Assembly (NCBI GenBank): GCA_039980135.1
Contig: JBDXCV010000003.1
Span: 372,001 to 436,000, forward strand
Length of the DNA stretch: 64,000 nucleotides
Direction of reading: 5' to 3'
Source: Alphaproteobacteria bacterium
Lineage (GTDB): Bacteria; Pseudomonadota; Alphaproteobacteria; UBA6615
This document shows, piece after piece, positions 1-64,000 of this stretch. Made by a program: the position numbers and the translations under genes. How positions within the stretch are numbered: position 1 is the first letter of the stretch; each line of letters starts with the position of its first letter. The notes beneath the pieces were generated by a model, which was not told the origin of the DNA, did no database searches, and saw only the letters and a program-made list of their open reading frames with translations.

Positions 1-274
1 TGCGCAGCCGGCAGCCGCGGATCAGCTGTTCGCAAAGATCGTCGTCCACGAGGGTAAAGATCACCGGGCCGGGATTCTCGTGGATTTCCTCGAGCACGAG
101 GTCCATCGCCTTGGGGGTGCGCGCCATCGGCCAGAAATGCTCGACCGACGGCGTATCGGAAAACTGGGCCAGGCAAGCGCGTGAGACCGACCGAATGGTC
201 TCGCCGGTGGAGTCGGACACCAGGTGCAAGTGAAAGACATCACCTGTTGCAGCAGTTTTTTCGGTTTTGGCCAT
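1..274 (-). CDS. PPSR (DUF299) kinase/pyrophosphorylase, 3'-truncated by window edge
   Basis: N-terminal 91 residues of a bifunctional serine/threonine kinase and phosphorylase that regulates PEP synthase or pyruvate phosphate dikinase (cytosolic, control of pyruvate/PEP interconversion). The reverse-strand translation shows the family's opening HLHLVSDSTGETI segment at about residues 15-27, then VEHFWPMARTPKAMD and VIFTLVDDDLC. The rest of the gene lies before base 1. An in-frame ATG four codons upstream (ending at 286) is an alternative start; neither has a good Shine-Dalgarno. It diverges from hemE across a 0.44 kb gap. The same gene (RP001 homologue) flanks the replication origin in Caulobacter. 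Family identity is firm; which dikinase it controls cannot be told here. Confidence 0.88.
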   Translation of the reverse strand, partial: MAKTEKTAATGDVFHLHLVSDSTGETIRSVSRACLAQFSDTPSVEHFWPMARTPKAMDLVLEEIHENPGPVIFTLVDDDLCEQLIRGCRLR

Positions 275-286
275 CGGCGGCACCAT

Positions 287-728
287 CTGGGCTGGGAGCG
301 AATGCAATGACAACGGGGATAAGTCACGCCTTGGCGCAGCGCAAAATATTTGTTCAACCTTATGCCGTTCGCAAAGCCCCCTGTCATCCCACGGCGAACA
401 AAGTTTCCAACAGCCGGTATGCATTCCCGCCCGCAGGCATTCATCCTTTTGCACGCTGCAAGTGATCCACATGCAACGCCGGCACGAATATATTTCAGAA
501 CAATGCACTGGGAGATTTGCGAACAGCGTGTCCCATCGTCCATGCACAAACCACGACCACACTGTACGGATTTGTGAGCAACGAATTATCCCTCGGATTC
601 ACCGCACATCTACAACTACAGTTCACTTTTCACTACGTTCAATTACTTATTTTTAGGATGCGCCAGGATAACCGGATCGGCATAGTCGGCGCGCATTCAG
701 CTCAGCCCAAACGTCAGCTTTCAAACCC
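287..728. other. Intergenic region, candidate chromosomal replication origin (oriC)
   Basis: This 442 bp non-coding gap lies between divergent PPSR and hemE, the position of the Caulobacter crescentus origin. It is clearly richer in A+T than its neighbours, with AT-rich stretches near 341-365, 486-505 and 622-657. It contains TGATCCACA at 463-471, identical to the Caulobacter moderate-affinity DnaA G-box, and weaker DnaA-box-like 9-mers: CGGGGATAA at 314-322 (7/9), TTATCCCTC at 586-594 (6/9) and CCAGGATAA at 663-671 (6/9). A 9-bp inverted repeat GTTCGCAAA/TTTGCGAAC spans 367-375 and 516-524. One GANTC methylation site is at 596-600. I found no TTAA-N7-TTAA CtrA site. Promoters for both flanking genes must also lie here. 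Origin function is inferred, not shown. Confidence 0.65.
463..471 (+). promoter_or_regulatory. DnaA G-box-like site TGATCCACA
   Basis: TGATCCACA differs from the consensus DnaA box TTATCCACA only at position 2, and equals the G-box described in the Caulobacter origin. It is the best DnaA-box match in the PPSR-hemE gap. One 9-mer alone could be chance; the location is what makes it credible. Confidence 0.5.
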
Positions 729-1778
729 GTGTCCAACCTGTTTCTCGATGCCCTGTCCGGCCGACATCCCGGCAAGCCCGTCACCCGGCCGCCCTTCTGG
801 TTCATGCGCCAGGCCGGCCGGTATCTGCCGGAATACCGGGAAATCCGGGCTCAGGCCGACGGATTTCTGGATCTCTGCTACACCCCGGAACGTGCGGCCC
901 GGGTCACCCTGCAGCCCATCGAACGCTTCCGGCCCGATGCCGCGATTTTGTTTTCCGACATTCTCGTCATCCCCGACGCCATCGGCCAGGAGGTCGGCTT
1001 TGTTGAGGGCACCGGCCCTGTCCTCACCCCGGTAACGAGCGGCGCGGATCTGGCGAAATTCGATCCCGGCCGAACACTTGATCATCTCGCGCCGGTATTC
1101 GAAACCGTCTCCCGGGTCCGCGCGGAATTACCCGACGACGTGGCGCTCATCGGGTTTGCCGGCGCGCCCTGGACGGTCGCGACCTACATGGTCGAGGGCG
1201 GCTCCAGCCGGGACTTCAATGGGGTCAAAAGCTGGGCGGTGCGCGAACGCGCGGACTTCGCCGCCATGATGGATATCCTGGTCGCATCGACCACTGATTA
1301 TCTGGTCGCCCAGGTCGATGCGGGCGCGCAGGCGCTGCAGCTCTTCGACACCTGGGCCGGGGCGGTGCCGGCGGGTGACTTTGATGACTGGGTGATCGCG
1401 CCGACCGCGCGCATCGTCGCCGGGGTGAAGGCGCGCCAGCCCGATGTCCCCATCATCGGTTTTGCGCGCGGGATCGGCGATCGGCTCAAGGGGTATGTCC
1501 GCGGTACCGGTGTTGATGCCGTCGGGCTCGATGCGTCCATGACCGCGGCCGACGCGGCGGCCAGGGTGCAACCGATCTGTCCCGTGCAGGGAAATCTCGA
1601 CCCGGCTTATCTGATGGTCGGCGGCGACGAGATGGAGCGCGCGGCGCGGGAGATTCTCGACAGCCTCGGCGCGGGCCCGTTCGTCTTCAACCTGGCCCAC
1701 GGCATCCACAAGGACACACCCTTTTCCCATGTCGAACGGCTCGCCGACATTGTCCGCGAATGGTCGCCGAATTCATGA
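729..1778 (+). CDS. hemE: Uroporphyrinogen decarboxylase
   Basis: Cytosolic haem enzyme that decarboxylates the four acetate side chains of uroporphyrinogen III to give coproporphyrinogen III. The 349-residue product is normal length. It shows the N-terminal RPPFWFMRQAGRYLPEYRE signature (about residues 20-39), which carries the substrate-binding arginines, then GFAGAPWT near residue 142 and the C-terminal FNLAHGIHKDTP segment. The start is GTG at 729, which aligns with the family's usual N-terminus; there is no strong Shine-Dalgarno. hemH follows after 10 bp and hemJ after that, so the three form a haem operon. The gene reads away from the candidate origin on the expected leading strand. Confidence 0.97.
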   Translation: MSNLFLDALSGRHPGKPVTRPPFWFMRQAGRYLPEYREIRAQADGFLDLCYTPERAARVTLQPIERFRPDAAILFSDILVIPDAIGQEVGFVEGTGPVLTPVTSGADLAKFDPGRTLDHLAPVFETVSRVRAELPDDVALIGFAGAPWTVATYMVEGGSSRDFNGVKSWAVRERADFAAMMDILVASTTDYLVAQVDAGAQALQLFDTWAGAVPAGDFDDWVIAPTARIVAGVKARQPDVPIIGFARGIGDRLKGYVRGTGVDAVGLDASMTAADAAARVQPICPVQGNLDPAYLMVGGDEMERAAREILDSLGAGPFVFNLAHGIHKDTPFSHVERLADIVREWSPNS

Positions 1779-1788
1779 GCGCGAGACC

Positions 1789-2838
1789 ATGACCACCGCC
1801 GTTATTCTCTACAATCTGGGTGGCCCCGACGGGCCGGATGACGTCCGGCCGTTCTTGTTCAACCTGTTCAACGACCCGATGATCATCGGCGCGCCCGCAC
1901 CCATCCGCTGGCTGCTGGCACAGGTCATCTCGCGCAAGCGCGCCCCCATCGCCCGGGAAATCTACGCCAATATCGGCGGCGGTTCGCCCCTGCTGGCCAA
2001 CACCCGGGCCCAGGCCGACGCGCTGGAGGCGGCGCTGAACGCGGGCGAGGGCGATTACAAATGCTTCGTCGCCATGCGCTACTGGCACCCGATGGTCGAT
2101 GCGGTCCTGGACGAGGTGATCGCGAGCGCGCCCGACCGGATTGTGTTGCTGCCGCTCTACCCGCAATTCTCGACCACGACCGTGGGCTCCATGATGCGGG
2201 TCTGGGAGCGGGCCGCGCGCAAACGCAAACTCGACATTCCCGTCACGGCGCTGTGTTGCTACCCGACCGACCCGGGCTTCGTTGACGCGGTCACGGGATT
2301 GCTCGCCGGCGCCCTCGAAACGGCGACAGCCGAAAAGGAAAAACTGCGCGTTCTGTTCTCGGCCCACGGGTTGCCCAAACAGATCGTCGAGGGCGGGGAT
2401 CCCTACCAGTCCCAGGTTGAGCAAACCGCCGCCGCCGTGATGTCGGCGCTCGGGCAGGCGCTCGACTGGCTGTGCTGTTACCAGAGCCGGGTCGGCCCGC
2501 TGGAATGGATCGGGCCCGCCACGGACGACGAGATCGAGCGCGCCGGGGCGGACGGGAAATCGGTGATCATCGTGCCGATCGCTTTCGTGTCGGAACATTC
2601 CGAGACTCTTGTCGAGCTCGATATTGAATATCGTGAGCTGGCCGACAAGGCCGGCGTGATCGAATATATCCGCGTCCCGACCGTCGATACCGCGCCGGCA
2701 TTCATCGACGGGCTGGCGGATCTGGTGCGCGGGAACATCGCGGCGGGCTGCGAAATCTGCAGCGGCGATCCTCAGGCAACCGGCGGACGGATTTGCGCGG
2801 CCGAATGGCCGAAATGCCCGGTTGCGAAGGCGGCCTAG
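1789..2838 (+). CDS. hemH: Ferrochelatase
   Basis: Inserts ferrous iron into protoporphyrin IX, the last step of haem b synthesis. The 349-residue protein opens with AVILYNLGGPD, and carries the catalytic-region LFSAHGLPKQIV and the PIAFVSEHSETLVELDIEY block with the second conserved histidine. An open frame extends upstream to 1729 inside hemE, but ATG 1789 fits the family start. The C-terminal 30 residues hold four cysteines (about C321, C324, C336, C343), which suggests a [2Fe-2S] cluster of the kind reported for some bacterial ferrochelatases including Caulobacter's. It sits between hemE and hemJ. Function is certain; the cluster is inferred from cysteine count and position. Confidence 0.96.
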   Translation: MTTAVILYNLGGPDGPDDVRPFLFNLFNDPMIIGAPAPIRWLLAQVISRKRAPIAREIYANIGGGSPLLANTRAQADALEAALNAGEGDYKCFVAMRYWHPMVDAVLDEVIASAPDRIVLLPLYPQFSTTTVGSMMRVWERAARKRKLDIPVTALCCYPTDPGFVDAVTGLLAGALETATAEKEKLRVLFSAHGLPKQIVEGGDPYQSQVEQTAAAVMSALGQALDWLCCYQSRVGPLEWIGPATDDEIERAGADGKSVIIVPIAFVSEHSETLVELDIEYRELADKAGVIEYIRVPTVDTAPAFIDGLADLVRGNIAAGCEICSGDPQATGGRICAAEWPKCPVAKAA

Positions 2839-2844
2839 AGCGCG

Positions 2845-3294
2845 ATGGGTGATTTCCTCGTTACGGCCTATCCCTGGATCAAATCGCTCCATGTAATCGC
2901 GGTGATCTCCTGGATGGCCGGGATGCTCTATCTGCCGCGCCTGTTCGTCTATCACTGTGACGCGGAAATTGGCTCCGACAAGTCCGAGACCTTCAAGGTG
3001 ATGGAGCGGCGCCTGCTGCGCGCGATCATGAACCCGGCGATGATCGCGACATTCGTCTTCGGCGGGCTGTTGCTGGCCACGCCGGGGATCGTCGATTGGG
3101 GGTCGGGCTGGATCTGGATCAAGCTGGCCGCGGTGGCGAGCATGACCGTGGCCCATCATGTTTTTGCCAAATGGTTCCAGGCGTTCGCCGCCGACACAAA
3201 CACCCGCCCGGCGAAGACCTATCGCCTCGCCAACGAGGTACCGACACTCCTGATGATCGTGATTGTCGTCATGATCATTGCCCGGCCGTTCTAG
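2845..3294 (+). CDS. hemJ: Protoporphyrinogen IX oxidase, HemJ type
   Basis: Membrane enzyme that oxidises protoporphyrinogen IX to protoporphyrin IX, supplying HemH. The 149-residue sequence is typical of HemJ (UPF0093), with four hydrophobic segments. The first carries the conserved histidine (SLHVIAVISWMAGMLYLPRL, about residues 14-33), and a later AHHVFAKWF segment near residues 100-110 carries another. It starts 6 bp after the hemH stop, so the two are surely co-transcribed. The penultimate and final steps of haem synthesis are therefore encoded side by side. No oxygen-dependent (HemY) or HemG-type alternative is present in the window. Confidence 0.93.
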   Translation: MGDFLVTAYPWIKSLHVIAVISWMAGMLYLPRLFVYHCDAEIGSDKSETFKVMERRLLRAIMNPAMIATFVFGGLLLATPGIVDWGSGWIWIKLAAVASMTVAHHVFAKWFQAFAADTNTRPAKTYRLANEVPTLLMIVIVVMIIARPF

Positions 3295-3572
3295 GCACCT
3301 GTTTCGGGCGTGTGTTCCGCGCCATCTGCAGATCGACGCAGGATTGCCGCAAAACCGTCATAAGGATTGACTTGACGCGGCACGCTCACTAAGTGCGTAA
3401 TATCCGCGCGCACAAGACAGTAACCTACGCGCACACCCTTCCGCATAAGTCGTTTTCTTCCGGCGTTCCCGTCGGCGTCCACGAACTTCCGCTGACATAT
3501 TCAAACGCCCCCGAAAATTCGGTTCCCAGCCGATAGGGCGCGTCGCATTTCCCAAACAGAACTGGCCTCCCC

Positions 3573-4838
3573 ATGGAAGCAATGAAACTCCAGGACCTCA
3601 AAGACAAATCCGCCGCCGATCTCCTCGCCTTCGCCGAGGAACTCGAGATCGAGGGCGCGAGCAACCTGCGCACCCAGGACATGATGTTCGCGATCCTCAA
3701 GGAGCTGGCCGAGGACGAGGTGCCGATCACCGGCATCGGCGTGCTCGAAGTGCTGCAGGACGGCTTCGGCTTCCTGCGCTCACCGGAATCCAATTTCCTG
3801 CCGGGCCCCGACGATATCTATGTCTCACCCAGCCAGGTCCGCCGCTTCGCGTTGCGCACCGGCGACACGGTCGAGGGCGAAATCCGCTCTCCCAAGGATG
3901 GCGAGCGCTACTTCGCGCTGGTCAAGGTCGCGCAGGTGAACTTCGACGACGTCGACCACACCAAGCACCGGGTCAATTTCGACAACCTCACCCCGCTCTA
4001 TCCCGAGCGGAAAATCGAGCTGGAAATCGACGACCCGGAGAACAAGGATCCGTCGTGCCGTGTGATCGACATGGTGGCCCCGCTCGGCATGGGCCAGCGC
4101 GCCCTGCTCGTGGCCCCGCCGCGCACCGGCAAGACCGTGATGATGCAGAACATCGCCAAGGCGATCATGGCCAATCATCCGGACATCTATCTGATCGTGC
4201 TGCTGATCGACGAGCGGCCGGAAGAAGTCACCGACATGCAGCGCACCGTGCGCGGCGAGGTGATCTCCTCCACCTTCGACGAACCGGCCTCGCGCCATGT
4301 GCAGGTCGCCGAGATGGTGATCAACAAGGCCAAGCGCCTGGTCGAGCACAAGCGCGACGTGGTCATCCTGCTGGATTCGATCACCCGCCTCGCCCGCGCC
4401 TACAACACCGTCGTCCCGTCCTCGGGCAAGGTGCTGACCGGCGGCGTGGACGCCAACGCCCTGCAGCGGCCCAAGCGCTTCTTCGGCGCCGCCCGCAACA
4501 TCGAGGAGGGCGGCTCGCTGACCATCATCTCGACCGCGTTGATCGAGACCGGCTCGCGCATGGACGAGGTCATCTTCGAGGAGTTCAAGGGCACCGGTAA
4601 CTCGGAAATCGTCCTCGACCGCAAGCTTTCCGACAAACGCGTCTGGCCGTCGATCGACATCACCAAGTCGGGCACGCGAAAGGAAGAGCTGCTGGTCGAC
4701 AAGGACGCCCTGTCGAAGATGTGGGTGCTGCGCCGGATCCTCAACCCCATGGGGGTCGTCGACGGCATGGAGTTCCTGCTCGGCAAGATGAAGTCGACCA
4801 AGAACAACAACGACTTCTACGACACGATGAACCAGTAG
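3573..4838 (+). CDS. rho: Transcription termination factor Rho
   Basis: Hexameric RNA-dependent ATPase that terminates transcription. The 421-residue product carries the N-terminal Rho domain ([19 protein letters not shown]), the RNA-binding cold-shock domain with [18 protein letters not shown] and [15 protein letters not shown], Walker A (PPRTGKT near residue 183) and the Q/R-loop regions in the C-terminal half. An in-frame ATG at 3582 (MKLQDLKDK) aligns with the usual Rho N-terminus and may be the true start. The 278 bp leader after hemJ holds a poor promoter-like pair (TTGACG at 3372, TAATAT at 3398, spacer 20). No autoregulatory element can be recognised in that leader. Confidence 0.97.
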
Positions 4839-4870
4839 GGGCTGTCGGCCACTGCGTCGTTGAAATCCTC

Positions 4871-4964
4871 TCGTCACTCCCGCGAAGGCGGGAGTCCATA
4901 AACATCAATGCGGACCCGGTAATCGCCTGTGACTATGGATGCCCGCCTGCGCGGGCATGACGAT
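4871..4964. repeat. REPIN-like inverted pair of palindromes, type 1
   Basis: Two GC-rich palindromes, ACTCCCGCGAAGGCGGGAGT (4876-4895) and ATGCCCGCCTGCGCGGGCAT (4939-4958), face each other. They are bounded by TCGTCA on the left and TGACGA on the right, with CCATA...TATGG inside. The same layout recurs at 55095-55187. Non-coding, in the rho to hydrolase gap. Confidence 0.8.
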
Positions 4965-5012
4965 TTTGGTTTGACGCGGGCTCCCGCAGCCATACCCTAA
5001 TGGTTCGTGGGC

Positions 5013-5043
5013 GAGATGCCCGGATCAAGTCCGGGCATGACGA
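5013..5043. repeat. Single type 2 palindrome
   Basis: GAG followed by a 23-bp hairpin, ATGCCCGG...CCGGGCAT (5016-5038), and TGACGA. It is the same half-element that ends the pairs at 5941 and 30338, but here no facing partner is visible. It lies just upstream of the hydrolase start. Confidence 0.7.
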
Positions 5044-5067
5044 TCGTGGTTTTGGGATTGGAAGTTC

Positions 5068-5916
5068 ATGCACACCGAACTCGTGACCATCCCGACCGAC
5101 ACCGCGCAACCTCTCGACGGCGCCTGGTACGAGCCCGACGGCGGGGCGACCGCTGGGACCGTCATGCTGTTTCACGGCAACACCATGAACTTCTACGTCG
5201 GCGCGCCGCGCTTCCTGCCGCCGGCGTTGGCGGAGTTGGGCTTCGCCTGCCTGGCCTTCAACCGACGTGGCCACGACATCCTGTCCAACCGGAACAGCCG
5301 CGCTGTCGAGGGTGCGGCCTATCAGACCACTGCCGAGGCAATCGCCGACAACGAGATCGCCGCGCACTGGGTGGCGGCTGAGCGCGGTTCCGTGGTCGGG
5401 TCTGATGCGCCGGTCGTCATCGGACACAGCAATGGCGGTTTCCTGGGGGTGCAGCACGTCGCCAACCATCCCGAGACGCCCGCCCTCGTTCTGTTATCGG
5501 CCCATGCCGGCGGCGATGTCGCGGCGGCGCTGGCGCCCACGACAGGCCTATTGGGCGGCGCGCGCAGCGAGGAAATTTTCCGTGAGGCGGAGGCGATGAT
5601 AGCCGACGGGCGCGGTGACGAACTCATGCTCCTGCCGGGCTGGTGGTACGTGATCACCGCGAACAGTTATGTCGACCGGCTGACGACCATGCCCAACACG
5701 GTCGCGACCGCGCCGAAGATCGCCTGCCCGAGTTTGTATATTCGCGGCGATCAGGAAATCCGCGATTCCTATCCGGCCGAGGACTTCGCCGCCGCATCAG
5801 CAGGCCCGTGCGATGTCGAGATCGTCGAGAATTGCGACCACTATTACAACGACCGTGAGGATGCGATCACCGACCTGGTCGCGGGTTGGCTGAAGCGGAC
5901 CTTGATTGACGGGTAG
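5068..5916 (+). CDS. Alpha/beta hydrolase
   Basis: Probable serine hydrolase of 282 residues. It shows an MLFHGNTMNFY oxyanion-region segment (about residues 34-44), a LAFNRRGHD strand-turn, the nucleophile elbow GHSNGG (Ser near residue 120) and a late IRGDQE...CDHYYND stretch that would supply the acid and the histidine. There is no signal peptide, so it is cytosolic. Substrate is unknown; acyl, ester or lactone hydrolysis are all possible. It stands alone between two REP-type repeat regions, with no operon partner. The start ATG at 5068 gives a normal N-terminus before the first beta strand. Fold assignment is good, function open. Confidence 0.8.
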   Translation: MHTELVTIPTDTAQPLDGAWYEPDGGATAGTVMLFHGNTMNFYVGAPRFLPPALAELGFACLAFNRRGHDILSNRNSRAVEGAAYQTTAEAIADNEIAAHWVAAERGSVVGSDAPVVIGHSNGGFLGVQHVANHPETPALVLLSAHAGGDVAAALAPTTGLLGGARSEEIFREAEAMIADGRGDELMLLPGWWYVITANSYVDRLTTMPNTVATAPKIACPSLYIRGDQEIRDSYPAEDFAAASAGPCDVEIVENCDHYYNDREDAITDLVAGWLKRTLIDG

Positions 5917-5940
5917 TACAAGAAACCCGCCAACCCCCTT

Positions 5941-6016
5941 TCGTCATACGCGGACTTGATCCGCGTATCTCAGCTCAGACCCAGACGAGATGCCCGGATC
6001 ACGTCCGGGCATGACG
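5941..6016. repeat. REPIN-like inverted pair of palindromes, type 2
   Basis: Left palindrome ATACGCGG...CCGCGTAT (5946-5968) and right palindrome ATGCCCGG...CCGGGCAT (5990-6012) are bounded by TCGTCA and TGACG with CTC...GAG inside. It fills the gap between two convergent genes and may also act as a bidirectional hairpin at their 3' ends. Confidence 0.8.
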
Positions 6017-6023
6017 GCGCCTG

Positions 6024-6998
6024 TTAGGCCATCAGGATCGTCGAGCCCGTGGTCTTGCGGGCGACCAGATCCTTGTGGGCCTGCACCGTCTCCGACAGCG
6101 GGTAGCGCTGGTTGATTTCGATCTTCACCGCGCCCGATGACACCACGCCGAACAGGTCGCCGGCACAGGCCAGCAGCTCGGCGCGTTCGGCGATGAAGTC
6201 GAACAGCATCGGCCGGGCGGCATAGATCGAGCCGTGGGCCGAGAGCTCGGTGAGCTCCACCGGGTCGGGTGCGCCCGAGGCGTTGCCGAAGCTGATCAGG
6301 TAGCCGCGCCGCTGCAGGCATTCCATGGACCCCCTGAGCGTGTCCTTGCCCACCGCGTCATAGACCACGGGCACACCCGCGCCGCCGGTGATCTCCTTCA
6401 CTTGTCCGACGAAGTCCTCGTCCTTGTAGTTGACCGTGTGGTGGCAGCCATGGGCGCGCGCCAGCTCGGCCTTCTCTTCCGAGCCCACCGTGCCGATGAC
6501 CGTGACCCCCAGATGGTTGAGCCACTGGCAGGCGATCAGGCCGACGCCGCCGGCCGCGGCGTGCCACAGCACGGTCTGGCCCTTCTGCACCGGGAAGCAG
6601 GACTTGATCAGGAACTGCACGGTCATGCCCTTGAGCATCATCGCGGCGGCCTGTTCGTCGGAGATGTCGTCGGGGAGCTTCACGGCGATCTTCGCCGGCA
6701 TCACGCGTTCCTCGGCATAGGCGCCGAGCGGCATGTCGGCATAGCCGATCCGGTCGCCCACGGCCAGGTCGCTCACGCCCTCGCCCACCGCCACGATCTC
6801 GCCCGCACCTTCAAGCCCCAGACCATTCGGCATCGGCACCGGGCGCGCGCCCGAGCGGAGATAGATGTCGATGAAGTTGAGACCGGCTGCGGTCTGTTTC
6901 ACCCGGATTTCGCCGGGGCCGGGGTCGCCGACCTCGACCTCTTCCCACTTCATGACGTCGGGCCCGCCGGCCTCGTGGAAACGGATTGCATGGACCAT
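6024..6998 (-). CDS. NAD(P)H:quinone oxidoreductase (zinc-less MDR family)
   Basis: Medium-chain dehydrogenase/reductase of the zeta-crystallin type, which reduces quinones or enones with NADPH in the cytosol. The 324 residues show the GroES-like N-terminal domain (GEIRVKQTAAGLNFIDIYLR near residues 30-49), GLGLEGAGEIVAVGEGV, and the Rossmann dinucleotide site HAAAGGVGLIACQW near residues 146-159. Structural zinc ligands of alcohol dehydrogenases are absent, which supports the quinone reductase subfamily. It is transcribed on the minus strand after the ogt gene, 44 bp downstream, and could be part of the same transcript. Physiological substrate is unknown. Confidence 0.9.
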   Translation of the reverse strand: MVHAIRFHEAGGPDVMKWEEVEVGDPGPGEIRVKQTAAGLNFIDIYLRSGARPVPMPNGLGLEGAGEIVAVGEGVSDLAVGDRIGYADMPLGAYAEERVMPAKIAVKLPDDISDEQAAAMMLKGMTVQFLIKSCFPVQKGQTVLWHAAAGGVGLIACQWLNHLGVTVIGTVGSEEKAELARAHGCHHTVNYKDEDFVGQVKEITGGAGVPVVYDAVGKDTLRGSMECLQRRGYLISFGNASGAPDPVELTELSAHGSIYAARPMLFDFIAERAELLACAGDLFGVVSSGAVKIEINQRYPLSETVQAHKDLVARKTTGSTILMA

Positions 6999-7042
6999 GT
7001 GATTTCCCCTGAAATTTCTTCTGTGTGTTTGTTGAGGTGACC

Positions 7043-7564
7043 CTATCGGCTGGTTCCAGCACCTTCAAGATCGAGGCTGGCCTGGTCGTCTCCGGCGAAC
7101 GCCAACCCTTCGAGGCGCAACAGCTGGCGCTTGGTCTCGACACCGCCCCGCCCGGAATAGCCGCCGATGCCGCCCCCCGTGGCGAGAATCCGGTGGCAGG
7201 GCACGATGATCGGGATCGGGTTCTTGCCGCAGGCCGTGCCCACCGCGCGGGCCGAGGAGCCGATCTCCCGAGCGAGGTCGCCATAGCTGCGGACGGCGCC
7301 TGAGGGAATTTCGCACATCGCCGCCCAGACTTTTTTCTGATGGTCCGTGCCGAGCGGCGCGAGGCGAAGGAAAAACTCGGTGCGGTCCCCCGAAAAATAT
7401 TCCGCCAGCTGTTTTGCCGCATCCCGTAGAATCTTCGAGGTCGGCGCGGTTGGCTTGGCGTCTGTCCAGTCCAGTGCCGTGATGGCGCCGCCGGCCGCCG
7501 TGACGCGAATACGTCCGACCGGCGATTCAATCACGCAGGTCGTGGAATCGTCGTTTCCGGTCAC
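7043..7564 (-). CDS. ogt: Methylated-DNA--protein-cysteine S-methyltransferase
   Basis: Suicide DNA-repair protein that takes alkyl groups from O6-alkylguanine onto its own cysteine. The 173-residue protein has the active-site PCHRI motif with C123, the preceding GTACGKNPIPIIV helix-strand, and the DNA-binding region KKVWAAMCEIPSGAVRSYGDLAREIG (about residues 77-102). No Ada regulatory domain is present, so this is the short Ogt/MGMT form. Its start codon overlaps the stop of the upstream DUF255 gene by 4 bp (ATGA), which implies translational coupling. That coupling of a repair enzyme to a thioredoxin-fold protein is not obviously functional. Confidence 0.95.
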   Translation of the reverse strand: MTGNDDSTTCVIESPVGRIRVTAAGGAITALDWTDAKPTAPTSKILRDAAKQLAEYFSGDRTEFFLRLAPLGTDHQKKVWAAMCEIPSGAVRSYGDLAREIGSSARAVGTACGKNPIPIIVPCHRILATGGGIGGYSGRGGVETKRQLLRLEGLAFAGDDQASLDLEGAGTSR

Positions 7565-9588
7565 GGGGACAATTCGGCCATGAGCGCCGTTGCGTCGGTG
7601 ATCGGCAGGGAACAGACCGGCCCCCGGCAGACATAGGCGGTGGCCTTGCTGTCATCCTGGGTCTTGCCCGTCGCCGGGTGACCGGCGGGCAAGGCGCCAT
7701 CCGGCGCGATCACCGAGATGATCCGTTCGGCGGCCGCTCCCCGGTAGGCCGAGCGGTGGAGCTTTTTCGTATCGGCCGCGTCGGGCGCGCCGATGATCGC
7801 GACCTGGGTGGCGCCGGCGAGCAGGCCCGCGGCGCGCAGCAATGTGCCGTAGCCGAAGGCGTTGTTGTGAATCTCGCCCGAGAAAGCCTCGATGATTCCC
7901 ATGGACCGATCGCGATAGAACCGCTCGCCGGTCAGGTAGAACAGCCGCGCGAATGCGCCGGCCAGCAACCCGTTACCGGCAGGCGTGGCATTGTCGAAGC
8001 CCGTCCGGGTGCGGGTGATCACGTCGGTGGCCAGGTCCGAGGTAAAGAAATACGCCCCGTCGTCGGCGGTGAAATGAGCCTCGATGTACGCCGCAAGCGC
8101 GCCCGCATCGTCGAGCGGTTTCTTTTCGCCCGTGGCCTCATGGAGTGCGAGGGCGCCGGTCATGAGAGCCGCATAATCGTCCAGCGTCGCGCGATGCCGC
8201 GCCTCGCCGTTTCGCCAGCTGTGGGACAGCTCGATACTGTCGTCCGGCAGTTTCGTGCTGAGGTTGTCGCGCACGAACCCATAGGTGTCACGCGCGGCTT
8301 CCAGCCAGTCGGGCCGCGCGAAGGTCATTGCCGCCTCGACCAGCCCGGCGATCATCAGCCCGTTCCAGTCGGTCAGGATCTTGTCGTCGAGCGCGGGGCG
8401 AACGCGCGGCGCGCGGACCTCGAACAGCCTTGCCCGGGCCGCACGCAAGCGCGCCTCGGTGGCGTCGTCCTTCAGCTCGGGATCGCGGCTTCGGTTGAGG
8501 ATATTGTGGCCGTCCCAGTTGCCGCCGGGCCGTACATCGTAGGCGTCTTTGAACACGCCGGCTTCGTCACCCAGAACAGCGTCGATCTCCGCCTCGCTCC
8601 AGACGTAGAACTTGCCCTCGGCCCCCTCGGAATCCGCGTCCAGCGTGGCGTAGAACCCGCCTTCAGGATGGGTCATCTCGCGCTGCAGCCAGGAAACCGT
8701 TTCCTCGACGCGTTGGGCATAGAGCGGGCTTTTGGTGCCGCGCCAGGCCGACGCATAGAGCTCCAGCAGCTGGGCGTTGTCGTAGAGCATCTTCTCGAAA
8801 TGGGGGGCCAGCCAGGCGGCGTCGGTCGAGTAGCGTGCGAACCCGCCGCCGAGATGGTCGTAGATGCCGCCCTGGGCCATCCGGTCGAGGGTGAGGGTCA
8901 CGGCGTCTCGTGCGGCCGCCCCGCCATGGGCCCACATCAGGGACAGCACGCCGCATTGGGGGAATTTCGGCGCGGTGCCGAAGCCGCCATGGCGCCGGTC
9001 GACCTCTCCGGCGATGGAGTCGGCGAAGGCCGTGATCTGTTCCGGTCCCGGCGCCGCACCGGGTTGGGGCCGGGCCATGTCGCCGAGCGCCTGGAGGATG
9101 GCGGCGGTGTTGGTCTGCACCTTGTCCTGCTCGTTCCGGTAGATCCTGTCGATATTTTCCAGCAGGTCCGGGAAGCCGGGTCGGCCGAAGCCGGCGCGTG
9201 GCGGAAAATACGTCCCGCCCCAGAACGGTTCGCCATCCGGCGTGCAGAACATGGTCAGCGGCCAGCCGCCCTGCTCGCCCATCAGGGACAGCGCACCCTG
9301 ATAGATCGCGTCCAGGTCTGGGCGCTCCTCCCTGTCCACCTTGATGTTGATGAACAGCTCATTCATCACGGCGGCGGTGGTGTCGTCCTCGAAGCTCTCA
9401 TGGGCCATGACGTGACACCAGTGACATGCGGCGTAGCCGATCGACAGCAGAATCGGTTTTTTCTCTTCCCGGGCACGCGCCAGGGCAGCGTCTCCCCATG
9501 GATACCAGTGGACGGGATTGTCTGCGTGTTGCAGAAGATAGGGACTGGTCTCGTTCCCCAGCATGTTTTCGGACGTATGTTCGGACAT
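7561..9588 (-). CDS. Thioredoxin-domain protein, DUF255/YyaL (SPATA20-like)
   Basis: Large 675-residue cytosolic protein. The N-terminal thioredoxin-like domain (about residues 10-165) has NPVHWYPWGDAAL and the redox motif C55-H-W-C58 in GYAACHWCHVM. The rest is an alpha/alpha-barrel resembling glycosidase or N-acyl-glucosamine epimerase folds, with HFEKMLYDNAQL and DDKILTDWNGLMI blocks conserved through the family from bacteria to human SPATA20. The biochemical role of this family is not established. It is the first gene of a minus-strand unit with ogt and perhaps the quinone reductase. Length is normal and the frame is intact. Confidence 0.92.
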   Translation of the reverse strand: MSEHTSENMLGNETSPYLLQHADNPVHWYPWGDAALARAREEKKPILLSIGYAACHWCHVMAHESFEDDTTAAVMNELFINIKVDREERPDLDAIYQGALSLMGEQGGWPLTMFCTPDGEPFWGGTYFPPRAGFGRPGFPDLLENIDRIYRNEQDKVQTNTAAILQALGDMARPQPGAAPGPEQITAFADSIAGEVDRRHGGFGTAPKFPQCGVLSLMWAHGGAAARDAVTLTLDRMAQGGIYDHLGGGFARYSTDAAWLAPHFEKMLYDNAQLLELYASAWRGTKSPLYAQRVEETVSWLQREMTHPEGGFYATLDADSEGAEGKFYVWSEAEIDAVLGDEAGVFKDAYDVRPGGNWDGHNILNRSRDPELKDDATEARLRAARARLFEVRAPRVRPALDDKILTDWNGLMIAGLVEAAMTFARPDWLEAARDTYGFVRDNLSTKLPDDSIELSHSWRNGEARHRATLDDYAALMTGALALHEATGEKKPLDDAGALAAYIEAHFTADDGAYFFTSDLATDVITRTRTGFDNATPAGNGLLAGAFARLFYLTGERFYRDRSMGIIEAFSGEIHNNAFGYGTLLRAAGLLAGATQVAIIGAPDAADTKKLHRSAYRGAAAERIISVIAPDGALPAGHPATGKTQDDSKATAYVCRGPVCSLPITDATALMAELSP

Positions 9589-9755
9589 GGGGTGGCGGTC
9601 TCTGATATCGGGGATCGGGTACGGGGCGCGAAACAGGGCCGCAATCTACAATGTCGGCGCGCCGTGCGCATAGACAAGGTGGCGGCGATACGGTCAGGCG
9701 GCGGCCAGGTGTGGGCCGGGTGTCTGGCGCGAGGCGACAAGCGGAGGGACGGATT

Positions 9756-10013
9756 ATGAAAGTCACGATCAACATCGATTGCACGCCCGAGGAGGCGCGC
9801 AGCTTCATGGGCCTGCCTGACGTTGCTGCGGCCCAGCAGGCGGTGATCGACGAGTGGCAGAAACAGGCCCTGGACGGCATGTCGGCGATGGACCCCCAGA
9901 GCCTGTTCAAGGCCTGGATGCCCGACGGGAACCCGATGGGCACGGAGGGCTGGGAGCAGTTCCAGAAGGCGTTCTGGTCTTCGATGACCAACGCGACCAA
10001 GCCCGGCAAGTAA
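9756..10013 (+). CDS. Small conserved protein, probably DUF6489 family
   Basis: An 85-residue acidic protein, MKVTINIDCTPEEARSFMGL at its N-terminus, then a helical middle and a GTEGWEQFQKAFWSSM tail. No transmembrane segment or signal peptide. I recognise it as a small alphaproteobacterial family of unknown function; the DUF number is from memory. The open frame extends to 9651, but ATG 9756 has GGAGGG a few bases upstream and fits the conserved start. It ends 7 bp before mnmE, so the two are almost certainly co-transcribed. Confidence 0.75.
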   Translation: MKVTINIDCTPEEARSFMGLPDVAAAQQAVIDEWQKQALDGMSAMDPQSLFKAWMPDGNPMGTEGWEQFQKAFWSSMTNATKPGK

Positions 10014-10020
10014 TCCGGAA

Positions 10021-11376
10021 TTGGGCCCCACGCCGGATAACAGTGCGGACACGATCTACGCGTTGTCGAGCGGCGCCGGCCTCGCCGGCGTCTCGGTCGT
10101 GCGCATTTCAGGGCGGAACGCCGACGCCCTGCTGACCGTGCTCGGCGTGTCGCCGCTACCCGAGCCGCGCTATGCGGCGCTTCACAAGTTGCGGGCCGAA
10201 GGCCGCAACGGGGCCATCGATCAGGCGCTGATCCTGCGTTTTCCGGCGCCCGGCAGTTTCACGGGCGAGGATGTCGTGGAGTTGCACGTACATGGCGGCC
10301 GGGCGGTTTTGGCGGCGGTGTTCGACGGAATTTCCGCGACAGGCCTGGCGCGCCACGCGGAAGCGGGGGAGTTCACCCGACGCGCGTTCGAGAACGGAAA
10401 GCTTGACCTGACGGCCGCCGAGGGCCTGGCGGACCTCGTGGCGGCCCAGACAGACGCCCAGAGGCGCCTCGCGCTGCGCCAGTATGATGGAGCATTGGCC
10501 GATCTCTACGAAGGCTGGCGGGCCCGCCTGATCGACCTGATGGGCCATGCAGAGGCCGAGATCGATTTCTCCGACGAGGAGTTGCCCGAAGGACTGAAGG
10601 CCGCGACCGGTTCGAGTGTCGCCGCGCTGAACGAGGAGATAACACAACATATAGTAGGTTCAGACCAGGGTGAGCGGATCCGTACCGGGTTTCCCATCGT
10701 CATTCTCGGCGCTCCGAATGTCGGAAAATCAAGTATTATCAATCACTTGGCGCAACGCGACGTGGCCATTGTGGCGGATACCGCCGGGACCACCCGGGAT
10801 GTCGTCGAGGTACATCTTAATCTGGGCGGGTTTGCGGTCACGGTTTCGGATACGGCGGGCATTCGCGAAGCGTCGGACGCTGTTGAGGCGGAAGGTGTGC
10901 GGCGTGCGGAACAACGCGCCGAGGATGCGGCCCTGCGCCTCGTGGTGCTCGACGCGACCGATAGTACCTTGCCGGATCGGGTTCGCACGCTGATCACCGG
11001 TGATTGCCTGGTGGTGGTCAACAAGGCCGATTTGCTCAATGATCCCTATACCGGTCCGGGTCTGCCGAAAGGGTATGAGCCCGTACTTGTGTCTGCGCAA
11101 ACCGGCGAAGGACTTGACGGGTTTCTCACACAACTGACCGATTATGTCCGGGAGCGGCTGGAACTATCGGAGGCGCCGTTGCCGACGCGTCAGCGGCATC
11201 GGGATGCCCTCGCCGAGGTGCATGACGCATTGACCCGTGTGGCCAACGCGGCCTATCCGGAGCTCGCCGCCGAGGATGTGCGGACGGCACTCCGGGCACT
11301 CGGGCGGATAACCGGGCGGGTGGATATCGACGAGGTTCTCGATACCGTCTTTCGTGATTTCTGTATCGGGAAATAG
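10021..11376 (+). CDS. mnmE: tRNA modification GTPase MnmE
   Basis: With MnmG it installs the carboxymethylaminomethyl group on U34 of several tRNAs. The 451-residue protein has the N-terminal tetrahydrofolate-binding domain (TIYALSSGAGLAGVSVVRIS), then the G domain with G1 GAPNVGKSS (230-238), TAGTTRD (254-260), G3 DTAG (277-280) and G4 NKAD (334-337), and ends in the diagnostic FCIGK, whose cysteine is catalytic. No ATG is available at the right place; TTG at 10021 gives the expected N-terminus, so an inefficient start codon is likely. A parS site and mnmG follow. Confidence 0.96.
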   Translation: MGPTPDNSADTIYALSSGAGLAGVSVVRISGRNADALLTVLGVSPLPEPRYAALHKLRAEGRNGAIDQALILRFPAPGSFTGEDVVELHVHGGRAVLAAVFDGISATGLARHAEAGEFTRRAFENGKLDLTAAEGLADLVAAQTDAQRRLALRQYDGALADLYEGWRARLIDLMGHAEAEIDFSDEELPEGLKAATGSSVAALNEEITQHIVGSDQGERIRTGFPIVILGAPNVGKSSIINHLAQRDVAIVADTAGTTRDVVEVHLNLGGFAVTVSDTAGIREASDAVEAEGVRRAEQRAEDAALRLVVLDATDSTLPDRVRTLITGDCLVVVNKADLLNDPYTGPGLPKGYEPVLVSAQTGEGLDGFLTQLTDYVRERLELSEAPLPTRQRHRDALAEVHDALTRVANAAYPELAAEDVRTALRALGRITGRVDIDEVLDTVFRDFCIGK

Positions 11377-11416
11377 AACCGGCATTGGCCGCTAAACTGC
11401 CGTACGCGGAGCCGGA

Positions 11417-11432
11417 TGTTTCACGTGAAACA
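11417..11432. other. parS centromere site 1 (perfect 16-bp palindrome)
   Basis: TGTTTCACGTGAAACA is a perfect match to the bacterial parS consensus bound by ParB. It lies between mnmE and mnmG, about 11 kb from the candidate origin and 2.7 kb from parA. Confidence 0.95.
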
Positions 11433-11487
11433 TCTGAAAACCCATAGGAAAACCGCACAACCGGCCACCGATTATCGCAGGTACGCT

Positions 11488-11516
11488 TTGACAGGTCCGG
11501 CGACAGGGCCTACATA
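11488..11516 (+). promoter_or_regulatory. Sigma-70-type promoter of mnmG
   Basis: TTGACA at 11488-11493, a 17-bp spacer, then TACATA at 11511-11516. Transcription would begin near 11523, only about 3 bases before the mnmG ATG at 11526, so the message would be essentially leaderless. The bases before the ATG (GCGCGCGCA) contain no Shine-Dalgarno, which fits. Confidence 0.6.
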
Positions 11517-11525
11517 GCGCGCGCA

Positions 11526-13406
11526 ATGGGTGCCCTCAAAAAATCCTACGACGTGATCGTCATCGGCGGCGGCCACGCAGGCTGCGAAGCCGCGGCCGCG
11601 TCTGCGCGGGTGGGTGCCTCCACGCTCCTGGTCACCCACAAACTCGAGACCATCGGCGAGATGTCCTGCAACCCCGCGATCGGTGGACTGGGTAAGGGTC
11701 ACCTTGTGCGCGAGATCGACGCGCTCGACGGGATCATGGGCCGCGCCATCGACCGGGGCGGGATCCAGTTCCGGATGCTCAACCGCACCAAGGGTCCGGC
11801 GGTGTGGGGCCCGCGCGCCCAGGCAGACCGGAAGCTGTACCGCCTGGCGATTCAGGACATACTGGCCGAACAGGGGAATCTCGACATTCTCGGCGCCGCG
11901 GTCGACGACCTGATCCGCGAAAAGAATGGTCGCGCGTCGGGCGTGGTTTTGTCGGACGGCAGTGAAATCCCAGCGGGATGTGTCGTCCTGACCACCGGCA
12001 CGTTCCTGTGCGGGGTCATTCATATCGGTGAGAGCCAGACGCCGGCGGGTCGTTTTGGCGAGGCGCCCTCGATGGGGCTTTCGAAGACCCTCGAGACGGC
12101 TGGATTCGCGCTCGGACGTCTCAAGACCGGGACGCCGCCACGTCTCGACGGCCGGACCATCGATTGGGCCGGATTGGATCGGCAACCTGGCGATTCGCCG
12201 CCGGTGCCATTTTCCTACCTGACCGATGCGATCACCACGCCGCAGATCGATTGTTACATCACCCACACGACGCCCGAGGCCCATGAACTTATCCGGGCCA
12301 ATCTGGACCGGGCGCCGATCTATTCCGGTCAGATCGAGAGCGGGGGGCCGCGTTACTGTCCTTCGATCGAGGACAAGGTCGTTCGCTTCGCCGACAAGCA
12401 GCGCCACCAGATCTTTCTCGAACCCGAGGGTCTGGACGATGACACGGTCTATCCGAACGGGATCTCGACATCGCTTCCAGAGGATGTCCAGCGGGCGATG
12501 CTGCGGGCGATTCCGGGTCTCGAAAACGCCAGGGTCATACGTCCCGGCTACGCCATTGAATATGATTACGTAGACCCGCGGGAACTTGGCACTACTTTGG
12601 AAACGAGGCGGATTTCCGGACTGTTCCTGGCGGGTCAGATCAATGGCACTACCGGGTATGAAGAGGCCGCGGGACAGGGTCTCGTCGCCGGAATAAACGC
12701 CGCACTGATGGCGTCGGGGGCCGCGCGACGGTTCCGGCCCGATCGCGCACAATCCTATATCGGCGTGATGGTCGATGACCTCGTTACCCGGGGTGCGGAC
12801 GAGCCCTATCGGATGTTTACCTCGCGCGCCGAGTATCGGCTCCTGCTGCGTGCCGACAATGCAGATCAGCGGCTGACCCGGCTCGGGGTCGAGCTCGGTT
12901 GCGTTGGGGCGGCTCGTGCGGCGGTTTTCGAGCGCAAGGCCGAGACCCTCGTCGCGGCGCGGCAGCGGCTCGAAGCGGTCAATGCGACGCCGGACGCCCT
13001 TGCTCACCATGGGATCAAGGTAAACCGGGACGGGGTGCGGCGCAGTGCGTTTGACCTGTTGTCCATGCCCGATACGGATTTCGAGGCCGCGGTCCGGGTC
13101 TGGCCGGAACTATCGACGATCGCCCCGCCGGTACGCGCGACCATGGAAATCGAGGCAAAATACGCCCGCTATCTGGATCGCCAGGCCGCGGACGTCGCGG
13201 CCTATCGCCGCGACGAGGCGCTCGCGTTGCCGGCGAACCTCGACTATCGCGTTGTGCCGGGGCTGTCCAACGAAATCGCCGAGAAGCTGGCGCGGCAGCG
13301 GCCCGAGACCCTGGGCCAGGCGGGACGCATCCCCGGTGTTACACCCGCCGCGCTGGTGGTCCTGCTTCGTCACGTAAGGCGCGCGCGCAAGTCGGACGCG
13401 GCGTAG
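11526..13406 (+). CDS. mnmG: tRNA uridine-5-carboxymethylaminomethyl enzyme MnmG
   Basis: FAD-dependent partner of MnmE in U34 tRNA modification, with NADH as reductant. The 626-residue protein begins with the dinucleotide-binding [18 protein letters not shown] (about residues 12-29), carries [21 protein letters not shown], the FAD-binding [20 protein letters not shown] near residue 370, the [12 protein letters not shown] block and a C-terminal helical tRNA-binding region. Length is normal. A strong promoter lies immediately upstream and suggests expression independent of mnmE. A parS site lies 94 bp upstream of the start, within the region where spreading ParB could affect transcription. Confidence 0.97.
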
Positions 13407-13423
13407 TACACAATATATAGCGG

Positions 13424-13452
13424 TTGGTGCGAGGCCACATCCTTGGTATAGG
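13424..13452 (+). promoter_or_regulatory. Candidate promoter of rsmG
   Basis: TTGGTG at 13424-13429, a 17-bp spacer and TATAGG at 13447-13452. The predicted transcription start (near 13459) coincides with the rsmG ATG, again implying a leaderless message. Weaker hexamers than for mnmG. Confidence 0.4.
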
Positions 13453-13458
13453 GGTGGC

Positions 13459-14118
13459 ATGGATCCTGACGCTCACATGTCCCGGAACGAATTCGCCGAT
13501 CTCATGACGGGTGCGACAACCGGTGGGTTGCATGTTTCACGTGAAACATTGGCCGCCGAAACATTTGAGCGCCTCGATGTTTATGCGGAAACCCTGCGGG
13601 CCTGGCAGCCGCGGATCAATCTGGTCTCGAACAAGTCCCTCGACGATCTGTGGCGCCGACATTTTCTCGATTCCGCCCAGCTCGGCAAATGGATAACGCC
13701 GGACATGCAGGTCCTCGACATGGGCAGCGGTGCGGGGTTTCCGGGGCTGGTCGTATCGATCGTCACCGGCGCCCATGTGGTTCTGGCCGAATCCGATGTG
13801 CGCAAATGCGCGTTCCTTCGCGAGGTGCGCCGCCTGACCGATGCGAATGCCGAGATCGCCGAAGGTCGGATCGAGGACCTGGGTACCGGCCCGTTCGATG
13901 TGGTCGTGGCCCGGGCGCTCGCGCCGCTGTCGGGGCTGCTCGACCACGCGGCGGGGCTGATGAAGCCAGATGGATATTGTGTTTTCCTCAAGGGAGCGCG
14001 GGTCGATGACGAATTGACCGACGCGAAGGAAAACTGGAATATGCAAGTAGAGCGACACCCGAGCCTGTCCGAACCGGACGGTGCGGTGCTTAGCATAAGG
14101 AACCCGTCCCGTGTCTGA
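13459..14118 (+). CDS. rsmG: 16S rRNA (guanine-N7)-methyltransferase
   Basis: SAM-dependent methylation of G527 in 16S rRNA. The 219-residue product shows RINLVSNKSLDDLWRRHFLD (about residues 52-71), motif I VLDMGSGAGFPGLV (about residues 86-99), ESDVRKCAFLREV and the VVARALAPL block. ATG 13459 is chosen; ATG 13477 (MSRNEFADL) is possible. The N-terminal extension encodes HVSRET exactly where a parS palindrome lies, so the DNA element dictates six codons. The gene overlaps the parA start by 8 bp and begins the rsmG-parA-parB unit, a very common alphaproteobacterial arrangement. Confidence 0.95.
   Translation: MDPDAHMSRNEFADLMTGATTGGLHVSRETLAAETFERLDVYAETLRAWQPRINLVSNKSLDDLWRRHFLDSAQLGKWITPDMQVLDMGSGAGFPGLVVSIVTGAHVVLAESDVRKCAFLREVRRLTDANAEIAEGRIEDLGTGPFDVVVARALAPLSGLLDHAAGLMKPDGYCVFLKGARVDDELTDAKENWNMQVERHPSLSEPDGAVLSIRNPSRV
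13533..13548. other. parS centromere site 2, inside the rsmG coding sequence
   Basis: A second perfect TGTTTCACGTGAAACA, 2.1 kb from the first and 560 bp upstream of parA. Read in the rsmG frame with flanking bases it encodes HVSRET near residues 25-30. Confidence 0.95.
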
Positions 14119-14968
14119 TCACAGCATTATCGACAGCCCTGCGAGCGGTCCGTTCATGCCCGAAGGCCCAGCGCGAGCGCGGGGTACACGCATCATTGCC
14201 GTGGCGAACCAGAAGGGCGGTGTCGGCAAGACGACCACTGCGATCAATCTCGCAACCGGCCTGGCCGCCTGCGGGCAGAGCGTCCTCGTGGTCGATCTCG
14301 ACCCTCAGGGAAACGCGTCGACGGGCCTCGGCATTTCAGAATATGAAACAGATGTGTATAACGTCCTGATCGGCGGCGGCCGTTTCGAAGACGTGATCTG
14401 CCCGACGGAGATTCCGCGGCTCGATGTCGCGCCCGCTTCCGCCGATCTCGCCGGGGCGGAGATCGAGCTGATCGAAATCCCCCATCGGGAGTCGCGCCTG
14501 CGTGAAACCATTGCCCCGGTGCTCGGCCGGTATGACTATGTCCTGATCGATTGTCCGCCGGCCCTCGGCCTGCTCACGATCAACGCGCTCGTCGCCGCGG
14601 ATTCGGTCCTCGTGCCCCTGCAGTGCGAGTATTTCGCACTCGAAGGTATGACCCGGCTGATGAAGTCCATCGAGCGGATCCGTCGCGCCTACAATGAGAG
14701 CCTGAACATTCAGGGCATTGTACTCACCATGTATGACAGCCGGAACAACCTCTGCCGGTCGGTCGAGGCGGATGTCCGGGCGCATTTCAACGACCGGGTC
14801 TACAAGACCGTCATCCCGCGCAATGTGCGCTTGTCCGAAGCGCCGTCCTACGGCAAGCCGGCCCTGGTCTATGACCTGGCCTGCGCCGGCGCCCAGGCCT
14901 ATGCGCGACTTGCCGCCGAACTCCTCCGCCGGGAAGGTGTCGGCCCGATCGGGGAGGCAGCCGAATGA
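14111..14968 (+). CDS. parA: Chromosome partitioning ATPase ParA
   Basis: DNA-binding ATPase whose gradient pulls ParB-parS complexes towards the new pole. The 285 residues carry the deviant Walker A KGGVGKTT (near residues 36-43) with the signature lysine, Walker A' VLVVDLDPQGNASTG, the YDYVLIDCPPALGLLT Walker B region and the AADSVLVPLQCEYFALEG helix. An N-terminal extension of about 25 residues precedes the Rossmann fold. The start is GTG at 14111, inside the last codons of rsmG. It overlaps parB by 4 bp (ATGA), so ParA and ParB are translationally coupled. Confidence 0.97.
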   Translation: MSDHSIIDSPASGPFMPEGPARARGTRIIAVANQKGGVGKTTTAINLATGLAACGQSVLVVDLDPQGNASTGLGISEYETDVYNVLIGGGRFEDVICPTEIPRLDVAPASADLAGAEIELIEIPHRESRLRETIAPVLGRYDYVLIDCPPALGLLTINALVAADSVLVPLQCEYFALEGMTRLMKSIERIRRAYNESLNIQGIVLTMYDSRNNLCRSVEADVRAHFNDRVYKTVIPRNVRLSEAPSYGKPALVYDLACAGAQAYARLAAELLRREGVGPIGEAAE

Positions 14969-15912
14969 GCGAGCCCACCGCGCGTCCGCGCCTGGGGCGC
15001 GGCCTGTCCGCACTGCTCGGCGATGACGGGGAAGATTATCAGGAGCTGGACAAGGCCAAGCCGTCGCGTGAGCTGCCCATCGAGCAACTCCACCCTGGCC
15101 GATTCCAGCCGCGCACGAATTTCGACGAAGAAGAGCTCGCCTCGCTCGTCGAATCGATCCGAGAGAAGGGAATTCTGCAACCGATCCTCGTGCGCCGCGA
15201 TCCGGTGCAGGCGGACCTTTACGAGATCATCGCCGGGGAGCGGCGCTGGCGGGCCGCGCAACGTGCAAAACTGCACGAAGTCCCGGTCATCATCCGGGAG
15301 CTTGACGACAAGGCGGCGCTGGAGATCGCGCTGATCGAGAATATCCAGCGCGCGGACCTCTCGCCGATTGAGGAGGCCGAGGGATATCAGCGTCTGATGG
15401 AGCATTTCTCCCACACCCAGGATGCCCTGGCGAAGGCCATGGGCAAAAGCCGCAGCCACATCGCGAATCAGCTGCGTTTGCTCACCCTGCCGGAAGAGGT
15501 CCGCCAGATGGTTGACCGCGGCGAGTTGACGGCCGGGCATGCGCGCGCGCTCGTCGGGCGCGAAGATGCGGTCGAACTGGCGCGTCAGATTTCGCGGGAC
15601 GGCTTGACCGTGCGTGATATCGAGGGCCGGGTGAGCAAGGCCGCCGGACGCAAGAAGGCGAAGAAGCCGAAAGCCCGGAAAAGCACCGATACCTTGGCGC
15701 TGGAGAGGGACCTGTCGGATGTCCTCGGTCTTAAGGTGTCGATCAACCCACGTGGAGGCGAGAGCTCGGGACGGGGCGTGCTGGAGATCGAATTCTCCAC
15801 CTACGATCAGCTCGACGATGTCCTGCAGCGGCTCAACCAGAAGACACGGTCGGGTGGCGGCGTGTCCTCGGGCGGCGCCGGCCTCGGGATACCTGAAAAC
15901 CCCAATAATTAA
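14965..15912 (+). CDS. parB: Chromosome partitioning protein ParB
   Basis: CTP-dependent DNA clamp that loads at parS and spreads. The 315-residue protein opens with PRLGRGLSALLGDD, the ParA-activating N-terminal peptide, followed by the ParB/Srx domain with IREKGILQPILVRR, the CTP-binding GERRWRAAQ motif near residue 92 and ENIQRADLSPIEEA. Then comes the parS-reading helix-turn-helix (AKAMGKSRSHIANQLRLL, about residues 157-174), a Lys-rich linker and a C-terminal dimerisation domain. Two perfect cognate parS sites lie within 4 kb upstream. It converges on holA with only 19 bp between the stops. Confidence 0.97.
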   Translation: MSEPTARPRLGRGLSALLGDDGEDYQELDKAKPSRELPIEQLHPGRFQPRTNFDEEELASLVESIREKGILQPILVRRDPVQADLYEIIAGERRWRAAQRAKLHEVPVIIRELDDKAALEIALIENIQRADLSPIEEAEGYQRLMEHFSHTQDALAKAMGKSRSHIANQLRLLTLPEEVRQMVDRGELTAGHARALVGREDAVELARQISRDGLTVRDIEGRVSKAAGRKKAKKPKARKSTDTLALERDLSDVLGLKVSINPRGGESSGRGVLEIEFSTYDQLDDVLQRLNQKTRSGGGVSSGGAGLGIPENPNN

Positions 15913-15931
15913 TTATTTCAATTACTTATGG

Positions 15932-16963
15932 TTAACGCGCGCGACGCATGCTGGCGATCGCATAAAGTGTGCGTCCGCAGGCCGCGTGTGCCGGAACGCC
16001 GGTCGTCTTGAGGACCAGTTCAGCCTCGCCGAGCCGCGCAAGCGCAAGTTCGAGCTGGCCGCGGGACCAGTTTCGCGCCTGGTACTGAAACGGCCCCGAC
16101 TGCTTCCAGAATACGGGCGGGCGAAGTTTCCGCGCGGCATCCTCATAACGAACCCCGGTCTCGATCTGTCCCGCGACGCGGTGCAGGCGCTGGAAATGGC
16201 GCTGGGTCGCGCGGATGAGGCCGATCGGTTCGCCGCCCTCCGCCCAGAACCGTTCGATTGCCCGGTCGAGCTGGCCGATATCGCCACCCGCTGCGGCGAA
16301 GACCGTATCGTCCATGGTCGTGGCACCGATATCCCCCACCGCAGCCAGCACGTCCGCTTCCGTCGCGGTTTGGTCGGGGCCAATGAAAAGGACGAGTTTC
16401 TCGATCTCGCGTCGGTTGGAGAGCCGGTCGTCGCCGAGAAACCCGGTCAGCGTATGAAGCGCGTCGGGGTCAATCCCGATACCTGCTTCGGACAGGAGGC
16501 TGCGGGCGAGCCCTGCGCGCGCGCCTTCGTCATCGGCATAGCAGGGCAGGGCGGCACAATCATCGCGTTTCTCGCAGAGCTTCCGAAGGCTCGACCGGGC
16601 CGTGAGGGCGCCGGCCTCGATCAACGCCACGGCATTCATCCCTGCTTCCGCGCCGGCGTCCAGCGCGCTTTCAATACTTTTGGTCAGTCCGTCGGTCGCA
16701 TCACGAATGGTCACGAGGCGTCGACCGCCGCCGAATGACAGGGCGAGCAATTCATCGGCAAGCCGGGTCGGGTTCTCGCCGATGGCCGCACCGGTCAGCT
16801 CGGTCGATTGAAAAGGGTCATCCGGGTTGTCGAGGATTCTGCCCGCCAGTGTTTCGCAGTGTTCGTGGACGAGGCCGGCGTTGGGGCCATATACGAGAAT
16901 CGCCGTGATGCCCGGATCCGGGTTGGCGACGAATCCCGCGACGCGGCCGGCCGAAATCTTCAT
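15932..16963 (-). CDS. holA: DNA polymerase III delta subunit
   Basis: Clamp-loader subunit that opens the beta sliding clamp. The 343-residue product has the AILVYGPNAGLVHEHCETLA N-terminal strand-loop, the LSFGGGRRLVTIRDATDG clamp-interacting region near residue 77, the LTGFLGDDRLSNRREIEKLVLF helical block and a C-terminal collar domain. Its ATG overlaps the lptE stop (ATGA), so it is the distal gene of leuS-lptE-holA, the usual order in alphaproteobacteria. The 3' end meets parB head-on, and no clear terminator is visible between them. Confidence 0.93.
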   Translation of the reverse strand: MKISAGRVAGFVANPDPGITAILVYGPNAGLVHEHCETLAGRILDNPDDPFQSTELTGAAIGENPTRLADELLALSFGGGRRLVTIRDATDGLTKSIESALDAGAEAGMNAVALIEAGALTARSSLRKLCEKRDDCAALPCYADDEGARAGLARSLLSEAGIGIDPDALHTLTGFLGDDRLSNRREIEKLVLFIGPDQTATEADVLAAVGDIGATTMDDTVFAAAGGDIGQLDRAIERFWAEGGEPIGLIRATQRHFQRLHRVAGQIETGVRYEDAARKLRPPVFWKQSGPFQYQARNWSRGQLELALARLGEAELVLKTTGVPAHAACGRTLYAIASMRRAR

Positions 16964-17475
16964 CGTGAGGCGGGGGCCGCAGCCTGAATGTTCTGGCGTG
17001 ACAGGTATATCGCCAGCCTGTCGACAATTGCGTCTGCGATGTCGCGTGCGCCGCGCCGCCGCGCATCATTTTCCGCCGCAAGCGTGGCAAAATCCGAGGT
17101 CAGAATATCGTAGCCATTCGACGACCGGATATCGCCCGAGAGCAGGGACTCATCCTTGCCGACAGGCGTCAATGCGAAGGTTGCCGTGATGATGAGGTTC
17201 GCGCGCGTCGCACTCGCATCACGGCGGACGGCGAGGCCCTGTTTGGATTCGTTCAGTTGAACGCTCACGACATAGAAAGGCTCCGGTGCGGGCCTGGGGT
17301 TCAGCCGGTTTGTAAGCTCGATGCGAACGAGCTGGCCGAGACGGTCCGCGAGGGGTGGTACCGACACGCGGCTCAGCAGATCCTCCGTCGGGGTGCCCTG
17401 TTCCTGATCGCCATACAGCGGCTCGAAGCCGCAAGCGGCAAGGCCAAGCAGCGCGACGACGAGAAGCGCGCGCAC
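16960..17475 (-). CDS. lptE: LPS-assembly lipoprotein LptE
   Basis: Outer-membrane lipoprotein that plugs LptD and helps insert LPS. From GTG at 17475 the product is 171 residues: a hydrophobic leader VRALLVVALLGLAACGFEPL with lipobox LAAC (lipidated Cys near residue 16), then the CGFEPLYG start of the mature protein seen across LptE/RlpB homologues. The open frame continues upstream to 17637, but that part is antisense-like sequence within leuS and lacks a signal. The GTG lies 1 bp after the leuS stop, and the stop overlaps holA by 4 bp. This gene is why the leuS operon links translation, the envelope and replication. Confidence 0.88.
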   Translation of the reverse strand: MRALLVVALLGLAACGFEPLYGDQEQGTPTEDLLSRVSVPPLADRLGQLVRIELTNRLNPRPAPEPFYVVSVQLNESKQGLAVRRDASATRANLIITATFALTPVGKDESLLSGDIRSSNGYDILTSDFATLAAENDARRRGARDIADAIVDRLAIYLSRQNIQAAAPASR

Positions 17476-17476
17476 C

Positions 17477-20044
17477 CTAGACGACGAAGTTGACCAGCTT
17501 GTTGGGTACATAGATGACCTTTCGCACATCACTGTTGCCAATCGAATCCGCCACATTCTGCACGGCCCTGGCGGCGATCTCCACGGTCGACTGATCCTCG
17601 TCTGCCGGGAGATCAACCGTACCACGCAGCTTGCCATTGACCTGAATAGCCAATGTCACACTGTCGGCCACCAGCAGAGAAGTATCCGCGACCGGCCAGG
17701 CCTCGTCGCAGATGAGTGTGTCCCGTCCCAGCAACGACCACATCTCCTCGGCGAGATGGGGCATCATCGGGCCGATCAGTCGGACGATTGCCTCGAGCGC
17801 CTCGCGCAGCGCGGCCCCCGAGACAGCCGTGTCCCGGGCGGACGCCTGGATGGTATTGACCAGCTCGTAGAGATGCGCGACCGCGCGGTTGTAGTGGAAC
17901 CGCTCCAGATCATCGGTGACATCGGCAATGGCCTGATGCACCGCGCGGCGCAGTGCGGCGGTCGATTCGTCACCGGTGCCAGCATCGGTTCCGGGCGCGG
18001 GCAGGCCGTCGACATTGTCGAGAATAATCCGGGAGATACGGTTTACGAACCGGAAGGCGCCCTGGACGCCGGCGTCGGTCCACTCCATGTCACGATCCGG
18101 CGGGCTGTCCGAAAGGATGAACCAGCGCGCCGTGTCGGCACCATAGGCAGCAATGACATCGGTCGGGTCGATCGTGTTCTTTTTCGACTTCGACATCTTC
18201 TCGATGCGCCCGACGGTGACCGGCGCGCCGTTGTCGGCCCGCGCGAAACTGCCGTCGTCATTCTCGACCACGCGCTGGGGCTCCAGCCATTCGCCGGCAT
18301 CGTCGCGATAGGTCGCGTGATTGACCATGCCCTGGGTGAACAGCCCGGCGAAGGGTTCATCGAGCGTGAGATAATCCGTGTCGCGCATCGCGCGCATGAA
18401 AAAGCGTGAATACAGGAGATGTAGAATCGCATGTTCGATCCCGCCGATATATTGATCCACGGGCAGCCAGTATTCGCCGTCATCCCGCGCGACCGGCATG
18501 TCCGCATGGGGCGAACAGAAGCGCGCGAAGTACCAGGACGAATCCATAAAGGTGTCGAATGTATCGGTGTCCCGCTCGGCGGACTTTCCGCAGGACGGAC
18601 AGTCGACCTGCTTCCATGTCGGATGGCGATCAAGCGGATTTCCGGGTGATTCGAAGTCGATATCCTCGGGCAGAACGACCGGCAAGTCTTCCTTGGGAAC
18701 GGGCACGATGCCGCAGTCGGCGCAATGAACGACCGGGATCGGGCAGCCCCAGTAGCGTTGGCGCGAGACGAGCCAGTCGCGCAAGCGATAGTTGATCGTG
18801 CCCTCGCCCTGGCCGGCGTCCGCCAGGCGATCGATCACCGTTCGCTTGCCGGCCTCCACGTCCAGGCCATCCAGAAAATCCGAGTTCGCGAGTTTTCCGT
18901 CTTCGGTAAACGCATCGGTGCCGACGTCGAAGGTCGTCGGGTCGGCGCCATCGGGAATGACGACCGGCAACACGGGCAGATTATAGGTGTGGGCGAAATC
19001 AAGATCGCGTTGATCATGGGCGGGGCAGCCGAAGATGGCCCCGGTCCCGTATCCCATCAGCACAAAGTTGGCGATGTAGACCGGCAGCTCGACACCTTCC
19101 GCGAACGGATGTTTGACCCGGAGGCCGGTGTCATGGCCGCGTTTCTCAGCGGTTTGGATGGCCTCTTCGCTGGTGCCGAGCTGGCGGCATTCCTCGATGA
19201 ATGCTGCGGCTTTCGGGTCGGCGCGTGCGATCTCTTCCGCCAGCGGATGGTCGGCGGCGATGGCACAGAAACTGGCACCGAAGATCGTATCCGGCCGTGT
19301 GGTGTAGACCCGCAGCACCGTGTCGCGCTTGTCGGTGAATGCGAAGTCGATATGGGCGCCCTCGGAGCGGCCGATCCAGTTCTCCTGCATCGCGCGGACC
19401 TTGGGCGGCCAGCGGTCGAGGGTTTCGAGCGATGCCAGGAGTTCGTCACTGAACGCGGTGATCCGGCCGAACCATTGGGACAGGCGCCGCCGTTCGATCG
19501 GGGCGCCGGAACGCCAACCCTTGCCGTCGATGACCTGTTCGTTCGCCAGAACCGTGTTGTCCACCGGGTCCCAGTTCACCCAGCCATCCTGGCGATAGAC
19601 CAGATCCTTCGCGAGGAAGTCGATGAACATTGCCTGTTCGTGCCGGTAGTAGGATGGGTCACACGTCGCGAACTCACGACCCCAGTCGATGGACAGCCCC
19701 ATCGCCTGAAGCTGGTCGCGCATCGTGGCGATGTTTTCATAGGTCCAGGATGCCGGGTGGACACCCTTCTCCATGGCCGCGTTTTCTGCCGGAAGCCCGA
19801 ACGCATCCCAACCCATCGGGTGCAGGACGTTGAATCCCTGCGCGCGTTTGTAGCGGGCGACGACGTCGCCCAGCGTGTAGCAGCGCAGATGCCCCATATG
19901 AATGCGCCCTGATGGATAGGGGAACATCTCGAGGACGTAGTATTTCGGTTTTGCAGGGTCGGCTTCGACGGCGAACGTGCCGCGTTTGGTCCAGGCGGCC
20001 TGCCATTTTTGCTCGGCTTCGCGAAAGTTATAGCGTTGGGACAT
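17477..20044 (-). CDS. leuS: Leucyl-tRNA synthetase
   Basis: Charges tRNA-Leu with leucine in the cytosol. The 855-residue protein has the HIGH-type motif in [18 protein letters not shown] (about residues 43-60), the CP1 editing domain with [16 protein letters not shown], the zinc-region and CP1-return blocks CADCGIVPV and [16 protein letters not shown], and the KMSKSKKN motif near residue 618. The C-terminus has the anticodon-binding and VNGKLRG segments. Full length, single frame. Its last codon is followed 1 bp later by the lptE start. A 92 bp gap separates it from the DUF3576 gene upstream. Confidence 0.98.
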
Positions 20045-20136
20045 GGCCGGAAACCTTTTCGGCGCCTTACATTCTCAGACGCGGCGGCTCAGATAAATTC
20101 GTGTCGGACGGCAGGGTCGAACGGCGATGTGTCCGG

Positions 20137-20649
20137 CTAGCCGCCTGATTGAGAGATGCGCAACTCGCGTGCGCGCGAGAGAATGGCATTCTCGAGGCTG
20201 GTCGATGTGTTCTTGCCGGTGTTCGCATCCAGCCACCCGGCCCCGCCGTCCCGTTTCTGGCGGAACACGGAAACACGGACGCCGTCCGACCGGAGCTCGC
20301 GGCCCAGGATGAAGACCGTCACCTTGAAGCGCTCTTCGGGGCTTTCGGGCGGCGCATACCAGTCGGTGATGATCACGCCACCGAACGGATCCGCCGACGA
20401 TAGGGGCAGGAAGGAAAGTGTGTCGAGAGATGCCCGCCAGAGGAACCCGTTGACGCCGATCCCCGAATTTGTCGGCTCGTTGTCGCCACCGCCGAGCAGG
20501 TTGATGTCCCCAAACAGCTTGCCGCCGCTCTTCTTTTCCTTGTCTTCAAAACTCTCGGCATCGGCACGCTCGGAAGTAATGCCCTCGCATGCGGTCAGAC
20601 CGACGAGCAGGACAGTGGCGGCGATACGCAATGCAAGTTTGAAACGCAT
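20137..20649 (-). CDS. DUF3576 lipoprotein
   Basis: A 170-residue alphaproteobacterial lipoprotein of unknown function, usually found next to leuS as here. The leader RFKLALRIAATVLLVGLTAC ends in lipobox LTAC. The mature part has GVNGFLWRASLDTLSFLPL and DPFGGVIITDWYAPP, the conserved core, followed by ERFKVTVFILGRELRSDGV. The ATG at 20649 is chosen because it immediately precedes the signal peptide; the open frame upstream to 20733 does not look like protein. It may act in the outer membrane with the LptE pathway, but this is only proximity. Confidence 0.88.
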   Translation of the reverse strand: MRFKLALRIAATVLLVGLTACEGITSERADAESFEDKEKKSGGKLFGDINLLGGGDNEPTNSGIGVNGFLWRASLDTLSFLPLSSADPFGGVIITDWYAPPESPEERFKVTVFILGRELRSDGVRVSVFRQKRDGGAGWLDANTGKNTSTSLENAILSRARELRISQSGG

Positions 20650-20732
20650 GGTCTGGACCCGATATGCAGCGGCTTCAAACGCGCGCCGGCGTTGTGAAAC
20701 CAAGTGCCGAATCATTAGCAGAGATTTGGGCA

Positions 20733-20766
20733 CAAAAAAACAGGGCGACAGAAATCTGCCGCCCTG
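20733..20766 (-). terminator. Rho-independent terminator of the porin gene
   Basis: On the minus strand an 11-bp stem CAGGGCGGCAG/CTGTCGCCCTG (one G-U pair), a 4-base loop and seven Ts directly follow the porin gene. It also insulates the DUF3576-leuS unit downstream. Confidence 0.93.
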
Positions 20767-20791
20767 CTTTCTCGTCTAGCTGTAGAGCAGC

Positions 20792-21961
20792 TTAGAAGAC
20801 GAAACGGTTGACGAGCAGGAAGCCCTTACCGTCGTTGTCCGCGGTCGCGCCGGTACCGGCGGCCGTCGTGGCGTTGTCATGCGAGAGGAAAGTCAGCTCT
20901 GCACGAAGGGCCCAACCCGGAGCAACTGCATAACCGGCACCCAGACCATAACGGGTGATCTCGGTCTCGGTTGCACCAGCGGCAGAAGCCGTGGTCGAGT
21001 TGTCCTTGTTAGCCTGGAGGTACCAAGCACTGACGCCCCACGGGCCGGCCTGATAGCCAACACCAACGCTCCACTGGTCGCCCGCATCTGCGCCCGTGGC
21101 CGTGAGGGCCGGGGTCAGGAACGTGTCGCCATAGTCGCGATAGTGAGCACCGACAGTGAAGCCAGCGAAGTCGACTTTACCGCCAACACCCCAGATGTCG
21201 AGGTCTTCGGCAGCAGCACCACCAGTGGTTTCGTCGTCGCCGCCTTCCCAGCCGGCGGAAACGCCGACGCCAACATTGTCGAACTTGCCGACATAGTTGA
21301 CGGAGAGGCCGAGAACGTTCTCGAAGTCGCCATCGTTATCAGCGTCAGCCGTGGCCGGTCCGCCCGAGACTTCACCCGTATCCGGGGTCCACGAAGCACC
21401 AATCTGGAAACCAGAGAAGCGCGGCGAGAAGTAGGTCGCCTTCGTGTCATCGGAGGTCGTAATGACCTGCCAGTCAGCGCGACCCTGCAGCGTGTCGGTA
21501 CCGAGACCGCCAAACACCGTGTTCAGGTCGCCCAGGCCGCCGAACGGTCCGCCAGCACCCTTGGTCGCGTTCCACGCGCCAAGCTGCATACGGTTCGTTG
21601 CGTCGTCCTGATCGCCAAGCTCAACGCGGCCCCAGGCATCACTGTCCAGGAACGCCCAAGCTTCGTCAGCCGCTGTACCGTCGGCAGCGCCGGCGTTCAG
21701 CTCAATGTTGACACCATACTTGATGCCGTTGTCGGCCGTCGTCGACGCACCGATGTGGATTTCGGACTCACTGACCGTGAAACCGTAACCACGACCATTG
21801 GCCGCAGAAACATCCTCATCCTTGATGTAGGCGGAGAACCAGAACACACCGCCGAGGGTAACGTTCATGGTGTCCTTCGAGCCCACCGTGCCGGCACTTG
21901 CCGGAGCAGCGAGAAGCGAAGCACCCACCAAAGCCGTAGTGGCTAGTAGAGTTTTCTTCAT
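20792..21961 (-). CDS. Outer-membrane porin (Gram-negative porin family)
   Basis: Trimeric beta-barrel general porin, 389 residues. A classic signal peptide, KKTLLATTALVGASLLAAPA followed by SA, precedes a mature part beginning GTVGSKDTMNVTLGGVF. The sequence is Gly/Asn/Asp-rich with repeating amphipathic strands such as VELGDQDDATNRMQLGAW and FSGFQIGASWTPDTGEV, and ends in phenylalanine (NRFVF), the Bam recognition signal. A GGAGG ribosome site lies 8 bases before ATG 21961, and a strong terminator follows, which points to high expression. Base composition is less GC-biased than in its neighbours, as usual for abundant porins. Confidence 0.93.
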   Translation of the reverse strand: MKKTLLATTALVGASLLAAPASAGTVGSKDTMNVTLGGVFWFSAYIKDEDVSAANGRGYGFTVSESEIHIGASTTADNGIKYGVNIELNAGAADGTAADEAWAFLDSDAWGRVELGDQDDATNRMQLGAWNATKGAGGPFGGLGDLNTVFGGLGTDTLQGRADWQVITTSDDTKATYFSPRFSGFQIGASWTPDTGEVSGGPATADADNDGDFENVLGLSVNYVGKFDNVGVGVSAGWEGGDDETTGGAAAEDLDIWGVGGKVDFAGFTVGAHYRDYGDTFLTPALTATGADAGDQWSVGVGYQAGPWGVSAWYLQANKDNSTTASAAGATETEITRYGLGAGYAVAPGWALRAELTFLSHDNATTAAGTGATADNDGKGFLLVNRFVF

Positions 21962-22204
21962 TAATCCAACCTCCAAGATCATGGACTTGCGTCCGCGATT
22001 GGCCCTAAGGGCCTGATCAGCTTCGACACAACTGGCGTTTTCGCGGACGCCAGACATTAGTTGCGAAGCCTTGCGAAGGATAAAACTCCGGAACTCCGGG
22101 GGTTGCAACGAATTCCGTGATTATTCCGCAACGATTTCCATCAATTGTTGCAATTAAACAACAGTGCCTAAGCGCCTTGAATCGTTGAGGATCGTTCGGA
22201 TTGC

Positions 22205-24280
22205 CTATTTGCTGTGCGCCGGGTAGCCCATTTGTTCGATGAATGGTGTGAGCGGCGCAAACGTCGTTTCCAGGAATGGCTCGAAGTGTTTCCACCGTGC
22301 GATCGCGCGCTGATGCACCGGTTCAATCACGGTATTGTAGCTTGCGGTATTGACCCAGTCGCCGGCCTGGGCCGCAGGAACGTTTCCATCAAGGCTTCCC
22401 GAGGCGGGTTCGAGGCCACAAAAATTCAGGATGCCGGGCAAATGACCGTCAACGTCAGCCGACAGCTCTTCATAGTGAACGGTCATTGTCCGGTGACGAA
22501 GCGCCGGTTTGAAGGCGAGCCAAAGGCCCATCACGGCTTCATACAGGGCGACGGTATCGGTCAGGTCGGAAAGCAGGTGGGTGGTGCGATTGACCACGAA
22601 CTCGGTCGAAAAACAGCTCAGGCAGACGTCGCGGGGGTCGCGCAGCAGGACAAGCAGCGGTGAATCGGGGAACATACGCGCGATCAGCGGCAGGTTCACG
22701 GTGCTCATCGGGTCCTTGTTTACAAGGACCATGCCGGGTTCCAACGCCCGGGGTATGAGCCGTGCGACGCTGTCGCGATAATCTGAACGAAGTTGTCGGA
22801 GGTCGTCCTCGGTCAGCTGTTCAAGTGCTGCGGGCGTAAGAAATGAACTGCCGGTGATCTCGTGGAACCGGTTCACGGCGTTGCGCATTGTCGGCAGCTC
22901 GTCGCTTATGACGACATTTGGGCTGTTGCCGATCAGCCGCTCGAGCATCGTCGTCCCTGAGCGGGGAAACCCGACGATGAAGATCGGGGGCAAAGCATTC
23001 GCATCCTGGTCCGGGGTCTCTCTGGTCATCGAAGGGGCGGCGGTCGAGAGATCGGCTGCTTCGAAAGCCTTGCGGCTTTTTTGCAGGCGAGACAGATGAT
23101 CTTGTGAGTTCATGCGTTGCGCGCGTGTGAGATTGCGGAGAAGCTGGTTGGCGCGCGTATAAAACCGAAAGGCCTCCTCATATTCGCCGGTCGTCTCGCA
23201 GATTCGGCCAGCGGTGTAAGAGAAGCGTAATTCCGCCGGGCTGTCGCGGACAATGTCTTCGCTGGTGTGTACACGAGAGCGTGCGAGCTCATAGTCTTTC
23301 GAGCGAGCGGCAGTTTGCACGAGGACGGTGTGGGCCATGGGCTCGAGCGGGTTTAGCGCGAGGGCCCTTTCCGCCGCCGCCTGGGCTTCGTCGAGGCGAG
23401 ACACCCGCTCATGATGTTCTGCCAGACGCGCCAGCATCCGAGGCTCATCGGGGTTGACCTCGAGCGCGTCGTCGATGACGGCGTGCGCGGCTTCCGGGTC
23501 TCGCCGCCGTTCGTGGACCTGAATCAATGCCAGGGCCGTGTCGACGCGCGAGGGCGCCAGCTTTCGGGCGAGGGACAGCGCCTCGATGGCAAGGTCGGTC
23601 TGGTCCAATTCGTTGAAGCAAAGACCCAGAAGATGCAGGGCGTCGGGCCATTCAGGGTGGGCCTCGGTCAGGGTCCGCAGGTGGGCGTGGGCTGCGTCGA
23701 GCTTCCCCTGGCGCAACAGCGCAGCGCCAAGGTTACGTGCCACGATCCGGTTGTCGGGATGGCGCGTTGCCAGAATTTCAAAAAGTGTTGCGGCGGTATC
23801 CGTGGCTCTGCGGGCGAGCAGCTCTTGGCCAATCTGGATAAGGTGCTCTGTGATTTTGGGGCTGGCGTCGCGCTTGGCGCGGACAAGCTGGAGAAATTCA
23901 TCATGCCGGTCCGACTGGGCCAGCAGGGCGACGAGGTTTGAGAACGCGTCCTCGTAATCTGGCTGAAAACGTAGTGCCTTGCGGTACCACTCGATGGCGT
24001 CGTCGGTTCGCTCCATGCGGCGTGCGCCTTCGCCGCGATTGAACCAGTAGAGGGCGTTTTTGGGATCGAGCTCCGTCGCGCGCGCGAATCGCGCCATGGC
24101 GTCAGTCAGGCGGTCGGTCTGGGCGAGCAGGACACCCAGCAGATTTTCCGCATCCGCATGTTCCGGGTCGGCGGCGAGCACGGCTTCATAGGCTGCCTGA
24201 GCCGCGCCAAGCTGGCCTCCCTGGTGTAATTTCAACGCATTCGAAAGGCTTTGCTTCGAACCGGTTTTCTTGTCGGTCAT
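22205..24280 (-). CDS. TPR repeat protein fused to a sulfotransferase domain
   Basis: A 691-residue fusion. Residues about 10-330 are eight or nine tetratricopeptide repeats (for example LGAAQAAYEAVLAADPEHAD and TDAMARFARATELDPKNALY). Residues about 425-680 form a sulfotransferase domain with the PAPS 5'-phosphosulfate loop FIVGFPRSGTTMLERLIG near residue 435 and the 3'-phosphate region LLVLLRDPRDVCLSCF. No signal peptide or membrane segment. The TPR part probably selects a protein or glycan acceptor; the acceptor is unknown. It stands alone on the minus strand, upstream of the porin and 240 bp from it. Confidence 0.9.
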   Translation of the reverse strand: MTDKKTGSKQSLSNALKLHQGGQLGAAQAAYEAVLAADPEHADAENLLGVLLAQTDRLTDAMARFARATELDPKNALYWFNRGEGARRMERTDDAIEWYRKALRFQPDYEDAFSNLVALLAQSDRHDEFLQLVRAKRDASPKITEHLIQIGQELLARRATDTAATLFEILATRHPDNRIVARNLGAALLRQGKLDAAHAHLRTLTEAHPEWPDALHLLGLCFNELDQTDLAIEALSLARKLAPSRVDTALALIQVHERRRDPEAAHAVIDDALEVNPDEPRMLARLAEHHERVSRLDEAQAAAERALALNPLEPMAHTVLVQTAARSKDYELARSRVHTSEDIVRDSPAELRFSYTAGRICETTGEYEEAFRFYTRANQLLRNLTRAQRMNSQDHLSRLQKSRKAFEAADLSTAAPSMTRETPDQDANALPPIFIVGFPRSGTTMLERLIGNSPNVVISDELPTMRNAVNRFHEITGSSFLTPAALEQLTEDDLRQLRSDYRDSVARLIPRALEPGMVLVNKDPMSTVNLPLIARMFPDSPLLVLLRDPRDVCLSCFSTEFVVNRTTHLLSDLTDTVALYEAVMGLWLAFKPALRHRTMTVHYEELSADVDGHLPGILNFCGLEPASGSLDGNVPAAQAGDWVNTASYNTVIEPVHQRAIARWKHFEPFLETTFAPLTPFIEQMGYPAHSK

Positions 24281-24342
24281 GGGCTTGGGTCTTTGCTTTT
24301 TTCTGCCATGTGCTTAATGCCGTGGCGGTTGGCCGGGCATCC

Positions 24343-25551
24343 CTATGCCGGCGCGATGACGCGCATCGAAGAGAGATCGCGAATCAGCTTGGCGCGCGCC
24401 GCGGCATCGAGACCCGGGAATGCCGCCGCGAAATCATTGTCTGAAAACTGGCGGGCATCGACGATCCACGCGACAGGATCGACGATGTCGTCGGGAATGG
24501 GCACCTGCCCCTTGCTGCTCTCGAGCAGCGCCTTGCCCTTCTGGCGGACGATCTTGAGGCTTTTGACCGACACCTCGAAACGATCCTCGCCGTTTTCCGC
24601 CAGCGCATCGCCGGGCAGGTCGAAACCGCCGCGATGATAGTGGAATCCGTCATGCAGCGGGGCGAGCGCCGCGTGGAAGGCGTCGCTCTTGCCGATCTTC
24701 GCGACCCGATCGACCAGGTCGTCGACCCAGGCCCGGCGCGCCTCGTCGCCGGTGCCGATCAACGGGATGTTGGACCGCATGGCGGGGTCCGCCAGCGCGT
24801 GCTCGAACAGCAGGGTCATCACGTCGATCCCGATGACATGGGTGACGCCGAAGGACAGGTGGATGCAGCCCTCGCTTGAAGCGAGTGCGTCATGATACTG
24901 GCCGCGCGGGATATAGAGGACGTCGCCCGGCCGCAGGGTGATCGCTTCGCGCAATTCGCCGCGGTTCTGCTCGTTGAAGGCGTCGTCCACGTTCTTAAAC
25001 GCATCGTTGGCGATCGGGTTTTCGAGGCGGCCCTCATAGATGTTCCAGACTTTCTCGCCGGCGACGTGCAGGGCGAACACCTCATGGGTGTCGAAATGGG
25101 TCGGGAAGGCCTGATGGGTCTGCCAGGAGCAGTACAGGTTGCTCTGGACCTTGGCGCCGAGGCGGCTTTCCAGCGCGTCGGTGGCGGCGATCAGTCCGGG
25201 GGTGAGCGTGTCGATGTCATTGGCCACGATCGAGGCCCCGCGCCGCAGCCAGGCTTTGACCCGCTCGGCGTCGGGCTGCATGGTTTGCTGGTGGTTGCGG
25301 TCGATGGCCGGGCGGCAATATTTCTCTGTCGGGATCGCCTCGGTGTCGAGGAACAGCCGCAGGTTGCTGGGGCTCCAGATCGCCGTCATGTTGAGGACCG
25401 CGCTCAGCGCGTCCCAGCTCATGACATCGTCGAGCTTGTCCGGCGCGGGTGCGGGGATGTGCAGCGGCTTCTGGTCGTGATAATCGGCGAAGAATTCCGC
25501 TTCGCTGATGGGCGCGATCAGGTCCGCGAATGTATCGATTCGTTTTCCCAT
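24343..25551 (-). CDS. JmjC/cupin-like Fe(II)/2-oxoglutarate oxygenase
   Basis: A 402-residue soluble protein of the Cupin_4/JmjC type (relatives include ribosomal oxygenases such as RoxA and bacterial MINA-like proteins). The iron ligands appear as H152-F-D154 in FPTHFDTHEVFALHV and H220 in YIPRGQYHDAL, on the expected double-stranded beta-helix. A C-terminal helical or winged region follows. The frame extends upstream to 25950, but ATG 25551 has AAAGGTG just before it and matches the conserved N-terminus. Substrate unknown: ribosomal protein hydroxylation is one option, a peptide or small molecule another. It diverges from the YggS gene across 60 bp. Confidence 0.82.
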   Translation of the reverse strand: MGKRIDTFADLIAPISEAEFFADYHDQKPLHIPAPAPDKLDDVMSWDALSAVLNMTAIWSPSNLRLFLDTEAIPTEKYCRPAIDRNHQQTMQPDAERVKAWLRRGASIVANDIDTLTPGLIAATDALESRLGAKVQSNLYCSWQTHQAFPTHFDTHEVFALHVAGEKVWNIYEGRLENPIANDAFKNVDDAFNEQNRGELREAITLRPGDVLYIPRGQYHDALASSEGCIHLSFGVTHVIGIDVMTLLFEHALADPAMRSNIPLIGTGDEARRAWVDDLVDRVAKIGKSDAFHAALAPLHDGFHYHRGGFDLPGDALAENGEDRFEVSVKSLKIVRQKGKALLESSKGQVPIPDDIVDPVAWIVDARQFSDNDFAAAFPGLDAAARAKLIRDLSSMRVIAPA

Positions 25552-25611
25552 GGCACCTTTATAATACGACGGGACGCGGACGAACATCGCGTTCACGAAA
25601 CGGAGGATGAT

Positions 25612-26292
25612 GTGTCGATTGAAGCCGATATCGCCGCGCGCCTGGAACAGGTCCGCGCGCACATCGCCGCCGCCGCCGATCGGGCGGCCCGCGACCCCGG
25701 CGACGTGACGCTGGTGGCCATCAGCAAGACCCAACCCGATGAACGCATTGCCGCCGCACTGGCCGCCGGTCAGCGCGTGTTCGGCGAGAACCGGGTGCAG
25801 GAGGCCGAGGCCCACTGGGCCGATCGCCGCACGACGATCGACGGCCTCGAGCTTCACCTGGTCGGGCCGCTGCAGACCAACAAGGTGAAGGACGCCGTCG
25901 CGCTTTTCGATGTGATCCAGACCGTCGACCGGCCCAAGCTGGCCGAGCATCTGGCGCGCGCGTTCGAACGCGCGGGCGCGCCGCGCCGCTGTTTCGTGCA
26001 GGTCAATACGGGCGAGGAGCCGCAGAAGGCCGGTATCGTGCCGGCCGAGGCCGACGCGTTCATCGCTTCATGCCGCGCGCTCGAGCTGCCGGTCGAGGGG
26101 CTGATGTGTATCCCGCCGGCCGATGCGCCCGCACCGCCGCATTTCGCGCTGCTTGGCGAGATCGCGGCACGCAACGGGCTGACGAAACTAAGCATGGGCA
26201 TGTCGGCGGACTTCGAAGCGGCGGTCGAACTGGGCGCCACCCATGTGCGGGTCGGCACTGGCGTGTTCGGCCCGCGGGATGCGGCCGCCTAG
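25612..26292 (+). CDS. YggS-family PLP homeostasis protein
   Basis: Single-domain TIM-barrel pyridoxal-phosphate protein (YggS/PROSC, PLPBP) that buffers PLP in the cytosol and has no known enzyme reaction. The 226 residues include VTLVAISKTQPDERI, with the PLP lysine near residue 40, FGENRVQEAEAHW, HLVGPLQTNKVKDAV and the phosphate-binding C-terminal KLSMGMSADFEAAVELGATH with VRVGTGVFGPR. The open frame runs far upstream, but GTG 25612 is preceded by CGGAGG at the right spacing and fits the family start. It overlaps the convergent L,D-transpeptidase gene by 4 bp. Confidence 0.93.
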   Translation: MSIEADIAARLEQVRAHIAAAADRAARDPGDVTLVAISKTQPDERIAAALAAGQRVFGENRVQEAEAHWADRRTTIDGLELHLVGPLQTNKVKDAVALFDVIQTVDRPKLAEHLARAFERAGAPRRCFVQVNTGEEPQKAGIVPAEADAFIASCRALELPVEGLMCIPPADAPAPPHFALLGEIAARNGLTKLSMGMSADFEAAVELGATHVRVGTGVFGPRDAAA

Positions 26293-26801
26293 CCGGGCCT
26301 GATGTCGATCAACATGTCCGGGGTGAGGCGCGGCGCCATTGCGCGCAATGTCTCGTGCGGCAGGGCGATGCAGCCTTCGGTCGGGTCCAGGCCGGGCGAT
26401 GCGCAATGCAGGAAGATGGCGCTGCCCAACCCCGGCACCGGCGGCGCATCGTTGTGGCCGAGGATCACCAGCAGATCGTAGAGGCCGTCGGCGCGCCACA
26501 TGGTCTCCGCCGATGCGTCATAAGGCAGGACGACCGCGCAGTTGTAAGCCGGGTCGGCGGGGTCGTCGCACCAGCCGTCGGACGCCTGGATGGCGGTCGC
26601 GGGGAGCAGGGTTTGCGGCAGGTCGAGCCGGTCGGCGCGGTAGCGGATTTCGCGCAGGGCGAACCGGCCCGCGGGTGTGGCGCCATCGCCCTCGCGCTTG
26701 TCGGCGGTCACGCCGGCGCGGCCGAGCGTGCAGGCATGGGTGTTCCCGAACACGCTGAATTTGCCGTGATGGGCGCCGGTCGGGGTGACGAGAATGTCCA
26801 T
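26289..26801 (-). CDS. L,D-transpeptidase (YkuD) family protein, COG3786 type
   Basis: A 170-residue YkuD-fold protein. The catalytic cysteine lies in PTEGCIALPHE (about residues 139-149), preceded by the histidine-bearing LVILGHNDAPPVPGLGSAIF segment. The classical SxGCxR motif reads TEGCIA here, which is usual for this subgroup and not for the ErfK/YbiS group. There is no signal peptide or lipobox, so either secretion is non-standard or the protein acts inside the cell. That makes a direct peptidoglycan cross-linking role uncertain. It converges with the YggS gene with a 4 bp overlap. Confidence 0.8.
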   Translation of the reverse strand: MDILVTPTGAHHGKFSVFGNTHACTLGRAGVTADKREGDGATPAGRFALREIRYRADRLDLPQTLLPATAIQASDGWCDDPADPAYNCAVVLPYDASAETMWRADGLYDLLVILGHNDAPPVPGLGSAIFLHCASPGLDPTEGCIALPHETLRAMAPRLTPDMLIDIRPG

Positions 26802-26874
26802 GCGCGGAGTCTAGCCGCGCGGGTGACGGATCGCGAGGGGTGTGCTCTGGCCGGCAGGTTGCCTGTTGTGTGCC

Positions 26875-27777
26875 CTAGCCGGCAGGTGGTGCGTTGCGCG
26901 CCCGGGTCAGCGCTTCGTATTTGTTCAGCGCGTCGAGCATGGCGTTGCCGACCCAGGGCTTGGCGGTGCCGGCCTCCGGCGCGGCGCCGTTCTGCAGGGC
27001 CTCGTTCATGCTTTCGGCATCGCGCAGGGCCTCGTTTACCCAGTTCGCGGGGAGTGAACGCAGGAAGCTGTCGGTTTCGGCCGCGTTTCCGGCCGTTGTG
27101 GGGGCCGGCGTGGCGACTGCTGGGGCGCCAGGCGCAGCATCCGGTGCCGCGTTGTTCGTGACCCGATCGATGCGTACGGCCGGTTGTGCATTCAGCGGCG
27201 CTGGGACGGGTCGCGCAACGGGTGGCGCGACCGGCGGTGCCAGGGAAACAGGAGCGGCGGTGGCCACCGCAGGGGTCAGGCTTGCCAGCGCGGGCGGGCC
27301 GCCCAGTACGATCTCGGGGTTTGTGGCGTCGCCGGCATAGTCGCCGGCGTCGGCCTGCTCGTGAATATCGGCCTCGGCAGGCTTTGCGCGCGCCTGCAGG
27401 GGGGCGATGTCCGGCCCGGTCTCGTCGGAGAACATGGCCAGCGCGTGGCCGAGCATGTCGTCGCCCGACGCCTGTTCGAAGATCGCATTGGCGGAGGCCG
27501 AGGCGAGGCCGATCGGGCCGCCGAACAGGCCGCCGCCGACGATGCGGGCCGAGGGGCTGATCTCGTCGCCGGTGATCTCGCGGTACAGGCTGGAGACCAG
27601 CGGGATGTGCTGCAGCGGGTTGACGATGTCGAGCAGGGTGGAGAAGAAACCCTCGCCGTCGCCCTGATTCTCCGCGCCGCCGAACGCGCCGCGCGCGTCG
27701 ATGCCCACGCCGAGGGTGGGGTCGTGGTAGCCGAGCATGGCTTCGCTGTGGGCCGGATTGTGGGCGGTCAGACTCAT
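26875..27777 (-). CDS. Conserved hypothetical protein with Ala/Pro-rich linker
   Basis: A 300-residue protein I cannot assign. The N-terminal third looks structured and conserved (LLDIVNPLQHIPLVSSLYRE and GGGLFGGPIGLASASANAIF). The middle, about residues 150-240, is a low-complexity Ala/Pro/Val linker, and the C-terminal 60 residues are helical (LRSLPANWVNEALRDAESMN). No signal peptide; the glycine-rich segment is too weak for a confident membrane span. Such a plan, folded domain plus flexible linker plus short helix, is seen in scaffold or secreted-effector-like proteins. It lies between the transpeptidase and ribA, all on the minus strand. Confidence 0.7.
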   Translation of the reverse strand: MSLTAHNPAHSEAMLGYHDPTLGVGIDARGAFGGAENQGDGEGFFSTLLDIVNPLQHIPLVSSLYREITGDEISPSARIVGGGLFGGPIGLASASANAIFEQASGDDMLGHALAMFSDETGPDIAPLQARAKPAEADIHEQADAGDYAGDATNPEIVLGGPPALASLTPAVATAAPVSLAPPVAPPVARPVPAPLNAQPAVRIDRVTNNAAPDAAPGAPAVATPAPTTAGNAAETDSFLRSLPANWVNEALRDAESMNEALQNGAAPEAGTAKPWVGNAMLDALNKYEALTRARNAPPAG

Positions 27778-27932
27778 GTCGCCCGGGTCGTTGCAAGCGC
27801 GGGGCCATGCGGCGAAGGCGCAGCGGATTCCGAAAATCGTGTCGATTCAGATAGTTACGGACCGGCGCGTGTCCGGTGTGTGCGGGCCGGCGCCCGCCCA
27901 CCCGGCATTAATTGCCGCTTTTTGCCGGGCGC

Positions 27933-29057
27933 CTAGAACAAATGACCCGCGCGGGACCGCTTGGTCGCCAGGTAGAATTCATTGTGCTGATTCGACGGGA
28001 AGGCGTGCTCGACCCGCTCGGCGACGTCGATCTGCCACTCGCGCAACGCGGCGACCTTGTCGGGGTTGTTGGTGAGCAGGCGGACGGACGCCACGTCGAG
28101 CTGGCGGAGCATTTCGGCGGCCGGCCGGTAAAGCCGCTCGTCGGCCTCGAAGCCGAGCTGCTGGTTGGCGTCGATGGTGTCGAAGCCCTGATCCTGGAGG
28201 GTGTAGGCGCGCAGCTTGTTGACCAGCCCGATGCCGCGTCCCTCTTGGGCCAGATACAGGACGATGCCGCCGCCCTGCTTGCCGATCTCGGCGATGGCGC
28301 CGCGCAGCTGGTCGCCGCAGTCGCAGCGCAGGCTGCCCAGCAGGTCGCCGGTGAAACATTCGGAATGAAGCCGGACGAGCACGGGCTCGGCGGTGTCGGG
28401 CGCGCCGACGATGATGGCCAGATGCTCGCGCCCGCCGTCGCTGGGCCGGAAGGCGACGACCTCCACCTTGTCGTTTACGTCGAGCGGCATCCGCGCCGCG
28501 CCGACCCGCTGAAGCGTGCGGGCCTCGATCTCCTGATAGTTGCGCACATGCTCGAGCTCGACCGTGAGCAGGGCTTCGGACTCGGCCCAGGACGGCAGAT
28601 ATTCCAGGCGCTCGGCGGGGATCGGCGCGACCACGGCGGCGGGCAGGAGTCCCGCCAGCTTGAGCAGCTCGATCGCGCCGGTCTCGATCGCACCCGGCCG
28701 GGTCGCCGGATCGATCTGCGAAATCGAGATCGCCGGCACCTGTTTTTCGGACTGGGGGGCGGCCGGGTCGGCCATCATGCGCACGGTCTCGGCGGTCATG
28801 CCCGCGGCGAGCGCCACGCGGACGGCGCCGTCGGGATGGTCGGTCAGCCCCAGGATCGCGGCGCGGCGCCCGGTCAGGAGCAGGGATGGCGAGGCCTTCG
28901 CCAGCCCGGAGAGGCGCGCGAGCTGGCTGGCCGACGCACCTTCGGCCGGGTGGACCAGCAGCGCCTGGCCCGGCCCGGAAAGCACGATGGTCGCACCCCG
29001 GCGCAGATCGGAGATCGCGCGCTCGACGGGCTGGAGGGTGTTGGGAAGCTGCTGCAT
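27933..29057 (-). CDS. ribA: GTP cyclohydrolase II with degenerate N-terminal RibB-like domain
   Basis: First step of riboflavin synthesis: GTP to 2,5-diamino-6-ribosylamino-4(3H)-pyrimidinone phosphate. From ATG 29057 the product is 374 residues. The C-terminal half is a good GTP cyclohydrolase II with the zinc cysteines C234, C245 and C247 in HSECFTGDLLGSLRCDCGDQ, and GRGIGL at 273-278. The N-terminal 170 residues keep the RibB length and some of its pattern (VERAISDLRRGATIVLSG) but lack the acidic DDEDRENEGD-type active-site segment, so DHBP synthase activity is unlikely. The start is uncertain; the frame continues upstream to 29306. It diverges from the DUF427 gene. Confidence 0.9.
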   Translation of the reverse strand: MQQLPNTLQPVERAISDLRRGATIVLSGPGQALLVHPAEGASASQLARLSGLAKASPSLLLTGRRAAILGLTDHPDGAVRVALAAGMTAETVRMMADPAAPQSEKQVPAISISQIDPATRPGAIETGAIELLKLAGLLPAAVVAPIPAERLEYLPSWAESEALLTVELEHVRNYQEIEARTLQRVGAARMPLDVNDKVEVVAFRPSDGGREHLAIIVGAPDTAEPVLVRLHSECFTGDLLGSLRCDCGDQLRGAIAEIGKQGGGIVLYLAQEGRGIGLVNKLRAYTLQDQGFDTIDANQQLGFEADERLYRPAAEMLRQLDVASVRLLTNNPDKVAALREWQIDVAERVEHAFPSNQHNEFYLATKRSRAGHLF

Positions 29058-29277
29058 CGTGGGTTCGGGTCGGTCTTCCGGCGGGGCGTTCGAGATTCGG
29101 AATATGCGCCAACCATGTTCGGTCGGCAATACGGCGGCAAAACGGGCGCCGGACGCGCCGCCGCTCGCTTGAATGTGATCGCGCGTGATGCGCCGGATTG
29201 CCTTGCAACGCCGCGATCGCGCGCTACGTGTTTGGGGACGAACAGAAGGCAGCGCAGCAGTACAGGAGGGGGCCGTC

Positions 29278-29562
29278 ATGGCGAAAGCAGTCTGGAACGA
29301 CATCATCCTCGCGGAGAGCGAGACCTATGAGACGGTCGAGGGGAACATCTATTTCCCGATGACCGCGCTGAACAAGGAATATTTCTCCGAGAGCGCCACG
29401 ACGACCGGTTGCCCCTGGAAGGGCACGGCGAAATACTTCTCGGTCGATGTGGGCGGCGCGGTCAACGCGGACGCCGCATGGTATTATCCCGATCCGAAAC
29501 CGGCCGCGGAGAATATCCGCGACCACGTCGCCTTCTGGCGCGGCGTACAGGTGAGCGCGTAA
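29278..29562 (+). CDS. DUF427 protein
   Basis: A 94-residue single-domain DUF427 protein (KAVWNDIILAESETYETVEG, then ATTTGCPWKGTAKYFSVDVG and AAWYYPDPKPAAENIRDHVA). The family has a compact beta fold and no established function. The cysteine in TGCPWKG is conserved in the family. ATG 29278 is preceded by AGGAGGGGG, a very strong ribosome site, so high translation is likely. The response regulator starts 2 bp after its stop, so the two form one transcript. Confidence 0.88.
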   Translation: MAKAVWNDIILAESETYETVEGNIYFPMTALNKEYFSESATTTGCPWKGTAKYFSVDVGGAVNADAAWYYPDPKPAAENIRDHVAFWRGVQVSA

Positions 29563-29564
29563 TC

Positions 29565-30290
29565 ATGGCGAGTTTGGCAATGGCAAATGTGATGGAAACC
29601 AAGACCGCGAACGGCAAGAAGATCCTGCTGATCGACGACGACGACGCGCTGCGCGATTCCCTGTCGGAGCAGCTGCGCCTGCACGAGGAGTTCGTGACGA
29701 CGGAGGCCGTCAGCGCCGCCGCCGCGCTCGAGGCGACGAAGGACGAGTATTTCGATGCGATCCTGCTCGATGTCGGCCTGCCCGACATGGACGGACGCGA
29801 GGTCTGCCGCCTGCTGCGGCGCAACGGCGTGAAATCCCCGATCATCATGCTGACCGGCCACGACACCGACGCCGATCAGATTCTCGGCCTCGACGCCGGC
29901 GCGAATGATTATATCGCCAAGCCATTCCGCCTCAACGTCCTGCTCGCGCGGCTGCGCGCCCAGCTGCGCCAGCATGAGCAGAGCGAGGACGCGGTCTTCA
30001 CGATCGGGCCGTACACCTTCCAGCCGGCCCAGAAGACCCTGGTCGACGGGGAGCAGCGCAAGGTGCGCCTGACCGAAAAGGAAACGGCGATCCTCAAATA
30101 TCTCTATCGCGCCGGCGACAAGGTGGTCAGCCGCGACACCCTGCTGGGCGAGGTCTGGGGCTACAATGCCGGGGTCACGACCCACACGCTCGAGACCCAT
30201 GTGTATCGCCTGCGCCAGAAGATCGAGGCCGATCCGTCGAACGCGCGGATTCTGGTCACCGAGCCGGGCGGGTATCGCCTGGTTCCGTAG
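29565..30290 (+). CDS. OmpR/PhoB-type response regulator, no adjacent kinase
   Basis: DNA-binding two-component regulator, 241 residues. The receiver domain (about residues 18-135) has the acidic pocket DDDD at 24-27, phosphoacceptor D69 in AILLDVGLPDMDG and the switch lysine K119 in YIAKPFR. The C-terminal winged helix (about residues 145-241) shows VRLTEKETAILKYLYRAGDK and TTHTLETHVYRLRQKIEAD. It is coupled to the DUF427 gene and no histidine kinase lies nearby, so its partner is encoded elsewhere. Start ATG 29565 is chosen; ATG 29580 is possible. Target genes cannot be inferred. Confidence 0.92.
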   Translation: MASLAMANVMETKTANGKKILLIDDDDALRDSLSEQLRLHEEFVTTEAVSAAAALEATKDEYFDAILLDVGLPDMDGREVCRLLRRNGVKSPIIMLTGHDTDADQILGLDAGANDYIAKPFRLNVLLARLRAQLRQHEQSEDAVFTIGPYTFQPAQKTLVDGEQRKVRLTEKETAILKYLYRAGDKVVSRDTLLGEVWGYNAGVTTHTLETHVYRLRQKIEADPSNARILVTEPGGYRLVP

Positions 30291-30335
30291 AGGGCGTTTC
30301 GTCGTCGCCCTCACCCTGAGGTCGGATAACCATCA

Positions 30336-30411
30336 TCGTCATACGCGGGCTCGACCCGCGTATCTCGTCGCCGCTGCTCGAGAGATGCCCGGATCAAGTC
30401 CGGGCATGACG
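30336..30411. repeat. REPIN-like inverted pair of palindromes, type 2
   Basis: ATACGCGG...CCGCGTAT (30341-30363) faces ATGCCCGG...CCGGGCAT (30385-30407), bounded by TCGTCA and TGACG with CTC...GAG between. It is nearly the same as the element at 5941 and lies between the convergent regulator and MFS genes. Confidence 0.8.
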
Positions 30412-30439
30412 TCGAAGTTTTCGGTATGCGGTCGATGTC

Positions 30440-31696
30440 TTAAGCGTCGGCCTTCAGCGCGCGGATGCGCGCGCCCAGATACAGCGTGCCGGCGATGGTC
30501 AGGCCGGCGATCCCGACAAATGTGTAGGCGACGGTGATCCAGTCGCCGGTCCATTCGAACATGCCTGCCGCGATCAGCGGCCCGGCGAGGATGCCGAGGT
30601 AGCGCCCGGTCAGCACGACCGCGAACGCGTCCGTCCCGGCGCGATGGCCGCCCACGAGCGTCGAGGGCAATGCCCACAGCGAGGTCGGGGTGAGGCCCGC
30701 GGCGATGCCCCAGACGACGAGGCTGGCCAGCCCGATGACGGTGTGACCGGCGAACGGGATCATCGCCCAGCCGACCGCCTGCAGCGCCAGCGCGAAGGTG
30801 AGCAGCTTCACGACGCCGACCCCGGTCTTCAGGATCATCCCGCCGATCAGCGAGAAGACCAGCAGCACGACCACCGGGATCTGGTTGATCAGCACCGCCC
30901 CGTCGGCGGAAAAGGCACGGACATCCACCAGATAGACCGGCAGCCAGGTGAAATAGCCCATGAACTGGGCCTGCCACAGAAAGAAGAGGCTGGCCGCGAC
31001 CCACAGCGCGCGAATCTCTTTTTGTGTGAGGGGGTCGTCCCCCGTCTTCGGCGCGGCACCGGCGTTGGTGGCGGCCGCGGCCGGTGCCGCGCGCATATGG
31101 GCAACACCCGGCACGGAACCGCGTTTGACGATCCACCACGTCCACAAGGCCACGGCGACGGTCGCCGCCGCGCCGAACCACCAGACCGGCTGCCAGAAAT
31201 CCACCGCGACCGACGGCTGGGCGACGAGATTGGCCACCAGCTGGCCCACGGGAATCCAGGTGGCCTGTGCGGCGATGACAATCGGCAGGTGGCCGGGCCC
31301 CGCGCTCATGTTGGCGAAGGCCGGCATGCAAACGGCGAGCACGGCGGCCCCGAACCCCTCGATCAGGCGTGACGTCAGCATCACCGTGCCGGACTCGGGG
31401 AAGGCCAGCCCCAGCGCAGTGCCCGTGAGCATCAGGCCGAAGGCGGCCATCAGGTAGCGCTGGGCGCCGTCGCGCCGGATCGCGCGGCCGACCCGCACGC
31501 TGATCAGCATGCCGGCGATGGCGAAGATCGACATGAACCCGCCGGCCACGATGGTGTTGTAGCCGTACAGGTCGAACATCACCGGCAGGACCGGCGGCAC
31601 CTTGAACTGGAAGTAGGCGGCGACGAAACCGAGCACGATGCCGTAGGACACGCCGGTCCAGTTGGTCTGCGTGGTCTGGGTGGCGGGGTTGGACAT
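30440..31696 (-). CDS. MFS transporter (CynX/NimT-like)
   Basis: Inner-membrane secondary transporter with about twelve hydrophobic segments in 418 residues. The loop 2-3 signature region reads VGRAIRRDGAQRYLMAAFGL, and TSRLIEGFGAAVLAVCMPAF lies in TM4. A cytosolic loop of about 40 residues near the middle (Ala-rich, then GDDPLTQKEIRALW) separates the two six-helix halves. The substrate is unknown; small organic anions are plausible by analogy with CynX/NimT. It follows the cupin gene by about 100 bp on the same strand and might share the tct transcript. Confidence 0.85.
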   Translation of the reverse strand: MSNPATQTTQTNWTGVSYGIVLGFVAAYFQFKVPPVLPVMFDLYGYNTIVAGGFMSIFAIAGMLISVRVGRAIRRDGAQRYLMAAFGLMLTGTALGLAFPESGTVMLTSRLIEGFGAAVLAVCMPAFANMSAGPGHLPIVIAAQATWIPVGQLVANLVAQPSVAVDFWQPVWWFGAAATVAVALWTWWIVKRGSVPGVAHMRAAPAAAATNAGAAPKTGDDPLTQKEIRALWVAASLFFLWQAQFMGYFTWLPVYLVDVRAFSADGAVLINQIPVVVLLVFSLIGGMILKTGVGVVKLLTFALALQAVGWAMIPFAGHTVIGLASLVVWGIAAGLTPTSLWALPSTLVGGHRAGTDAFAVVLTGRYLGILAGPLIAAGMFEWTGDWITVAYTFVGIAGLTIAGTLYLGARIRALKADA

Positions 31697-31800
31697 GGGG
31701 GCGGAACTTTAACGGGTGGCCGTGACCGGTGTGTGTCTATCTTTATAGGCGGGCCGACTCCGCGCCGCTACACGCTAATCTTCCAACGCTGCCTCGCGCC

Positions 31801-32205
31801 CTAACCCACCGGGTGCTTCTCGAAATACGCGACATCCTCCGCCGACTGCGTCCAGCCTTCGTTGGTCGGCCAGTCCACCTTGCGGGAGACCTTGTCGCCG
31901 CCGTAGCGCACCCTGAACAACAGGGTGCGTTCGGGGCCGTTGGTGTATTCATGCACCTCGCCAGGCGGGTGGACGACGAAGCCGCCAGGTTTGATCTCGA
32001 CCGTCGTATCGGGGGTCTTCATGGTGCCGCCGCCGGAAAAGCAGAAATAGATCTCGGACGCGTGGGGGTGGCAGTGGTTGGGGCTCACCTGCCCCGGTTC
32101 CCAGCAGGCGACGGTGACGTCGCCGCCCTCGACCTCGCCGAGGATATTCTCGACATGTGTCTTCGGGTCGAAGGCCTGTTCGGCCTGCAAATCAAACGCC
32201 AACAT
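31801..32205 (-). CDS. Small cupin-domain protein
   Basis: A 134-residue single cupin. Motif 1 is seen in NHCHPHASEIYFCFSGGGTM (about residues 43-62), with the His-x-His pair and Glu as metal ligands, and motif 2 in PPGEVHEYTNG (about residues 79-89) with the last histidine. The size suggests a metal-dependent isomerase, dioxygenase or sensing protein for a small carboxylic compound. AGGAG lies 8 bases before ATG 32205. It is 74 bp downstream of tctB on the same strand, so it may act on the acid that the tct system imports. That link is inference. Confidence 0.85.
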   Translation of the reverse strand: MLAFDLQAEQAFDPKTHVENILGEVEGGDVTVACWEPGQVSPNHCHPHASEIYFCFSGGGTMKTPDTTVEIKPGGFVVHPPGEVHEYTNGPERTLLFRVRYGGDKVSRKVDWPTNEGWTQSAEDVAYFEKHPVG

Positions 32206-32279
32206 GATTCATTCTCCTGCGGAGTCGGTTTTTCTGTGAAGCCGGCCGCCTGCGACGTCAGCCCGGGAACCCGCCTGTC

Positions 32280-32762
32280 CTAGCCCCCGAACCAGCCGGC
32301 TTCGGGGAACGGCACGTAGAATATCTGGGTGAACACCAGATAGGCCACGATGCTGATGCAGATCGGCACGACGATCGCCAGCCGGATGTTCGGGGTCGTG
32401 CGCTCCTGAGTGAGATAAAGCGACGCTCCGATCAGCATGACCAGGCTCGATGGCCAGAATCCGAGGCGGAACATGGCGAGCAGAAAGCCGAGCACGATCA
32501 GCAGGAAAACGACCACGTCCACCAACGACGCCCGATCGTCCGCGGACATCGCGAGGAGATCGGGCACATGCTTGCGGGCGGCCGAAACGATGAACTTCGC
32601 GAGAAAGAGAATCGCGATGCCCAGGGTGACGTAGTTGGCCAATAGCGGAAACGCCCAGTCCTTCGGGTCGGAGCTCGAACCGACGGAGAACATCGCGCTG
32701 ACGCCAAAAAGCATGAGCGCGGTCAGGAGGTCCCGGTCTGCGAGTCTTTTCAACATGTTCAT
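32280..32762 (-). CDS. Tripartite tricarboxylate transporter, small membrane subunit TctB
   Basis: The 160-residue small integral-membrane component of the TTT system, with four predicted spans (DLLTALMLFGVSAMFSVGS, the YVTLGIAILFLAKFIV region, VDVVVFLLIVLGFLLAMF, and the IVVPICISIVAYLVFTQIFY segment). Sequence conservation is low in this subunit; the call rests on size, topology and position 4 bp after tctA. Two in-frame ATGs (32762 and 32756) are possible starts. In most operons tctB lies between tctC and tctA; here it follows tctA. Confidence 0.85.
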   Translation of the reverse strand: MNMLKRLADRDLLTALMLFGVSAMFSVGSSSDPKDWAFPLLANYVTLGIAILFLAKFIVSAARKHVPDLLAMSADDRASLVDVVVFLLIVLGFLLAMFRLGFWPSSLVMLIGASLYLTQERTTPNIRLAIVVPICISIVAYLVFTQIFYVPFPEAGWFGG

Positions 32763-32766
32763 CCCC

Positions 32767-34302
32767 CTACTCCGTTCCGTCCGGTTTGATGTGTGAGGTG
32801 CCGTCCTGAATGCCCTGGCGCGCCTTCAGCCGGTCCACGTGACGAGTCCAGACCACGAGGACGATGGACAGCACGCTGAGCGAAATCAGGATGACGTTGA
32901 TCGTGCCGGTGAAGAAGACGTCCCAGACCGACGTCGCATCGGAGATGTACATCGCCTGGACGAGCGACGGTTCGATGATCGGGCCGAGGATGAGGCCGAG
33001 CCCGATGGGCCCCGGATGGAATCCCAGGCGCCGGATCAGGAACACGAAAATCCCGAGCGCCAGCATGATGTAGACGTCGAAGATATTGTTCCGGATCGCG
33101 TAGGCGCCGATGATCGCCAGCAGCATGATCAGGGGCGCCAGCAGCCGCAGCGGAATCCTGATGATCTTGACCAGGAGCGGCGCGAACAGGCTGCCGAGGA
33201 TGAAGGTCACGATCCCCGCGAAGAGCAGGGACCAGCCGAAGGAGAAGACCAGCGAGCCGTCGCTCTGGAACAGCTCCGGGCCGGGATTGAGGCCGCGCAG
33301 CATGAGCGCGCCGGCGATGACGGCGGCCGGCGAGGAGCCGGGTACGCCCAATGTGACCAGCGGGATCATGGCCGCGGGGGCGGCGGCGTTGTTGGCGATC
33401 TCCGACGCGGTGACGCCGCGCAGATCGCCCTTGCCGAACTGGCTCTTGTCCTTGGCCCAGCGCACCGCCTCGTTGTAGGAGACCAGTGCCGCGATCGGGC
33501 TGCCGGCGCCGGGCAGGATGCCGATGAACGCGCCGATCACCGCCGAGCGGATCACGTGGAACGGATGGGCGAGGACCCGGCCGATGGTCTTGAGGGTCTG
33601 CCCGCGCACCGGTTGGTACTCGGCAATGAATTCCTTCCGGCGCAGGTCGGCGACCATCGACAGCACCTGGGGAATGGCGAAGATGCCGATCAGGCCGGCG
33701 ACGAGGGACAGGCCGCCGCGGAGCTCGGGCACACCATAGGTGAAGCGCGCGATCTCGTTGCCGTGGCTGATCCCGATGCTGCTGATCAGCAACCCGATGG
33801 CGCCGCCGGCAAGCCCCTTGAGGATCGAGTCGCCGGCCAGGCTGCCGATGATCGTGAGGGCGAAAATGCCCAGCCAAAAGAACTCCGGCGGGCCGAATTT
33901 CAGGGCGATGGCGATCAGTGGCCAGGCGAGCAGCAGGTAGGCGGCAGCGCCGAACAGGGTGCCGATCGCGGAGCTGAAACAGGCGGCGACGATGGCCTCC
34001 TGGCCCCGGCCCTTATGGACCATCGGATGCCCGTCGAACGCGGTTGCCATGGCGGCGGGCGTGCCGGGCGTGTTGACCAGCACCGCAGGGATTGCGTCGG
34101 AGAACATCGCGCAGACATATAGCCCGCCCAGCATTGCGATGCCGGCTTCGGTCGGCAGTGCGAACGTGAACGGCACCAGCAGGGCCGTGCCCATGGTCGC
34201 GGTCAGGCCCGGGAGGGTGCCCACCACCATGCCGATCAGGACGCCGACCGTCAGCCAGAACATGACCGACCAGGTGAGCGTTTGCATGAGACCTTCGATC
34301 AC
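32767..34302 (-). CDS. Tripartite tricarboxylate transporter, large membrane subunit TctA
   Basis: The 511-residue permease of the TTT uptake system, driven by an ion gradient. The conserved N-terminal motif VGVLIGMVVGTLPGLTATMG (about residues 19-38) and the second GIL-PGAGSPIAALVSYNEA region (near residues 260-280) are both present, along with about twelve membrane spans and the NTPGTPAAMATAFDGHPM segment. It lies between tctC (146 bp gap containing a large hairpin) and tctB. The substrate is set by TctC and is likely a di- or tricarboxylate or an aromatic acid. Confidence 0.95.
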   Translation of the reverse strand: MIEGLMQTLTWSVMFWLTVGVLIGMVVGTLPGLTATMGTALLVPFTFALPTEAGIAMLGGLYVCAMFSDAIPAVLVNTPGTPAAMATAFDGHPMVHKGRGQEAIVAACFSSAIGTLFGAAAYLLLAWPLIAIALKFGPPEFFWLGIFALTIIGSLAGDSILKGLAGGAIGLLISSIGISHGNEIARFTYGVPELRGGLSLVAGLIGIFAIPQVLSMVADLRRKEFIAEYQPVRGQTLKTIGRVLAHPFHVIRSAVIGAFIGILPGAGSPIAALVSYNEAVRWAKDKSQFGKGDLRGVTASEIANNAAAPAAMIPLVTLGVPGSSPAAVIAGALMLRGLNPGPELFQSDGSLVFSFGWSLLFAGIVTFILGSLFAPLLVKIIRIPLRLLAPLIMLLAIIGAYAIRNNIFDVYIMLALGIFVFLIRRLGFHPGPIGLGLILGPIIEPSLVQAMYISDATSVWDVFFTGTINVILISLSVLSIVLVVWTRHVDRLKARQGIQDGTSHIKPDGTE

Positions 34303-34391
34303 CGCGCAATTCCCATCATTGTGTTTGTTTCTATGTGTTGCTCATCCGGTCCGGCGCCGATGGAGAAACGTCACCTTGAGGCACAAGCGGA

Positions 34392-34433
34392 CGGGCTGCC
34401 CCGGCACCCGATTGCGGATGCCGGGACAGCCCG
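34392..34433 (-). repeat. Intercistronic hairpin between tctC and tctA
   Basis: CGGGCTG + CCGGCA pairs with TGCCGG + CAGCCCG (13 base pairs with a small internal mismatch, 12-base loop). No T-run follows on the minus strand, so it is not a classical terminator. It more likely stabilises the tctC 3' end or reduces read-through. Confidence 0.7.
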
Positions 34434-34448
34434 AAACTTGAAAAGCCG

Positions 34449-35384
34449 CTACTTTGCGAACTTCTTGATTGCCGTGTCGACATAGGCCTTGGCTTCGGCC
34501 GGTGTCTGGCGCATCTGCACCAACCCGATGCTGTTCACAAGCTCGACGACCTTGGGGTCGGCGGTCGCCTGATAGAGCGCATCGTTGAGCTTCGCGACAC
34601 GATCGGCCGGGGTGCCCGGAGGTGCCATGATTCCCCACGTCGTGGTGTAGGTCCACTGGGGCTCGCTCGGCACGCCCGGGAGGGCGCCGGTGGTGTTCGG
34701 GCCGGCGATGACCAGCGTGTCCACCGTGGCCTTGTGCTTCACGGCGTGATTCGACGCCGTCATGCCCGCATCCACATGGTTGCCCTGCAACATCGGCATC
34801 ATCTTGCCAACGCCGCCGGACACCGGCACGTAGGTGGTCTCGATGCCGAGAATCTTGGCGAGCTCGGCGAAGTTACGGTCACCCGTGCTGCCGACACCCG
34901 CGACCGTCAGCTTGCCCGGGTTGGCCTTGGCGGCGGACACGAACTCGGCCAGCGAGGTGTACTTGCTGCCCTTCGGCACCATGAGCGCACCCACGGAGCG
35001 CACCGTCATGCCGATATAGGAGAATTCACCCGGCTTGAAGCCGACGTCCTTGCCCTGGGCCGTAATGACGACGTTGGGAACAACCACGTTGGAGATGGTG
35101 TAGCCATCGGCCTTCGAGCGCCACAGCTCGTTGAACCCGACAGCGCCGCCGCCGCCGGTCTTGTAGACGATCCGGACCTCGACGCCGAGGGCCTTTTCCA
35201 GGCCCGGCTGGAGCCGGCGTGCCTGCTGATCGGAGCCGCCGCCGGGGGAATAGGGGACGATGAACGTGATCGGCTTGTCGGGGTAGGTTTCGGCGCTGGC
35301 GGTGCCGAACGCGGCGACGGCCGTCATCAGGCCCAGGCCCGCGGCGAGAATCATGCCGCCGTGTTTTCTCTGGTTCTTGGTCAT
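34449..35384 (-). CDS. Tripartite tricarboxylate transporter, periplasmic binding protein (TctC/Bug)
   Basis: Extracytoplasmic solute receptor, 311 residues. A signal peptide (RKHGGMILAAGLGLMTAVAA with cleavage after TASA) precedes a mature part beginning ETYPDKPITFIVPYSPGGG, the typical Bug start. Ligand-loop segments such as VYKTGGGGAVGFNELWRSKA and WGIMAPPGTPADRV follow. ATG 35384 has GAGAGGAAAC just upstream, and the frame extension to 35519 is discarded. It is the first gene of the tctC-A-B operon, as expected for the most abundant component. Bug ligands are carboxylates in known cases; this one cannot be specified. Confidence 0.94.
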   Translation of the reverse strand: MTKNQRKHGGMILAAGLGLMTAVAAFGTASAETYPDKPITFIVPYSPGGGSDQQARRLQPGLEKALGVEVRIVYKTGGGGAVGFNELWRSKADGYTISNVVVPNVVITAQGKDVGFKPGEFSYIGMTVRSVGALMVPKGSKYTSLAEFVSAAKANPGKLTVAGVGSTGDRNFAELAKILGIETTYVPVSGGVGKMMPMLQGNHVDAGMTASNHAVKHKATVDTLVIAGPNTTGALPGVPSEPQWTYTTTWGIMAPPGTPADRVAKLNDALYQATADPKVVELVNSIGLVQMRQTPAEAKAYVDTAIKKFAK

Positions 35385-35854
35385 AACGTTTCCTCTCGTG
35401 CTGATATTTTTTACTTGTGGGCAGAGGTTTTCCCCGGCCCGATTTTGACCTCCATTCGACGCGGCCGATAACAGTGGTTTGTGGCAGCATCGAAGCCGCG
35501 AGGCGGTCAGGGAATGCATCCCTGATTGACCCGGCGACCTGTCGTGAAAACCCTCTGATAATGTGGGCGCGCAGTCAACCTCCGACCGGTCTTATATAAT
35601 ACTCATTTCGTCGGATACTCCGTGCCGGCCCGGCGCGAAGGACGGCATTGCCCCGGCAAATGGACCAGGGCCAAACGCCGCCGGGCATTGTGCGGGAGGT
35701 GCACGGACACTATATCGTTCCGGTATTACTCGCGGTGCCGGAAATCGGGCAGTCTTCAGGTCGATGTATTCAACTCTGTCATACGGTGTTCACTCGCGTG
35801 GCGCAGTTCGTCCGCGCGCGCGGCATGTCTGTGAGCCGTCCGTGAGCGCTTCGC
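35385..35854. promoter_or_regulatory. Divergent intergenic region with an operator-like palindrome
   Basis: 470 bp without a credible gene between tctC (minus) and the MBL hydrolase (plus). It holds a perfect inverted repeat TCAGGGA-ATGCA-TCCCTGA (35507-35525), about 125 bp upstream of tctC, with a partly matching GGTCA/TGACC extension, which looks like a dimeric repressor site. A TATAAT hexamer occurs at 35595-35600 but without a good -35 box. The rest shows nothing recognisable. Confidence 0.4.
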
Positions 35855-36700
35855 ATGGCTGATTCCGTCGAGGTCCGTTTCTGGGGGGTGCGCGGTTCCA
35901 TTGCGTGTCCCGGCCCCGACACGAACGTTTTTGGCGGCAACACGTCCTGCGTCGAGGTCACATGCGGCAATCCCGATAGCGGCGGCGGCCGGGTCGTCCT
36001 CGACGCCGGCACCGGCCTTCGCCCGCTCGGCAGCGCGTTGGGCAATACGGGCGCCGGCGTGGACGCCGACCTCCTGCTGAGCCACACCCATCTCGACCAT
36101 ATTGTCGGGATGCCGTTCTTCGGCCCGGCCTATTGCCCGGACTCGAAGCTGCGCATGTGGGCCGGGCACCTGCAGCCCGACCACAAGCTGGCCGACGTCC
36201 TGTGCATGATGATGGCCGACCCGCTGTTTCCCATTCCGATGGACGTGATGGCGGCGGACAAGAGCTTCCACGATTTCCGTGCCGGCGAAACATTCGATCT
36301 GTCCTGTGGGGCGCGGGTGCGGACATGCCCGCTCAATCATCCGGGCGGGGCGACCGGTTACCGCATCGAGCAGCACGGTCGCGCGATCGCCTATATCACC
36401 GACACCGAACATGTCGCGGGCACCCATGACGAAAACATCCTGGCGCTGATCGACGGGGCGGATCTGTTCATCTACGACGCCACCTACACCGACGCGGAAT
36501 ACGGGGCCCATGTGGGCTGGGGCCATTCGACCTGGCAGGAGGGTGCGGCGCTGGCGGCGATCGCCAATGTCGGGACATACGTGCCGTTCCATCACGACCC
36601 GTCCCATGACGATGCGGCGATGGCGGCGATCGAGACAGAAGCGAAGGCGGTGTTCGAGAACACCGTGGTCGCGCGCGAAGGCCTGACCCTGACCTTCTGA
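35855..36700 (+). CDS. MBL-fold metallo-hydrolase
   Basis: Zinc-dependent hydrolase, 281 residues, of the group that opens EVRFWGVRGSIACPGPD and includes phosphodiesterase-like enzymes related to PhnP and RNase Z. The metal motif is HTHLDHIVG near residues 72-80, with further ligands in PLNHPGGATGYRIE, DTEH and FHHDPSHDD. The sequence is cytosolic. The conserved N-terminus fits ATG 35855. It is followed 81 bp later by the class III cyclase on the same strand. A role in cyclic-nucleotide or cyclic-phosphate turnover is therefore attractive but is only inferred from adjacency. Confidence 0.85.
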   Translation: MADSVEVRFWGVRGSIACPGPDTNVFGGNTSCVEVTCGNPDSGGGRVVLDAGTGLRPLGSALGNTGAGVDADLLLSHTHLDHIVGMPFFGPAYCPDSKLRMWAGHLQPDHKLADVLCMMMADPLFPIPMDVMAADKSFHDFRAGETFDLSCGARVRTCPLNHPGGATGYRIEQHGRAIAYITDTEHVAGTHDENILALIDGADLFIYDATYTDAEYGAHVGWGHSTWQEGAALAAIANVGTYVPFHHDPSHDDAAMAAIETEAKAVFENTVVAREGLTLTF

Positions 36701-36781
36701 AGGGTCGATCACGCGGGCTTGACGTGAAAAGGCCGGCGACCGTCGCCATATCGGGTCGTTGAAGACAGCCCGGCCGGAGCC

Positions 36782-38188
36782 ATGACGGCGCGAAGCGAAG
36801 AAGTATCGACGAATCTGGTCGCCCGCGCGGTCACCGCGCTGCGCGGCGGCACCGCGCCGGTGCTCCCGCAACGGGTGCGCGAGGATGTCGCGCGCCAGCA
36901 GGACCGCTCGGAACAGATCATCTCGATCGTGCAGATCGTCATCGTGCTGCTGTTCGGCGGGTTGTTCCTGGCCGCACCGGGTGGCGGCGGGGTCGGCGCC
37001 GACGGGATCGACCTCGCTTTCGAGCTGACCCCCTGGGCGCTCGGTGGGTATCTGGTTTTCTCGGCCGCCCGCTACTGGGCGAGCTGTCGGATGCGCCTGC
37101 CGGGCTGGTTCCTGACATTGTCGGTGATCGCCGACATGGCGTTGCTGATGGTGCTTATCTGGTCGTTCCACCGCACCTATCAGCAACCGCCGTCATTCTA
37201 TCTGAAGGCACCGACGCTGCTTTACGTGTTCATCTTCATCGCCTTGCGGGCCCTGCGTTTCGACGCGCGCTATGTGCTGCTCGCCGGGGCCACCGCCATG
37301 GTCGGCTGGTCGGCGCTGGTGTTGTATGCCGCCGCGTTCGAGACCGGCGAGATGACGATCACCCGCAACTATGTGGAATACATCACCGGCAACACGATCC
37401 TGCTGGGGGCCGAATTCGACAAGCTGATCACCATCGGCGTGGTGACGGCGGTGCTGGCCGCCGCCGCCGTGCGCGCGCGTCAGATGCTTTTTACGGCGGC
37501 TTCGGAGGGCTCCGCGAAACGGGACCTCTCGCGCTTCTTCGATACCTATGTGGCCGACCGGATTACCGGCAGCGAGCATGAACTGCGCGCGGGCGAGGGC
37601 CAGCATCGCGATGCCGCCGTGGTGTTCTTCGATATCAGGGGTTTCACTCGGTTGTCGGGCCGGCTCGACGCCGACGCGCTGGTGCAGCTGCTGTCGGAAT
37701 ACCAGTCACGGATCGTGCCGATCGTGCAGGACAATGGCGGCGTCATCGACAAGTTCATGGGCGACGGGGTGATGGCGACCTTCGGGGCGGTGGTGCCGAA
37801 CCGGACTTACGCCGCCGACGCGCTGCGGTCGATCGAGGCGGCGATCGACGCGATAGACCGGTGGAACGCGAAGCTGGTGGCGGCGGGCAAGCCGGCGCTG
37901 GACGTGAACGCGGCGGCCGCGTCGGGCGACCTGATCTTCGCTGCGGTGGGCGACGAGAGCCGGCTCGAATACACGGTGATCGGTGACACGGTGAATTTGG
38001 CGGCGAAGCTGGAGAAACACACCAAGCGCGAGGACGCCTGCGCGGTCGTGACCGTCGAGACCTACGACCTGGCGCTTCAGCAAGGTTTCGCGCCGAAGGA
38101 CCCCGGCGAGCGGCGGATCGGCCGCGTGGTCGAAGGGGTCGCGGACCATGTAGATCTGGTGGCGCTGGGGCGCAAGCGGGCGGTTTAG
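36782..38188 (+). CDS. Membrane-anchored class III adenylate/guanylate cyclase
   Basis: A 468-residue protein. Residues about 45-232 form a membrane region with about six hydrophobic spans (IVQIVIVLLFGGLFLAA through ITIGVVTAVLAAAAV), and the C-terminal half is a class III cyclase domain. The metal aspartates are D284 (VFFDIRGFTRL) and D328 (KFMGDGV). K324 and T398 occupy the substrate-selecting positions and favour ATP. The transition-state asparagine is N405 in GDTVNLAAKLE, but the usual arginine four residues on is K409. Activity may thus be altered. It is the only nucleotide cyclase in the window; a cyclic-nucleotide-binding protein lies 16 kb away. Confidence 0.9.
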   Translation: MTARSEEVSTNLVARAVTALRGGTAPVLPQRVREDVARQQDRSEQIISIVQIVIVLLFGGLFLAAPGGGGVGADGIDLAFELTPWALGGYLVFSAARYWASCRMRLPGWFLTLSVIADMALLMVLIWSFHRTYQQPPSFYLKAPTLLYVFIFIALRALRFDARYVLLAGATAMVGWSALVLYAAAFETGEMTITRNYVEYITGNTILLGAEFDKLITIGVVTAVLAAAAVRARQMLFTAASEGSAKRDLSRFFDTYVADRITGSEHELRAGEGQHRDAAVVFFDIRGFTRLSGRLDADALVQLLSEYQSRIVPIVQDNGGVIDKFMGDGVMATFGAVVPNRTYAADALRSIEAAIDAIDRWNAKLVAAGKPALDVNAAAASGDLIFAAVGDESRLEYTVIGDTVNLAAKLEKHTKREDACAVVTVETYDLALQQGFAPKDPGERRIGRVVEGVADHVDLVALGRKRAV

Positions 38189-38206
38189 GCGCTTGCGCGC
38201 AGACCC

Positions 38207-39433
38207 CTATTTATACGGATCGGCCGCATCCCGGAGGCCGTCGCCGAGGAAGTTGAAGGCCAGGATGGTCAGGATGACCGGGATCATCGGCGCCATCAGC
38301 CACGGATAGAGCACCACGACCTGGATGTTCTGGGCCTCGTTGAGCAGCACCCCCCAGCTGGTCACCGGCGGACGCAGGCCCAGGCCGAGGAAGCTGAGCG
38401 CCGTCTCGCCGAGGATCATCTCGGGAATCGCGAGGCTCGCCGAGGCGATCAGATGGCTGGCGAAGCTGGGCACCAGGTGGCGCCCGATGATGCGTTTGGT
38501 GCTGGCCCCCATCAGGTTTGCCGCGACGGCGAAATCTTCCTCGCGCAACGACAGGAGCTTGGACCGCACCGCGCGGGCGAGTGAGGGCCAGTCGAGCATC
38601 GCCAGGATGAGCGTGATGCCGAAATAGATCACCAGCGGCGACCATTTGGCCGGCAGCGATGCCGAGAGCGCCATCCACAAAGGCAGGCGCGGGAATGACT
38701 TCAGCACTTCGATCAGTCGCTGGACGCCATTGTCGACCCAGCCGCCGTAGAAGCCGGCCACGCCACCGATGGCGATGCCGAGCCCGAAGCTGAGGAAGAT
38801 TCCGATCAGGCCGATCGACAGCGAGATCCGCGAGCCGTAGATCATGCGCGAGAGCATGTCGCGGCCGAGCCGGTCGGTGCCCAGAAGGAACACGGGCTGG
38901 CGCCGGCTCTCGGGACAGAACAGATGGAAATCGCCCTTGAACAGGCCCCAGAATTCATACTCGGACCCGGGGTAACCGCCCGAACAGAAGAAGCGGATGC
39001 GGTTCACCTTGCTGGTGTCGACCGTATAGATCTTCTGCAGGGTCTCGGGGTCACGCTTGGACCTGTAGCCATACACAAACGGCCCGACGAGCTTGCCCTC
39101 GTGGAAAAGATGCACGGCCTGGGGCGGCGCGTAGATGCTGCGCACGTCGCGGTGCTGCAGTTCGTACGGCGCGAACACTTCAGCAAAGGCGGCGACCAGA
39201 TACAGGAAGATCAGGAAGAAGCCTGCGGCGACCGCAATCTTGTGGCGCTTGAGTTTCCACCACATGAGCTGCCACTGGGAAGCCATGTAATATTTTTCCT
39301 GCTCCGGCGTGAGCACCACCTCGACATCGGCGTCGAAGGGCTCGTCGGACACGAAATGGGGAATCCTGTCCGGCGGGCTGTTGTCAGGCTTTTCGTTACC
39401 GGGGGTCTCGTTATCGGGGGTGTCGGAACTCAT
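38207..39433 (-). CDS. Peptide-type ABC transporter permease (DppC/YejE-like)
   Basis: Second inner-membrane subunit of a peptide-class ABC importer, 408 residues. After a charged, Pro/Asp-rich N-terminal tail (about 70 residues) comes TM1 (VAAGFFLIFLYLVAAFAEVF), then an unusually long periplasmic insertion of about 110 residues, then the core permease with the EAA-type loop EEDFAVAANLMGASTKRIIG. ATG 39433 overlaps the upstream permease by 4 bp. The frame continuing to 39940 is antisense to that gene. The long insertion resembles the YejE-like subgroup more than DppC. It is the last gene of the operon. Confidence 0.9.
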   Translation of the reverse strand: MSSDTPDNETPGNEKPDNSPPDRIPHFVSDEPFDADVEVVLTPEQEKYYMASQWQLMWWKLKRHKIAVAAGFFLIFLYLVAAFAEVFAPYELQHRDVRSIYAPPQAVHLFHEGKLVGPFVYGYRSKRDPETLQKIYTVDTSKVNRIRFFCSGGYPGSEYEFWGLFKGDFHLFCPESRRQPVFLLGTDRLGRDMLSRMIYGSRISLSIGLIGIFLSFGLGIAIGGVAGFYGGWVDNGVQRLIEVLKSFPRLPLWMALSASLPAKWSPLVIYFGITLILAMLDWPSLARAVRSKLLSLREEDFAVAANLMGASTKRIIGRHLVPSFASHLIASASLAIPEMILGETALSFLGLGLRPPVTSWGVLLNEAQNIQVVVLYPWLMAPMIPVILTILAFNFLGDGLRDAADPYK

Positions 39434-40428
39434 CGGGTCGTTCCCCCGCTGAGCCGGATTCTTGGATCGAGCGCCGCCAGGGCGAGATCTGACAGGAGCG
39501 TGCCGATCACGACGAGGAGTGCCAGGAACATCAGGAAGGAGCCGGCGAGGAACATGTCCTGGGCACGCAGCGCGTCGAGCAGCATGCGGCCGGTGATGTC
39601 GAGGTTGAGCACCACGGCGACGACGGCGGAGCCGGAAATGACTTCCGGTAGGATCGAGCCGATATCCGCGATGAACGGGTTGAGTGCCATGCGCAGCGGG
39701 TACTTCCAGAGCAGCTTGCGCGGGGCGAGCCCCTTGGCCCGGCCGGTGACCACATACTGTTTCTGCAGCTCGTCGAGCAGGTTCGCGCGCAGGCGCCGGA
39801 TCATGCCCGCGGTGCCGGACGTGCCGATGACGATGACCGGAATCCACAGATGCTCCAACACCGAGAGCATCTTGTCGAGCGACCAGGGCGCGTTGCGATA
39901 CTGGTCGTCCATGATCCCGCCGATGGACGTGTCGAACCACTGGTTGGCCAGATACATCAGCACGAGCGCGAGCAGGAAGTTCGGGGTCGCGAGGCCGAGA
40001 TATCCGATCAGGGTCGCGACGTGATCGGACACGGAGTATTGGCGGGTCGCCACATAGGTGCCGATCACGAAGCTGACGATCCAGATGAAGGCGATGGTCG
40101 AGAAGGTCACGACAAACGTCAGCAGGATGCGCTGGCCGATCAGCTCCGACACGGGACGGTTATGCTCGAACGACCAGCCGAAATCCCCCTGGAGCAGCCC
40201 GAAGAGCCAGGAGAAATATTGTTCGACGGGGGTTTTATCGAGTCCGTAGGCGCGCCGCAGGGCCTCGATCTGGTTCTGATCCACGGCCTCGCCGCGCGAC
40301 GCCATCTCCGCGATCAGGGTCTCCAGATAATCTCCCGGCGGGAGCTGGATGATGATGAACACGATCGCGGAGACCGCGAGCAGTGTCGGGATCATCAGGA
40401 GCAATCGGTGGATGATGTAGCGAAACAT
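39430..40428 (-). CDS. Peptide-type ABC transporter permease (DppB/YejB-like)
   Basis: First inner-membrane subunit of the importer, 332 residues, with the family N-terminus RYIIHRLLLMIPTLLAVSAI, a periplasmic loop with DQNQIEALRRAYGLDKTPVE, and the EAA loop LQKQYVVTGRAKGLAPRKLL near residues 223-242. Six membrane spans. It lies 34 bp after the substrate-binding gene and overlaps the next permease by 4 bp, consistent with paired synthesis of the two membrane subunits. Confidence 0.93.
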   Translation of the reverse strand: MFRYIIHRLLLMIPTLLAVSAIVFIIIQLPPGDYLETLIAEMASRGEAVDQNQIEALRRAYGLDKTPVEQYFSWLFGLLQGDFGWSFEHNRPVSELIGQRILLTFVVTFSTIAFIWIVSFVIGTYVATRQYSVSDHVATLIGYLGLATPNFLLALVLMYLANQWFDTSIGGIMDDQYRNAPWSLDKMLSVLEHLWIPVIVIGTSGTAGMIRRLRANLLDELQKQYVVTGRAKGLAPRKLLWKYPLRMALNPFIADIGSILPEVISGSAVVAVVLNLDITGRMLLDALRAQDMFLAGSFLMFLALLVVIGTLLSDLALAALDPRIRLSGGTTR

Positions 40429-40462
40429 TACGGGTTATCGATCTCGGACTCTGCGAATGCGG

Positions 40463-42346
40463 CTAGGGGCGTTCGAAGTAGAAGGTGTCGGGCAGGTAGA
40501 TGCCGAAATGGGCGCCCGGGTCCCAGGCGTAGATCGCCTTCTCGGGCACACCCTTGAGGTTCTGCATCACGACGACCGGCTGCTTGGTGCAGCACACGAC
40601 GCCGATGGTGAAGGTCTCGTCGGCGTTGATCTGCAGGATGCGTTCCCAGAATTCGGTGCGTTCGGCCTGGGACGATGCGGATTGCCAGCGGCGGAACAGG
40701 TCGAACAATTCCTGGGCCGCGGGCATGTCGATGGCGTCTCCGGCCTGGCCCTCGGTCTGATAATACTGGCCCCATTTCGGCCACTGGTACTGATCCTGCC
40801 GGGTCGGGACGAATTCCTCGGGGCTCATATTCGCGGTGACGATGCCGTTGTTCGCCCCGAACCAGACCCCCATCATGGTCTCGCCTGCGAACACCCGGTT
40901 GCGGAACACCTCGCGCTGGGACGGGCGGGTGAAGATCTTCACGCCGATGTCGAGCCAGGAATCATGGACCAGCTCGAGCACGTCGGTCTGCTCGGTCTCC
41001 TCGCCCGCGGTCTCGACGACGATCTCGAGCCGCCGCCCGTCGGGCAGCAGGCGGACCCCGTCCTTGTCGCGTTTCTCGAGGCCCATGCCATCGAGCAGCG
41101 CGTTGGCGCGGTCGAGATCGAACGCGGCCCATTTGGTCTGGAATTCCTCGCGGAACAGCGGGCTCTGCGGCAGTACCGTGTTGTTCGACGGCTGGGCGAG
41201 ACCGAAATAGATCACCTCGTTGATCTCCTCGCGGTCGATGGCGAGGCTGAGCGCGTGGCGGAAATCACGGTTGCGGAAGACCTCACGCCAGCCCGGGTCG
41301 GCGATGTGCAGGTTGGGGTAGAGCGCGATCCGCGCGCCGAGCGAGGTATCCCACAACAGGGTCTTGAAGCCCTCCTTCTCTTCCGACTGTTTCAGGAAGG
41401 TGAAGTGGCTCATGAACAGGTTGCGGGCCTGCAGGTCGATTTCGCCGGCGCTGGCCTTGGCCGGGATCAGCTTGCCGTCGGAGATGTTCATCAGGACCCG
41501 GTCGATATAGGGCAGCTGGTTGCCGGCCTTGTCGACCCGATGGAAATAGGGATTGCGCATGAACACGAACTGCTGGGCCGGCGGGCGGATCGTGTTGAAC
41601 CAGGGCTGCAGGGTCGGCAGCGCCGGGTTGTCCATGTCATAGAGATTGTCCTGGCTGTTATGCAGGGGTCCCCAGCCACGCATGCGCCGCTTCTTGATGA
41701 ATGCCTCGAGCTCGGCCGGGTCGGCGTATTTCTTGTGGAACTGCTTCAGATAATGGGCGGGCCGGTAAATGAAGGGCGGGCGCGGGCCGGCCAGTGCGGG
41801 CAGGAAGAACGGGTTCGGTTTCGACCAGCTGAAGCGAATTGTTTGCGCGTCGAGGATTTCGACCTTCGGGACCTCGCCCTCGACCTTCAGCAGGACCGGC
41901 GGCCCGAGCGGGGACAGGTCGGAATTGTTGGCCATTTCCTCCCACCAGTAACGGAAATCCTCCGTCGTGAAGGGATGGCCGTCGGACCATTTGTGATCCT
42001 TGCGGAGCTTGAAGGTAAAAATTTTGTCGTCGACCGTCTCGAAGGATTCGAGGATATCCGGCACCAGATTGTAGCCGCCGTCATAGCCGACGAGCCGGGC
42101 ATAGCCGTAGACCGTCATCAGTCGGGTGTCGCGCGCGCGGGCCATCGCGATGCGCAGATCGCCGCCATAGACGCCGGGGCCGGTGTCGATGACGCGCGGC
42201 GGACGGGGCAGCCGTTGGTCGACCGGCGGGAGGTAGCCTTCCTTGACCTCGGCCGCGAGCATGGGAGATTCCGCGAAGTCGGCGGCAGCGGTTGCCGGCG
42301 TCAAGGCGAGTGCGGCGATGATGGGGGCAATGATCTTCAGGCGCAT
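40463..42346 (-). CDS. Extracellular solute-binding protein family 5 (YejA-like)
   Basis: Periplasmic receptor of the peptide importer, 627 residues, in the size range of YejA and larger than DppA. The signal peptide RLKIIAPIIAALALTPATAA is followed by ESPMLAAEVKEGYLPPVDQR. The family 5 core is visible in SFETVDDKIFTFKLRKDHKW, DGHPFTTEDFRYWWEEM and FRNRDFRHALSLAIDREEIN. Start ATG 42346 shares one base with the stop of the ATPase gene. Substrates for relatives are oligopeptides, antimicrobial peptides, or murein or opine compounds; which applies is unknown. Confidence 0.92.
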   Translation of the reverse strand: MRLKIIAPIIAALALTPATAAADFAESPMLAAEVKEGYLPPVDQRLPRPPRVIDTGPGVYGGDLRIAMARARDTRLMTVYGYARLVGYDGGYNLVPDILESFETVDDKIFTFKLRKDHKWSDGHPFTTEDFRYWWEEMANNSDLSPLGPPVLLKVEGEVPKVEILDAQTIRFSWSKPNPFFLPALAGPRPPFIYRPAHYLKQFHKKYADPAELEAFIKKRRMRGWGPLHNSQDNLYDMDNPALPTLQPWFNTIRPPAQQFVFMRNPYFHRVDKAGNQLPYIDRVLMNISDGKLIPAKASAGEIDLQARNLFMSHFTFLKQSEEKEGFKTLLWDTSLGARIALYPNLHIADPGWREVFRNRDFRHALSLAIDREEINEVIYFGLAQPSNNTVLPQSPLFREEFQTKWAAFDLDRANALLDGMGLEKRDKDGVRLLPDGRRLEIVVETAGEETEQTDVLELVHDSWLDIGVKIFTRPSQREVFRNRVFAGETMMGVWFGANNGIVTANMSPEEFVPTRQDQYQWPKWGQYYQTEGQAGDAIDMPAAQELFDLFRRWQSASSQAERTEFWERILQINADETFTIGVVCCTKQPVVVMQNLKGVPEKAIYAWDPGAHFGIYLPDTFYFERP

Positions 42347-44244
42347 CACGCGACCTCCGGCAGGGCGCCGCGTTCCGGGTCGGCGCGTACATAGTGCCCG
42401 TCTTCCAGCTCGACGAGCCGGGGGCGGGATTGATTGTCGATTGTGAAGGGCGCTGGCCAGCGGGCCGGATCGGAGGCGCGATCCTCCATCAGGTCGGCCA
42501 GATCGAGGCGGTTGTCGAGGCTCGGCTCGGGCACGGCCGAAAGCAGCGCCTGGGTGTAGGGGTGGGACGGGTTGCGAAACAGGGTCTTCGCCGGCGCCAG
42601 CTCGACCAGGCGCCCGGCGCACATCACGGCGATCCGGTCGGCGATGTAATCGACGACCGCGAGGTTATGGCTGATAAACAGATATGTCAGCCCGAGGGCC
42701 GACTGGAGATCCTTGAGCAGGTTGAGGATCTGGGCCTGGATCGACACGTCGAGCGCGCTCACCGGCTCGTCGCAGATCAGCAGGTCCGGTTTGAGCGCGA
42801 GCGCGCGGGCGATGCCGATGCGCTGGCGCTGGCCGCCGGAGAAGCTGTGGGGGTAGCGGTTGAGGAAGCGGGGGTCGAGGCCGACCAGGCGCATCAGCTC
42901 GCGCACCGTGTCGGCGCGGGTCTCGGCCGTGCCGATGTCATGGATGACGAGGGGTTCGGCGATGATCTCGAACACGGTCATGCGGGGGTTCAGGGAGCCG
43001 AAGGGGTCCTGGAAGATTAACTGTACCCGGCGGCGGAAATCCTTGAGCTCGCGGCCCTTGAGCGCCAGCACGTCGACCGGCTGGCCGCCGTCATAGAAGG
43101 TAACGCTGCCGCTGTCGGTGGCGAGCGCACGCATGATCATCTTCGACGTCGTGGTCTTGCCGCAGCCGGATTCGCCGACCAGGCCGAGGCATTCGCCGCG
43201 CGCGATCTCGAAGCTGACATCGTCCACGGCGAGGACTGAGCGCGCTTCCTGGGAGCCGAAATAGCTGCCCTTGCGGATCAGGAAGCTCTTGGAGATGCCG
43301 TCGACCTTGAGAAGCGGTGTGCCGGCGGCCGCCTGGGGCGCGCGGTCGGCATCGGGCTTGATCAACTCACCGGATTCCGCCTTGATCTCGCGCAGCGGCA
43401 CGAGGCGTTCGCCCTCGGCGAGGCCGAAGCGCGGCACGGCGTTGAGCAGCGCCTTGAGATAGGGGTGGCCGGGTGCGCGATAGATATCCTCGACGGTGCC
43501 GCTTTCCATCACCTTGCCGCGGAACATCACCACGACCTCCTCGGCGACGTTCGCGACCACGCCCAGATCATGGGTGATCATCAGGACCGCCATGTCGAGT
43601 TCCGACTGAAGGTCCTTGATCAGCTTCAGGATCTGCGCCTGGATCGTCACGTCCAATGCGGTGGTGGGTTCGTCGGCGATGAGCAACGCGGGACGGCAGA
43701 CCAGCGCCATGGCGATCATGGCGCGCTGGCGCAGCCCACCCGACAGCTCGAAGGGATAGGTCTTGAGCGCGCGGGGCGGGTCGGGGAAGCCGACCAGGCG
43801 CAGCATGTCGGCGGCGAGCTCGGTGCCGGTCTGCTTGTCCACGTCGCGGTGCAGGTGGAGTGCCTCGGTGATCTGGTCGCCGACCGTGTGGAGCGGCGAC
43901 AGGGATGTCATCGGTTCCTGGAAGATCATCGACACCCGGCCGCCGCGGATTGACCGCATTGCCTTGCCGTCGCGTTCCAGTTTCGCCAGATCGACCGGGG
44001 TGCCGTCGCCGCGCGGATCGGTGAACAAAATCTCACCGCCGGCGATGCTGCCGATGTTCGGGAGGATGCCCATGATGGCCTGGCTGCAGACCGACTTGCC
44101 CGAGCCGGATTCGCCGACCAGTGCCGTGGTGCCGCCCTGGCGGACCCGGAAGGACACGCCGTCCACGGCGCGCAGCTGGTCACCGTGCACGGTGAAGTCG
44201 ACCTTGAGGTCGCGAACGGTCAGGAGGTCGGTCATCGTCGCCAA
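42346..44244 (-). CDS. Fused double ATPase of peptide-type ABC importer (DppD-DppF / YejF-like)
   Basis: Both nucleotide-binding domains of the importer in one 632-residue chain. The first has Walker [11 protein letters not shown] (about residues 39-48) and signature [15 protein letters not shown]; the second has [10 protein letters not shown] (about residues 345-354) and [15 protein letters not shown]. Each carries an intact Walker B ([22 protein letters not shown]) and ends with the oligopeptide C-terminal extension ([26 protein letters not shown]). The start may be ATG 44244 or 44235; it overlaps the upstream gene by up to 13 bp. ATP hydrolysis motifs are complete, in contrast with the ABC protein at 51414. 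Confidence 0.95.
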
Positions 44245-44777
44245 TCCGCCGGGTTGCCCCAGCCGGTGAGGGCCGCGGGAGTGGGGTCATGATCCGGCAT
44301 AATCGCGCCGAGACCAAGGGCCGCAAAGTTGCGCGCGCTGGCATCGGTGAGTTCGATGTCGAGCTGACGGGCGGCCTCGAAGGCGGCGCGGCAGATGGTC
44401 TCGAAATCCTCCAGCGCGGAGTTGAGCGCGATGGTGCGGTTTGCCCCCTGAAGCTTGAGCTGCATCCAGCCGGCCTCGCGATCGCGCCGGGTCGAGAAAT
44501 AGGAAAGCTTTACGGTGGCGAGGTCTGGCCACGGAATGTTTGCGCCACCGGGGCCTCCGGTTGAAATGCCATCCGAATCCACCCGCACCGTAATCGCCCG
44601 GTTGCGCCAGGTGCGTAGCCCGAAGATGGCGAACAACACGGCGGGGATGGCGAAAACCAGGGTGACGACGATACCGAAATCGACGGCGGCCAGAGGCACC
44701 AGGCAACAGAAGAGCCCGATGCCGGCGCGCAGCAGATCCGCGTTGATGGCGCGGGGCGAGTAGCGGTGACGGGTCAT
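44232..44777 (-). CDS. Conserved membrane protein with PH-like domain
   Basis: A 181-residue protein I cannot name. Two hydrophobic spans near the N-terminus (LRAGIGLFCCLVPLAAVDFG and IVVTLVFAIPAVLFAIFGLR) are followed by a soluble, PH-domain-like beta region (ITVRVDSDGISTGG, NIPWPDLATVKLSYFS, GWMQLKLQGANRTIALNSAL) and a C-terminal tail. That layout resembles bPH or DUF-type membrane proteins. It is locked into the operon: its ATG overlaps the deacetylase stop by 4 bp and its stop overlaps the ATPase start. Its conserved place between deacetylase and ABC importer is the best clue to function. Confidence 0.72.
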   Translation of the reverse strand: MTRHRYSPRAINADLLRAGIGLFCCLVPLAAVDFGIVVTLVFAIPAVLFAIFGLRTWRNRAITVRVDSDGISTGGPGGANIPWPDLATVKLSYFSTRRDREAGWMQLKLQGANRTIALNSALEDFETICRAAFEAARQLDIELTDASARNFAALGLGAIMPDHDPTPAALTGWGNPADWRR

Positions 44778-45595
44778 GTGATCGCGAATACCTCGGCGGG
44801 GGATTGCCAGACTACCGCAGGGTGGGCCCGGGTGCGGTTCACAAATTCGCCCACAAAGGCGTGCATGTCGTCGTTCATGTCGGCGTGATGGGTCATCAGG
44901 CCGGTTGGTTCGTTTGTGTCGGCGTCACCGGTGCGCCGCGCGGTCAGATGTTTCAGCGTGTCGTCGATAATATTGTCCGCCCCCATGAAGCCTCGCGCCA
45001 TGCCGGTTCGTTTGCCGTGCCAATCGATCACGTCGAGATGAACATTGGATTGACGCAACCCCCGGACGGGGGCCTCGCGCTTGCGTGCGCCGATGGTGCT
45101 CAATCCCCGAATGCCGATCTCCGGCAGGAAGGGAACGATGTGCGGGGCTATTCTGTTCCAAGGTGGCACGAGCACGGGAAGGCGACTGGCGAATTTTTCC
45201 AATGCCTGGCCGCCCATCGCCAGATCGGCGACCACATACTCGGCCGGGCGGCTGTCGTCGAGCTCGATCTTGCGGCCCTCCCCGGCGTTGAAGTCCTTGT
45301 GGGAGTAACCGTGCTGCAGGACCGAGATGCCCGTCTCGTCCGCCAGTCGGTCCCGCAGGCCGCCGGTGGCGTTCGCGGGAATGACGGCCAGTGCGAGGGG
45401 AATATCAAGCTGGGCGCGCTGTTCCAGCAACCGGTCGAGCGCGGGCGTGTGGTCGGCGGCGTCGTCGTCGCGCCACCAGAAGCTCGCAGTCAGGCCGTCG
45501 CCCGCCCAGCTGTCGAGTTCACCCATGAGGGCGCCCCACGCCGAATCCGGCATGTCAGAGCTGTCGGGCATAGAATTTGGCATAGCCGGGGCCAT
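44774..45595 (-). CDS. Polysaccharide deacetylase-like (NodB-fold) protein
   Basis: About 273 residues of NodB-like carbohydrate esterase fold. The metal-binding first motif appears as WWRDDDAADHTPALDRLLEQ (canonical TFDDG), the second as HGYSHKDFNAGEG (H-x3-H type), and the later PPWNR as motif 3. There is no signal peptide, so the substrate is cytoplasmic or the enzyme acts on a lipid-linked intermediate at the membrane. The start is uncertain: ATGs at 45595, 45583, 45571 and 45553 are all in frame and none has a good ribosome site. It is the first gene of the peptide-importer operon and also the gene next to the glycosyltransferase operon. Confidence 0.8.
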   Translation of the reverse strand: MAPAMPNSMPDSSDMPDSAWGALMGELDSWAGDGLTASFWWRDDDAADHTPALDRLLEQRAQLDIPLALAVIPANATGGLRDRLADETGISVLQHGYSHKDFNAGEGRKIELDDSRPAEYVVADLAMGGQALEKFASRLPVLVPPWNRIAPHIVPFLPEIGIRGLSTIGARKREAPVRGLRQSNVHLDVIDWHGKRTGMARGFMGADNIIDDTLKHLTARRTGDADTNEPTGLMTHHADMNDDMHAFVGEFVNRTRAHPAVVWQSPAEVFAIT

Positions 45596-45745
45596 GGGTT
45601 TGCAAACACTCCCTGCGCGGCCCGAACCCCCCAATCCGGACTGTCTCCCAGCCATCAGACTAGCCGGTTCGAGAGCCGGGAGTAACCCGGATTTCGGGGA
45701 AATTCATGGTTAACTCAGGTCAAGGTCGGGCCAGGTCCGGACTGA

Positions 45746-46921
45746 TCAGGCGCCGCGGTGGCGATTCAGCGCCGATTTCAGGATTTCCGCGCTGTTCCGC
45801 GCACCGCCGAGGTCGAGGCCGGAATCGGTGGCCCGATCGACGGTTACCGCCCGATCGACCGCCGCGGCGACGGCCGGCGGGTTGACTGCGTCGGGTTCGA
45901 TGATTTGCAGGGCCCCCCGGTCCGCCAGCAAGCGGCAGCGCAGGGTCTGTTCGCTTTCGAGCCCGCCTGCATAGGGGATGCAGACGGCCGGCGTGCGGGC
46001 GGCCAGAACCTCCATCACCGTGTTGTAGCCGCCCTGGGAAATCGACAGCCGGCAATTCGCGAGCAACCGAGGAAAATCGGGCCGCGATCGCTCGACCGTG
46101 ATCCCGCCGGGTGCGCTGTCGCGGTATGCCGTAAAGTCTGTTTCCGGCAAATTGTGACCGATCAGGACCCGCCACGGCGCATCCGACAGGCCGGGTGCGG
46201 CGGTCAGCGCGCGCGCGCCGATGGCCGCTTCGAGCATGTCGTCGCTCACCGCGCCGCCGCCGGTGGACACGATGACCTCGCCCGCGCCGGGGCCCTTCTC
46301 GTTGCGCGCGGGCGCCGGATCCACGACATAGCCGGTGTAGCGGGAGATATCCGCGATCTCGGACATGCGGGGAAAGGTCTCGTCGAAGGCGATGAAGTCG
46401 GGGTCGCCATGGATCAGCACGAGGTCGAAAAAGTCGCGGGTCCGCGTCACCATCTCGTCGATGCGCTCGGGCTTGCCGGGTTCGACCAGGATGTCTCGTA
46501 CCGACGAGACAATGAGCGGCCGATTGGTGCCCTGCCCGCGGGCGGCTGCGATGAGAGGCTCGATCTCGAAACGCATCTGCCGGCGCCCGAACGGATACAT
46601 CTCGATCAGGATGATGTCCGGCTGCTCGTCTTCGAAAATCGCAAGCAAATGGTCGCGTCGGCGGGCCTTCCACGCGTCGTCGATCCTGTTGTCGTCCGCG
46701 TCGACCAGCACCTTGAAGAACTTGTCGGTCGCGCGGGTCGGCGGCAGCTGGGCGAAGCGCGCGGCCCCAGCGTCAAAGCCGGGCACGGCGGTGCCGCCAG
46801 ACACCAGCAGCACGTCGAAACCTCCGGCGTCGAGCGCGCGGGCCAGGGTGCCGGTGCGCATCAGATGGCCGATGCCCAGCAGATGTTGCACGTAGAACAG
46901 AATTTTCGGGCGCGGGCTCAT
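45746..46921 (-). CDS. MurG-like glycosyltransferase
   Basis: GT-B fold transferase, 391 residues. The N-terminus KILFYVQHLLGIGHLMRTGT corresponds to the glycine-rich acceptor loop of MurG/GT28 enzymes, and the C-terminal domain has VIVSTGGGAVSDD and the donor-binding SISQGGYNTVMEVLAARTPA (about residues 292-311). It is the last gene of a five-gene operon and overlaps the phosphatase by 4 bp. It is a paralogue of the gene at 49971 (same loop, FGLGHLRRC there). Donor and acceptor are unknown; peptidoglycan MurG itself is expected elsewhere in the division cluster. Confidence 0.85.
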   Translation of the reverse strand: MSPRPKILFYVQHLLGIGHLMRTGTLARALDAGGFDVLLVSGGTAVPGFDAGAARFAQLPPTRATDKFFKVLVDADDNRIDDAWKARRRDHLLAIFEDEQPDIILIEMYPFGRRQMRFEIEPLIAAARGQGTNRPLIVSSVRDILVEPGKPERIDEMVTRTRDFFDLVLIHGDPDFIAFDETFPRMSEIADISRYTGYVVDPAPARNEKGPGAGEVIVSTGGGAVSDDMLEAAIGARALTAAPGLSDAPWRVLIGHNLPETDFTAYRDSAPGGITVERSRPDFPRLLANCRLSISQGGYNTVMEVLAARTPAVCIPYAGGLESEQTLRCRLLADRGALQIIEPDAVNPPAVAAAVDRAVTVDRATDSGLDLGGARNSAEILKSALNRHRGA

Positions 46922-47538
46922 TTGCCGGTGCCTTGTGTCGGCGCGGCGAGCGAAACATTGAGCGCATCGATTTCCGCGCTGCCGTCAGGTGACGCATGGA
47001 AGATCTGTGCCTTGCGCCGCGACATCTCGTCCGGAGTTTCGCCGGTCAGGTTCCAGCCGGTGGCCAGCGCATAGACGGTGCGGATGACCCCGCGATGGGT
47101 GACGACGATGCGCGGCGCGGGGTCGGTGGCGAGTTCCGCCAGCGCATCGGCGACCCGTGGCAGCATGTCGAGCCGGCTCTCCCCGCCTTCGGGCCGATGG
47201 TCGCCCAGGTGGGCGTCGTCGCCGAGTTTGGCCTCCATTTCGTGCAGGTTCCGGCCTTCCCAAATGCCCCAATGCTTCTCGACCAGACGCTCGTCATAGG
47301 TGATCGGCCCGAGGCCCGGATTGTTGGCCTTGAGGATGTCCGCCGTTTCGCGACAGCGGACGAGCGTGCTGGCGACGATCGGCAGGCCGGCGAGTTCGCC
47401 CAGAAAATCGGAGGGCAAACGCCAGGCAGCGACCATGGCGCGCCCGTCGTCATTCAGCGGGATGTCGCGGCGGCCCTGCATGCGCCGCTCGACATTCCAG
47501 TCGGTCAGGCCGTGACGGATAAAGGCGAGCCGGGTCAC
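46918..47538 (-). CDS. Histidine phosphatase (phosphoglycerate-mutase family)
   Basis: A 206-residue phosphatase with the catalytic RHG motif in AFIRHGLTDWNVERRMQGR (about residues 5-23), STLVRCRETADI and the second catalytic histidine in RIVVTHRGVIRTVYAL. It is not glycolytic-mutase length, so a small-molecule or sugar-phosphate phosphatase is most likely. It overlaps both neighbours by 4 bp inside the glycosyltransferase operon. A plausible job is dephosphorylating a sugar or nucleotide-sugar product, but that is inference from position. Confidence 0.88.
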   Translation of the reverse strand: MTRLAFIRHGLTDWNVERRMQGRRDIPLNDDGRAMVAAWRLPSDFLGELAGLPIVASTLVRCRETADILKANNPGLGPITYDERLVEKHWGIWEGRNLHEMEAKLGDDAHLGDHRPEGGESRLDMLPRVADALAELATDPAPRIVVTHRGVIRTVYALATGWNLTGETPDEMSRRKAQIFHASPDGSAEIDALNVSLAAPTQGTGK

Positions 47539-48692
47539 GCGGCGCGCCCGGCGATGGAGACGGTGTTCAGGGTGGAGTCGAGCATGGCGGCCGCCGTGGG
47601 GAGATCGAACTTGGCGCCGATCCGGCGCATGGCGGCGGTGCCCATCCGGGCGCGCAGGTCCGAATCGTCCATCAGGCGCCGGACCGCTGCGGCAAACGCG
47701 TCGGGGTCGCCCGGAGCGGGCAACAATCCGGTCACGCCGGATCCGACAATATCCGGTACGCCGCGCGCCTTGCCGGCGATCACGGGCAGGCCCGCGGCCT
47801 GCGCCTCGAGTAGCGCGATACCGAATGCCTCATCGACGGCCGGCCAGACGAGGATGTCGGCGAGCGCGTAGGTCTCGGCCAGGCGTTCGGGCTGGAGCGT
47901 GCCGAGTAATCTGACCCGGCCGGGTGCCGCGGCCTCCAACGTCGCCTCGATCTCCGCGCGTCGGGGGCCGTCGCCCGCGACGAGCAGGCGCCAGTTTCCC
48001 CCGTCGAGCTGCGGCAGCGCGGCGGCGAGCTGTTCGTAGGAGTCCTGCTTGGCGCCGGCCCGCATCATGCCGACCGCCAGCAGAATCAAGGCGTCGGCAG
48101 GCCAGCCGGTGTCGCGGATGAGCGCGTCACGCAGATTGCCGCGCCGTGCGGCCGCTGCCGTGAACGGGGCGGCGTCGACGAAAGGAAACATCCGCCGGTG
48201 AAGCACCGGCGGGGTCGCGACCGGCTGGAGGCAGTCCCAGTCGTCGCTGTTGAGGGTGAGGATCGCATCGGCACGCGCGATGGCGGCGTTGGCGCCCCGG
48301 TAGCCGATGTCCCACGGACCGCCGGCGCGTTTGGGTGCGGTGGACGCCTCGGTGATGATGTAGGGAATGCCAAGTGAATCCGCGACCGGTGGGCCGATCC
48401 AGTCAGGGGCCTTGTGATAGACGTGATAGGTGAACCAGGCCTCGGGACGTTCATGCGGCGGGCGTGCCGCGAGGCGCCGGATCAGCCGCGCGGCGAATTT
48501 CTCGCCCAGGACCCTGAGCCGAGCCTGGCGGTCCGGGTCGCCTGCCCCGTCCCGGCTGACGAATCGCGAGACGAGCTCGGGTTTGTGACCGGCATGGCGG
48601 AGTGCGAGCAAGAGCAACCGCGCCAGATGGCGATCGCCCGAGGGAACCGGATGATCGGGCGGCTTCATCGGCGCGTAGAACGCGATACGCAT
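47535..48692 (-). CDS. Glycosyltransferase family 4
   Basis: GT-B transferase of 385 residues, opening MRIAFYAPMKPPDHPVPSGD with the P-S-G-D acceptor loop. The donor domain has WRLLVAGDGPRRAEIEATL and the E-x7-E region DEAFGIALLEAQAAGLPV (about residues 307-324). The frame runs upstream to 48776, but ATG 48692, 1 bp after the previous stop, is the real start. It overlaps the phosphatase by 4 bp. The acceptor is unknown; GT4 enzymes here are probably retaining. Confidence 0.88.
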   Translation of the reverse strand: MRIAFYAPMKPPDHPVPSGDRHLARLLLLALRHAGHKPELVSRFVSRDGAGDPDRQARLRVLGEKFAARLIRRLAARPPHERPEAWFTYHVYHKAPDWIGPPVADSLGIPYIITEASTAPKRAGGPWDIGYRGANAAIARADAILTLNSDDWDCLQPVATPPVLHRRMFPFVDAAPFTAAAARRGNLRDALIRDTGWPADALILLAVGMMRAGAKQDSYEQLAAALPQLDGGNWRLLVAGDGPRRAEIEATLEAAAPGRVRLLGTLQPERLAETYALADILVWPAVDEAFGIALLEAQAAGLPVIAGKARGVPDIVGSGVTGLLPAPGDPDAFAAAVRRLMDDSDLRARMGTAAMRRIGAKFDLPTAAAMLDSTLNTVSIAGRAA

Positions 48693-48693
48693 G

Positions 48694-49974
48694 TCAGGCG
48701 GCTGCCGCGCTGGTGTCGGATGCAGGCGGGCCGGCGGCGTCGCGCAGGTCGTCGGCGATCGCGTCGAGGCCCGCATTCATGTCGAAACGCTCCCGCACAT
48801 TGCGCGCACCGGCGGCGGCGATCGCCGCCCGGCGCCCGGCGTCTGCGGCCAGCGTCTGAATTGCGTCGGCGAGTGCCGCCGGATCACCTGGCGCCGTCAG
48901 AATACCGGTCTCGCCATCGGTGATCAGTTCGGGGATGCCCGCCTCGTCGGTTGCCACGCAGGCCACGCCCATCGACTGGGCTTCGAGCAGCACGTTGGGC
49001 AGCCCGTCGCGATCGCCGTCGGGCGCGATCTTGCTGGCCAGTACGAACATGTCGGCGCGGGCGAGCAGCGCGCGGACGTCGGTCTGGGGCTGGCGCCCGT
49101 GCCAGTCGATCCGGCCGTCGATGCCGAGCCGCCGGGCCTGATTTTGAAGCGCGCCGGACAGCGCGCCGCCGCCGATATGTTCGAGCCGCCAGTCAAGATC
49201 AGCCGGAAGGCGGGCGAGCGCATCAAGCAGGTCGTCATAGCCTTTCTTGGCCACGAGGCGCCCGACCGACGCAATCTGAAGCGGTCCGGTCGTGTCGGCG
49301 GTTTTGTCGGGAGAGTCGTTCCGGGGGAAGCGCGCGAAATCGAGGCCGTGATAATTCAGATGAATCCTGTCCGAGACGTCGCCTGCGAGCGAGCGCAGCT
49401 GTTCGGCCCCGGCGCGGGTGCAGGTCGTCAGCCACGCCGCGTCGGTAATCTTTTCAGCGATGTCCCAGTCCGGGGTCGTCCAGATGTCCTTGGCATGGGC
49501 GGACACGGCGAACGGCAGGCCGCGCATCGTCGCGGCGTAGCGGGTGACGGAGGCCGGCGTGTGCAGGAAATGGGCGTAGAGCAGGTCTGTAGCCGTGTCG
49601 AGATCGGCGGCGAGTACGCAGGCCTGGCCGAAACGGCGTATTCGATTGGGCGTGCGATCACGGCGCCAGTCGGCGCGGAATCTCGACCAGGCGGCGCGAT
49701 AGCCGGGCAGACGTCGTGCGCGCCGCCAGCCGCGCAGAACCCGCAGGGGTTCACGCCAGAGATACTCGGGCAGATAGGTGACGGGCGCGCTGATCTCGTC
49801 ATGGATCGGATGGGTCGCGGGATCATAGGGCGCGCGCAGTGACTGGATGTCGAGCGCGAACCCGCGTGCTTCGAGGCCGTGAAGTTCCTGGGCGATGAAG
49901 GTTTCGGAAAGGCGCGGATAGCCCTTCACGATCACGGCGATGCGTGATCCGGCCGGCAATGTCCCGGGGCTCAA
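48694..49974 (-). CDS. Glycosyltransferase family 4
   Basis: A 426-residue GT4 enzyme of the colanic-acid-transferase type. The N-terminus RIAVIVKGYPRLSETFIAQE is the recognised acceptor-domain start, and the donor domain shows QIASVGRLVAKKGYDDLLDA, WRLEHIGGGALSGAL and RDGLPNVLLEAQSMGVACVA with the E-x7-E pair. It overlaps the upstream MurG-like gene by 4 bp and is followed 1 bp later by the next GT4. Two consecutive GT4 genes suggest two sugar additions to a growing chain. Confidence 0.9.
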   Translation of the reverse strand: MSPGTLPAGSRIAVIVKGYPRLSETFIAQELHGLEARGFALDIQSLRAPYDPATHPIHDEISAPVTYLPEYLWREPLRVLRGWRRARRLPGYRAAWSRFRADWRRDRTPNRIRRFGQACVLAADLDTATDLLYAHFLHTPASVTRYAATMRGLPFAVSAHAKDIWTTPDWDIAEKITDAAWLTTCTRAGAEQLRSLAGDVSDRIHLNYHGLDFARFPRNDSPDKTADTTGPLQIASVGRLVAKKGYDDLLDALARLPADLDWRLEHIGGGALSGALQNQARRLGIDGRIDWHGRQPQTDVRALLARADMFVLASKIAPDGDRDGLPNVLLEAQSMGVACVATDEAGIPELITDGETGILTAPGDPAALADAIQTLAADAGRRAAIAAAGARNVRERFDMNAGLDAIADDLRDAAGPPASDTSAAAA

Positions 49975-51233
49975 GAGTGACCCGTATGCTGCCCGGATCT
50001 GCCGCGATCGACGACATGCATGCCCGCATGGCGGCGTCCGGCGGCGATTTCGACGAGCCGGTTCACATTGCGCAGACCATCGAGAAGGCCCGGCACGACG
50101 ACTTCCGAGGGCACGCTCTGCTGCGGCAGATGTCGGAGCGCGGTCGCCATCACCTTCCAGTCGGGCAGCGAGGTCTGGTCGATGGCAGCCGCTTCTGGGA
50201 CGAGCATCTTCACCAGCCCCATCTCCTGCATGCGCGATGCGCGCAGAAATTGTTCGAGGCGCGGCTTGGTACGCGGCACGATCAGCGACGGCCGATCGAA
50301 GGACAGGATTTCACACACCGTGTTGTAGCCGCCCATGGCGACGATCCCGGCCGCATCCGAAATCAGGGATTCGGGGTGCGTGTCGAAGGTGACCGATTCG
50401 ACATTGTGCAGCCGGGCGATCCGGGCGGTGAATTGCGAGACGAGGTCGGGGTCGAGAAACGGCCCGAACATGAAGAAGGCGGGCACCGGCTGCGCGGAAT
50501 CATTCTCGTAGGCGCGCAACACCCAGTCGAACATGAGCTCGCCGTCGCCGCCGCCGCCGGCCGTGACCATTATATATGGCCGGTCGCCGAAAGGTTTGTC
50601 GGCATCGAGGGCGGCCGCGCCGCTTCGCACCGCGCGGCGCAGATACCCGGTATAGCTGGTCTTGCGCGCGATGGCGCCCGGCAGGTCGAGTCCTTCGAGC
50701 GGGTTCGAGACCTGGGGCAGGCCGTAGATCCAGATTTCGTCGTAGAGATTTTCCAGCGCCGGCAGCACGTTCTTGGTCTGCCATTCGGGCGCCAGCAGGA
50801 GCGGATCATCGAGAATGTCGCGCAGGCCGAGGATCAGCTGGGTGCCGCGTTTCTTGAGGGCAACGAGGGTGTCGAGCACTTCGCCGCGCAGGCCGTGGGG
50901 CTCCTTGTCGACGATAAACACGTCGGGCTCGTAGGACAGCGCTGTGTGGCGAATGATGTTGGCGCGCAGGGCGACCGTTTCCTCGATGTCCATCGGCAGT
51001 TTCAGGGGCTTGTACTCCCCGTTCTGCAGCTTGATGACACCGGGGATGCGCACGAAATCGACCCGGTCGCGGAATTCGAAGTTCCCGATAATCGGGGAGC
51101 CGGACAGGATCAGCACACTCAGGCCCGGATCGTGCTGGACCAGCGCATGCGCGATGGCGCGGCAGCGGCGCAGATGGCCGAGGCCGAAGGTATCGTGGCT
51201 GTAGATCAGGACTCGCCGGTTGCGCGTGGGCAA
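49971..51233 (-). CDS. MurG-like glycosyltransferase, first gene of the operon
   Basis: A 420-residue GT-B protein with the N-terminal VLIYSHDTFGLGHLRRCRAI loop, IVTAGGGGDGELMFD-type donor domain start (YIMVTAGGGGDGE) and GIVAMGGYNTVCEILSFDRP near residue 305. The frame opens at TTG 51239, but TTG 51233 has GGGAG six bases upstream and gives MPTRNRRVLIYSHD, so I prefer it. It shares fold and loop with the gene at 45746, so the operon is bracketed by paralogues. It diverges from the large ABC protein gene across 180 bp. Confidence 0.85.
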   Translation of the reverse strand: MPTRNRRVLIYSHDTFGLGHLRRCRAIAHALVQHDPGLSVLILSGSPIIGNFEFRDRVDFVRIPGVIKLQNGEYKPLKLPMDIEETVALRANIIRHTALSYEPDVFIVDKEPHGLRGEVLDTLVALKKRGTQLILGLRDILDDPLLLAPEWQTKNVLPALENLYDEIWIYGLPQVSNPLEGLDLPGAIARKTSYTGYLRRAVRSGAAALDADKPFGDRPYIMVTAGGGGDGELMFDWVLRAYENDSAQPVPAFFMFGPFLDPDLVSQFTARIARLHNVESVTFDTHPESLISDAAGIVAMGGYNTVCEILSFDRPSLIVPRTKPRLEQFLRASRMQEMGLVKMLVPEAAAIDQTSLPDWKVMATALRHLPQQSVPSEVVVPGLLDGLRNVNRLVEIAAGRRHAGMHVVDRGRSGQHTGHS

Positions 51234-51413
51234 AACCAACTCCCGTTCGTGGCGCGCGTTCGCCGGGACTATGGCACAACCCGGTTATTCGCCGAAAGTC
51301 CTTGATTCATCAACAATCGGAAGAACTTGCTCGCGAATGAGTTACCGTTTTTGCTTGTATGCGCTAGTCTCCGCTCTGATATGCGTGAAGTATAGAGTTT
51401 CCGGGAGAAGCGT

Positions 51414-54092
51414 GTGAACGAACGTCTCGAACGCAGCATGTACAGTTTTGTGCTGCGCTACAGCGGACGCCAGCAGCTGGGCATACTGGCTTTCGTGGTG
51501 TTGTCCTGGCCCGTGGGTTTCATGCTCCTGGATCTGCCCAAGCAGATTATCAACCGGGCCCTGGAAGCGAAGGAGGATGTCTTCCAGCTGGCGGTCCTGG
51601 GGGCGCTGGAGATCCCGCTGCAGGTCTCCCAGTCCACCTTCCTTGTCATCCTGTGCACCGTTTTCCTGGCGCTCGTTGTCGTCAACAACGGGCTCAAGTT
51701 CCACATCAACACGACCAAGGGGCGGACGGCCGAACGGCTCCTGCGCCGCCTGCGCTATGCGCTCTATTCCCGGGTCCTGCGATTCCCGATCCCGCGCTTC
51801 AAGCGGACCAGCCAGGGCGAGATCATCTCCATGATCACCGCCGAGACGGAGCCGGTCGGCGCCTTCTTTGTGGGTGCGGTGGTCGATCCGATCTTCCAGG
51901 GCGGGCTGCTGCTCGTGGCGATCGGCTTCATCATTGTTCAGAATCCGTGGCTCGGCCTGGCCGCCGCTGCCTTCTATCCGCTGCAAATCTATGTGGTGCC
52001 GCGGCTGCAGAAAAAGGTCAGCGCGTTGGGCAAGGCCCGGCTGCGGGAAATACGCCATTTGTCGGATCATGTGGGCGAGACCGTCAGCGGTATCGTCGAC
52101 ATCCACGCCAATGACGCCTCGAACCTGGAACTCGCGCGTTTCACGGACCGCCTGAGCAACATCTACAATATCCGGTTCGAGATTTTTCAACGCAAGTACA
52201 TGATCAAGGCGCTGAACAACTTCCTCGACAAGCTGGCGCCATTTCTCTTCTACCTGTTCGGCGGCCTGCTGGTGATCGACAACAAGCTCGATATTGGACA
52301 GCTTGTGGCGGTGATCGGCGCGCATCGGGAGATGTCGTCGCCGTGGAAGGAAATGCTCAACTGGTACCAGCAGCAGGCCGATGCGCGGGTCAAGTATGAC
52401 CAGGTGGTCAGCCAGTTCGATGTTGACGGGATGCTCGACGATGCGATGCAGCACACCGACCCCGAGCCGGGTTTCTCGCTGGCCGGCGAGATCGATATTT
52501 CGAATCTCAGCCTGGTCGACGAAGACGAAGTGCGCCGGCTCGCCAATCTGACGATCAAGCAGGTCACCGATTCCAATCTTGCGGTCGTCGGCGCGGGCAA
52601 CAGCGGGAAAGATTATCTCGGCCAGGTGCTGGCGCGGCTCGCGGTTCCCACATCGGGCCAGATCAAGATTGCCGGCCATGACCTGACCGCGCTGCCGGAA
52701 TCGGTCACCGGCCGGCGCATGACCTATGTGTCGGGGGCGCCGTTCATGCAGTCCGCCAGCGTGCGCGATAATCTTCTCTACGGGCTCAAGAACCGCCCGC
52801 TGCGCCCGGCCGATTATGATGACGAGGAGGCCCCCGCGCGCGAACGGGACTTCGCCGAGGCCGCACGCACCGGTAACATCGTGTTCGACTATCGGGCGGA
52901 TTGGGTCGATTTCGAGGCGGCCGGCGTCGAGAATATGGACGAGCTGTTCACCCGCCTGATCCAGGTGCTCGATATCGTCGAAATGTCCGACGACATCTAC
53001 AATCTCGGCCTGCGCGGCACGATCGACCCGGATCGCCGCCAGGACATCGCCGAGGCCGCACTGAAGGCCCGCGCGGGCCTCACCGAACGCCTGAGCGAGC
53101 CGGAATATGCCGGGCTGGTCGAGAAATTCGACAGGTCGCGCTACAACACCAATGCCAGCGTGGCGGAGAACCTCCTGTTCGGCACGACGGTCGGCGATGC
53201 ATTCGATCACGATCGCATGGCCGAGAATGATTATGTGCTGCAGGTCCTGCGCGATGCCGACCTGATCGACGACATGCTGGCGGCGGGACGGTCGGTCGCC
53301 GAGACGATGATCGAAATCTTCGCGGATTTGCCGCCCGGCCACGAATTCTTCGAACAATATTCCTTTATCAGCTCGGACGATCTGCCAGAGTTCCGCACGC
53401 TCCTGTCGCGCACGGAAAAGAGCGGCGCTGACGACATGCGGCCCGAGGATCGCGCATCGCTGCTGTCGCTGCCGTTCAAGGTGGTGACCGCGCAGCACCG
53501 GCTCGGGGTCGTCACGGACGAACTGGAGACGAAGATTCTTCGCGCCCGCGAACTGTTCGCCGAGAACCTGCCCGATGATCTTCGCGGCGGGGTCGAGTTT
53601 TTCGAGCCGGAGAAATATAACGCTGCGGGGTCGCTCCAGGACAACATCCTGTTCGGCAAGCTGGTCTATGGACAGGCGGAGGGCATGCGCCGGATCGGCG
53701 GCCTGGTGGCGGAGACGCTCGACAATCTCGGGCTTCGCGGCGCGGTTCTCGAAGCGGGGCTGGAATTCCAGGTCGGGGTCGGCGGCAGCCGCCTGTCGTC
53801 CGGTCAGCGCCAGCGCATGGGTATTGCCAGGGCCCTGCTCAAGCGCGCCGATATCATGGTGTTGAACGAATCATCTTCGGCGCTCGACCCGGCAGCCCAG
53901 GACCGCCTCGCCGCGAAGGTGCTCGAAGCCCGCGGCGGCCAGGGTGTGGTCTGGGTCGCGAACCGGGCCTCGATGGCGTCGCAGTTTGCCCAGGTCGCCG
54001 TGCTGGCCGATGGCCAGATCGCCGAACAGGGCAGCTATGACGAGTTGAACAAAGAGGGGACGGCCCTGCATGAACTGCTTCAGTCCTCCTAG
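51414..54092 (+). CDS. Aberrant ABC exporter-like protein with triplicated Q-loop segment
   Basis: An 892-residue chain. Residues 1-330 form a type I exporter membrane domain (about six spans; LRFPIPRFKRTSQGEIISMI intracellular loop). The ATPase region starts near 358 and is abnormal. Walker A reads GAGNSGKD (393-400; Asp replaces Ser/Thr). The segment usually found once after the Q-loop occurs three times: ASVRDNLLYG (448-457), ASVAENLLFG (581-590) and GSLQDNILFG (739-748), separated by about 130-150 residues of inserted, charged helical sequence. Signature LSSGQRQ is intact (794-800), but Walker B is IMVLNES (N818 for Asp) and the H-loop histidine is N850. GTG 51414 has GGGAGA upstream. Substrate unknown; reduced ATPase is likely. 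Confidence 0.85.
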   Translation: MNERLERSMYSFVLRYSGRQQLGILAFVVLSWPVGFMLLDLPKQIINRALEAKEDVFQLAVLGALEIPLQVSQSTFLVILCTVFLALVVVNNGLKFHINTTKGRTAERLLRRLRYALYSRVLRFPIPRFKRTSQGEIISMITAETEPVGAFFVGAVVDPIFQGGLLLVAIGFIIVQNPWLGLAAAAFYPLQIYVVPRLQKKVSALGKARLREIRHLSDHVGETVSGIVDIHANDASNLELARFTDRLSNIYNIRFEIFQRKYMIKALNNFLDKLAPFLFYLFGGLLVIDNKLDIGQLVAVIGAHREMSSPWKEMLNWYQQQADARVKYDQVVSQFDVDGMLDDAMQHTDPEPGFSLAGEIDISNLSLVDEDEVRRLANLTIKQVTDSNLAVVGAGNSGKDYLGQVLARLAVPTSGQIKIAGHDLTALPESVTGRRMTYVSGAPFMQSASVRDNLLYGLKNRPLRPADYDDEEAPARERDFAEAARTGNIVFDYRADWVDFEAAGVENMDELFTRLIQVLDIVEMSDDIYNLGLRGTIDPDRRQDIAEAALKARAGLTERLSEPEYAGLVEKFDRSRYNTNASVAENLLFGTTVGDAFDHDRMAENDYVLQVLRDADLIDDMLAAGRSVAETMIEIFADLPPGHEFFEQYSFISSDDLPEFRTLLSRTEKSGADDMRPEDRASLLSLPFKVVTAQHRLGVVTDELETKILRARELFAENLPDDLRGGVEFFEPEKYNAAGSLQDNILFGKLVYGQAEGMRRIGGLVAETLDNLGLRGAVLEAGLEFQVGVGGSRLSSGQRQRMGIARALLKRADIMVLNESSSALDPAAQDRLAAKVLEARGGQGVVWVANRASMASQFAQVAVLADGQIAEQGSYDELNKEGTALHELLQSS

Positions 54093-54137
54093 CGCGGGGC
54101 GGGGCGGAAACCGGTGGCCGATGGGGAGTAACGAAAC

Positions 54138-54590
54138 GTGAGCCTGAACGAAGAAGTCGAACTGCTGCGGAATATCCCGCTGTTTGCGAAACTCGAGCCG
54201 TCGAAGCTGAAGCTGTTGGCGTTCACGGCCGAGCGCATCACCTATGAGCCGAACCAGGTCCTGTTCAACCAGGGCGATGTGGGCGACGCGGCCTATATCA
54301 TTGTCGACGGGGCGGCGAAGGTGATCGTCGACACGCCGGACGGCGAACTCGAAGTGGCATCGCTGGGGCGCAATGATTTCGTCGGCGAAATCGCGATCCT
54401 GTGCGATGTGCCCCGCACGGCCACTGTGCGGGCGAGCGCCAAGACCGTCACCCTGAGAATTACCAAAGACCTGTTCTTTCGTCTGGTGGCCGAGTTCCCG
54501 GAGATGTCGGTCGAGATCATGCGGGAGCTGGCGTCACGCCTGGAGCACACGACCCAGCAGTTGCGCGAGGCGCTGGCGCAAAACTCGTGA
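54138..54590 (+). CDS. Single-domain cyclic-nucleotide-binding protein
   Basis: A 150-residue protein that is only a cNMP-binding domain, with no DNA-binding helix-turn-helix, kinase or channel part. The phosphate-binding cassette is complete: F81-V-G-E84-I-A and P92-R93-T-A-T, with Glu for the ribose hydroxyl and Arg for the cyclic phosphate. A long C-terminal helix (LASRLEHTTQQLREALAQNS) could mediate dimerisation or binding to a partner. It lies 46 bp after the aberrant ABC protein and overlaps the methyltransferase (GTGA). The layout suggests it regulates the ABC protein in response to cAMP or cGMP; this is inference. Confidence 0.92.
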   Translation: MSLNEEVELLRNIPLFAKLEPSKLKLLAFTAERITYEPNQVLFNQGDVGDAAYIIVDGAAKVIVDTPDGELEVASLGRNDFVGEIAILCDVPRTATVRASAKTVTLRITKDLFFRLVAEFPEMSVEIMRELASRLEHTTQQLREALAQNS

Positions 54591-55075
54591 GCCGGCTCGA
54601 CAGTTTCATCCGGCGCATGCAGGCGCAGCGCGACTGCCTCAACAACGCGGCCGGGATGATCGCCGACGTGCCTGGTGCGGTGTTCGATCTGGGTCTCGGC
54701 AATGGCCGCACCTTCGATCATTTGCGTGAGACCCTGCCCGACCGCGAGGTTTTCGTGTTCGACCGGGTGGTGAACGCCAATCCCAAAAGCACCCCCGACG
54801 CCGACCATCTGTTTCTCGGCGAGGTGGTCGACCAACTGGCCTTGCAACAGAGCCGCTTCGCGAACGCCGTGGCGCTGGTGCATTCGGACCTCGGGACGGG
54901 CACCGCGGAGGATGCGCCGCTGACCGCGGCCCTGATCCCGCTGTTGCGCCCGGTGCTGGCATCCGGAGCGGTTCTGGTGGCGAACAATCCGTTTCCCGAT
55001 GCCGGGTGGGAGGCCCTGCCGCTGCCGGACGGCGTGCCGGCGGAGCGCTATTTCATGTATCGGGTTGGCGCTTAG
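54587..55075 (+). CDS. Small class I SAM-dependent methyltransferase
   Basis: A 162-residue protein, with N-terminal SRLDSFIRRMQAQRDCLNNA and the SAM-binding motif I VFDLGLGNGRTFDHL (about residues 31-45), then EVFVFDRVV (acidic end of strand 2) and HLFLGEVVDQLAL. It resembles the short Methyltransf_17 group (name from memory). The start GTG 54587 overlaps the stop of the cNMP-binding gene (GTGA), so the two are coupled. Acceptor unknown; O-methylation of a glycan is possible given the neighbours, but a protein or lipid is equally allowed. Confidence 0.8.
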   Translation: MSRLDSFIRRMQAQRDCLNNAAGMIADVPGAVFDLGLGNGRTFDHLRETLPDREVFVFDRVVNANPKSTPDADHLFLGEVVDQLALQQSRFANAVALVHSDLGTGTAEDAPLTAALIPLLRPVLASGAVLVANNPFPDAGWEALPLPDGVPAERYFMYRVGA

Positions 55076-55094
55076 GCGGAGTTGATCACTCGTT

Positions 55095-55187
55095 TCGTCA
55101 TGCCCGCGCAGGCGGGCATCCACAGTCACGGGCGGCAGTCCGGTCATGTACAGGTGTTATGGACTCCCGCCTTCGCGGGAGTGACGA
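55095..55187. repeat. REPIN-like inverted pair of palindromes, type 1
   Basis: ATGCCCGC...GCGGGCAT (55100-55119) faces ACTCCCGC...GCGGGAGT (55163-55182) between TCGTCA and TGACGA, with CCA...TGG inside. It is the reverse layout of the element at 4871. It lies between convergent methyltransferase and xth genes. Confidence 0.8.
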
Positions 55188-55199
55188 CCGAGGTTTTGG

Positions 55200-55988
55200 C
55201 TAGGCGTCGATCTCGACCACGACAGGCACATGGTCCGAGCTCTTCACCCAGTCACGTGCGTCGCGCAGAATCTCGTAGGACTTCAGCTTCGATTTGAGCG
55301 CCGGCGTGACCCAGACATGGTCGAGGCGGCGGCCCCGGTCGGATGCCCGCCAGTCCTTCGCCCGGTAACTCCACCAGCTGGCGAGCTTTTCCTCGTCCCC
55401 GGCGAAATGGCGGACCGCGTCGACCCAGCCATGGGCGGTTTGCACCCGATCCAGCGCCTCCACCTCCACCGGCGTGTGGCTGACCACGTCGAGGAGCTGC
55501 TTGTGTGACCAGACGTCGGATTCCAGCGGGGCGATGTTGAGGTCGCCGACGAGCACGCGCTTGGCGCGCGGGCTGGCGATGTCCGCCAGCCAGTCTGTCA
55601 TCTCGTCGAGGAACTGGAGCTTGTGGGCAAATTTGTCGTTCTTTTTGGGGTCCGGCACGTCACCGCCGGCGGGCACGTAGAAGTTGTGAACCTCTACCCC
55701 GCCCGCGAATTTTGCCGTGACATGGCGGGCGTCCTCGCGTCCGCACCAGTCGCGTCCACCCGTCGCGGTGAAAGGCAGCTTCGACAGGATCGCGACGCCG
55801 TTATACGCCTTCATCCCGCGCACATGGCGGTGGGGATACAGGTCCGCCACCGTGTTGTGGGGGAACAGCTCGTCGACCACCTTGGTTTCCTGCAGGCAGA
55901 CAACATCGGGCGCGGCAAGTTCGTCGAGTTGTGCGAGGTGATGGGCCCGCATGCGGACCGAGTTGATGTTCCAGGTCGCGATCCGCAT
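55200..55988 (-). CDS. xth: Exodeoxyribonuclease III
   Basis: AP endonuclease and 3'-5' exonuclease of base excision repair. The 262-residue protein begins MRIATWNINSVRMRAHHLAQ, has the metal-binding glutamate in VVCLQETKVVD (Glu near residue 34), the VLVGDLNIAP Asp/Asn pair near residue 150, and the C-terminal RLDHVWVTPAL and SSDHVPVVVEID with the catalytic His. The frame continues upstream to 56054, but ATG 55988 gives the family N-terminus exactly. An inverted-repeat element fills the region immediately upstream, so its promoter must lie in or beyond it. Confidence 0.96.
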   Translation of the reverse strand: MRIATWNINSVRMRAHHLAQLDELAAPDVVCLQETKVVDELFPHNTVADLYPHRHVRGMKAYNGVAILSKLPFTATGGRDWCGREDARHVTAKFAGGVEVHNFYVPAGGDVPDPKKNDKFAHKLQFLDEMTDWLADIASPRAKRVLVGDLNIAPLESDVWSHKQLLDVVSHTPVEVEALDRVQTAHGWVDAVRHFAGDEEKLASWWSYRAKDWRASDRGRRLDHVWVTPALKSKLKSYEILRDARDWVKSSDHVPVVVEIDA

Positions 55989-56010
55989 CGCTCGGCTTCT
56001 CCGGCTGCCC

Positions 56011-56133
56011 CTTCGAGACGACCGCTGCGCGGCCCCGTCAGGGTAAGGTTTCAAATATAATCCTCATGCTGAGGAGCGGACTTTTTATAGCCAAACCTCA
56101 GAATGAGGAGTGGCGGAAAGCCGCGTCTCGAAG
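56011..56133. repeat. Dispersed inverted-repeat element, second family
   Basis: A 10-bp perfect outer inverted repeat, CTTCGAGACG (56011-56020) and CGTCTCGAAG (56124-56133), encloses two CCTCA-type palindromes, CCTCATGCTGAGG (56062-56074) and CCTCAGAATGAGG (56096-56108). The pattern is reminiscent of a common alphaproteobacterial intergenic repeat. It occupies the xth upstream region. Confidence 0.65.
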
Positions 56134-56151
56134 CATGCGTTCCGGTGAGAC

Positions 56152-56835
56152 TTAGCGCACCGAGATTTCGATGTCGCTCAGCCCGTCGATATGACCGTGC
56201 ATCTTGTCGCCGGAAACCACGGGGCCGACGCCGTCGGGGGTGCCGGTGTAGATGAGGTCCCCCGGCGCGAGCGTGACCAGGCCGGACAGGTTGGCGATGG
56301 TTTCCTTAAGGTTCCAGATCATCAGTTCGAGGTCGGAATCCTGTTTGGTCTCGCCGTTGACCTTGAGCCAGAGGTTGCCCTTCGGGAAGTGGCCGACGTC
56401 GGCCACCGGGTGAATGTCACCGCAGGGTGCCGACTGGTCGAAACCCTTGCCCATGTCCCACGGACGTCCCTTCTCGCGATGGGCGATCTGGACGTCGCGG
56501 CGGGTCATGTCGAGGCCGGTCGCGTAGCCATAGACATGGTCGAGCGCGTTTTCTTCCGTGATGTTCGCGCCGCCTTTGCCGATGGCTGCGACCAGTTCCA
56601 TCTCGTAGTGGAGATTGTTGGTCTGGGGCGGGTAGTCGATGGTCCCGCCCGTCGGCACGATCGCGTCGGCCGGCTTGCAGAAATAGAAGGGCGGATCGCG
56701 CTCGTCGCCGCCCATCTCGCGGATATGCGCGACATAGTTGCGGCCGACGCAGAAGATGCGGCGCACCGGATAGCGGGCGGTTTCACCGACGACGGCGACG
56801 GAAACCTGTTCCGGCGCGGGAATGACATAATCCAT
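56152..56835 (-). CDS. Fumarylacetoacetate hydrolase family protein
   Basis: A 227-residue FAH-fold enzyme (hydrolysis of C-C bonds in beta-diketo acids, or oxaloacetate tautomerase/decarboxylase activity in some relatives). It shows FCVGRNYVAHIREMG, the metal-binding ELVAAIG (E in YEMELV), DMTRRDVQIAHREKGRPWD and GDLIYTGTPDGVGPV, in the usual order. ATG 56835 (MDYVIPAPEQ) is chosen over 56853 because homologues begin there. It is a single gene. The metal-ligand pattern is complete, so activity is expected; the substrate is not predictable. Confidence 0.88.
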   Translation of the reverse strand: MDYVIPAPEQVSVAVVGETARYPVRRIFCVGRNYVAHIREMGGDERDPPFYFCKPADAIVPTGGTIDYPPQTNNLHYEMELVAAIGKGGANITEENALDHVYGYATGLDMTRRDVQIAHREKGRPWDMGKGFDQSAPCGDIHPVADVGHFPKGNLWLKVNGETKQDSDLELMIWNLKETIANLSGLVTLAPGDLIYTGTPDGVGPVVSGDKMHGHIDGLSDIEISVR

Positions 56836-56954
56836 CCCTGTTCTCGCTTTCAAATTTGTTGTTGTTGGCGGCGCCTATTTAGGCTGCCGGGGCGACACTT
56901 GTCACGGGGCCGGGTGGGGAAAACTGCCGCTCTGCAGGCTGCCGAAGCCGATGC

Positions 56955-57773
56955 TCAGGCGACATCCGCGCCGGCCCGGGCCGCGGCGCGGCGGCGCGAG
57001 GCATGGCCGAAAGCCTCGAACAGGGCGCGGTTGAAAGGATGGCTCCCGACATTGTACTCGGCGTGCCACTGCACGGCGGCGACGAAGCCGGCGCTGCCGG
57101 GCATCGAGATCCCCTCGACCACGCCGTCGTCGCTGACCGCCTCGACGCGCAGCCCGTCGGCAACGCGGTCGAGCCCCTGGCCGTGCAGGGAATTTACCAT
57201 CACCTCATGGCCGTCGATGCCGGCGCTTTGCGCAATGTCGGCGAACAGCCCGTCGGGTGTGAGGTTGATCGGGTGGCGGATGGCGAAGCGTTTGGCCATC
57301 ACGTCGGTCTGGGGCATGCGGTGATCGTTGACGCCATCGAGTTCCCACAAATAGGGGTGCAGGGAGCCGCCGAGTGCGACGTTGATTTCCTGGATGCCGC
57401 GGCAGATGCCGAAGATGGGCAGCCCGCGCGCGATCGATTTGCGGGCGAGCGGCAGGGTCGTGGAATCCCGCATGGGGTCACGCAGGGTCTCGGGCCGGAA
57501 CGGCGCCCCGTCATAGTGATGGGGCTCGACATTGCTGCGTCCGCCGGTCAGGACCAGCCCGTCGAGCTTGTCGATGAGGTCGTCCACATGCAGTTCGCCG
57601 CCGCCGTCCACATCGCCCAGGGTCGGCACCATCACCGGAATACCGCCCGCACCCTCGATCACGGCGGTCACATATTTCAGCCCGGTACCGATGAAATCGA
57701 TACCGTTATTGTCTCTCACATCGGCGTTGACGCCGATCAGCGGGCGGAAGGTGTCGGAGCGGGGCATGGACAT
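56955..57773 (-). CDS. Gamma-glutamyl-gamma-aminobutyrate hydrolase (PuuD-like class I amidotransferase)
   Basis: Class I glutamine-amidotransferase-like hydrolase of 272 residues. The catalytic cysteine is in FGICRGIQEINVALGGSLHP near residue 119, and the histidine and glutamate in VQWHAEYN near residue 244. Upstream are VNADVRDNNGIDFIGTG and KLDGLVLTGGRSNVEPHHYD, the usual glycine loop. The start may be ATG 57773 or 57767. Known relatives cleave gamma-glutamyl-GABA in putrescine breakdown, but no other putrescine genes lie nearby, so the substrate is uncertain. Confidence 0.87.
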   Translation of the reverse strand: MSMPRSDTFRPLIGVNADVRDNNGIDFIGTGLKYVTAVIEGAGGIPVMVPTLGDVDGGGELHVDDLIDKLDGLVLTGGRSNVEPHHYDGAPFRPETLRDPMRDSTTLPLARKSIARGLPIFGICRGIQEINVALGGSLHPYLWELDGVNDHRMPQTDVMAKRFAIRHPINLTPDGLFADIAQSAGIDGHEVMVNSLHGQGLDRVADGLRVEAVSDDGVVEGISMPGSAGFVAAVQWHAEYNVGSHPFNRALFEAFGHASRRRAAARAGADVA

Positions 57774-57823
57774 TCTCAAGCAGGAAGGCGCGCGGTCATT
57801 CGGCACATAACCGAGCGGGGAAT

Positions 57824-58486
57824 CTATTCAATAACGTTGTTCGGGTCGATGGTCGAGAACAGGTCGCTGGCGTTCTTGAAGGCGACACCAAATCTGGGCT
57901 CGAGCAACGAAACATCGACCGCCGTGCCCTGGGCATCGACCACCCGCCACTTGGCGAGACGCAGTGGGGAATCCTCGAACATCAGGGTGACAGACCCGGT
58001 ATCGGGAGAATCGGTCTCCTCGAGTGTGACGCGGAAGGCCTTGGGGGTCCGTTCGAACCGGGTCACGGTCACTTCGCCCGACAGCGCGATTTCATCATCT
58101 ATGAGGAGCGCGGCAGGGGTCTCGCTCACCGGCAGGAAGGTGGTCTGCTTGAGCTTGGTGTCGTGGTACATGAGTAGCGGGCTGCTGGCGATCATCAGCA
58201 CCGGCACCGGCGGCGCGTATTCGATGCGCAGGCGGCCCGGCCGGTCGAGCATGATCCGCCCCTCGGCCACACCGTCCTCGGAGAATTGCAGGAACCGGCT
58301 CTCCATCGTGGTGAGCGCATTCAGATAGGCCTCAATGCGTGCGAGATCGGCGCGGTCGGCCGCGCTCAGGGTCGCCGGGATGGCCTCGGCGGCCGCCGCG
58401 AACCCGTTCCCGAGCGGCGTCCACATGGCGGCCAGCAGGACCGACAATATGGTCGCGATGCGGGATGTGCATTTCACGTTAAACAT
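57824..58486 (-). CDS. lolA: Outer-membrane lipoprotein carrier protein LolA
   Basis: Periplasmic chaperone that carries lipoproteins from LolCDE to LolB. The 220-residue protein has a signal peptide (TSRIATILSVLLAAMWTPLG with cleavage near AAAA) and LolA features: TTMESRFLQFSEDGVAEGRI, LDRPGRLRIEYAPP and the later LRLAKWRVVDAQGTAVDVSL. The open frame extends upstream inside ftsK, so ATG 58486, the codon before the signal peptide, is used. Bases around the start resemble a degenerate parS. It follows ftsK by 70 bp on the same strand, a common alphaproteobacterial order. Confidence 0.93.
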   Translation of the reverse strand: MFNVKCTSRIATILSVLLAAMWTPLGNGFAAAAEAIPATLSAADRADLARIEAYLNALTTMESRFLQFSEDGVAEGRIMLDRPGRLRIEYAPPVPVLMIASSPLLMYHDTKLKQTTFLPVSETPAALLIDDEIALSGEVTVTRFERTPKAFRVTLEETDSPDTGSVTLMFEDSPLRLAKWRVVDAQGTAVDVSLLEPRFGVAFKNASDLFSTIDPNNVIE

Positions 58487-58556
58487 GGGCGTCAGAATAG
58501 GCGTGCCGATGCGCGGGCGCGAGTGACGATTTTGTGGCAGCGCCCGAGTTTTTCGG

Positions 58557-61019
58557 TCAGTGGCTGTGGTCGCCGACCAGCACCTCACGCTTGCCGACAT
58601 GGTTGGCCTGGCTGACCACGCCGTCATTCTCCAGCTGCTCGATGAGGGTGGCCGCCCGGTTGTAGCCGATCCGAAGATGTCGCTGGATAAAGCTCGTCGA
58701 GGCCTTCTGTTCCCGGGCCACAAGCGCCACGGCCTGATCGTAGAGATCATCGCCGCTGCTCTCGCCCTCGGCCGATTCGAAGCCCGGGATGCCGTCGGCG
58801 GCCCCCTCGTCTTCCGTGACGGCGTCGATATATTCCGGCTCGCCCTGGGCCTTGAGGAAGGCGACCAGATCCTCGACCTCCGTGTCGGCCAGGAAGGGGC
58901 CGTGGACGCGGGTGATCCGACCGCCGCCGGCCATGTAGAGCATGTCGCCCTGGCCGAGCAATTGCTCGGCGCCCTGCTCGCCCAAAATGGTGCGGCTGTC
59001 GATTTTCGTGGTGACCTGGAACGAAATCCGGGTCGGCAGATTGGCCTTGATGGTGCCGGTAATGACATCCACAGACGGACGCTGGGTGGCCAGAATCAGA
59101 TGGATTCCCGCGGCACGCGCCATCTGGGCGAGACGCTGGATTGCCGCCTCGACATCCTTGCCGGCGACCAGCATCAGGTCGGCCATCTCGTCGACGACGA
59201 CGACGATGAAAGGCAGCGGCGACATATCGAGGGGCTCTTCCTCGAACACCGGCTTGCCGGTTTCCTCGTCGAAGCCGGTCTGGACCTTGCGGGACAGAAT
59301 TTCGCCCTTCTTGCGGGCCTCCTCGACCCGCTGGTTGTAACCGGCGACGTTGCGCACGCCGAGCTTGGACATGGAGCGGTAGCGGGTTTCCATCTCGCGT
59401 ACGACCCATTTGAGCGCGACCACCGCCTTCTTCGGGTCGGTGACCACCGGCGCCATCAGATGCGGGATGCCGTCATAGACCGACAGCTCCAGCATCTTGG
59501 GGTCGATCATGATGAAGCGGCATTCCTCGGGCCGCAGGCGGTAGAGCAGGGACGCGATCATCGAGTTGACGCCGACGGACTTGCCCGAGCCGGTGGTGCC
59601 GGCGATCAGCAGGTGAGGCATGCGGGCCAGATCGACCATGACCGGCTCGCCGCCGATGTCCTTGCCCAGCGCCAGCGACAGGCCGGCATTGTGTTTCTCG
59701 AAGGTACGCGACGCCAGCAGCTCGCGCAGATAGACCATCTCGCGCGACACGTTGGGCAGCTCGATGCCGATCACGTTCTGGCCCGGGACCACGGCGATTC
59801 GGACCGACACCGCGCTCATCGAGCGGGCGATATCGCCGGCCAGGCCGATGACCCGGCTGGTCTTGGTGCCCGGCGCGGGCTCGAGCTCATACAGGGTCAC
59901 GACCGGGCCCGGGCGGACCTGGACGATCTCGCCATGGACGCCGAAATCCTGCAGCACGGATTCGAGCATCCGGGCGTTGGCCTCAAGTGAATCGTCCTTG
60001 GCGCGTCCGGCGGCGCGGGCCGCCTCGTCGGGCTCCTCGAGCAGATCGAGCGGCGGAAATTCATAGTCGCCGTTGGGGTTGGGCAGGTCGAGCTTGCGCT
60101 GCCTGGCCGCCTCGGCGCGCTTGCCGGCCTTGGGCTTCGGCGCGCGCGCAGCCACCCGTTTCGCGCCATGGCGCGCGGCCTCTTCCGCGACGACCGCGTC
60201 ATCGTCGTTATGCGCGTTTTCGGGTGCCGACGGTGCGCGCGTCGGCGTGCTGCCGGGCACGAGCGAGGGTTCCTGGCGCGCCGTGCCGCGTTCGGCGATG
60301 AAATGTTTGACTCCGCCGGATCCGCGACGCACGGCGCCCGCGCCGTGACGGGCCGACCAGCTGGCCCCCAGGCGTGCGCCGCGCGCGCCGAAACGTACGC
60401 CGTGAGCGGCCCCCAGGCCCATGGCACGCCATTCGCTGCGGGTCAGGCCGAGGGCGAGGAACGTGAGAATGACCGCCGTACTTGTGGCGACGCCGGCCAC
60501 CGCGATCGCGGGAATGCCGAAGCCGGAAAGCCAGACTGCGGCACCGGGGAAAGTCAGATCCCCGAATGTGCCGCCCAGCCCGGCGCGGATCGGCCAGCCA
60601 ACGAAGGCTGGCGCGGCGTGCAGCGCGAAGGCAAACGCGCAGATGGCAAGAAGGACGCCCAGCACCCGCCAGCCGAAACGCGGCACGGCGCGGTGACGGA
60701 CCAGCCGGGTGCCCCAGGCGAGCAGGGCAAGAACGGGCAGGATGGCGACGATGCCGAAGGATTGCAGCGCGATATCGGCGATCGTGGCGCCGGCGGGACC
60801 GAGCAGGTTGGCCGGGGCCTGGCCGGTTGCGTTATTGAAGGAGGCGTCGAGGCTGTCATAGCTGGCAAGTGCGATGGACAGCGCGGCCGCGCCGGCAATG
60901 AAAAGGGCGCCGGTGACCTCGAACATCCGCCGTTTCGCGAACTGGCGCACGGGTTCGGGCAGGAAAGCGAGCCTCGCTGCAAGACCGCGACCGGTTCCGG
61001 TATGTGTTTTTGCCACCAT
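58557..61019 (-). CDS. ftsK: DNA translocase FtsK
   Basis: Septal DNA pump that resolves chromosomes and loads XerCD. The 820-residue protein has four membrane spans in the first 200 residues, an Ala/Arg/Pro-rich linker (about residues 210-335), the alpha and beta translocase domains with Walker [21 protein letters not shown] near residue 482 and Walker [21 protein letters not shown], and the C-terminal gamma winged helix [20 protein letters not shown] that reads KOPS. The linker is short compared with E. coli FtsK, as usual in alphaproteobacteria. It lies between a dapC-like gene and lolA, all on the minus strand. Confidence 0.97.
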
Positions 61020-61054
61020 GTTCCTTGTCCCTCTGCTGGGTTTTTCGTTTTATT

Positions 61055-62290
61055 TCAGGCGTGTATGGGCGATTTTTGCTTGGCGAGTGTATCCAGGAGG
61101 CGCGTCATCGCGTCCCGGGTCGTGTCCAGATCGTGCACCAGGGCGAGCCGGATGTAGGCCGCACCCGGATTGGAGCCGTCGGCGTTGTCCCGGGCCAGGT
61201 AGGCGCCGGGCAGGACCCTTAGCCCGGCCTCGGTCCAGAGCTTGCGCGCCGCCGCCTCACTGTCGCCGACATCGAGCCAGAGATAGAAGCCCCCGCCGGG
61301 CCGGGTGGCACCGAACGCGCCGTCGAGCATGTCCAGGGCCAGATCGAATTTCTGCCTGTAGAGATCGCGGCTCGCCTCGACATGGGCCTCGTCGCGCCAG
61401 AGCGCCGCCGAGGCGTTCATGACGGGAAGGGGCACCTGGGCCCCGCCATACTGACGCAGGCGCAGTAGCAGGCGGATCAGCCCGGGATCGCCGGCCACGA
61501 AGCCCGACCGCAGGCCCGGCACGTTCGAACGCTTGCTCAAACTGTGGAAAACGAGGGTGTTCTTGAGCGGATCACCGTCGCCGGACGCGCCGCCCAGTTC
61601 ACGACATGCGTCGAACAGGCCCGGCGGCTTGTCGCCGGTATAGATTTCCGAATAGCACTCGTCGACGGCGAGCACGAAATCACGATCCCGGGCCAGGCTG
61701 ACCGCGGCTTTCAGGCGTTCGAGGCTGGCCACGGAGCCTTGCGGGTTGGCGGGTGTGTTGAGATAGGCGAGCGCCGTGCGGTCGAGTTCGGCGTCCGGTA
61801 CGGCCGCGAAGTCAGGCTGGAAGCCGGTTTCCGGGCCGGCTGGCAGGTAGACCGCCTCGCCTCCGGCCAGCGCCGCGCCGCCCACATAGACCTGATAGAA
61901 GGGGTTGGGCATCAGCACCGCAGGTCGGGCACCGTTTTTCTCGGTCGGCACCGCCAGCAGGGCGGCCATGAACAGCGCCTCGCGGGTGCCCGAAACGATG
62001 GCGATGTGGCGCGCCGGGTCGACCATGCTCGGGGGCAGTGCGTAGCGGGAGGTCAGCCAGTCGGCGATGGCGGCCCGGAGATCATCCGGGCCGTTGGGCG
62101 GCGGGTACTTGCCCCACTCGGACATGTCTTGCGTGAGCAGCGGCGCGATGAAGCCGGGTGGCGAGTGCTTGGGTTCGCCGATCTGCATGTGTATGGGCGC
62201 ACAGCCGTCCGGTGGCGCGCTGTCGCCGAGCAGCGACCGCAGGCGGTCGAACGGATAATCCGTCAGTGTGTCGAGTACGTCGTTGTGCAT
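61055..62290 (-). CDS. PLP-dependent aminotransferase, probable N-succinyl-diaminopimelate aminotransferase
   Basis: Fold type I aminotransferase of 411 residues. The PLP lysine is in LVFHSLSKRSNVPGLRSGFV, the N-terminal PIHMQIGEPKHSPPGF and KYPPPNGPDDLRAAIADWL segments match class I, and the Asn/Asp/Tyr cofactor contacts sit in ALAYLNTPANPQGSV and FVLAVDECYSEIY. The sequence and place upstream of ftsK in many alphaproteobacteria match the group annotated DapC (lysine and peptidoglycan diaminopimelate supply). The exact substrate is not proven by sequence. ftsK begins 35 bp downstream, so the two may be one transcript. Confidence 0.85.
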   Translation of the reverse strand: MHNDVLDTLTDYPFDRLRSLLGDSAPPDGCAPIHMQIGEPKHSPPGFIAPLLTQDMSEWGKYPPPNGPDDLRAAIADWLTSRYALPPSMVDPARHIAIVSGTREALFMAALLAVPTEKNGARPAVLMPNPFYQVYVGGAALAGGEAVYLPAGPETGFQPDFAAVPDAELDRTALAYLNTPANPQGSVASLERLKAAVSLARDRDFVLAVDECYSEIYTGDKPPGLFDACRELGGASGDGDPLKNTLVFHSLSKRSNVPGLRSGFVAGDPGLIRLLLRLRQYGGAQVPLPVMNASAALWRDEAHVEASRDLYRQKFDLALDMLDGAFGATRPGGGFYLWLDVGDSEAAARKLWTEAGLRVLPGAYLARDNADGSNPGAAYIRLALVHDLDTTRDAMTRLLDTLAKQKSPIHA

Positions 62291-62511
62291 GCCAGGCGCG
62301 TGTTTTTCGCCCCCGAAACGAGCGGAAGCATTAAAAGTATACCAAAGTCATGAGGTTGTATCCATAAGCTAATAAATCACACAAGAAAAATGCCTGTCGG
62401 GCCTGTGATTCTGGTTCGAATCGTTTTGCTTAAAGTGACGTATTACGTGGTGATAGTGATAAAAATACACTAATTTCATGGTTCTAGGCGGTTTTTTGGT
62501 GTGTTTGGCGC

Positions 62512-62546
62512 AAAAAAGGGGCCCGGCGGAAGAACCGCCGAGCCCC
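62512..62546 (-). terminator. Rho-independent terminator of glnK-amtB
   Basis: On the minus strand, GGGGCTCGGCGG pairs with CCGCCGGGCCCC (12 bp with one G-U), loop TTCTT, followed by six Ts. It lies 26 bp after the amtB stop and closes the glnK-amtB unit. Confidence 0.95.
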
Positions 62547-62572
62547 GACCCTGGGAGGTTTGGTTTGACCGG

Positions 62573-63928
62573 TCAGGCGCGTTGCGAACCGCGTCCGAAT
62601 TCGGGATAGGCCTCGAGACCGAGTTCGGCCGAATCGAGCCCCAGATCTTCTTCTTCATCGCTGGCCCGGATGCCCATGGTGTATTTGAGGGCGAGCCAGA
62701 CGATCGAGCTCGTCACCACGACGAACACGCCGATGGCGAGGATGCCGACGATCTGCACGAACAGGTCACCGCCGCCGAAGATGCCCACGGCGAGCGTGCC
62801 CCAAATGCCGGCCACCAGATGGGCCGAGATCGCGCCGACAACGTCGTCGATCTTCATCTTGTCGAGCAGCGGGATCGCGATCACCACAAGCACACCACCA
62901 ATGGCGCCGACGATGATCGACATCAGGTGGTTGGTCAGGTCAGGTCCGGCCGTGATGGACACGAGACCGGCGATCGCGCCGTTGAGCGCCATCGTGAGAT
63001 CGACCTTCTTGTACATGATCTGGGTCATGAGCATCGCGGCCACCACACCGCCCGCGGCAGCGAGATTGGTGTTGGTGAAGACGATGGCCATCCAGGTCGC
63101 GTCCGCAGCAGAGCCCAGCGCCAGCTGAGAACCGCCGTTGAAGCCGAACCAGCCGAGCCAGAGGATGAACGTGCCCAGAGTTGCCAACGGCAGATTTGCG
63201 CCCGGAATCGGGTTTATCTGGCCGTTCGGGCCGTATTTGCCCCGACGCGCGCCGAGGATGATGGCACCGGTCAGTGCGGCCCAGCCGCCCACGGAATGGA
63301 CGATGGTGGAACCCGCGAAGTCCGAGAAGCCCATCTCCGACAACCAGCCGCCGCCCCAGGTCCAGGAGCCCTGGATCGGGTAGATGATCGCGGTCAGCAC
63401 GACGACGAAGATCAGGAACGGCCACAGCTTGATGCGCTCGGCCACGGTGCCCGAGACGATCGAGGCCGCGGTGGCGACGAAGACCATCTGGAAGAACCAG
63501 TCCGAACCCACGGAGTAGCTGTTGTCCACGACAGCCGCGACCATGGCGTCGGTCGCTTCGTCGGCGCCGAGAAGCGCCAGTTCCGCGTCAGACGGGTTGT
63601 AGAGGAAGGAAATCGACCCCATGAAACTGCCGACATCGACATACATGAGATTGTAGCCGACGAGGTAGTAGAGGATGCCCGCGATCGAATAGAGGGCGAT
63701 GTTCTTGAGACAGATCGTGGCCGTGTTCTTGGAACGTACGAGGCCGGATTCCAGCATCGCGAAGCCCGCGGCCATCCACATGACCAGCGCGCCCGAAAAC
63801 AGGAACGAGAAGGTGTTGAATACATAGCCGGTCTCGGCCTCAACCGCCGCCATGGCCGGCGGGGCGGCCAGGAGCGCGGCGCATGCGGCGCCGATGCCGA
63901 CCGCTGTTTTGGTCGTTAAACGAAACAT
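62573..63928 (-). CDS. amtB: Ammonium transporter AmtB
   Basis: Trimeric inner-membrane ammonium channel of 451 residues. An N-terminal signal peptide (TAVGIGAACAALLAAPPAMA) precedes eleven predicted spans. The conserved blocks are FLFSGALVMWMAAGFAMLES near the first span, DFAGSTIVHSVGGWAALTGA with the pore histidine and LVAGIWGTLAVGIFGGGD with the second. AAAGGAG lies just before ATG 63928. It is co-transcribed with glnK, whose P-II protein blocks the channel under nitrogen sufficiency. A strong terminator follows. Confidence 0.97.
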   Translation of the reverse strand: MFRLTTKTAVGIGAACAALLAAPPAMAAVEAETGYVFNTFSFLFSGALVMWMAAGFAMLESGLVRSKNTATICLKNIALYSIAGILYYLVGYNLMYVDVGSFMGSISFLYNPSDAELALLGADEATDAMVAAVVDNSYSVGSDWFFQMVFVATAASIVSGTVAERIKLWPFLIFVVVLTAIIYPIQGSWTWGGGWLSEMGFSDFAGSTIVHSVGGWAALTGAIILGARRGKYGPNGQINPIPGANLPLATLGTFILWLGWFGFNGGSQLALGSAADATWMAIVFTNTNLAAAGGVVAAMLMTQIMYKKVDLTMALNGAIAGLVSITAGPDLTNHLMSIIVGAIGGVLVVIAIPLLDKMKIDDVVGAISAHLVAGIWGTLAVGIFGGGDLFVQIVGILAIGVFVVVTSSIVWLALKYTMGIRASDEEEDLGLDSAELGLEAYPEFGRGSQRA

Positions 63929-63948
63929 TGTCTTGATAACTCCTTTGC

Positions 63949-64000
63949 CTAGAGCGCTTCGGTGCCGGTTTCGCCGGTGCGAATCCGCATGGCGCTGAGC
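63949..64000 (-). CDS. glnK: P-II nitrogen regulatory protein GlnK, C-terminus only
   Basis: The last 16 residues (LSAMRIRTGETGTEAL) plus stop of a P-II protein, cut by the window edge. The RIRTGE motif is the diagnostic C-terminal ending of GlnK/GlnB. It ends 20 bp before amtB on the same strand, the standard glnK-amtB operon. The T-loop and tyrosine needed for uridylylation lie outside the window. Confidence 0.9.
   Translation of the reverse strand, partial: LSAMRIRTGETGTEAL

Follow-up and report, generated by a model that had tools for sequence, protein, structure and literature searches.

A conserved alphaproteobacterial gene cluster combining glycosyltransferases, an aberrant ABC protein, a cNMP-binding protein and an oligopeptide-type importer

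The window, a stretch of 64,000 nucleotides from an alphaproteobacterium of the UBA6615 lineage, contains two divergent operons whose composition raises the question of whether they form one system and what that system makes. The original prediction described five tightly overlapping genes (two MurG-like transferases, two GT4 transferases, and a phosphatase) facing three genes (an aberrant ABC protein, a bare cNMP-binding domain, and a small methyltransferase) across 180 bp, and proposed an undescribed envelope-glycan system. ORF calls placed all eight genes where they had been predicted, and the divergent arrangement was observed, but the spacer is 174 bases. The transferase operon consists of GTa, phosphatase, GTb, GTc, and GTd on the minus strand, with 4-base overlaps except at the GTb/GTc junction. 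Pfam agreed with the two MurG-like and two GT4 transferases and the phosphatase, although the GT28-C match of GTd was just below the cut-off, and likewise with the ABC protein (ABC_membrane plus a split ABC_tran), the cNMP_binding domain lacking a DNA-binding domain, and the methyltransferase (Methyltransf_17). The inventory was correct but incomplete, because a deacetylase-like gene, a gene for a 181-aa protein, an importer, and an adenylate cyclase had been missed; the cluster comprises approximately 16 adjoining genes that are retained together across many alphaproteobacteria (Table 1).

Table 1 Positions of the cluster features in the window and the domain or sequence evidence for each.
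Feature	Position	Strand	Evidence or remark
Class III adenylate/guanylate cyclase (AC), membrane N-terminus	36782..38188	+	PF00211, 44.6 bits
Importer span (four genes)	38207-44244	-	Oligopeptide-type ABC importer
Importer permease 2, OppC-like	38207..39430	-	PF00528 + PF12911; ORF to 39940, probable start near 39430
Importer permease 1, OppB-like	39430..40428	-	PF00528, PF19300
Importer substrate-binding protein, SBP_bac_5	40463..42370	-	PF00496; ORF to 42622
Importer double ATPase	42346..44244	-	Two ABC_tran, oligo_HPY
Conserved 181-aa protein	44232..44777	-	Syntenic; without Pfam or NCBIfam family
Polysaccharide-deacetylase-like protein	44774..45655	-	WRDDD, HGxxH, PPWNR motifs; without Pfam match
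GTa, MurG/GT28-like glycosyltransferase	45746..46921	-	PF04101 (GT28-C) above cut-off
Histidine phosphatase	46918..47538	-	PF00300 (His_Phos_1), 124 bits; RHG + second His intact
GTb, GT4 glycosyltransferase	47535..48776	-	PF00534; probable real start near 48692
GTc, GT4 glycosyltransferase	48694..49974	-	PF00534; orthologue of R. etli redB
GTd, GT28-like glycosyltransferase	49971..51239	-	GT28-C 21.1 vs cut-off 22; orthologue of R. etli redA
Divergent intergenic region	51240..51413	.	174 bases
Aberrant exporter-like ABC protein	51414..54092	+	ABC_membrane 82.4 bits, split ABC_tran
Stand-alone cNMP-binding domain	54138..54590	+	PF00027; 150 aa
SAM methyltransferase, Methyltransf_17	54587..55075	+	PF12692, 178.5 bits; relative 3iht

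A synteny search had been suggested as a check, with scattering of the genes in relatives as the outcome that would speak against a system; instead, the linkage was strongly conserved. Using cut-offs of our own (ABC, >300 bits; GTd, E 1e-40), both the ABC protein and GTd were found in 56 of 190 sampled genomes, the ABC protein only in 3, GTd only in 2, and neither in 129 (Fisher p 7.5e-42; p-values ignore shared ancestry). The corresponding numbers for the ABC protein and the methyltransferase were 43 with both, 16 with the ABC protein only, 2 with the methyltransferase only, and 129 with neither. Among loci with the ABC gene and at least 7 kb upstream, the complete five-gene operon diverged from the ABC gene within 8 kb in 26 of 49 loci in one sample and 31 of 54 in the other. 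Other orders also occur: the transferase operon lies downstream of the cNMP gene in L085 and L090, and lies apart from the ABC gene, still alongside the importer, in L217-L222 and L226. Linkage and co-occurrence thus back a conserved system of the envelope-glycan type, and the predicted interpretation as a whole is partly supported.

The alignments of homologues showed that the motifs of GTd, the phosphatase, and the deacetylase-like protein are intact, those of the last being conserved across 79 homologues, and the Azospirillum gene at the position of the deacetylase-like gene is annotated as a member of the polysaccharide deacetylase family. No solved relative of GTd or of the deacetylase-like protein was found by sequence search. 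As predicted, Wzx, Wzy, and Wzm were absent from the Pfam results for the proteins of the cluster, as was Wzt, giving no sign of a capsule or O-antigen locus. The neighbors of related loci are informative about the product. A UDP-glucose or nucleotide-sugar dehydrogenase gene adjoins the Rhizobium etli, Rhizobium leguminosarum, and Sinorhizobium meliloti loci, and a polysaccharide lyase gene lies by that of S. meliloti; these, together with heparinase and alginate-export genes at related loci, are signs of a glycan product, which would probably be acidic.

We tentatively favor, at a little below even confidence, a reading in which the cluster synthesizes a surface glycan and exports it under cAMP control, with the importer salvaging or sensing its fragments. 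The four cytoplasmic GT-B transferases (GTd, GTc, GTb, and GTa) would assemble a sugar chain, the phosphatase would strip phosphate off a precursor or intermediate, and the deacetylase-like protein and methyltransferase would trim or cap the chain. The ABC protein would carry the product, or its lipid-linked form, across the inner membrane, and the cNMP protein may be its detachable regulatory domain, sensing cAMP from the adjacent cyclase. The oligopeptide-type importer would return pieces of the glycan, or peptides linked to it, to be salvaged or sensed. Several observations count against this reading: the cluster showed no polymerase, priming transferase, or outer-membrane exporter, the methyltransferase is absent from 16 of the 59 genomes with the ABC protein, and only a minority of loci have a linked cyclase. 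The decayed ATPase residues of the ABC protein, the lack of support for a uronide ligand of the binding protein, and the oligopeptide-uptake defect reported for R. etli opt mutants (all below) weigh against it as well. MurG/GT28-type enzymes work on lipid acceptors at the membrane, and the transmembrane domain (TMD) of the ABC protein resembles lipid flippases, its best NCBIfam model being MsbA, though far below the cut-off; the MurG-like and GT4 enzymes could accordingly decorate a membrane lipid that the ABC protein flips. We regard such a glycolipid pathway as very unlikely, given that the conserved members seen in the cluster include none for acyl or lipid handling and that the lyase and sugar dehydrogenase neighbors favor a polysaccharide.

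Calling the ABC protein membrane transporter-like, as the original prediction did, needs care, because its ATPase motifs are decayed family-wide. It has the ABC_membrane domain of an exporter, but its set of ATPase motifs is not intact, although the signature is kept. Among 134 homologues (of 140, after identical and broken ones were dropped), the TMD and signature are conserved, whereas the Walker A Ser/Thr is kept in 13, the Walker B Asp in 17, the Q-loop Gln in 36, and the H-loop His in 38; a Walker A Lys or Arg is found in 117 and the catalytic Glu in 75. The protein in the window has D400, N818, and N850. Its nucleotide-binding domain (NBD) contains a Q-loop/helical element in triplicate (residues 436-464, 569-592, and 727-750), the two further copies lying in a large, helical insertion of approximately 265 residues. 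Foldseek with the whole model and a profile search of solved structures returned generic ABC exporters only. As far as we searched, what is new about this ABC family is an NBD with a triplicated element and with decay at the Walker A, Walker B, and H-loop positions, next to an intact cNMP pocket that several lineages have fused to the ABC protein. Paralogues consisting of the TMD only occur in the same genomes, with no conserved neighborhood seen.

Given these residues, the ABC protein might lack pump activity. With its ATPase dead, it could instead serve, without transporting anything, as a membrane-bound, cAMP-responsive regulator or as a scaffold for the transferases; the decay of Walker A, Walker B, and H-loop beside a conserved TMD and signature, the helical insertion, the intact cNMP pocket alongside, and the TMD-only paralogues would all fit such a role. 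The frequent retention of the Walker A Lys or Arg and of the catalytic Glu argues against it, as does the ordinary ABC exporter that accompanies related transferase pairs elsewhere, and we consider it unlikely. A further, rather speculative idea is that the cluster encodes a cAMP-gated machine for glycan export, built on a new ABC subfamily in which, owing to the three tandem Q-loop/helical elements and weakened catalytic residues of the NBD, the cNMP subunit, and not ATP hydrolysis alone, sets the state of the pump, with a cyclase of its own and the importer providing a fragment-derived feedback signal.

The evidence for a partnership between the ABC and cNMP proteins comes from gene position and gene fusion. 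In two samples, 51 of 54 loci and 72 of 73 have the cNMP gene within 1.6 kb downstream of the ABC gene or fused to it; fusions were found in G040, G105, G022, G154 (two genes), and Azospirillum ramasamyi. Unlike CRP/FNR regulators, the cNMP protein has no HTH, its sole domain being the cNMP domain within 150 aa. Its phosphate-binding cassette contains Glu84 and Arg93, which we take to be the functional residues of the cyclic-nucleotide pocket, and the pocket is intact across the family (Glu84 in 121 of 127 homologues, Arg93 in all 127). The cyclase, a Guanylate_cyc (PF00211) protein, has FFDIRGF and GDG motifs, presumably the metal-binding Asp motifs of class III cyclases, and its relatives elsewhere adjoin the importer or the ABC/cNMP pair. 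Of 38 importer loci (after 7 that were too short had been dropped), 11 have a cyclase gene in the 4 kb past the importer, and of 107 ABC loci (those with <3 kb on either side were excluded), 8 have one within 6 kb of the ABC gene; for comparison, 14 genomes gave a background of approximately one cyclase every 263 kb, a density biased upward by the choice of several of these genomes for a nearby cyclase. With an adenylate cyclase in the cluster, cAMP becomes a likely ligand for the cNMP domain.

No other partner accompanies the transferases as constantly as the importer, which stays with them also where the ABC gene sits elsewhere, and its nearest family names are oligopeptide importers. In R. 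etli, moreover, the importer and transferase genes form one run, and opt mutants are said to be altered in oligopeptide uptake and in their response to bacitracin and ampicillin. The system may work on the import side, the importer being central for peptides or muropeptides, the transferases and phosphatase modifying or detoxifying imports or remodeling the wall, and the ABC/cNMP pair regulating this or exporting by-products. We find this doubtful: the transferase clusters of Escherichia coli and a non-alphaproteobacterium described below have an exporter-type ABC protein instead of an importer, four transferases and a deacetylase exceed what salvage requires, and SBP5 proteins bind sugars too. 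The best solved relatives of the binding protein are 5ipw and the pectin-binding SPH1118. In a hand-read alignment with SPH1118, Arg57 is replaced by Thr and Arg438 by Glu, and only Trp594 is kept; SPH1118-like pectin specificity is not supported by these key residues, and a uronide ligand is unsupported because the pectin-specific arginines are not kept.

The cluster unites genes that, in alphaproteobacteria and among them the nitrogen-fixing rhizobia, are annotated singly as generic transferases, transporters, or "Crp/Fnr regulator", and it supplies a testable set of partners for an ABC protein whose NBD is very unusual. If cAMP controls the cluster, the nucleotide would act on envelope assembly directly and not through transcription, which could account for part of the large number of cyclases in these genomes. 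To our knowledge, few of the cluster genes have ever been studied, and only in a bean-nodule bacterium. In the open literature searched, no paper described the system under its composition, Methyltransf_17/PF12692, or the redA/redB/opt operon. The claim that it is undescribed is only partly right, since annotated loci exist in S. meliloti and in both R. etli and R. leguminosarum.

Among known systems, MsbA/PglK-type exporters share the TMD fold and NBD core of the ABC protein, which differs from them by the insertion and the decayed ATPase residues. The S. meliloti msbA2/SMb21188-SMb21190 operon is similar in combining transferases with an exporter-type ABC protein for polysaccharide export. 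SMb21188, however, lies near 938 kb of pSymB, whereas the orthologue of the ABC protein is at 841.7-844.4 kb; pSymB 928-952 kb gave only generic NBD matches and none to the transferases of the window, and MsbA2 (SMb21191) was ruled out as the orthologue by position and tblastn. Homologues of GTd and GTc in the same order, with an ABC protein nearby, are found in a GT28-GT4-GT4-ABC-APH-APH-alginate export-sugar dehydrogenase cluster on the E. coli plasmid NZ_CP012498 and, together with heparinase II/III, a phosphotransferase, and an ordinary ABC exporter, in the non-alphaproteobacterial locus L261. The ABC proteins of both are of ordinary length and match that of the window in the generic NBD only, and neither cluster has a cNMP, Methyltransf_17, or importer match. 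Also among the closest systems are loci of R. etli and R. leguminosarum and one on pSymB of S. meliloti, which share with the window an importer whose ATPase, binding protein, and two permeases are ordered identically, together with GTd (redA), GTc (redB), GTa, the ABC and cNMP proteins, and an adenylate cyclase. In the Rhizobium stretches examined, the genes run one way and neither the phosphatase nor Methyltransf_17 had a match, and in S. meliloti 1021 the deacetylase and GTb genes lie approximately 13 kb before GTd, whereas the window has one block. In R. etli, genes for the importer, redA, redB, a transferase, the ABC and cNMP proteins, and cyaA lie together in a locus that corresponds to the opt operon, reportedly described by Vos et al. 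2007 as an oligopeptide importer with redA and redB, and the window likewise carries oligopeptide importer genes and redA/redB orthologues within a single cluster.

All eight genes that the original prediction had assigned to two divergent operons were found at their given coordinates in G000, the 3.76-Mb alphaproteobacterial genome carrying the window, but the set proved incomplete: the minus-strand operon extends past 45746, and the system is larger by the deacetylase-like, 181-aa, importer, and cyclase genes listed below. The 181-aa protein is conserved and, by eye, appears to have two membrane helices and a soluble domain. A second close copy of the importer binding protein is absent from G000, where the sole other match showed 31% identity over 101 residues. 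The gene at 55200-56054, presumably exonuclease III-like, often adjoins the cluster in relatives, and its function is probably unrelated.

Features of the cluster and of partial ABC homologues (G, genome; L, locus; C, contig)
Feature	Position	Strand or context
Class III adenylate cyclase	36782-38188	opposite strand, far end of minus-strand operon
Importer permeases	reaching down to 38207	minus-strand operon
Importer binding protein	40463-42370	minus-strand operon
Oligopeptide-type importer ATPase	42346-44244	minus-strand operon
181-aa gene without family	44232-44777	minus-strand operon, between deacetylase-like gene and importer
Deacetylase-like gene	44774-45655	minus-strand operon
GTa (MurG/GT28-like)	45746-46921	minus
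Phosphatase	46918-47538	minus
GTb (GT4)	47535-48776	minus
GTc (GT4)	48694-49974	minus
GTd (MurG/GT28-like)	49971-51239	minus
ABC protein	51414-54092	plus
cNMP-binding protein	54138-54590	plus
Methyltransf_17 methyltransferase	54587-55075	plus
TMD-only paralogue	G000:C3:1048127-1048996 (L228:7104-8069)	
Further TMD-only paralogues	L229, L230, L232-L234, L236, L238, L239, L241, L242	
NBD-part-only frames	L268:9403-10440 (G211), G318, G326, G443, G341:C88	

Linkage was counted at ABC loci with at least 7 kb upstream, and partner genes were scored if divergent within 8 kb. In an unnamed sample of 49 loci, GTd was found at 33, GTc at 33, GTb at 30, the phosphatase at 29, GTa at 29, and the deacetylase at 27; the corresponding counts among 54 loci of a named sample, which includes Azospirillum, Sneathiella, Nisaea, Kiloniella, Inquilinus, Reyranella, Tistrella, and many metagenome assemblies, were 39, 43, 41, 36, 40, and 35. 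The cluster pieces keep contact in rearranged loci. The cNMP gene is followed on the same strand by the GT operon in L085 and L090, and the importer accompanies the GT operon away from the ABC gene in L217-L222 and L226; in L222, the ABC gene is located elsewhere and the methyltransferase sits between GTc and GTd, and in L223, the cNMP and methyltransferase genes sit next to GTd without the ABC gene. Among 40 further regions, the importer ATPase neighbours the cluster at its deacetylase/GTa end or at its GTd end, with four exceptions (L214, L215, L223, and L225, some of them incomplete regions). Two Methyltransf_17 genes accompany the ABC/cNMP pair in L042, L044, L049, L050, and L068.

Across 190 genomes sampled evenly over the class (~146 families), 59 had a full-type ABC protein (>300 bits), 58 had GTd (E up to 1e-40), and 45 had Methyltransf_17. 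ABC and GTd occurred together in 56 genomes (Fisher p 7.5e-42) and ABC and the methyltransferase in 43 (p 9.3e-27), p values that ignore shared ancestry; Methyltransf_17 was found in none of 14 control genomes. GTd was detected in 24 of 299 sampled genomes of the phylum, 22 of which belong to this class, and the ABC protein in 16 of 24 genomes of the window's own order.

The ABC protein matches ABC_membrane and a split ABC_tran. Its AlphaFold model (24 sequences, mean pLDDT 81, pTM 0.75) gives an exporter-like transmembrane domain (TMD) and a nucleotide-binding domain (NBD) whose predicted core is broken by a stretch separating the Q-loop region from the signature. Profile-profile comparison found the Q-loop/'NILFG' element three times in the NBD (R1, R2, and R3), with probabilities of 98.7 for R2-R3, 95.0 for R1-R3, and 89.5 for R1-R2. 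Five other pairs were compared: three controls scored 0.3 to 0.4, and two pairs of segments after R1 and R2 scored 33.6 and 67.0, values consistent with a longer repeated unit. All 134 homologues share Asn586, Asn744, and Gly748, and the signature residues Leu794 (132/134), Arg799 (129/134), and Gln800 (126/134) are retained. The ATPase residues are poorly kept (Walker A Ser/Thr 13/134, Walker B Asp 17/134, Q-loop Gln 36/134, H-loop His 38/134), and active transport by this protein is therefore uncertain. We know of no described ABC protein built in this way; a profile search and a whole-model Foldseek search recovered generic ABC exporters only.

TMD-only ABC paralogues of ~313 to 413 aa, without the NBD, occur in genomes that also carry the full protein, and no common neighbourhood was seen among their loci. 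Other open frames of ~863 to 1016 aa match the window's ABC protein only over residues ~511 to 848, the unusual NBD part, and their N-terminal half has diverged.

The cNMP protein consists of the domain alone, with an intact pocket (Glu84 in 121/127 homologues, Arg93 in 127/127), and it is joined to the ABC protein in a single polypeptide in G040 (L076), G105 (L086), G154 (L093 and L094), G022 (L095), and Azospirillum ramasamyi. The L094 pocket appears degenerate by eye, which speaks against cAMP control being universal. A cyclase adjoins the importer in rhizobia. At 11 of 38 importer loci, one occurs no more than 4 kb past the importer; 8 of 107 ABC loci have one at a distance of up to 6 kb from the ABC gene; and in L264 one is found 1 to 2 kb past the cNMP gene. 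The background of 231 cyclases in ~60.8 Mb (14 genomes, several chosen for a nearby cyclase and hence biased upward; 14 of the 231 in G000) gives ~0.8 expected in the 38 importer flanks. The surprise here is that an ABC family whose ATPase residues have decayed carries a tripled NBD element and is linked to a cyclic-nucleotide domain and a cyclase.

A glycan is favoured as the probable product, because GTd, the phosphatase, and the deacetylase have kept their motifs, rhizobial loci carry a sugar-nucleotide dehydrogenase (with a lyase as well in Sinorhizobium meliloti), and, outside the class, the genes found near homologues of GTd-GTc encode a heparinase II/III, phosphotransferases, an alginate-export protein, and an ABC exporter of the ordinary kind. 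The importer binding protein resembles the pectin binder SPH1118 and the oligopeptide-annotated 5ipw about equally, and it lacks two of the three key pectin residues of SPH1118.

GTd-like genes were also found in 10 Escherichia plasmid records; the E. coli plasmid NZ_CP012498.1 (L186) carries the cluster GT28-GT4-GT4-ABC-APH-APH-alginate export-sugar dehydrogenase. A paper recognising the conserved whole system was not found in the open-access library searched. In Rhizobium etli CIAT 652, the gene order is UDP-glucose 6-dehydrogenase, cyaA, a four-gene oligopeptide ABC transporter, redA, redB, a glycosyltransferase, a 'multidrug ABC transporter', and a 'transcriptional regulator', and tblastn identified orthologues of the window's importer, GTd, GTc, GTa, ABC, and cNMP genes. 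We take this locus to be the opt operon published by Vos et al. (2007). This gene order recurs on S. meliloti pSymB, where a polysaccharide lyase is added; the ABC orthologue is spread over two frames in strain 1021 (L181:41724-44376) and is in one piece covering residues 1-870 in strain 2011. Given these counterparts, part of the system has already been touched experimentally. The observation itself is confirmed and its interpretation as an envelope-glycan system is supported in part: the system is larger and more strongly conserved than had been claimed, but its description as undescribed holds only in part, since rhizobial versions are known.

Follow-up and report, generated by a model that had tools for sequence, protein, structure and literature searches.

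An ABC-type protein without a normal ATPase site lies in a glycan-related gene cluster

The window (the whole stretch of 64,000 nucleotides analyzed here) encodes a pseudo-ABC protein, for which we use the shorthand ABC*, followed by a small cNMP-binding-domain protein and flanked by a set of conserved neighbors (Table 1). The ABC* reading frame is uninterrupted, and the same sequence is present in the genome assembly; an antisense ORF of 718 residues (window 51342-53498, minus strand) overlaps it and probably arises from high GC content. A Pfam scan of ABC* returned ABC_membrane and a split ABC_tran match with no other domain, and the helical sub-domain of its nucleotide-binding domain (NBD) exceeds the normal one by about 290 residues. 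No second full-length copy was found in the same genome, which carries, outside the window, a partial membrane-domain relative (L002, C3:1048127-1048996; about 30% identity over residues 4-331; 397-residue open frame).

The cluster spanning 36782-55075, of about 10-13 genes, recurs across many alphaproteobacterial families and is reordered in rhizobia; no published description of it was found in the literature searched. A cyclase gene lies within 20 kb in 13 of 30 loci, where about 3 would be expected at approximately 11 cyclases per genome (P about 1e-6 if the loci are independent); since the loci share ancestry, this count is suggestive and does not represent independent events. At two loci (G561 and G639), a cyclase-like gene directly follows the cNMP gene.

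Beside the ABC*-cNMP locus of Rhizobium johnstonii, the 69-90 kb stretch of pRL11 (L123) contains two nucleotide cyclases and DUF3095, along with a polysaccharide deacetylase, an FkbM methyltransferase, and a nucleotide sugar dehydrogenase, and a similar gene set is present in Mesorhizobium sp. WSM1497. The rhizobial gene pRL110056 is required for root colonization (PMC11103875), and locus-tag counting indicates that it may be the nucleotide sugar dehydrogenase neighboring the rhizobial ABC* locus.

Table 1. Genes of the cluster and features of ABC* (window positions; percentages are from hhalign)
Feature	Position	Strand	Description
Nucleotide cyclase	36782..38188	+	PF00211 E 1.6e-11, second search agrees; orthologue-like genes occupy this position in other genomes
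Oligopeptide-type importer, Yej-like layout	38207..44244	-	Two permeases, SBP_bac_5 protein, ATPase with two ABC domains; conserved neighbor
Second GT28-like glycosyltransferase	45746..46921	-	PF04101 E 2.8e-7; conserved neighbor
Histidine-phosphatase-like protein	46918..47538	-	RHG motif, by eye; conserved neighbor
GT4 glycosyltransferase	47535..48776	-	PF00534; conserved neighbor
GT4 glycosyltransferase	48694..49974	-	PF00534; conserved neighbor
Divergent GT28-like glycosyltransferase	49971..51239	-	Weak PF04101 match, MJ1255-like; conserved neighbor
ABC* pseudo-ABC protein	51414..54092	+	892 aa, GTG start
Exporter-type transmembrane domain	51414..52433	+	Residues 1-340; PF00664 at 72-301, E 5.5e-23
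NBD N-terminal core	52461..52712	+	Residues 350-433; 99.6% to normal exporter core
Walker A GAGNSGKD	52590..52613	+	Residues 393-400; Asp in place of Ser/Thr
Helical unit 1	52713..53111	+	Residues 434-566; holds the normal post-Q-loop segment; 97.4% to normal Q-loop segment
Segment copy 1 ASVRDNLLYG	52755..52784	+	Residues 448-457
Helical unit 2 (extra)	53112..53585	+	Residues 567-724; 98.3% to copy 3
Segment copy 2 ASVAENLLFG	53154..53183	+	Residues 581-590
Helical unit 3	53586..53846	+	Residues 725-811; runs into signature helix; 99.3% to normal Q-loop-to-Walker B segment
Segment copy 3 GSLQDNILFG	53628..53657	+	Residues 739-748
NBD C-terminal core	53847..54089	+	Residues 812-892; Walker B IMVLNE (Asn818), H-loop Asn850; 99.3% to normal core
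cNMP-binding-domain protein	54138..54590	+	150 aa; PF00027 E 1.7e-21
Methyltransf_17 family protein	54590..55075 (start approximate)	+	PF12692 E 1.7e-51; usual third gene, present in most loci

The repeat most likely comprises the helical sub-domain

The first-pass annotation had described three copies of an SVxENxLFG-type segment in ABC*, and on recheck their positions (Table 1) were exact, as was the likeness of the flanks of copies 2 and 3 (RYNTNAS at 576-582 and KYNAAGS at 734-740). The long insertion between Walker A and the signature was also borne out, with the Walker A Lys lying about 396 residues from the signature, a distance of about 98 in an exporter encoded by the same genome. All three segments persist across the 66 aligned full-length homologues from independent genomes (down to about 31% identity); the Asn of the motif is conserved in 63 sequences for copy 1 and in all 66 for copies 2 and 3. 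When residues 341-892 were shuffled, three motifs occurred in 0 of 20,000 shuffles, and even one motif in only 15. Given these shuffles, the same layout in 66 homologues, and dN/dS ratios well below 1, there is practically no chance that the three motifs reflect coincidence or an assembly or frame artefact.

Family profiles of ABC* sub-regions were then compared pairwise with hhalign, using the membrane domain and the NBD cores as control blocks. Copy 2 (564-640) matched copy 3 (722-815) at 98.3% (E 1.4e-14, 62 columns) and copy 1 matched copy 3 at 77.5% (61 columns), compared to mostly less than 7% for pairs of control blocks. The reference for a normal NBD was a profile of 13 ordinary exporter NBDs from the same genome; unit 2 matched normal helical sub-domains weakly (41-59%), and the controls gave low values against this profile. 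Furthermore, copies 2 and 3 are each preceded by a helix (536-572 and 696-730), and these two helices resemble each other (94%). Their candidacy as sequence relatives of the true signature helix was unsupported (0.6% and 1.0%, respectively), and the presence of two extra whole NBDs was rejected, as no extra core was found and the units matched NBD cores at less than 1%.

The full-length ABC* model (pLDDT 82.5) contains one complete ABC nucleotide-binding fold, on which the ComA NBD aligned over 239 of 239 residues (Z 31, rmsd 1.8), and a membrane domain with Z about 29 to several exporters. The insert modeled alone reached a pLDDT of 90 and gave no Foldseek match at E <= 0.001. Its best VIA match was human ABCB1 475-549, which corresponds to the Q-loop-to-signature helical sub-domain, on residues 574-718 (model 116-260; Z 4.6, rmsd 3.1, 75 aligned), a region that includes the second pseudo-signature helix (696-730); the next VIA rows were unrelated proteins with Z <=3.8. 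This Z 4.6 match of the predicted unit 2 would be weak alone, and it counts because the sequence profiles pointed to the same sub-domain. Taken together, the triplicated segment first noted stands, and profile comparison and predicted structure extend it to a larger repeated unit: ABC* most likely contains a tandem triplication of the helical sub-domain, with unit 2 being a likely rather than proven third copy.

Catalytic residues are eroded across the family

The altered Walker A, Walker B, and H-loop residues annotated initially (Table 1) were all verified, as was the intact signature (LSSGQ at 794-798). The Q-loop Gln is also absent from ABC*, which retains Lys399 and Glu819. Among the 66 homologues, none has the Q-loop Gln, 7 have the Walker A Ser/Thr (57 carry Asp or Glu there), 9 the Walker B Asp, 23 the H-loop His, 35 the Walker A Lys, and 38 the catalytic Glu. 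The signature is eroded in most relatives, with its second Gly found in 16 of 66. All six catalytic positions are intact in no homologue, and 17 have lost all six. Mg-ATP binding and hydrolysis depend on the Walker A, Walker B, Q-loop, and H-loop residues, so an acidic residue in Walker A would argue against ordinary Mg-ATP binding. The initial description of a regulatory or very slow ABC protein fits this family-wide loss, from which an absent or slow ATPase activity may be surmised.

Sites are partly kept in some members, including L010 (Lys, Asp, Glu, and His) and L084-L086 (Lys, Ser, Asp, and Glu), such that ATP binding or slow hydrolysis may survive. The latter three, which belong to f156, differ from most relatives in keeping the Walker A Ser and the Walker B Asp/Glu, and their helical unit 1 contains additional low-complexity linkers, rich in Asp/Asn, between copies 1 and 2.

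Helical units and membrane domain are under the strongest constraint

ABC* was detected in 97 of 289 genomes sampled across Alphaproteobacteria (E <= 1e-60), i.e., about a third, with carriers including Rhizobium, Mesorhizobium, Sinorhizobium, Azospirillum, and Ruegeria. In a phylum-wide sample, matches outside Alphaproteobacteria amounted to one membrane-domain-only protein. No published description of the family was found in the literature searched; a published formaldehyde-tolerance locus considered as ABC* turned out to be another locus. The usual annotation of its members, "ABC transporter ATP-binding protein," is probably misleading.

A search for homologues that have a single normal NBD without the insertion found none among the 66 full-length sequences. 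The stretch from copy 1 to copy 3 has a near-constant length over many families, and W497, L533, R553, N586, R712, N744, and G748 are invariant. Conservation in ABC* is highest in the membrane domain. In comparisons with close relatives, dN/dS was mostly 0.01-0.14 for helical units 1-3, 0.05-0.08 for the membrane domain, and 0.10-0.29 for the two NBD cores, the least constrained part. Ordinary exporters conserve the NBD better than any other part, and the selection pattern of ABC* is thus inverted, which points to the helical platform and the membrane domain as its probable working parts.

Relatives without an NBD also exist. These proteins of about 420 aa are 39% identical to ABC* residues 5-336, occur in copper-resistance clusters on Azospirillum and Sulfitobacter plasmids (L096 9770-11029 and L097 9773-11077), and fall among full-length members in the tree, on long branches. 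Their existence suggests that the ABC* membrane domain can act without an NBD.

A cNMP-type domain accompanies nearly every ABC* gene

Among 41 ABC* ORFs with flanking sequence, a cNMP domain is encoded within 1.2 kb in 31 and fused at the C-terminus in 8. At one more locus (G131), inspection by eye placed such a domain on an overlapping frame, so that 40 of 41 loci are paired or fused, and the only ORF without a cNMP domain is a divergent copy (G283). C-terminal fusions were found in Rhodobacterales, in Azospirillum thermophilum, and in members of three other families; all three fused domains examined score above the Pfam cut-off. A tree of the membrane domain places the fusions of f156 and those of Rhodobacterales/Azospirillum in separate, well-supported groups. 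The link to the adjacent cNMP protein, which the first-pass annotation had offered as a possibility, is strongly supported by this near-universal adjacency and by the fusions, which together provide good evidence for a physical partnership. As facts of sequence, the triplication of the segment, the erosion, and the partnership can be regarded as close to certain.

In the 150-aa protein, Pfam detected PF00027 only and no DNA-binding domain. Its phosphate-binding cassette (GEIAIL-PRTATV) is intact, and among 74 homologues, Glu84 is kept in 69 and Arg93 in 73. The fused cNMP domains of Rhodobacterales (L079, L081, and L095) have lost consensus cassette residues (GDLAI...PRQLNL or similar), and the sensor may itself be degenerate there. 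In the HetC exporter, the cNMP domain binds ppGpp and not cAMP (PMC10986499); the ligand of the ABC* partner therefore need not be cAMP.

Proposed mechanism and alternative explanations

We propose, with a probability of about 0.5 for the entire chain, that ABC* is an ABC-fold membrane switch driven by a messenger and serving a surface-glycan system. It would be a membrane protein of type IV ABC-exporter fold, presumably a dimer, in which an ATP-driven pump has been turned into a membrane switch. The NBD would have retained its fold while ATP hydrolysis fell below a useful rate, and the triplicated helical sub-domain would have become a conserved working surface. In normal exporters, the helical sub-domain couples the nucleotide site to the membrane domain. 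The cNMP-type sensor, encoded by a separate gene here and as a C-terminal fusion elsewhere, would bind a nucleotide second messenger, often supplied by a cyclase of the same cluster, and would touch the NBD/helical platform. The membrane domain would then change state, the change presumably reaching it by the coupling route that ATP uses in pumps. The putative output is control of the surface-glycan system, consisting of the glycosyltransferases and the Yej-like importer. More tentatively, ABC* may represent a widespread ATP-independent class of ABC-fold proteins in which a partner or fused sensor switches the membrane domain directly through an NBD with a triplicated helical sub-domain.

Several features could also be reconciled with a protein that has remained an exporter or flippase, its likely substrate being an intermediate glycan of the linked glycosyltransferases, and that binds ATP, turns it over slowly, and is gated by the cNMP domain. 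The exporter fold extends from end to end, Lys399, Glu819, and LSSGQ are retained, and glycosyltransferases are present in the cluster; moreover, degenerate sites in known exporters still bind ATP (PMC7756269), and HetC is a working exporter that needs its cNMP domain (PMC10986499). However, a homodimer would have both sites degenerate, the Q-loop Gln is missing in 66 of 66 homologues, an acidic residue occupies the Mg/phosphate-contacting Walker A position in 57 of 66, and the NBD cores evolve under the weakest constraint, which makes this explanation rather unlikely in our view. Partner halves of heterodimeric exporters are usually co-encoded, and annotated loci and cluster maps revealed no conserved canonical half nearby, whereas all other cluster parts are conserved. 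It is therefore improbable that ABC* serves as the degenerate partner in a heterodimeric exporter and pairs with a canonical half from another locus, even though its own genome encodes canonical half-exporters and heterodimers with one eroded site are common (PMC7756269).

Selection argues against the NBD being a passive relic, with the membrane domain working alone and the insert merely stabilizing the fold. Helical units 1-3 have dN/dS values as low as those of the membrane domain, and the repeat region combines invariant residues with a near-constant length over many families. While NBD-less relatives of the membrane domain exist and this domain is the most conserved part of ABC*, we consider such a relic very unlikely.

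Comparison with known systems

ABC proteins are textbook ATP machines. ABC* is a variant of the ABC exporter fold that is not described in the literature searched, and it represents a large natural family found across numerous alphaproteobacterial genera, model rhizobia among them. In this family, the ATPase core is eroding, whereas the helical sub-domain has apparently been multiplied and is preserved by selection. The proposed messenger-driven switch would add an ATP-independent input, the cNMP-type sensor, making the family a natural test of whether NBD motion can drive an exporter membrane domain without ATP. It would also hint at what the many nucleotide cyclases of Alphaproteobacteria may be for, and it offers a functional lead for the glycan-related gene cluster.

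Like type IV ABC exporters of the MsbA/ABCB1/ComA class, ABC* has a membrane domain, a complete NBD fold, and a signature motif (LSSGQ). Unlike them, it carries about 290 extra residues as probable additional helical units, and its family has lost the Q-loop, the Walker A Ser/Thr, the Walker B Asp, and often the H-loop residue. ABC* reaches none of the NCBIfam equivalogs, scoring 169.6 bits against MsbA (TIGR02203) for a cut-off of 602. Degenerate-site exporters (TAP, the MRP1/CFTR class, and TM287/288) share with ABC* eroded catalytic residues kept through evolution, but they keep one canonical site, whereas an ABC* homodimer would have both eroded and no canonical half is co-encoded. SUR1 and SUR2, the regulators of KATP channels, use the ABC exporter fold as a regulator rather than a pump; they bind and use Mg-nucleotides and control a Kir channel. 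The comparison with ABC*, which is without a Kir-type partner, is a works-like one only, concerning the exporter fold as a regulator.

HetC, a PCAT of Nostoc, resembles ABC* in combining an ABC exporter with a cNMP-type domain, which is required for HetC function (PMC10986499). HetC differs by its C39 peptidase, its N-terminal cNMP domain, and its essential ATPase; ABC* has neither of the first two and presumably lacks the third. The cNMP domains fused to ABC* are C-terminal, and Pfam detected ABC_membrane and ABC_tran only, with no C39 peptidase. Finally, the ABC* partner shares the cNMP domain and phosphate-binding cassette of CRP/FNR-type proteins, but it is a 150-aa protein in which no DNA-binding domain was found and which is genetically tied to a membrane protein.
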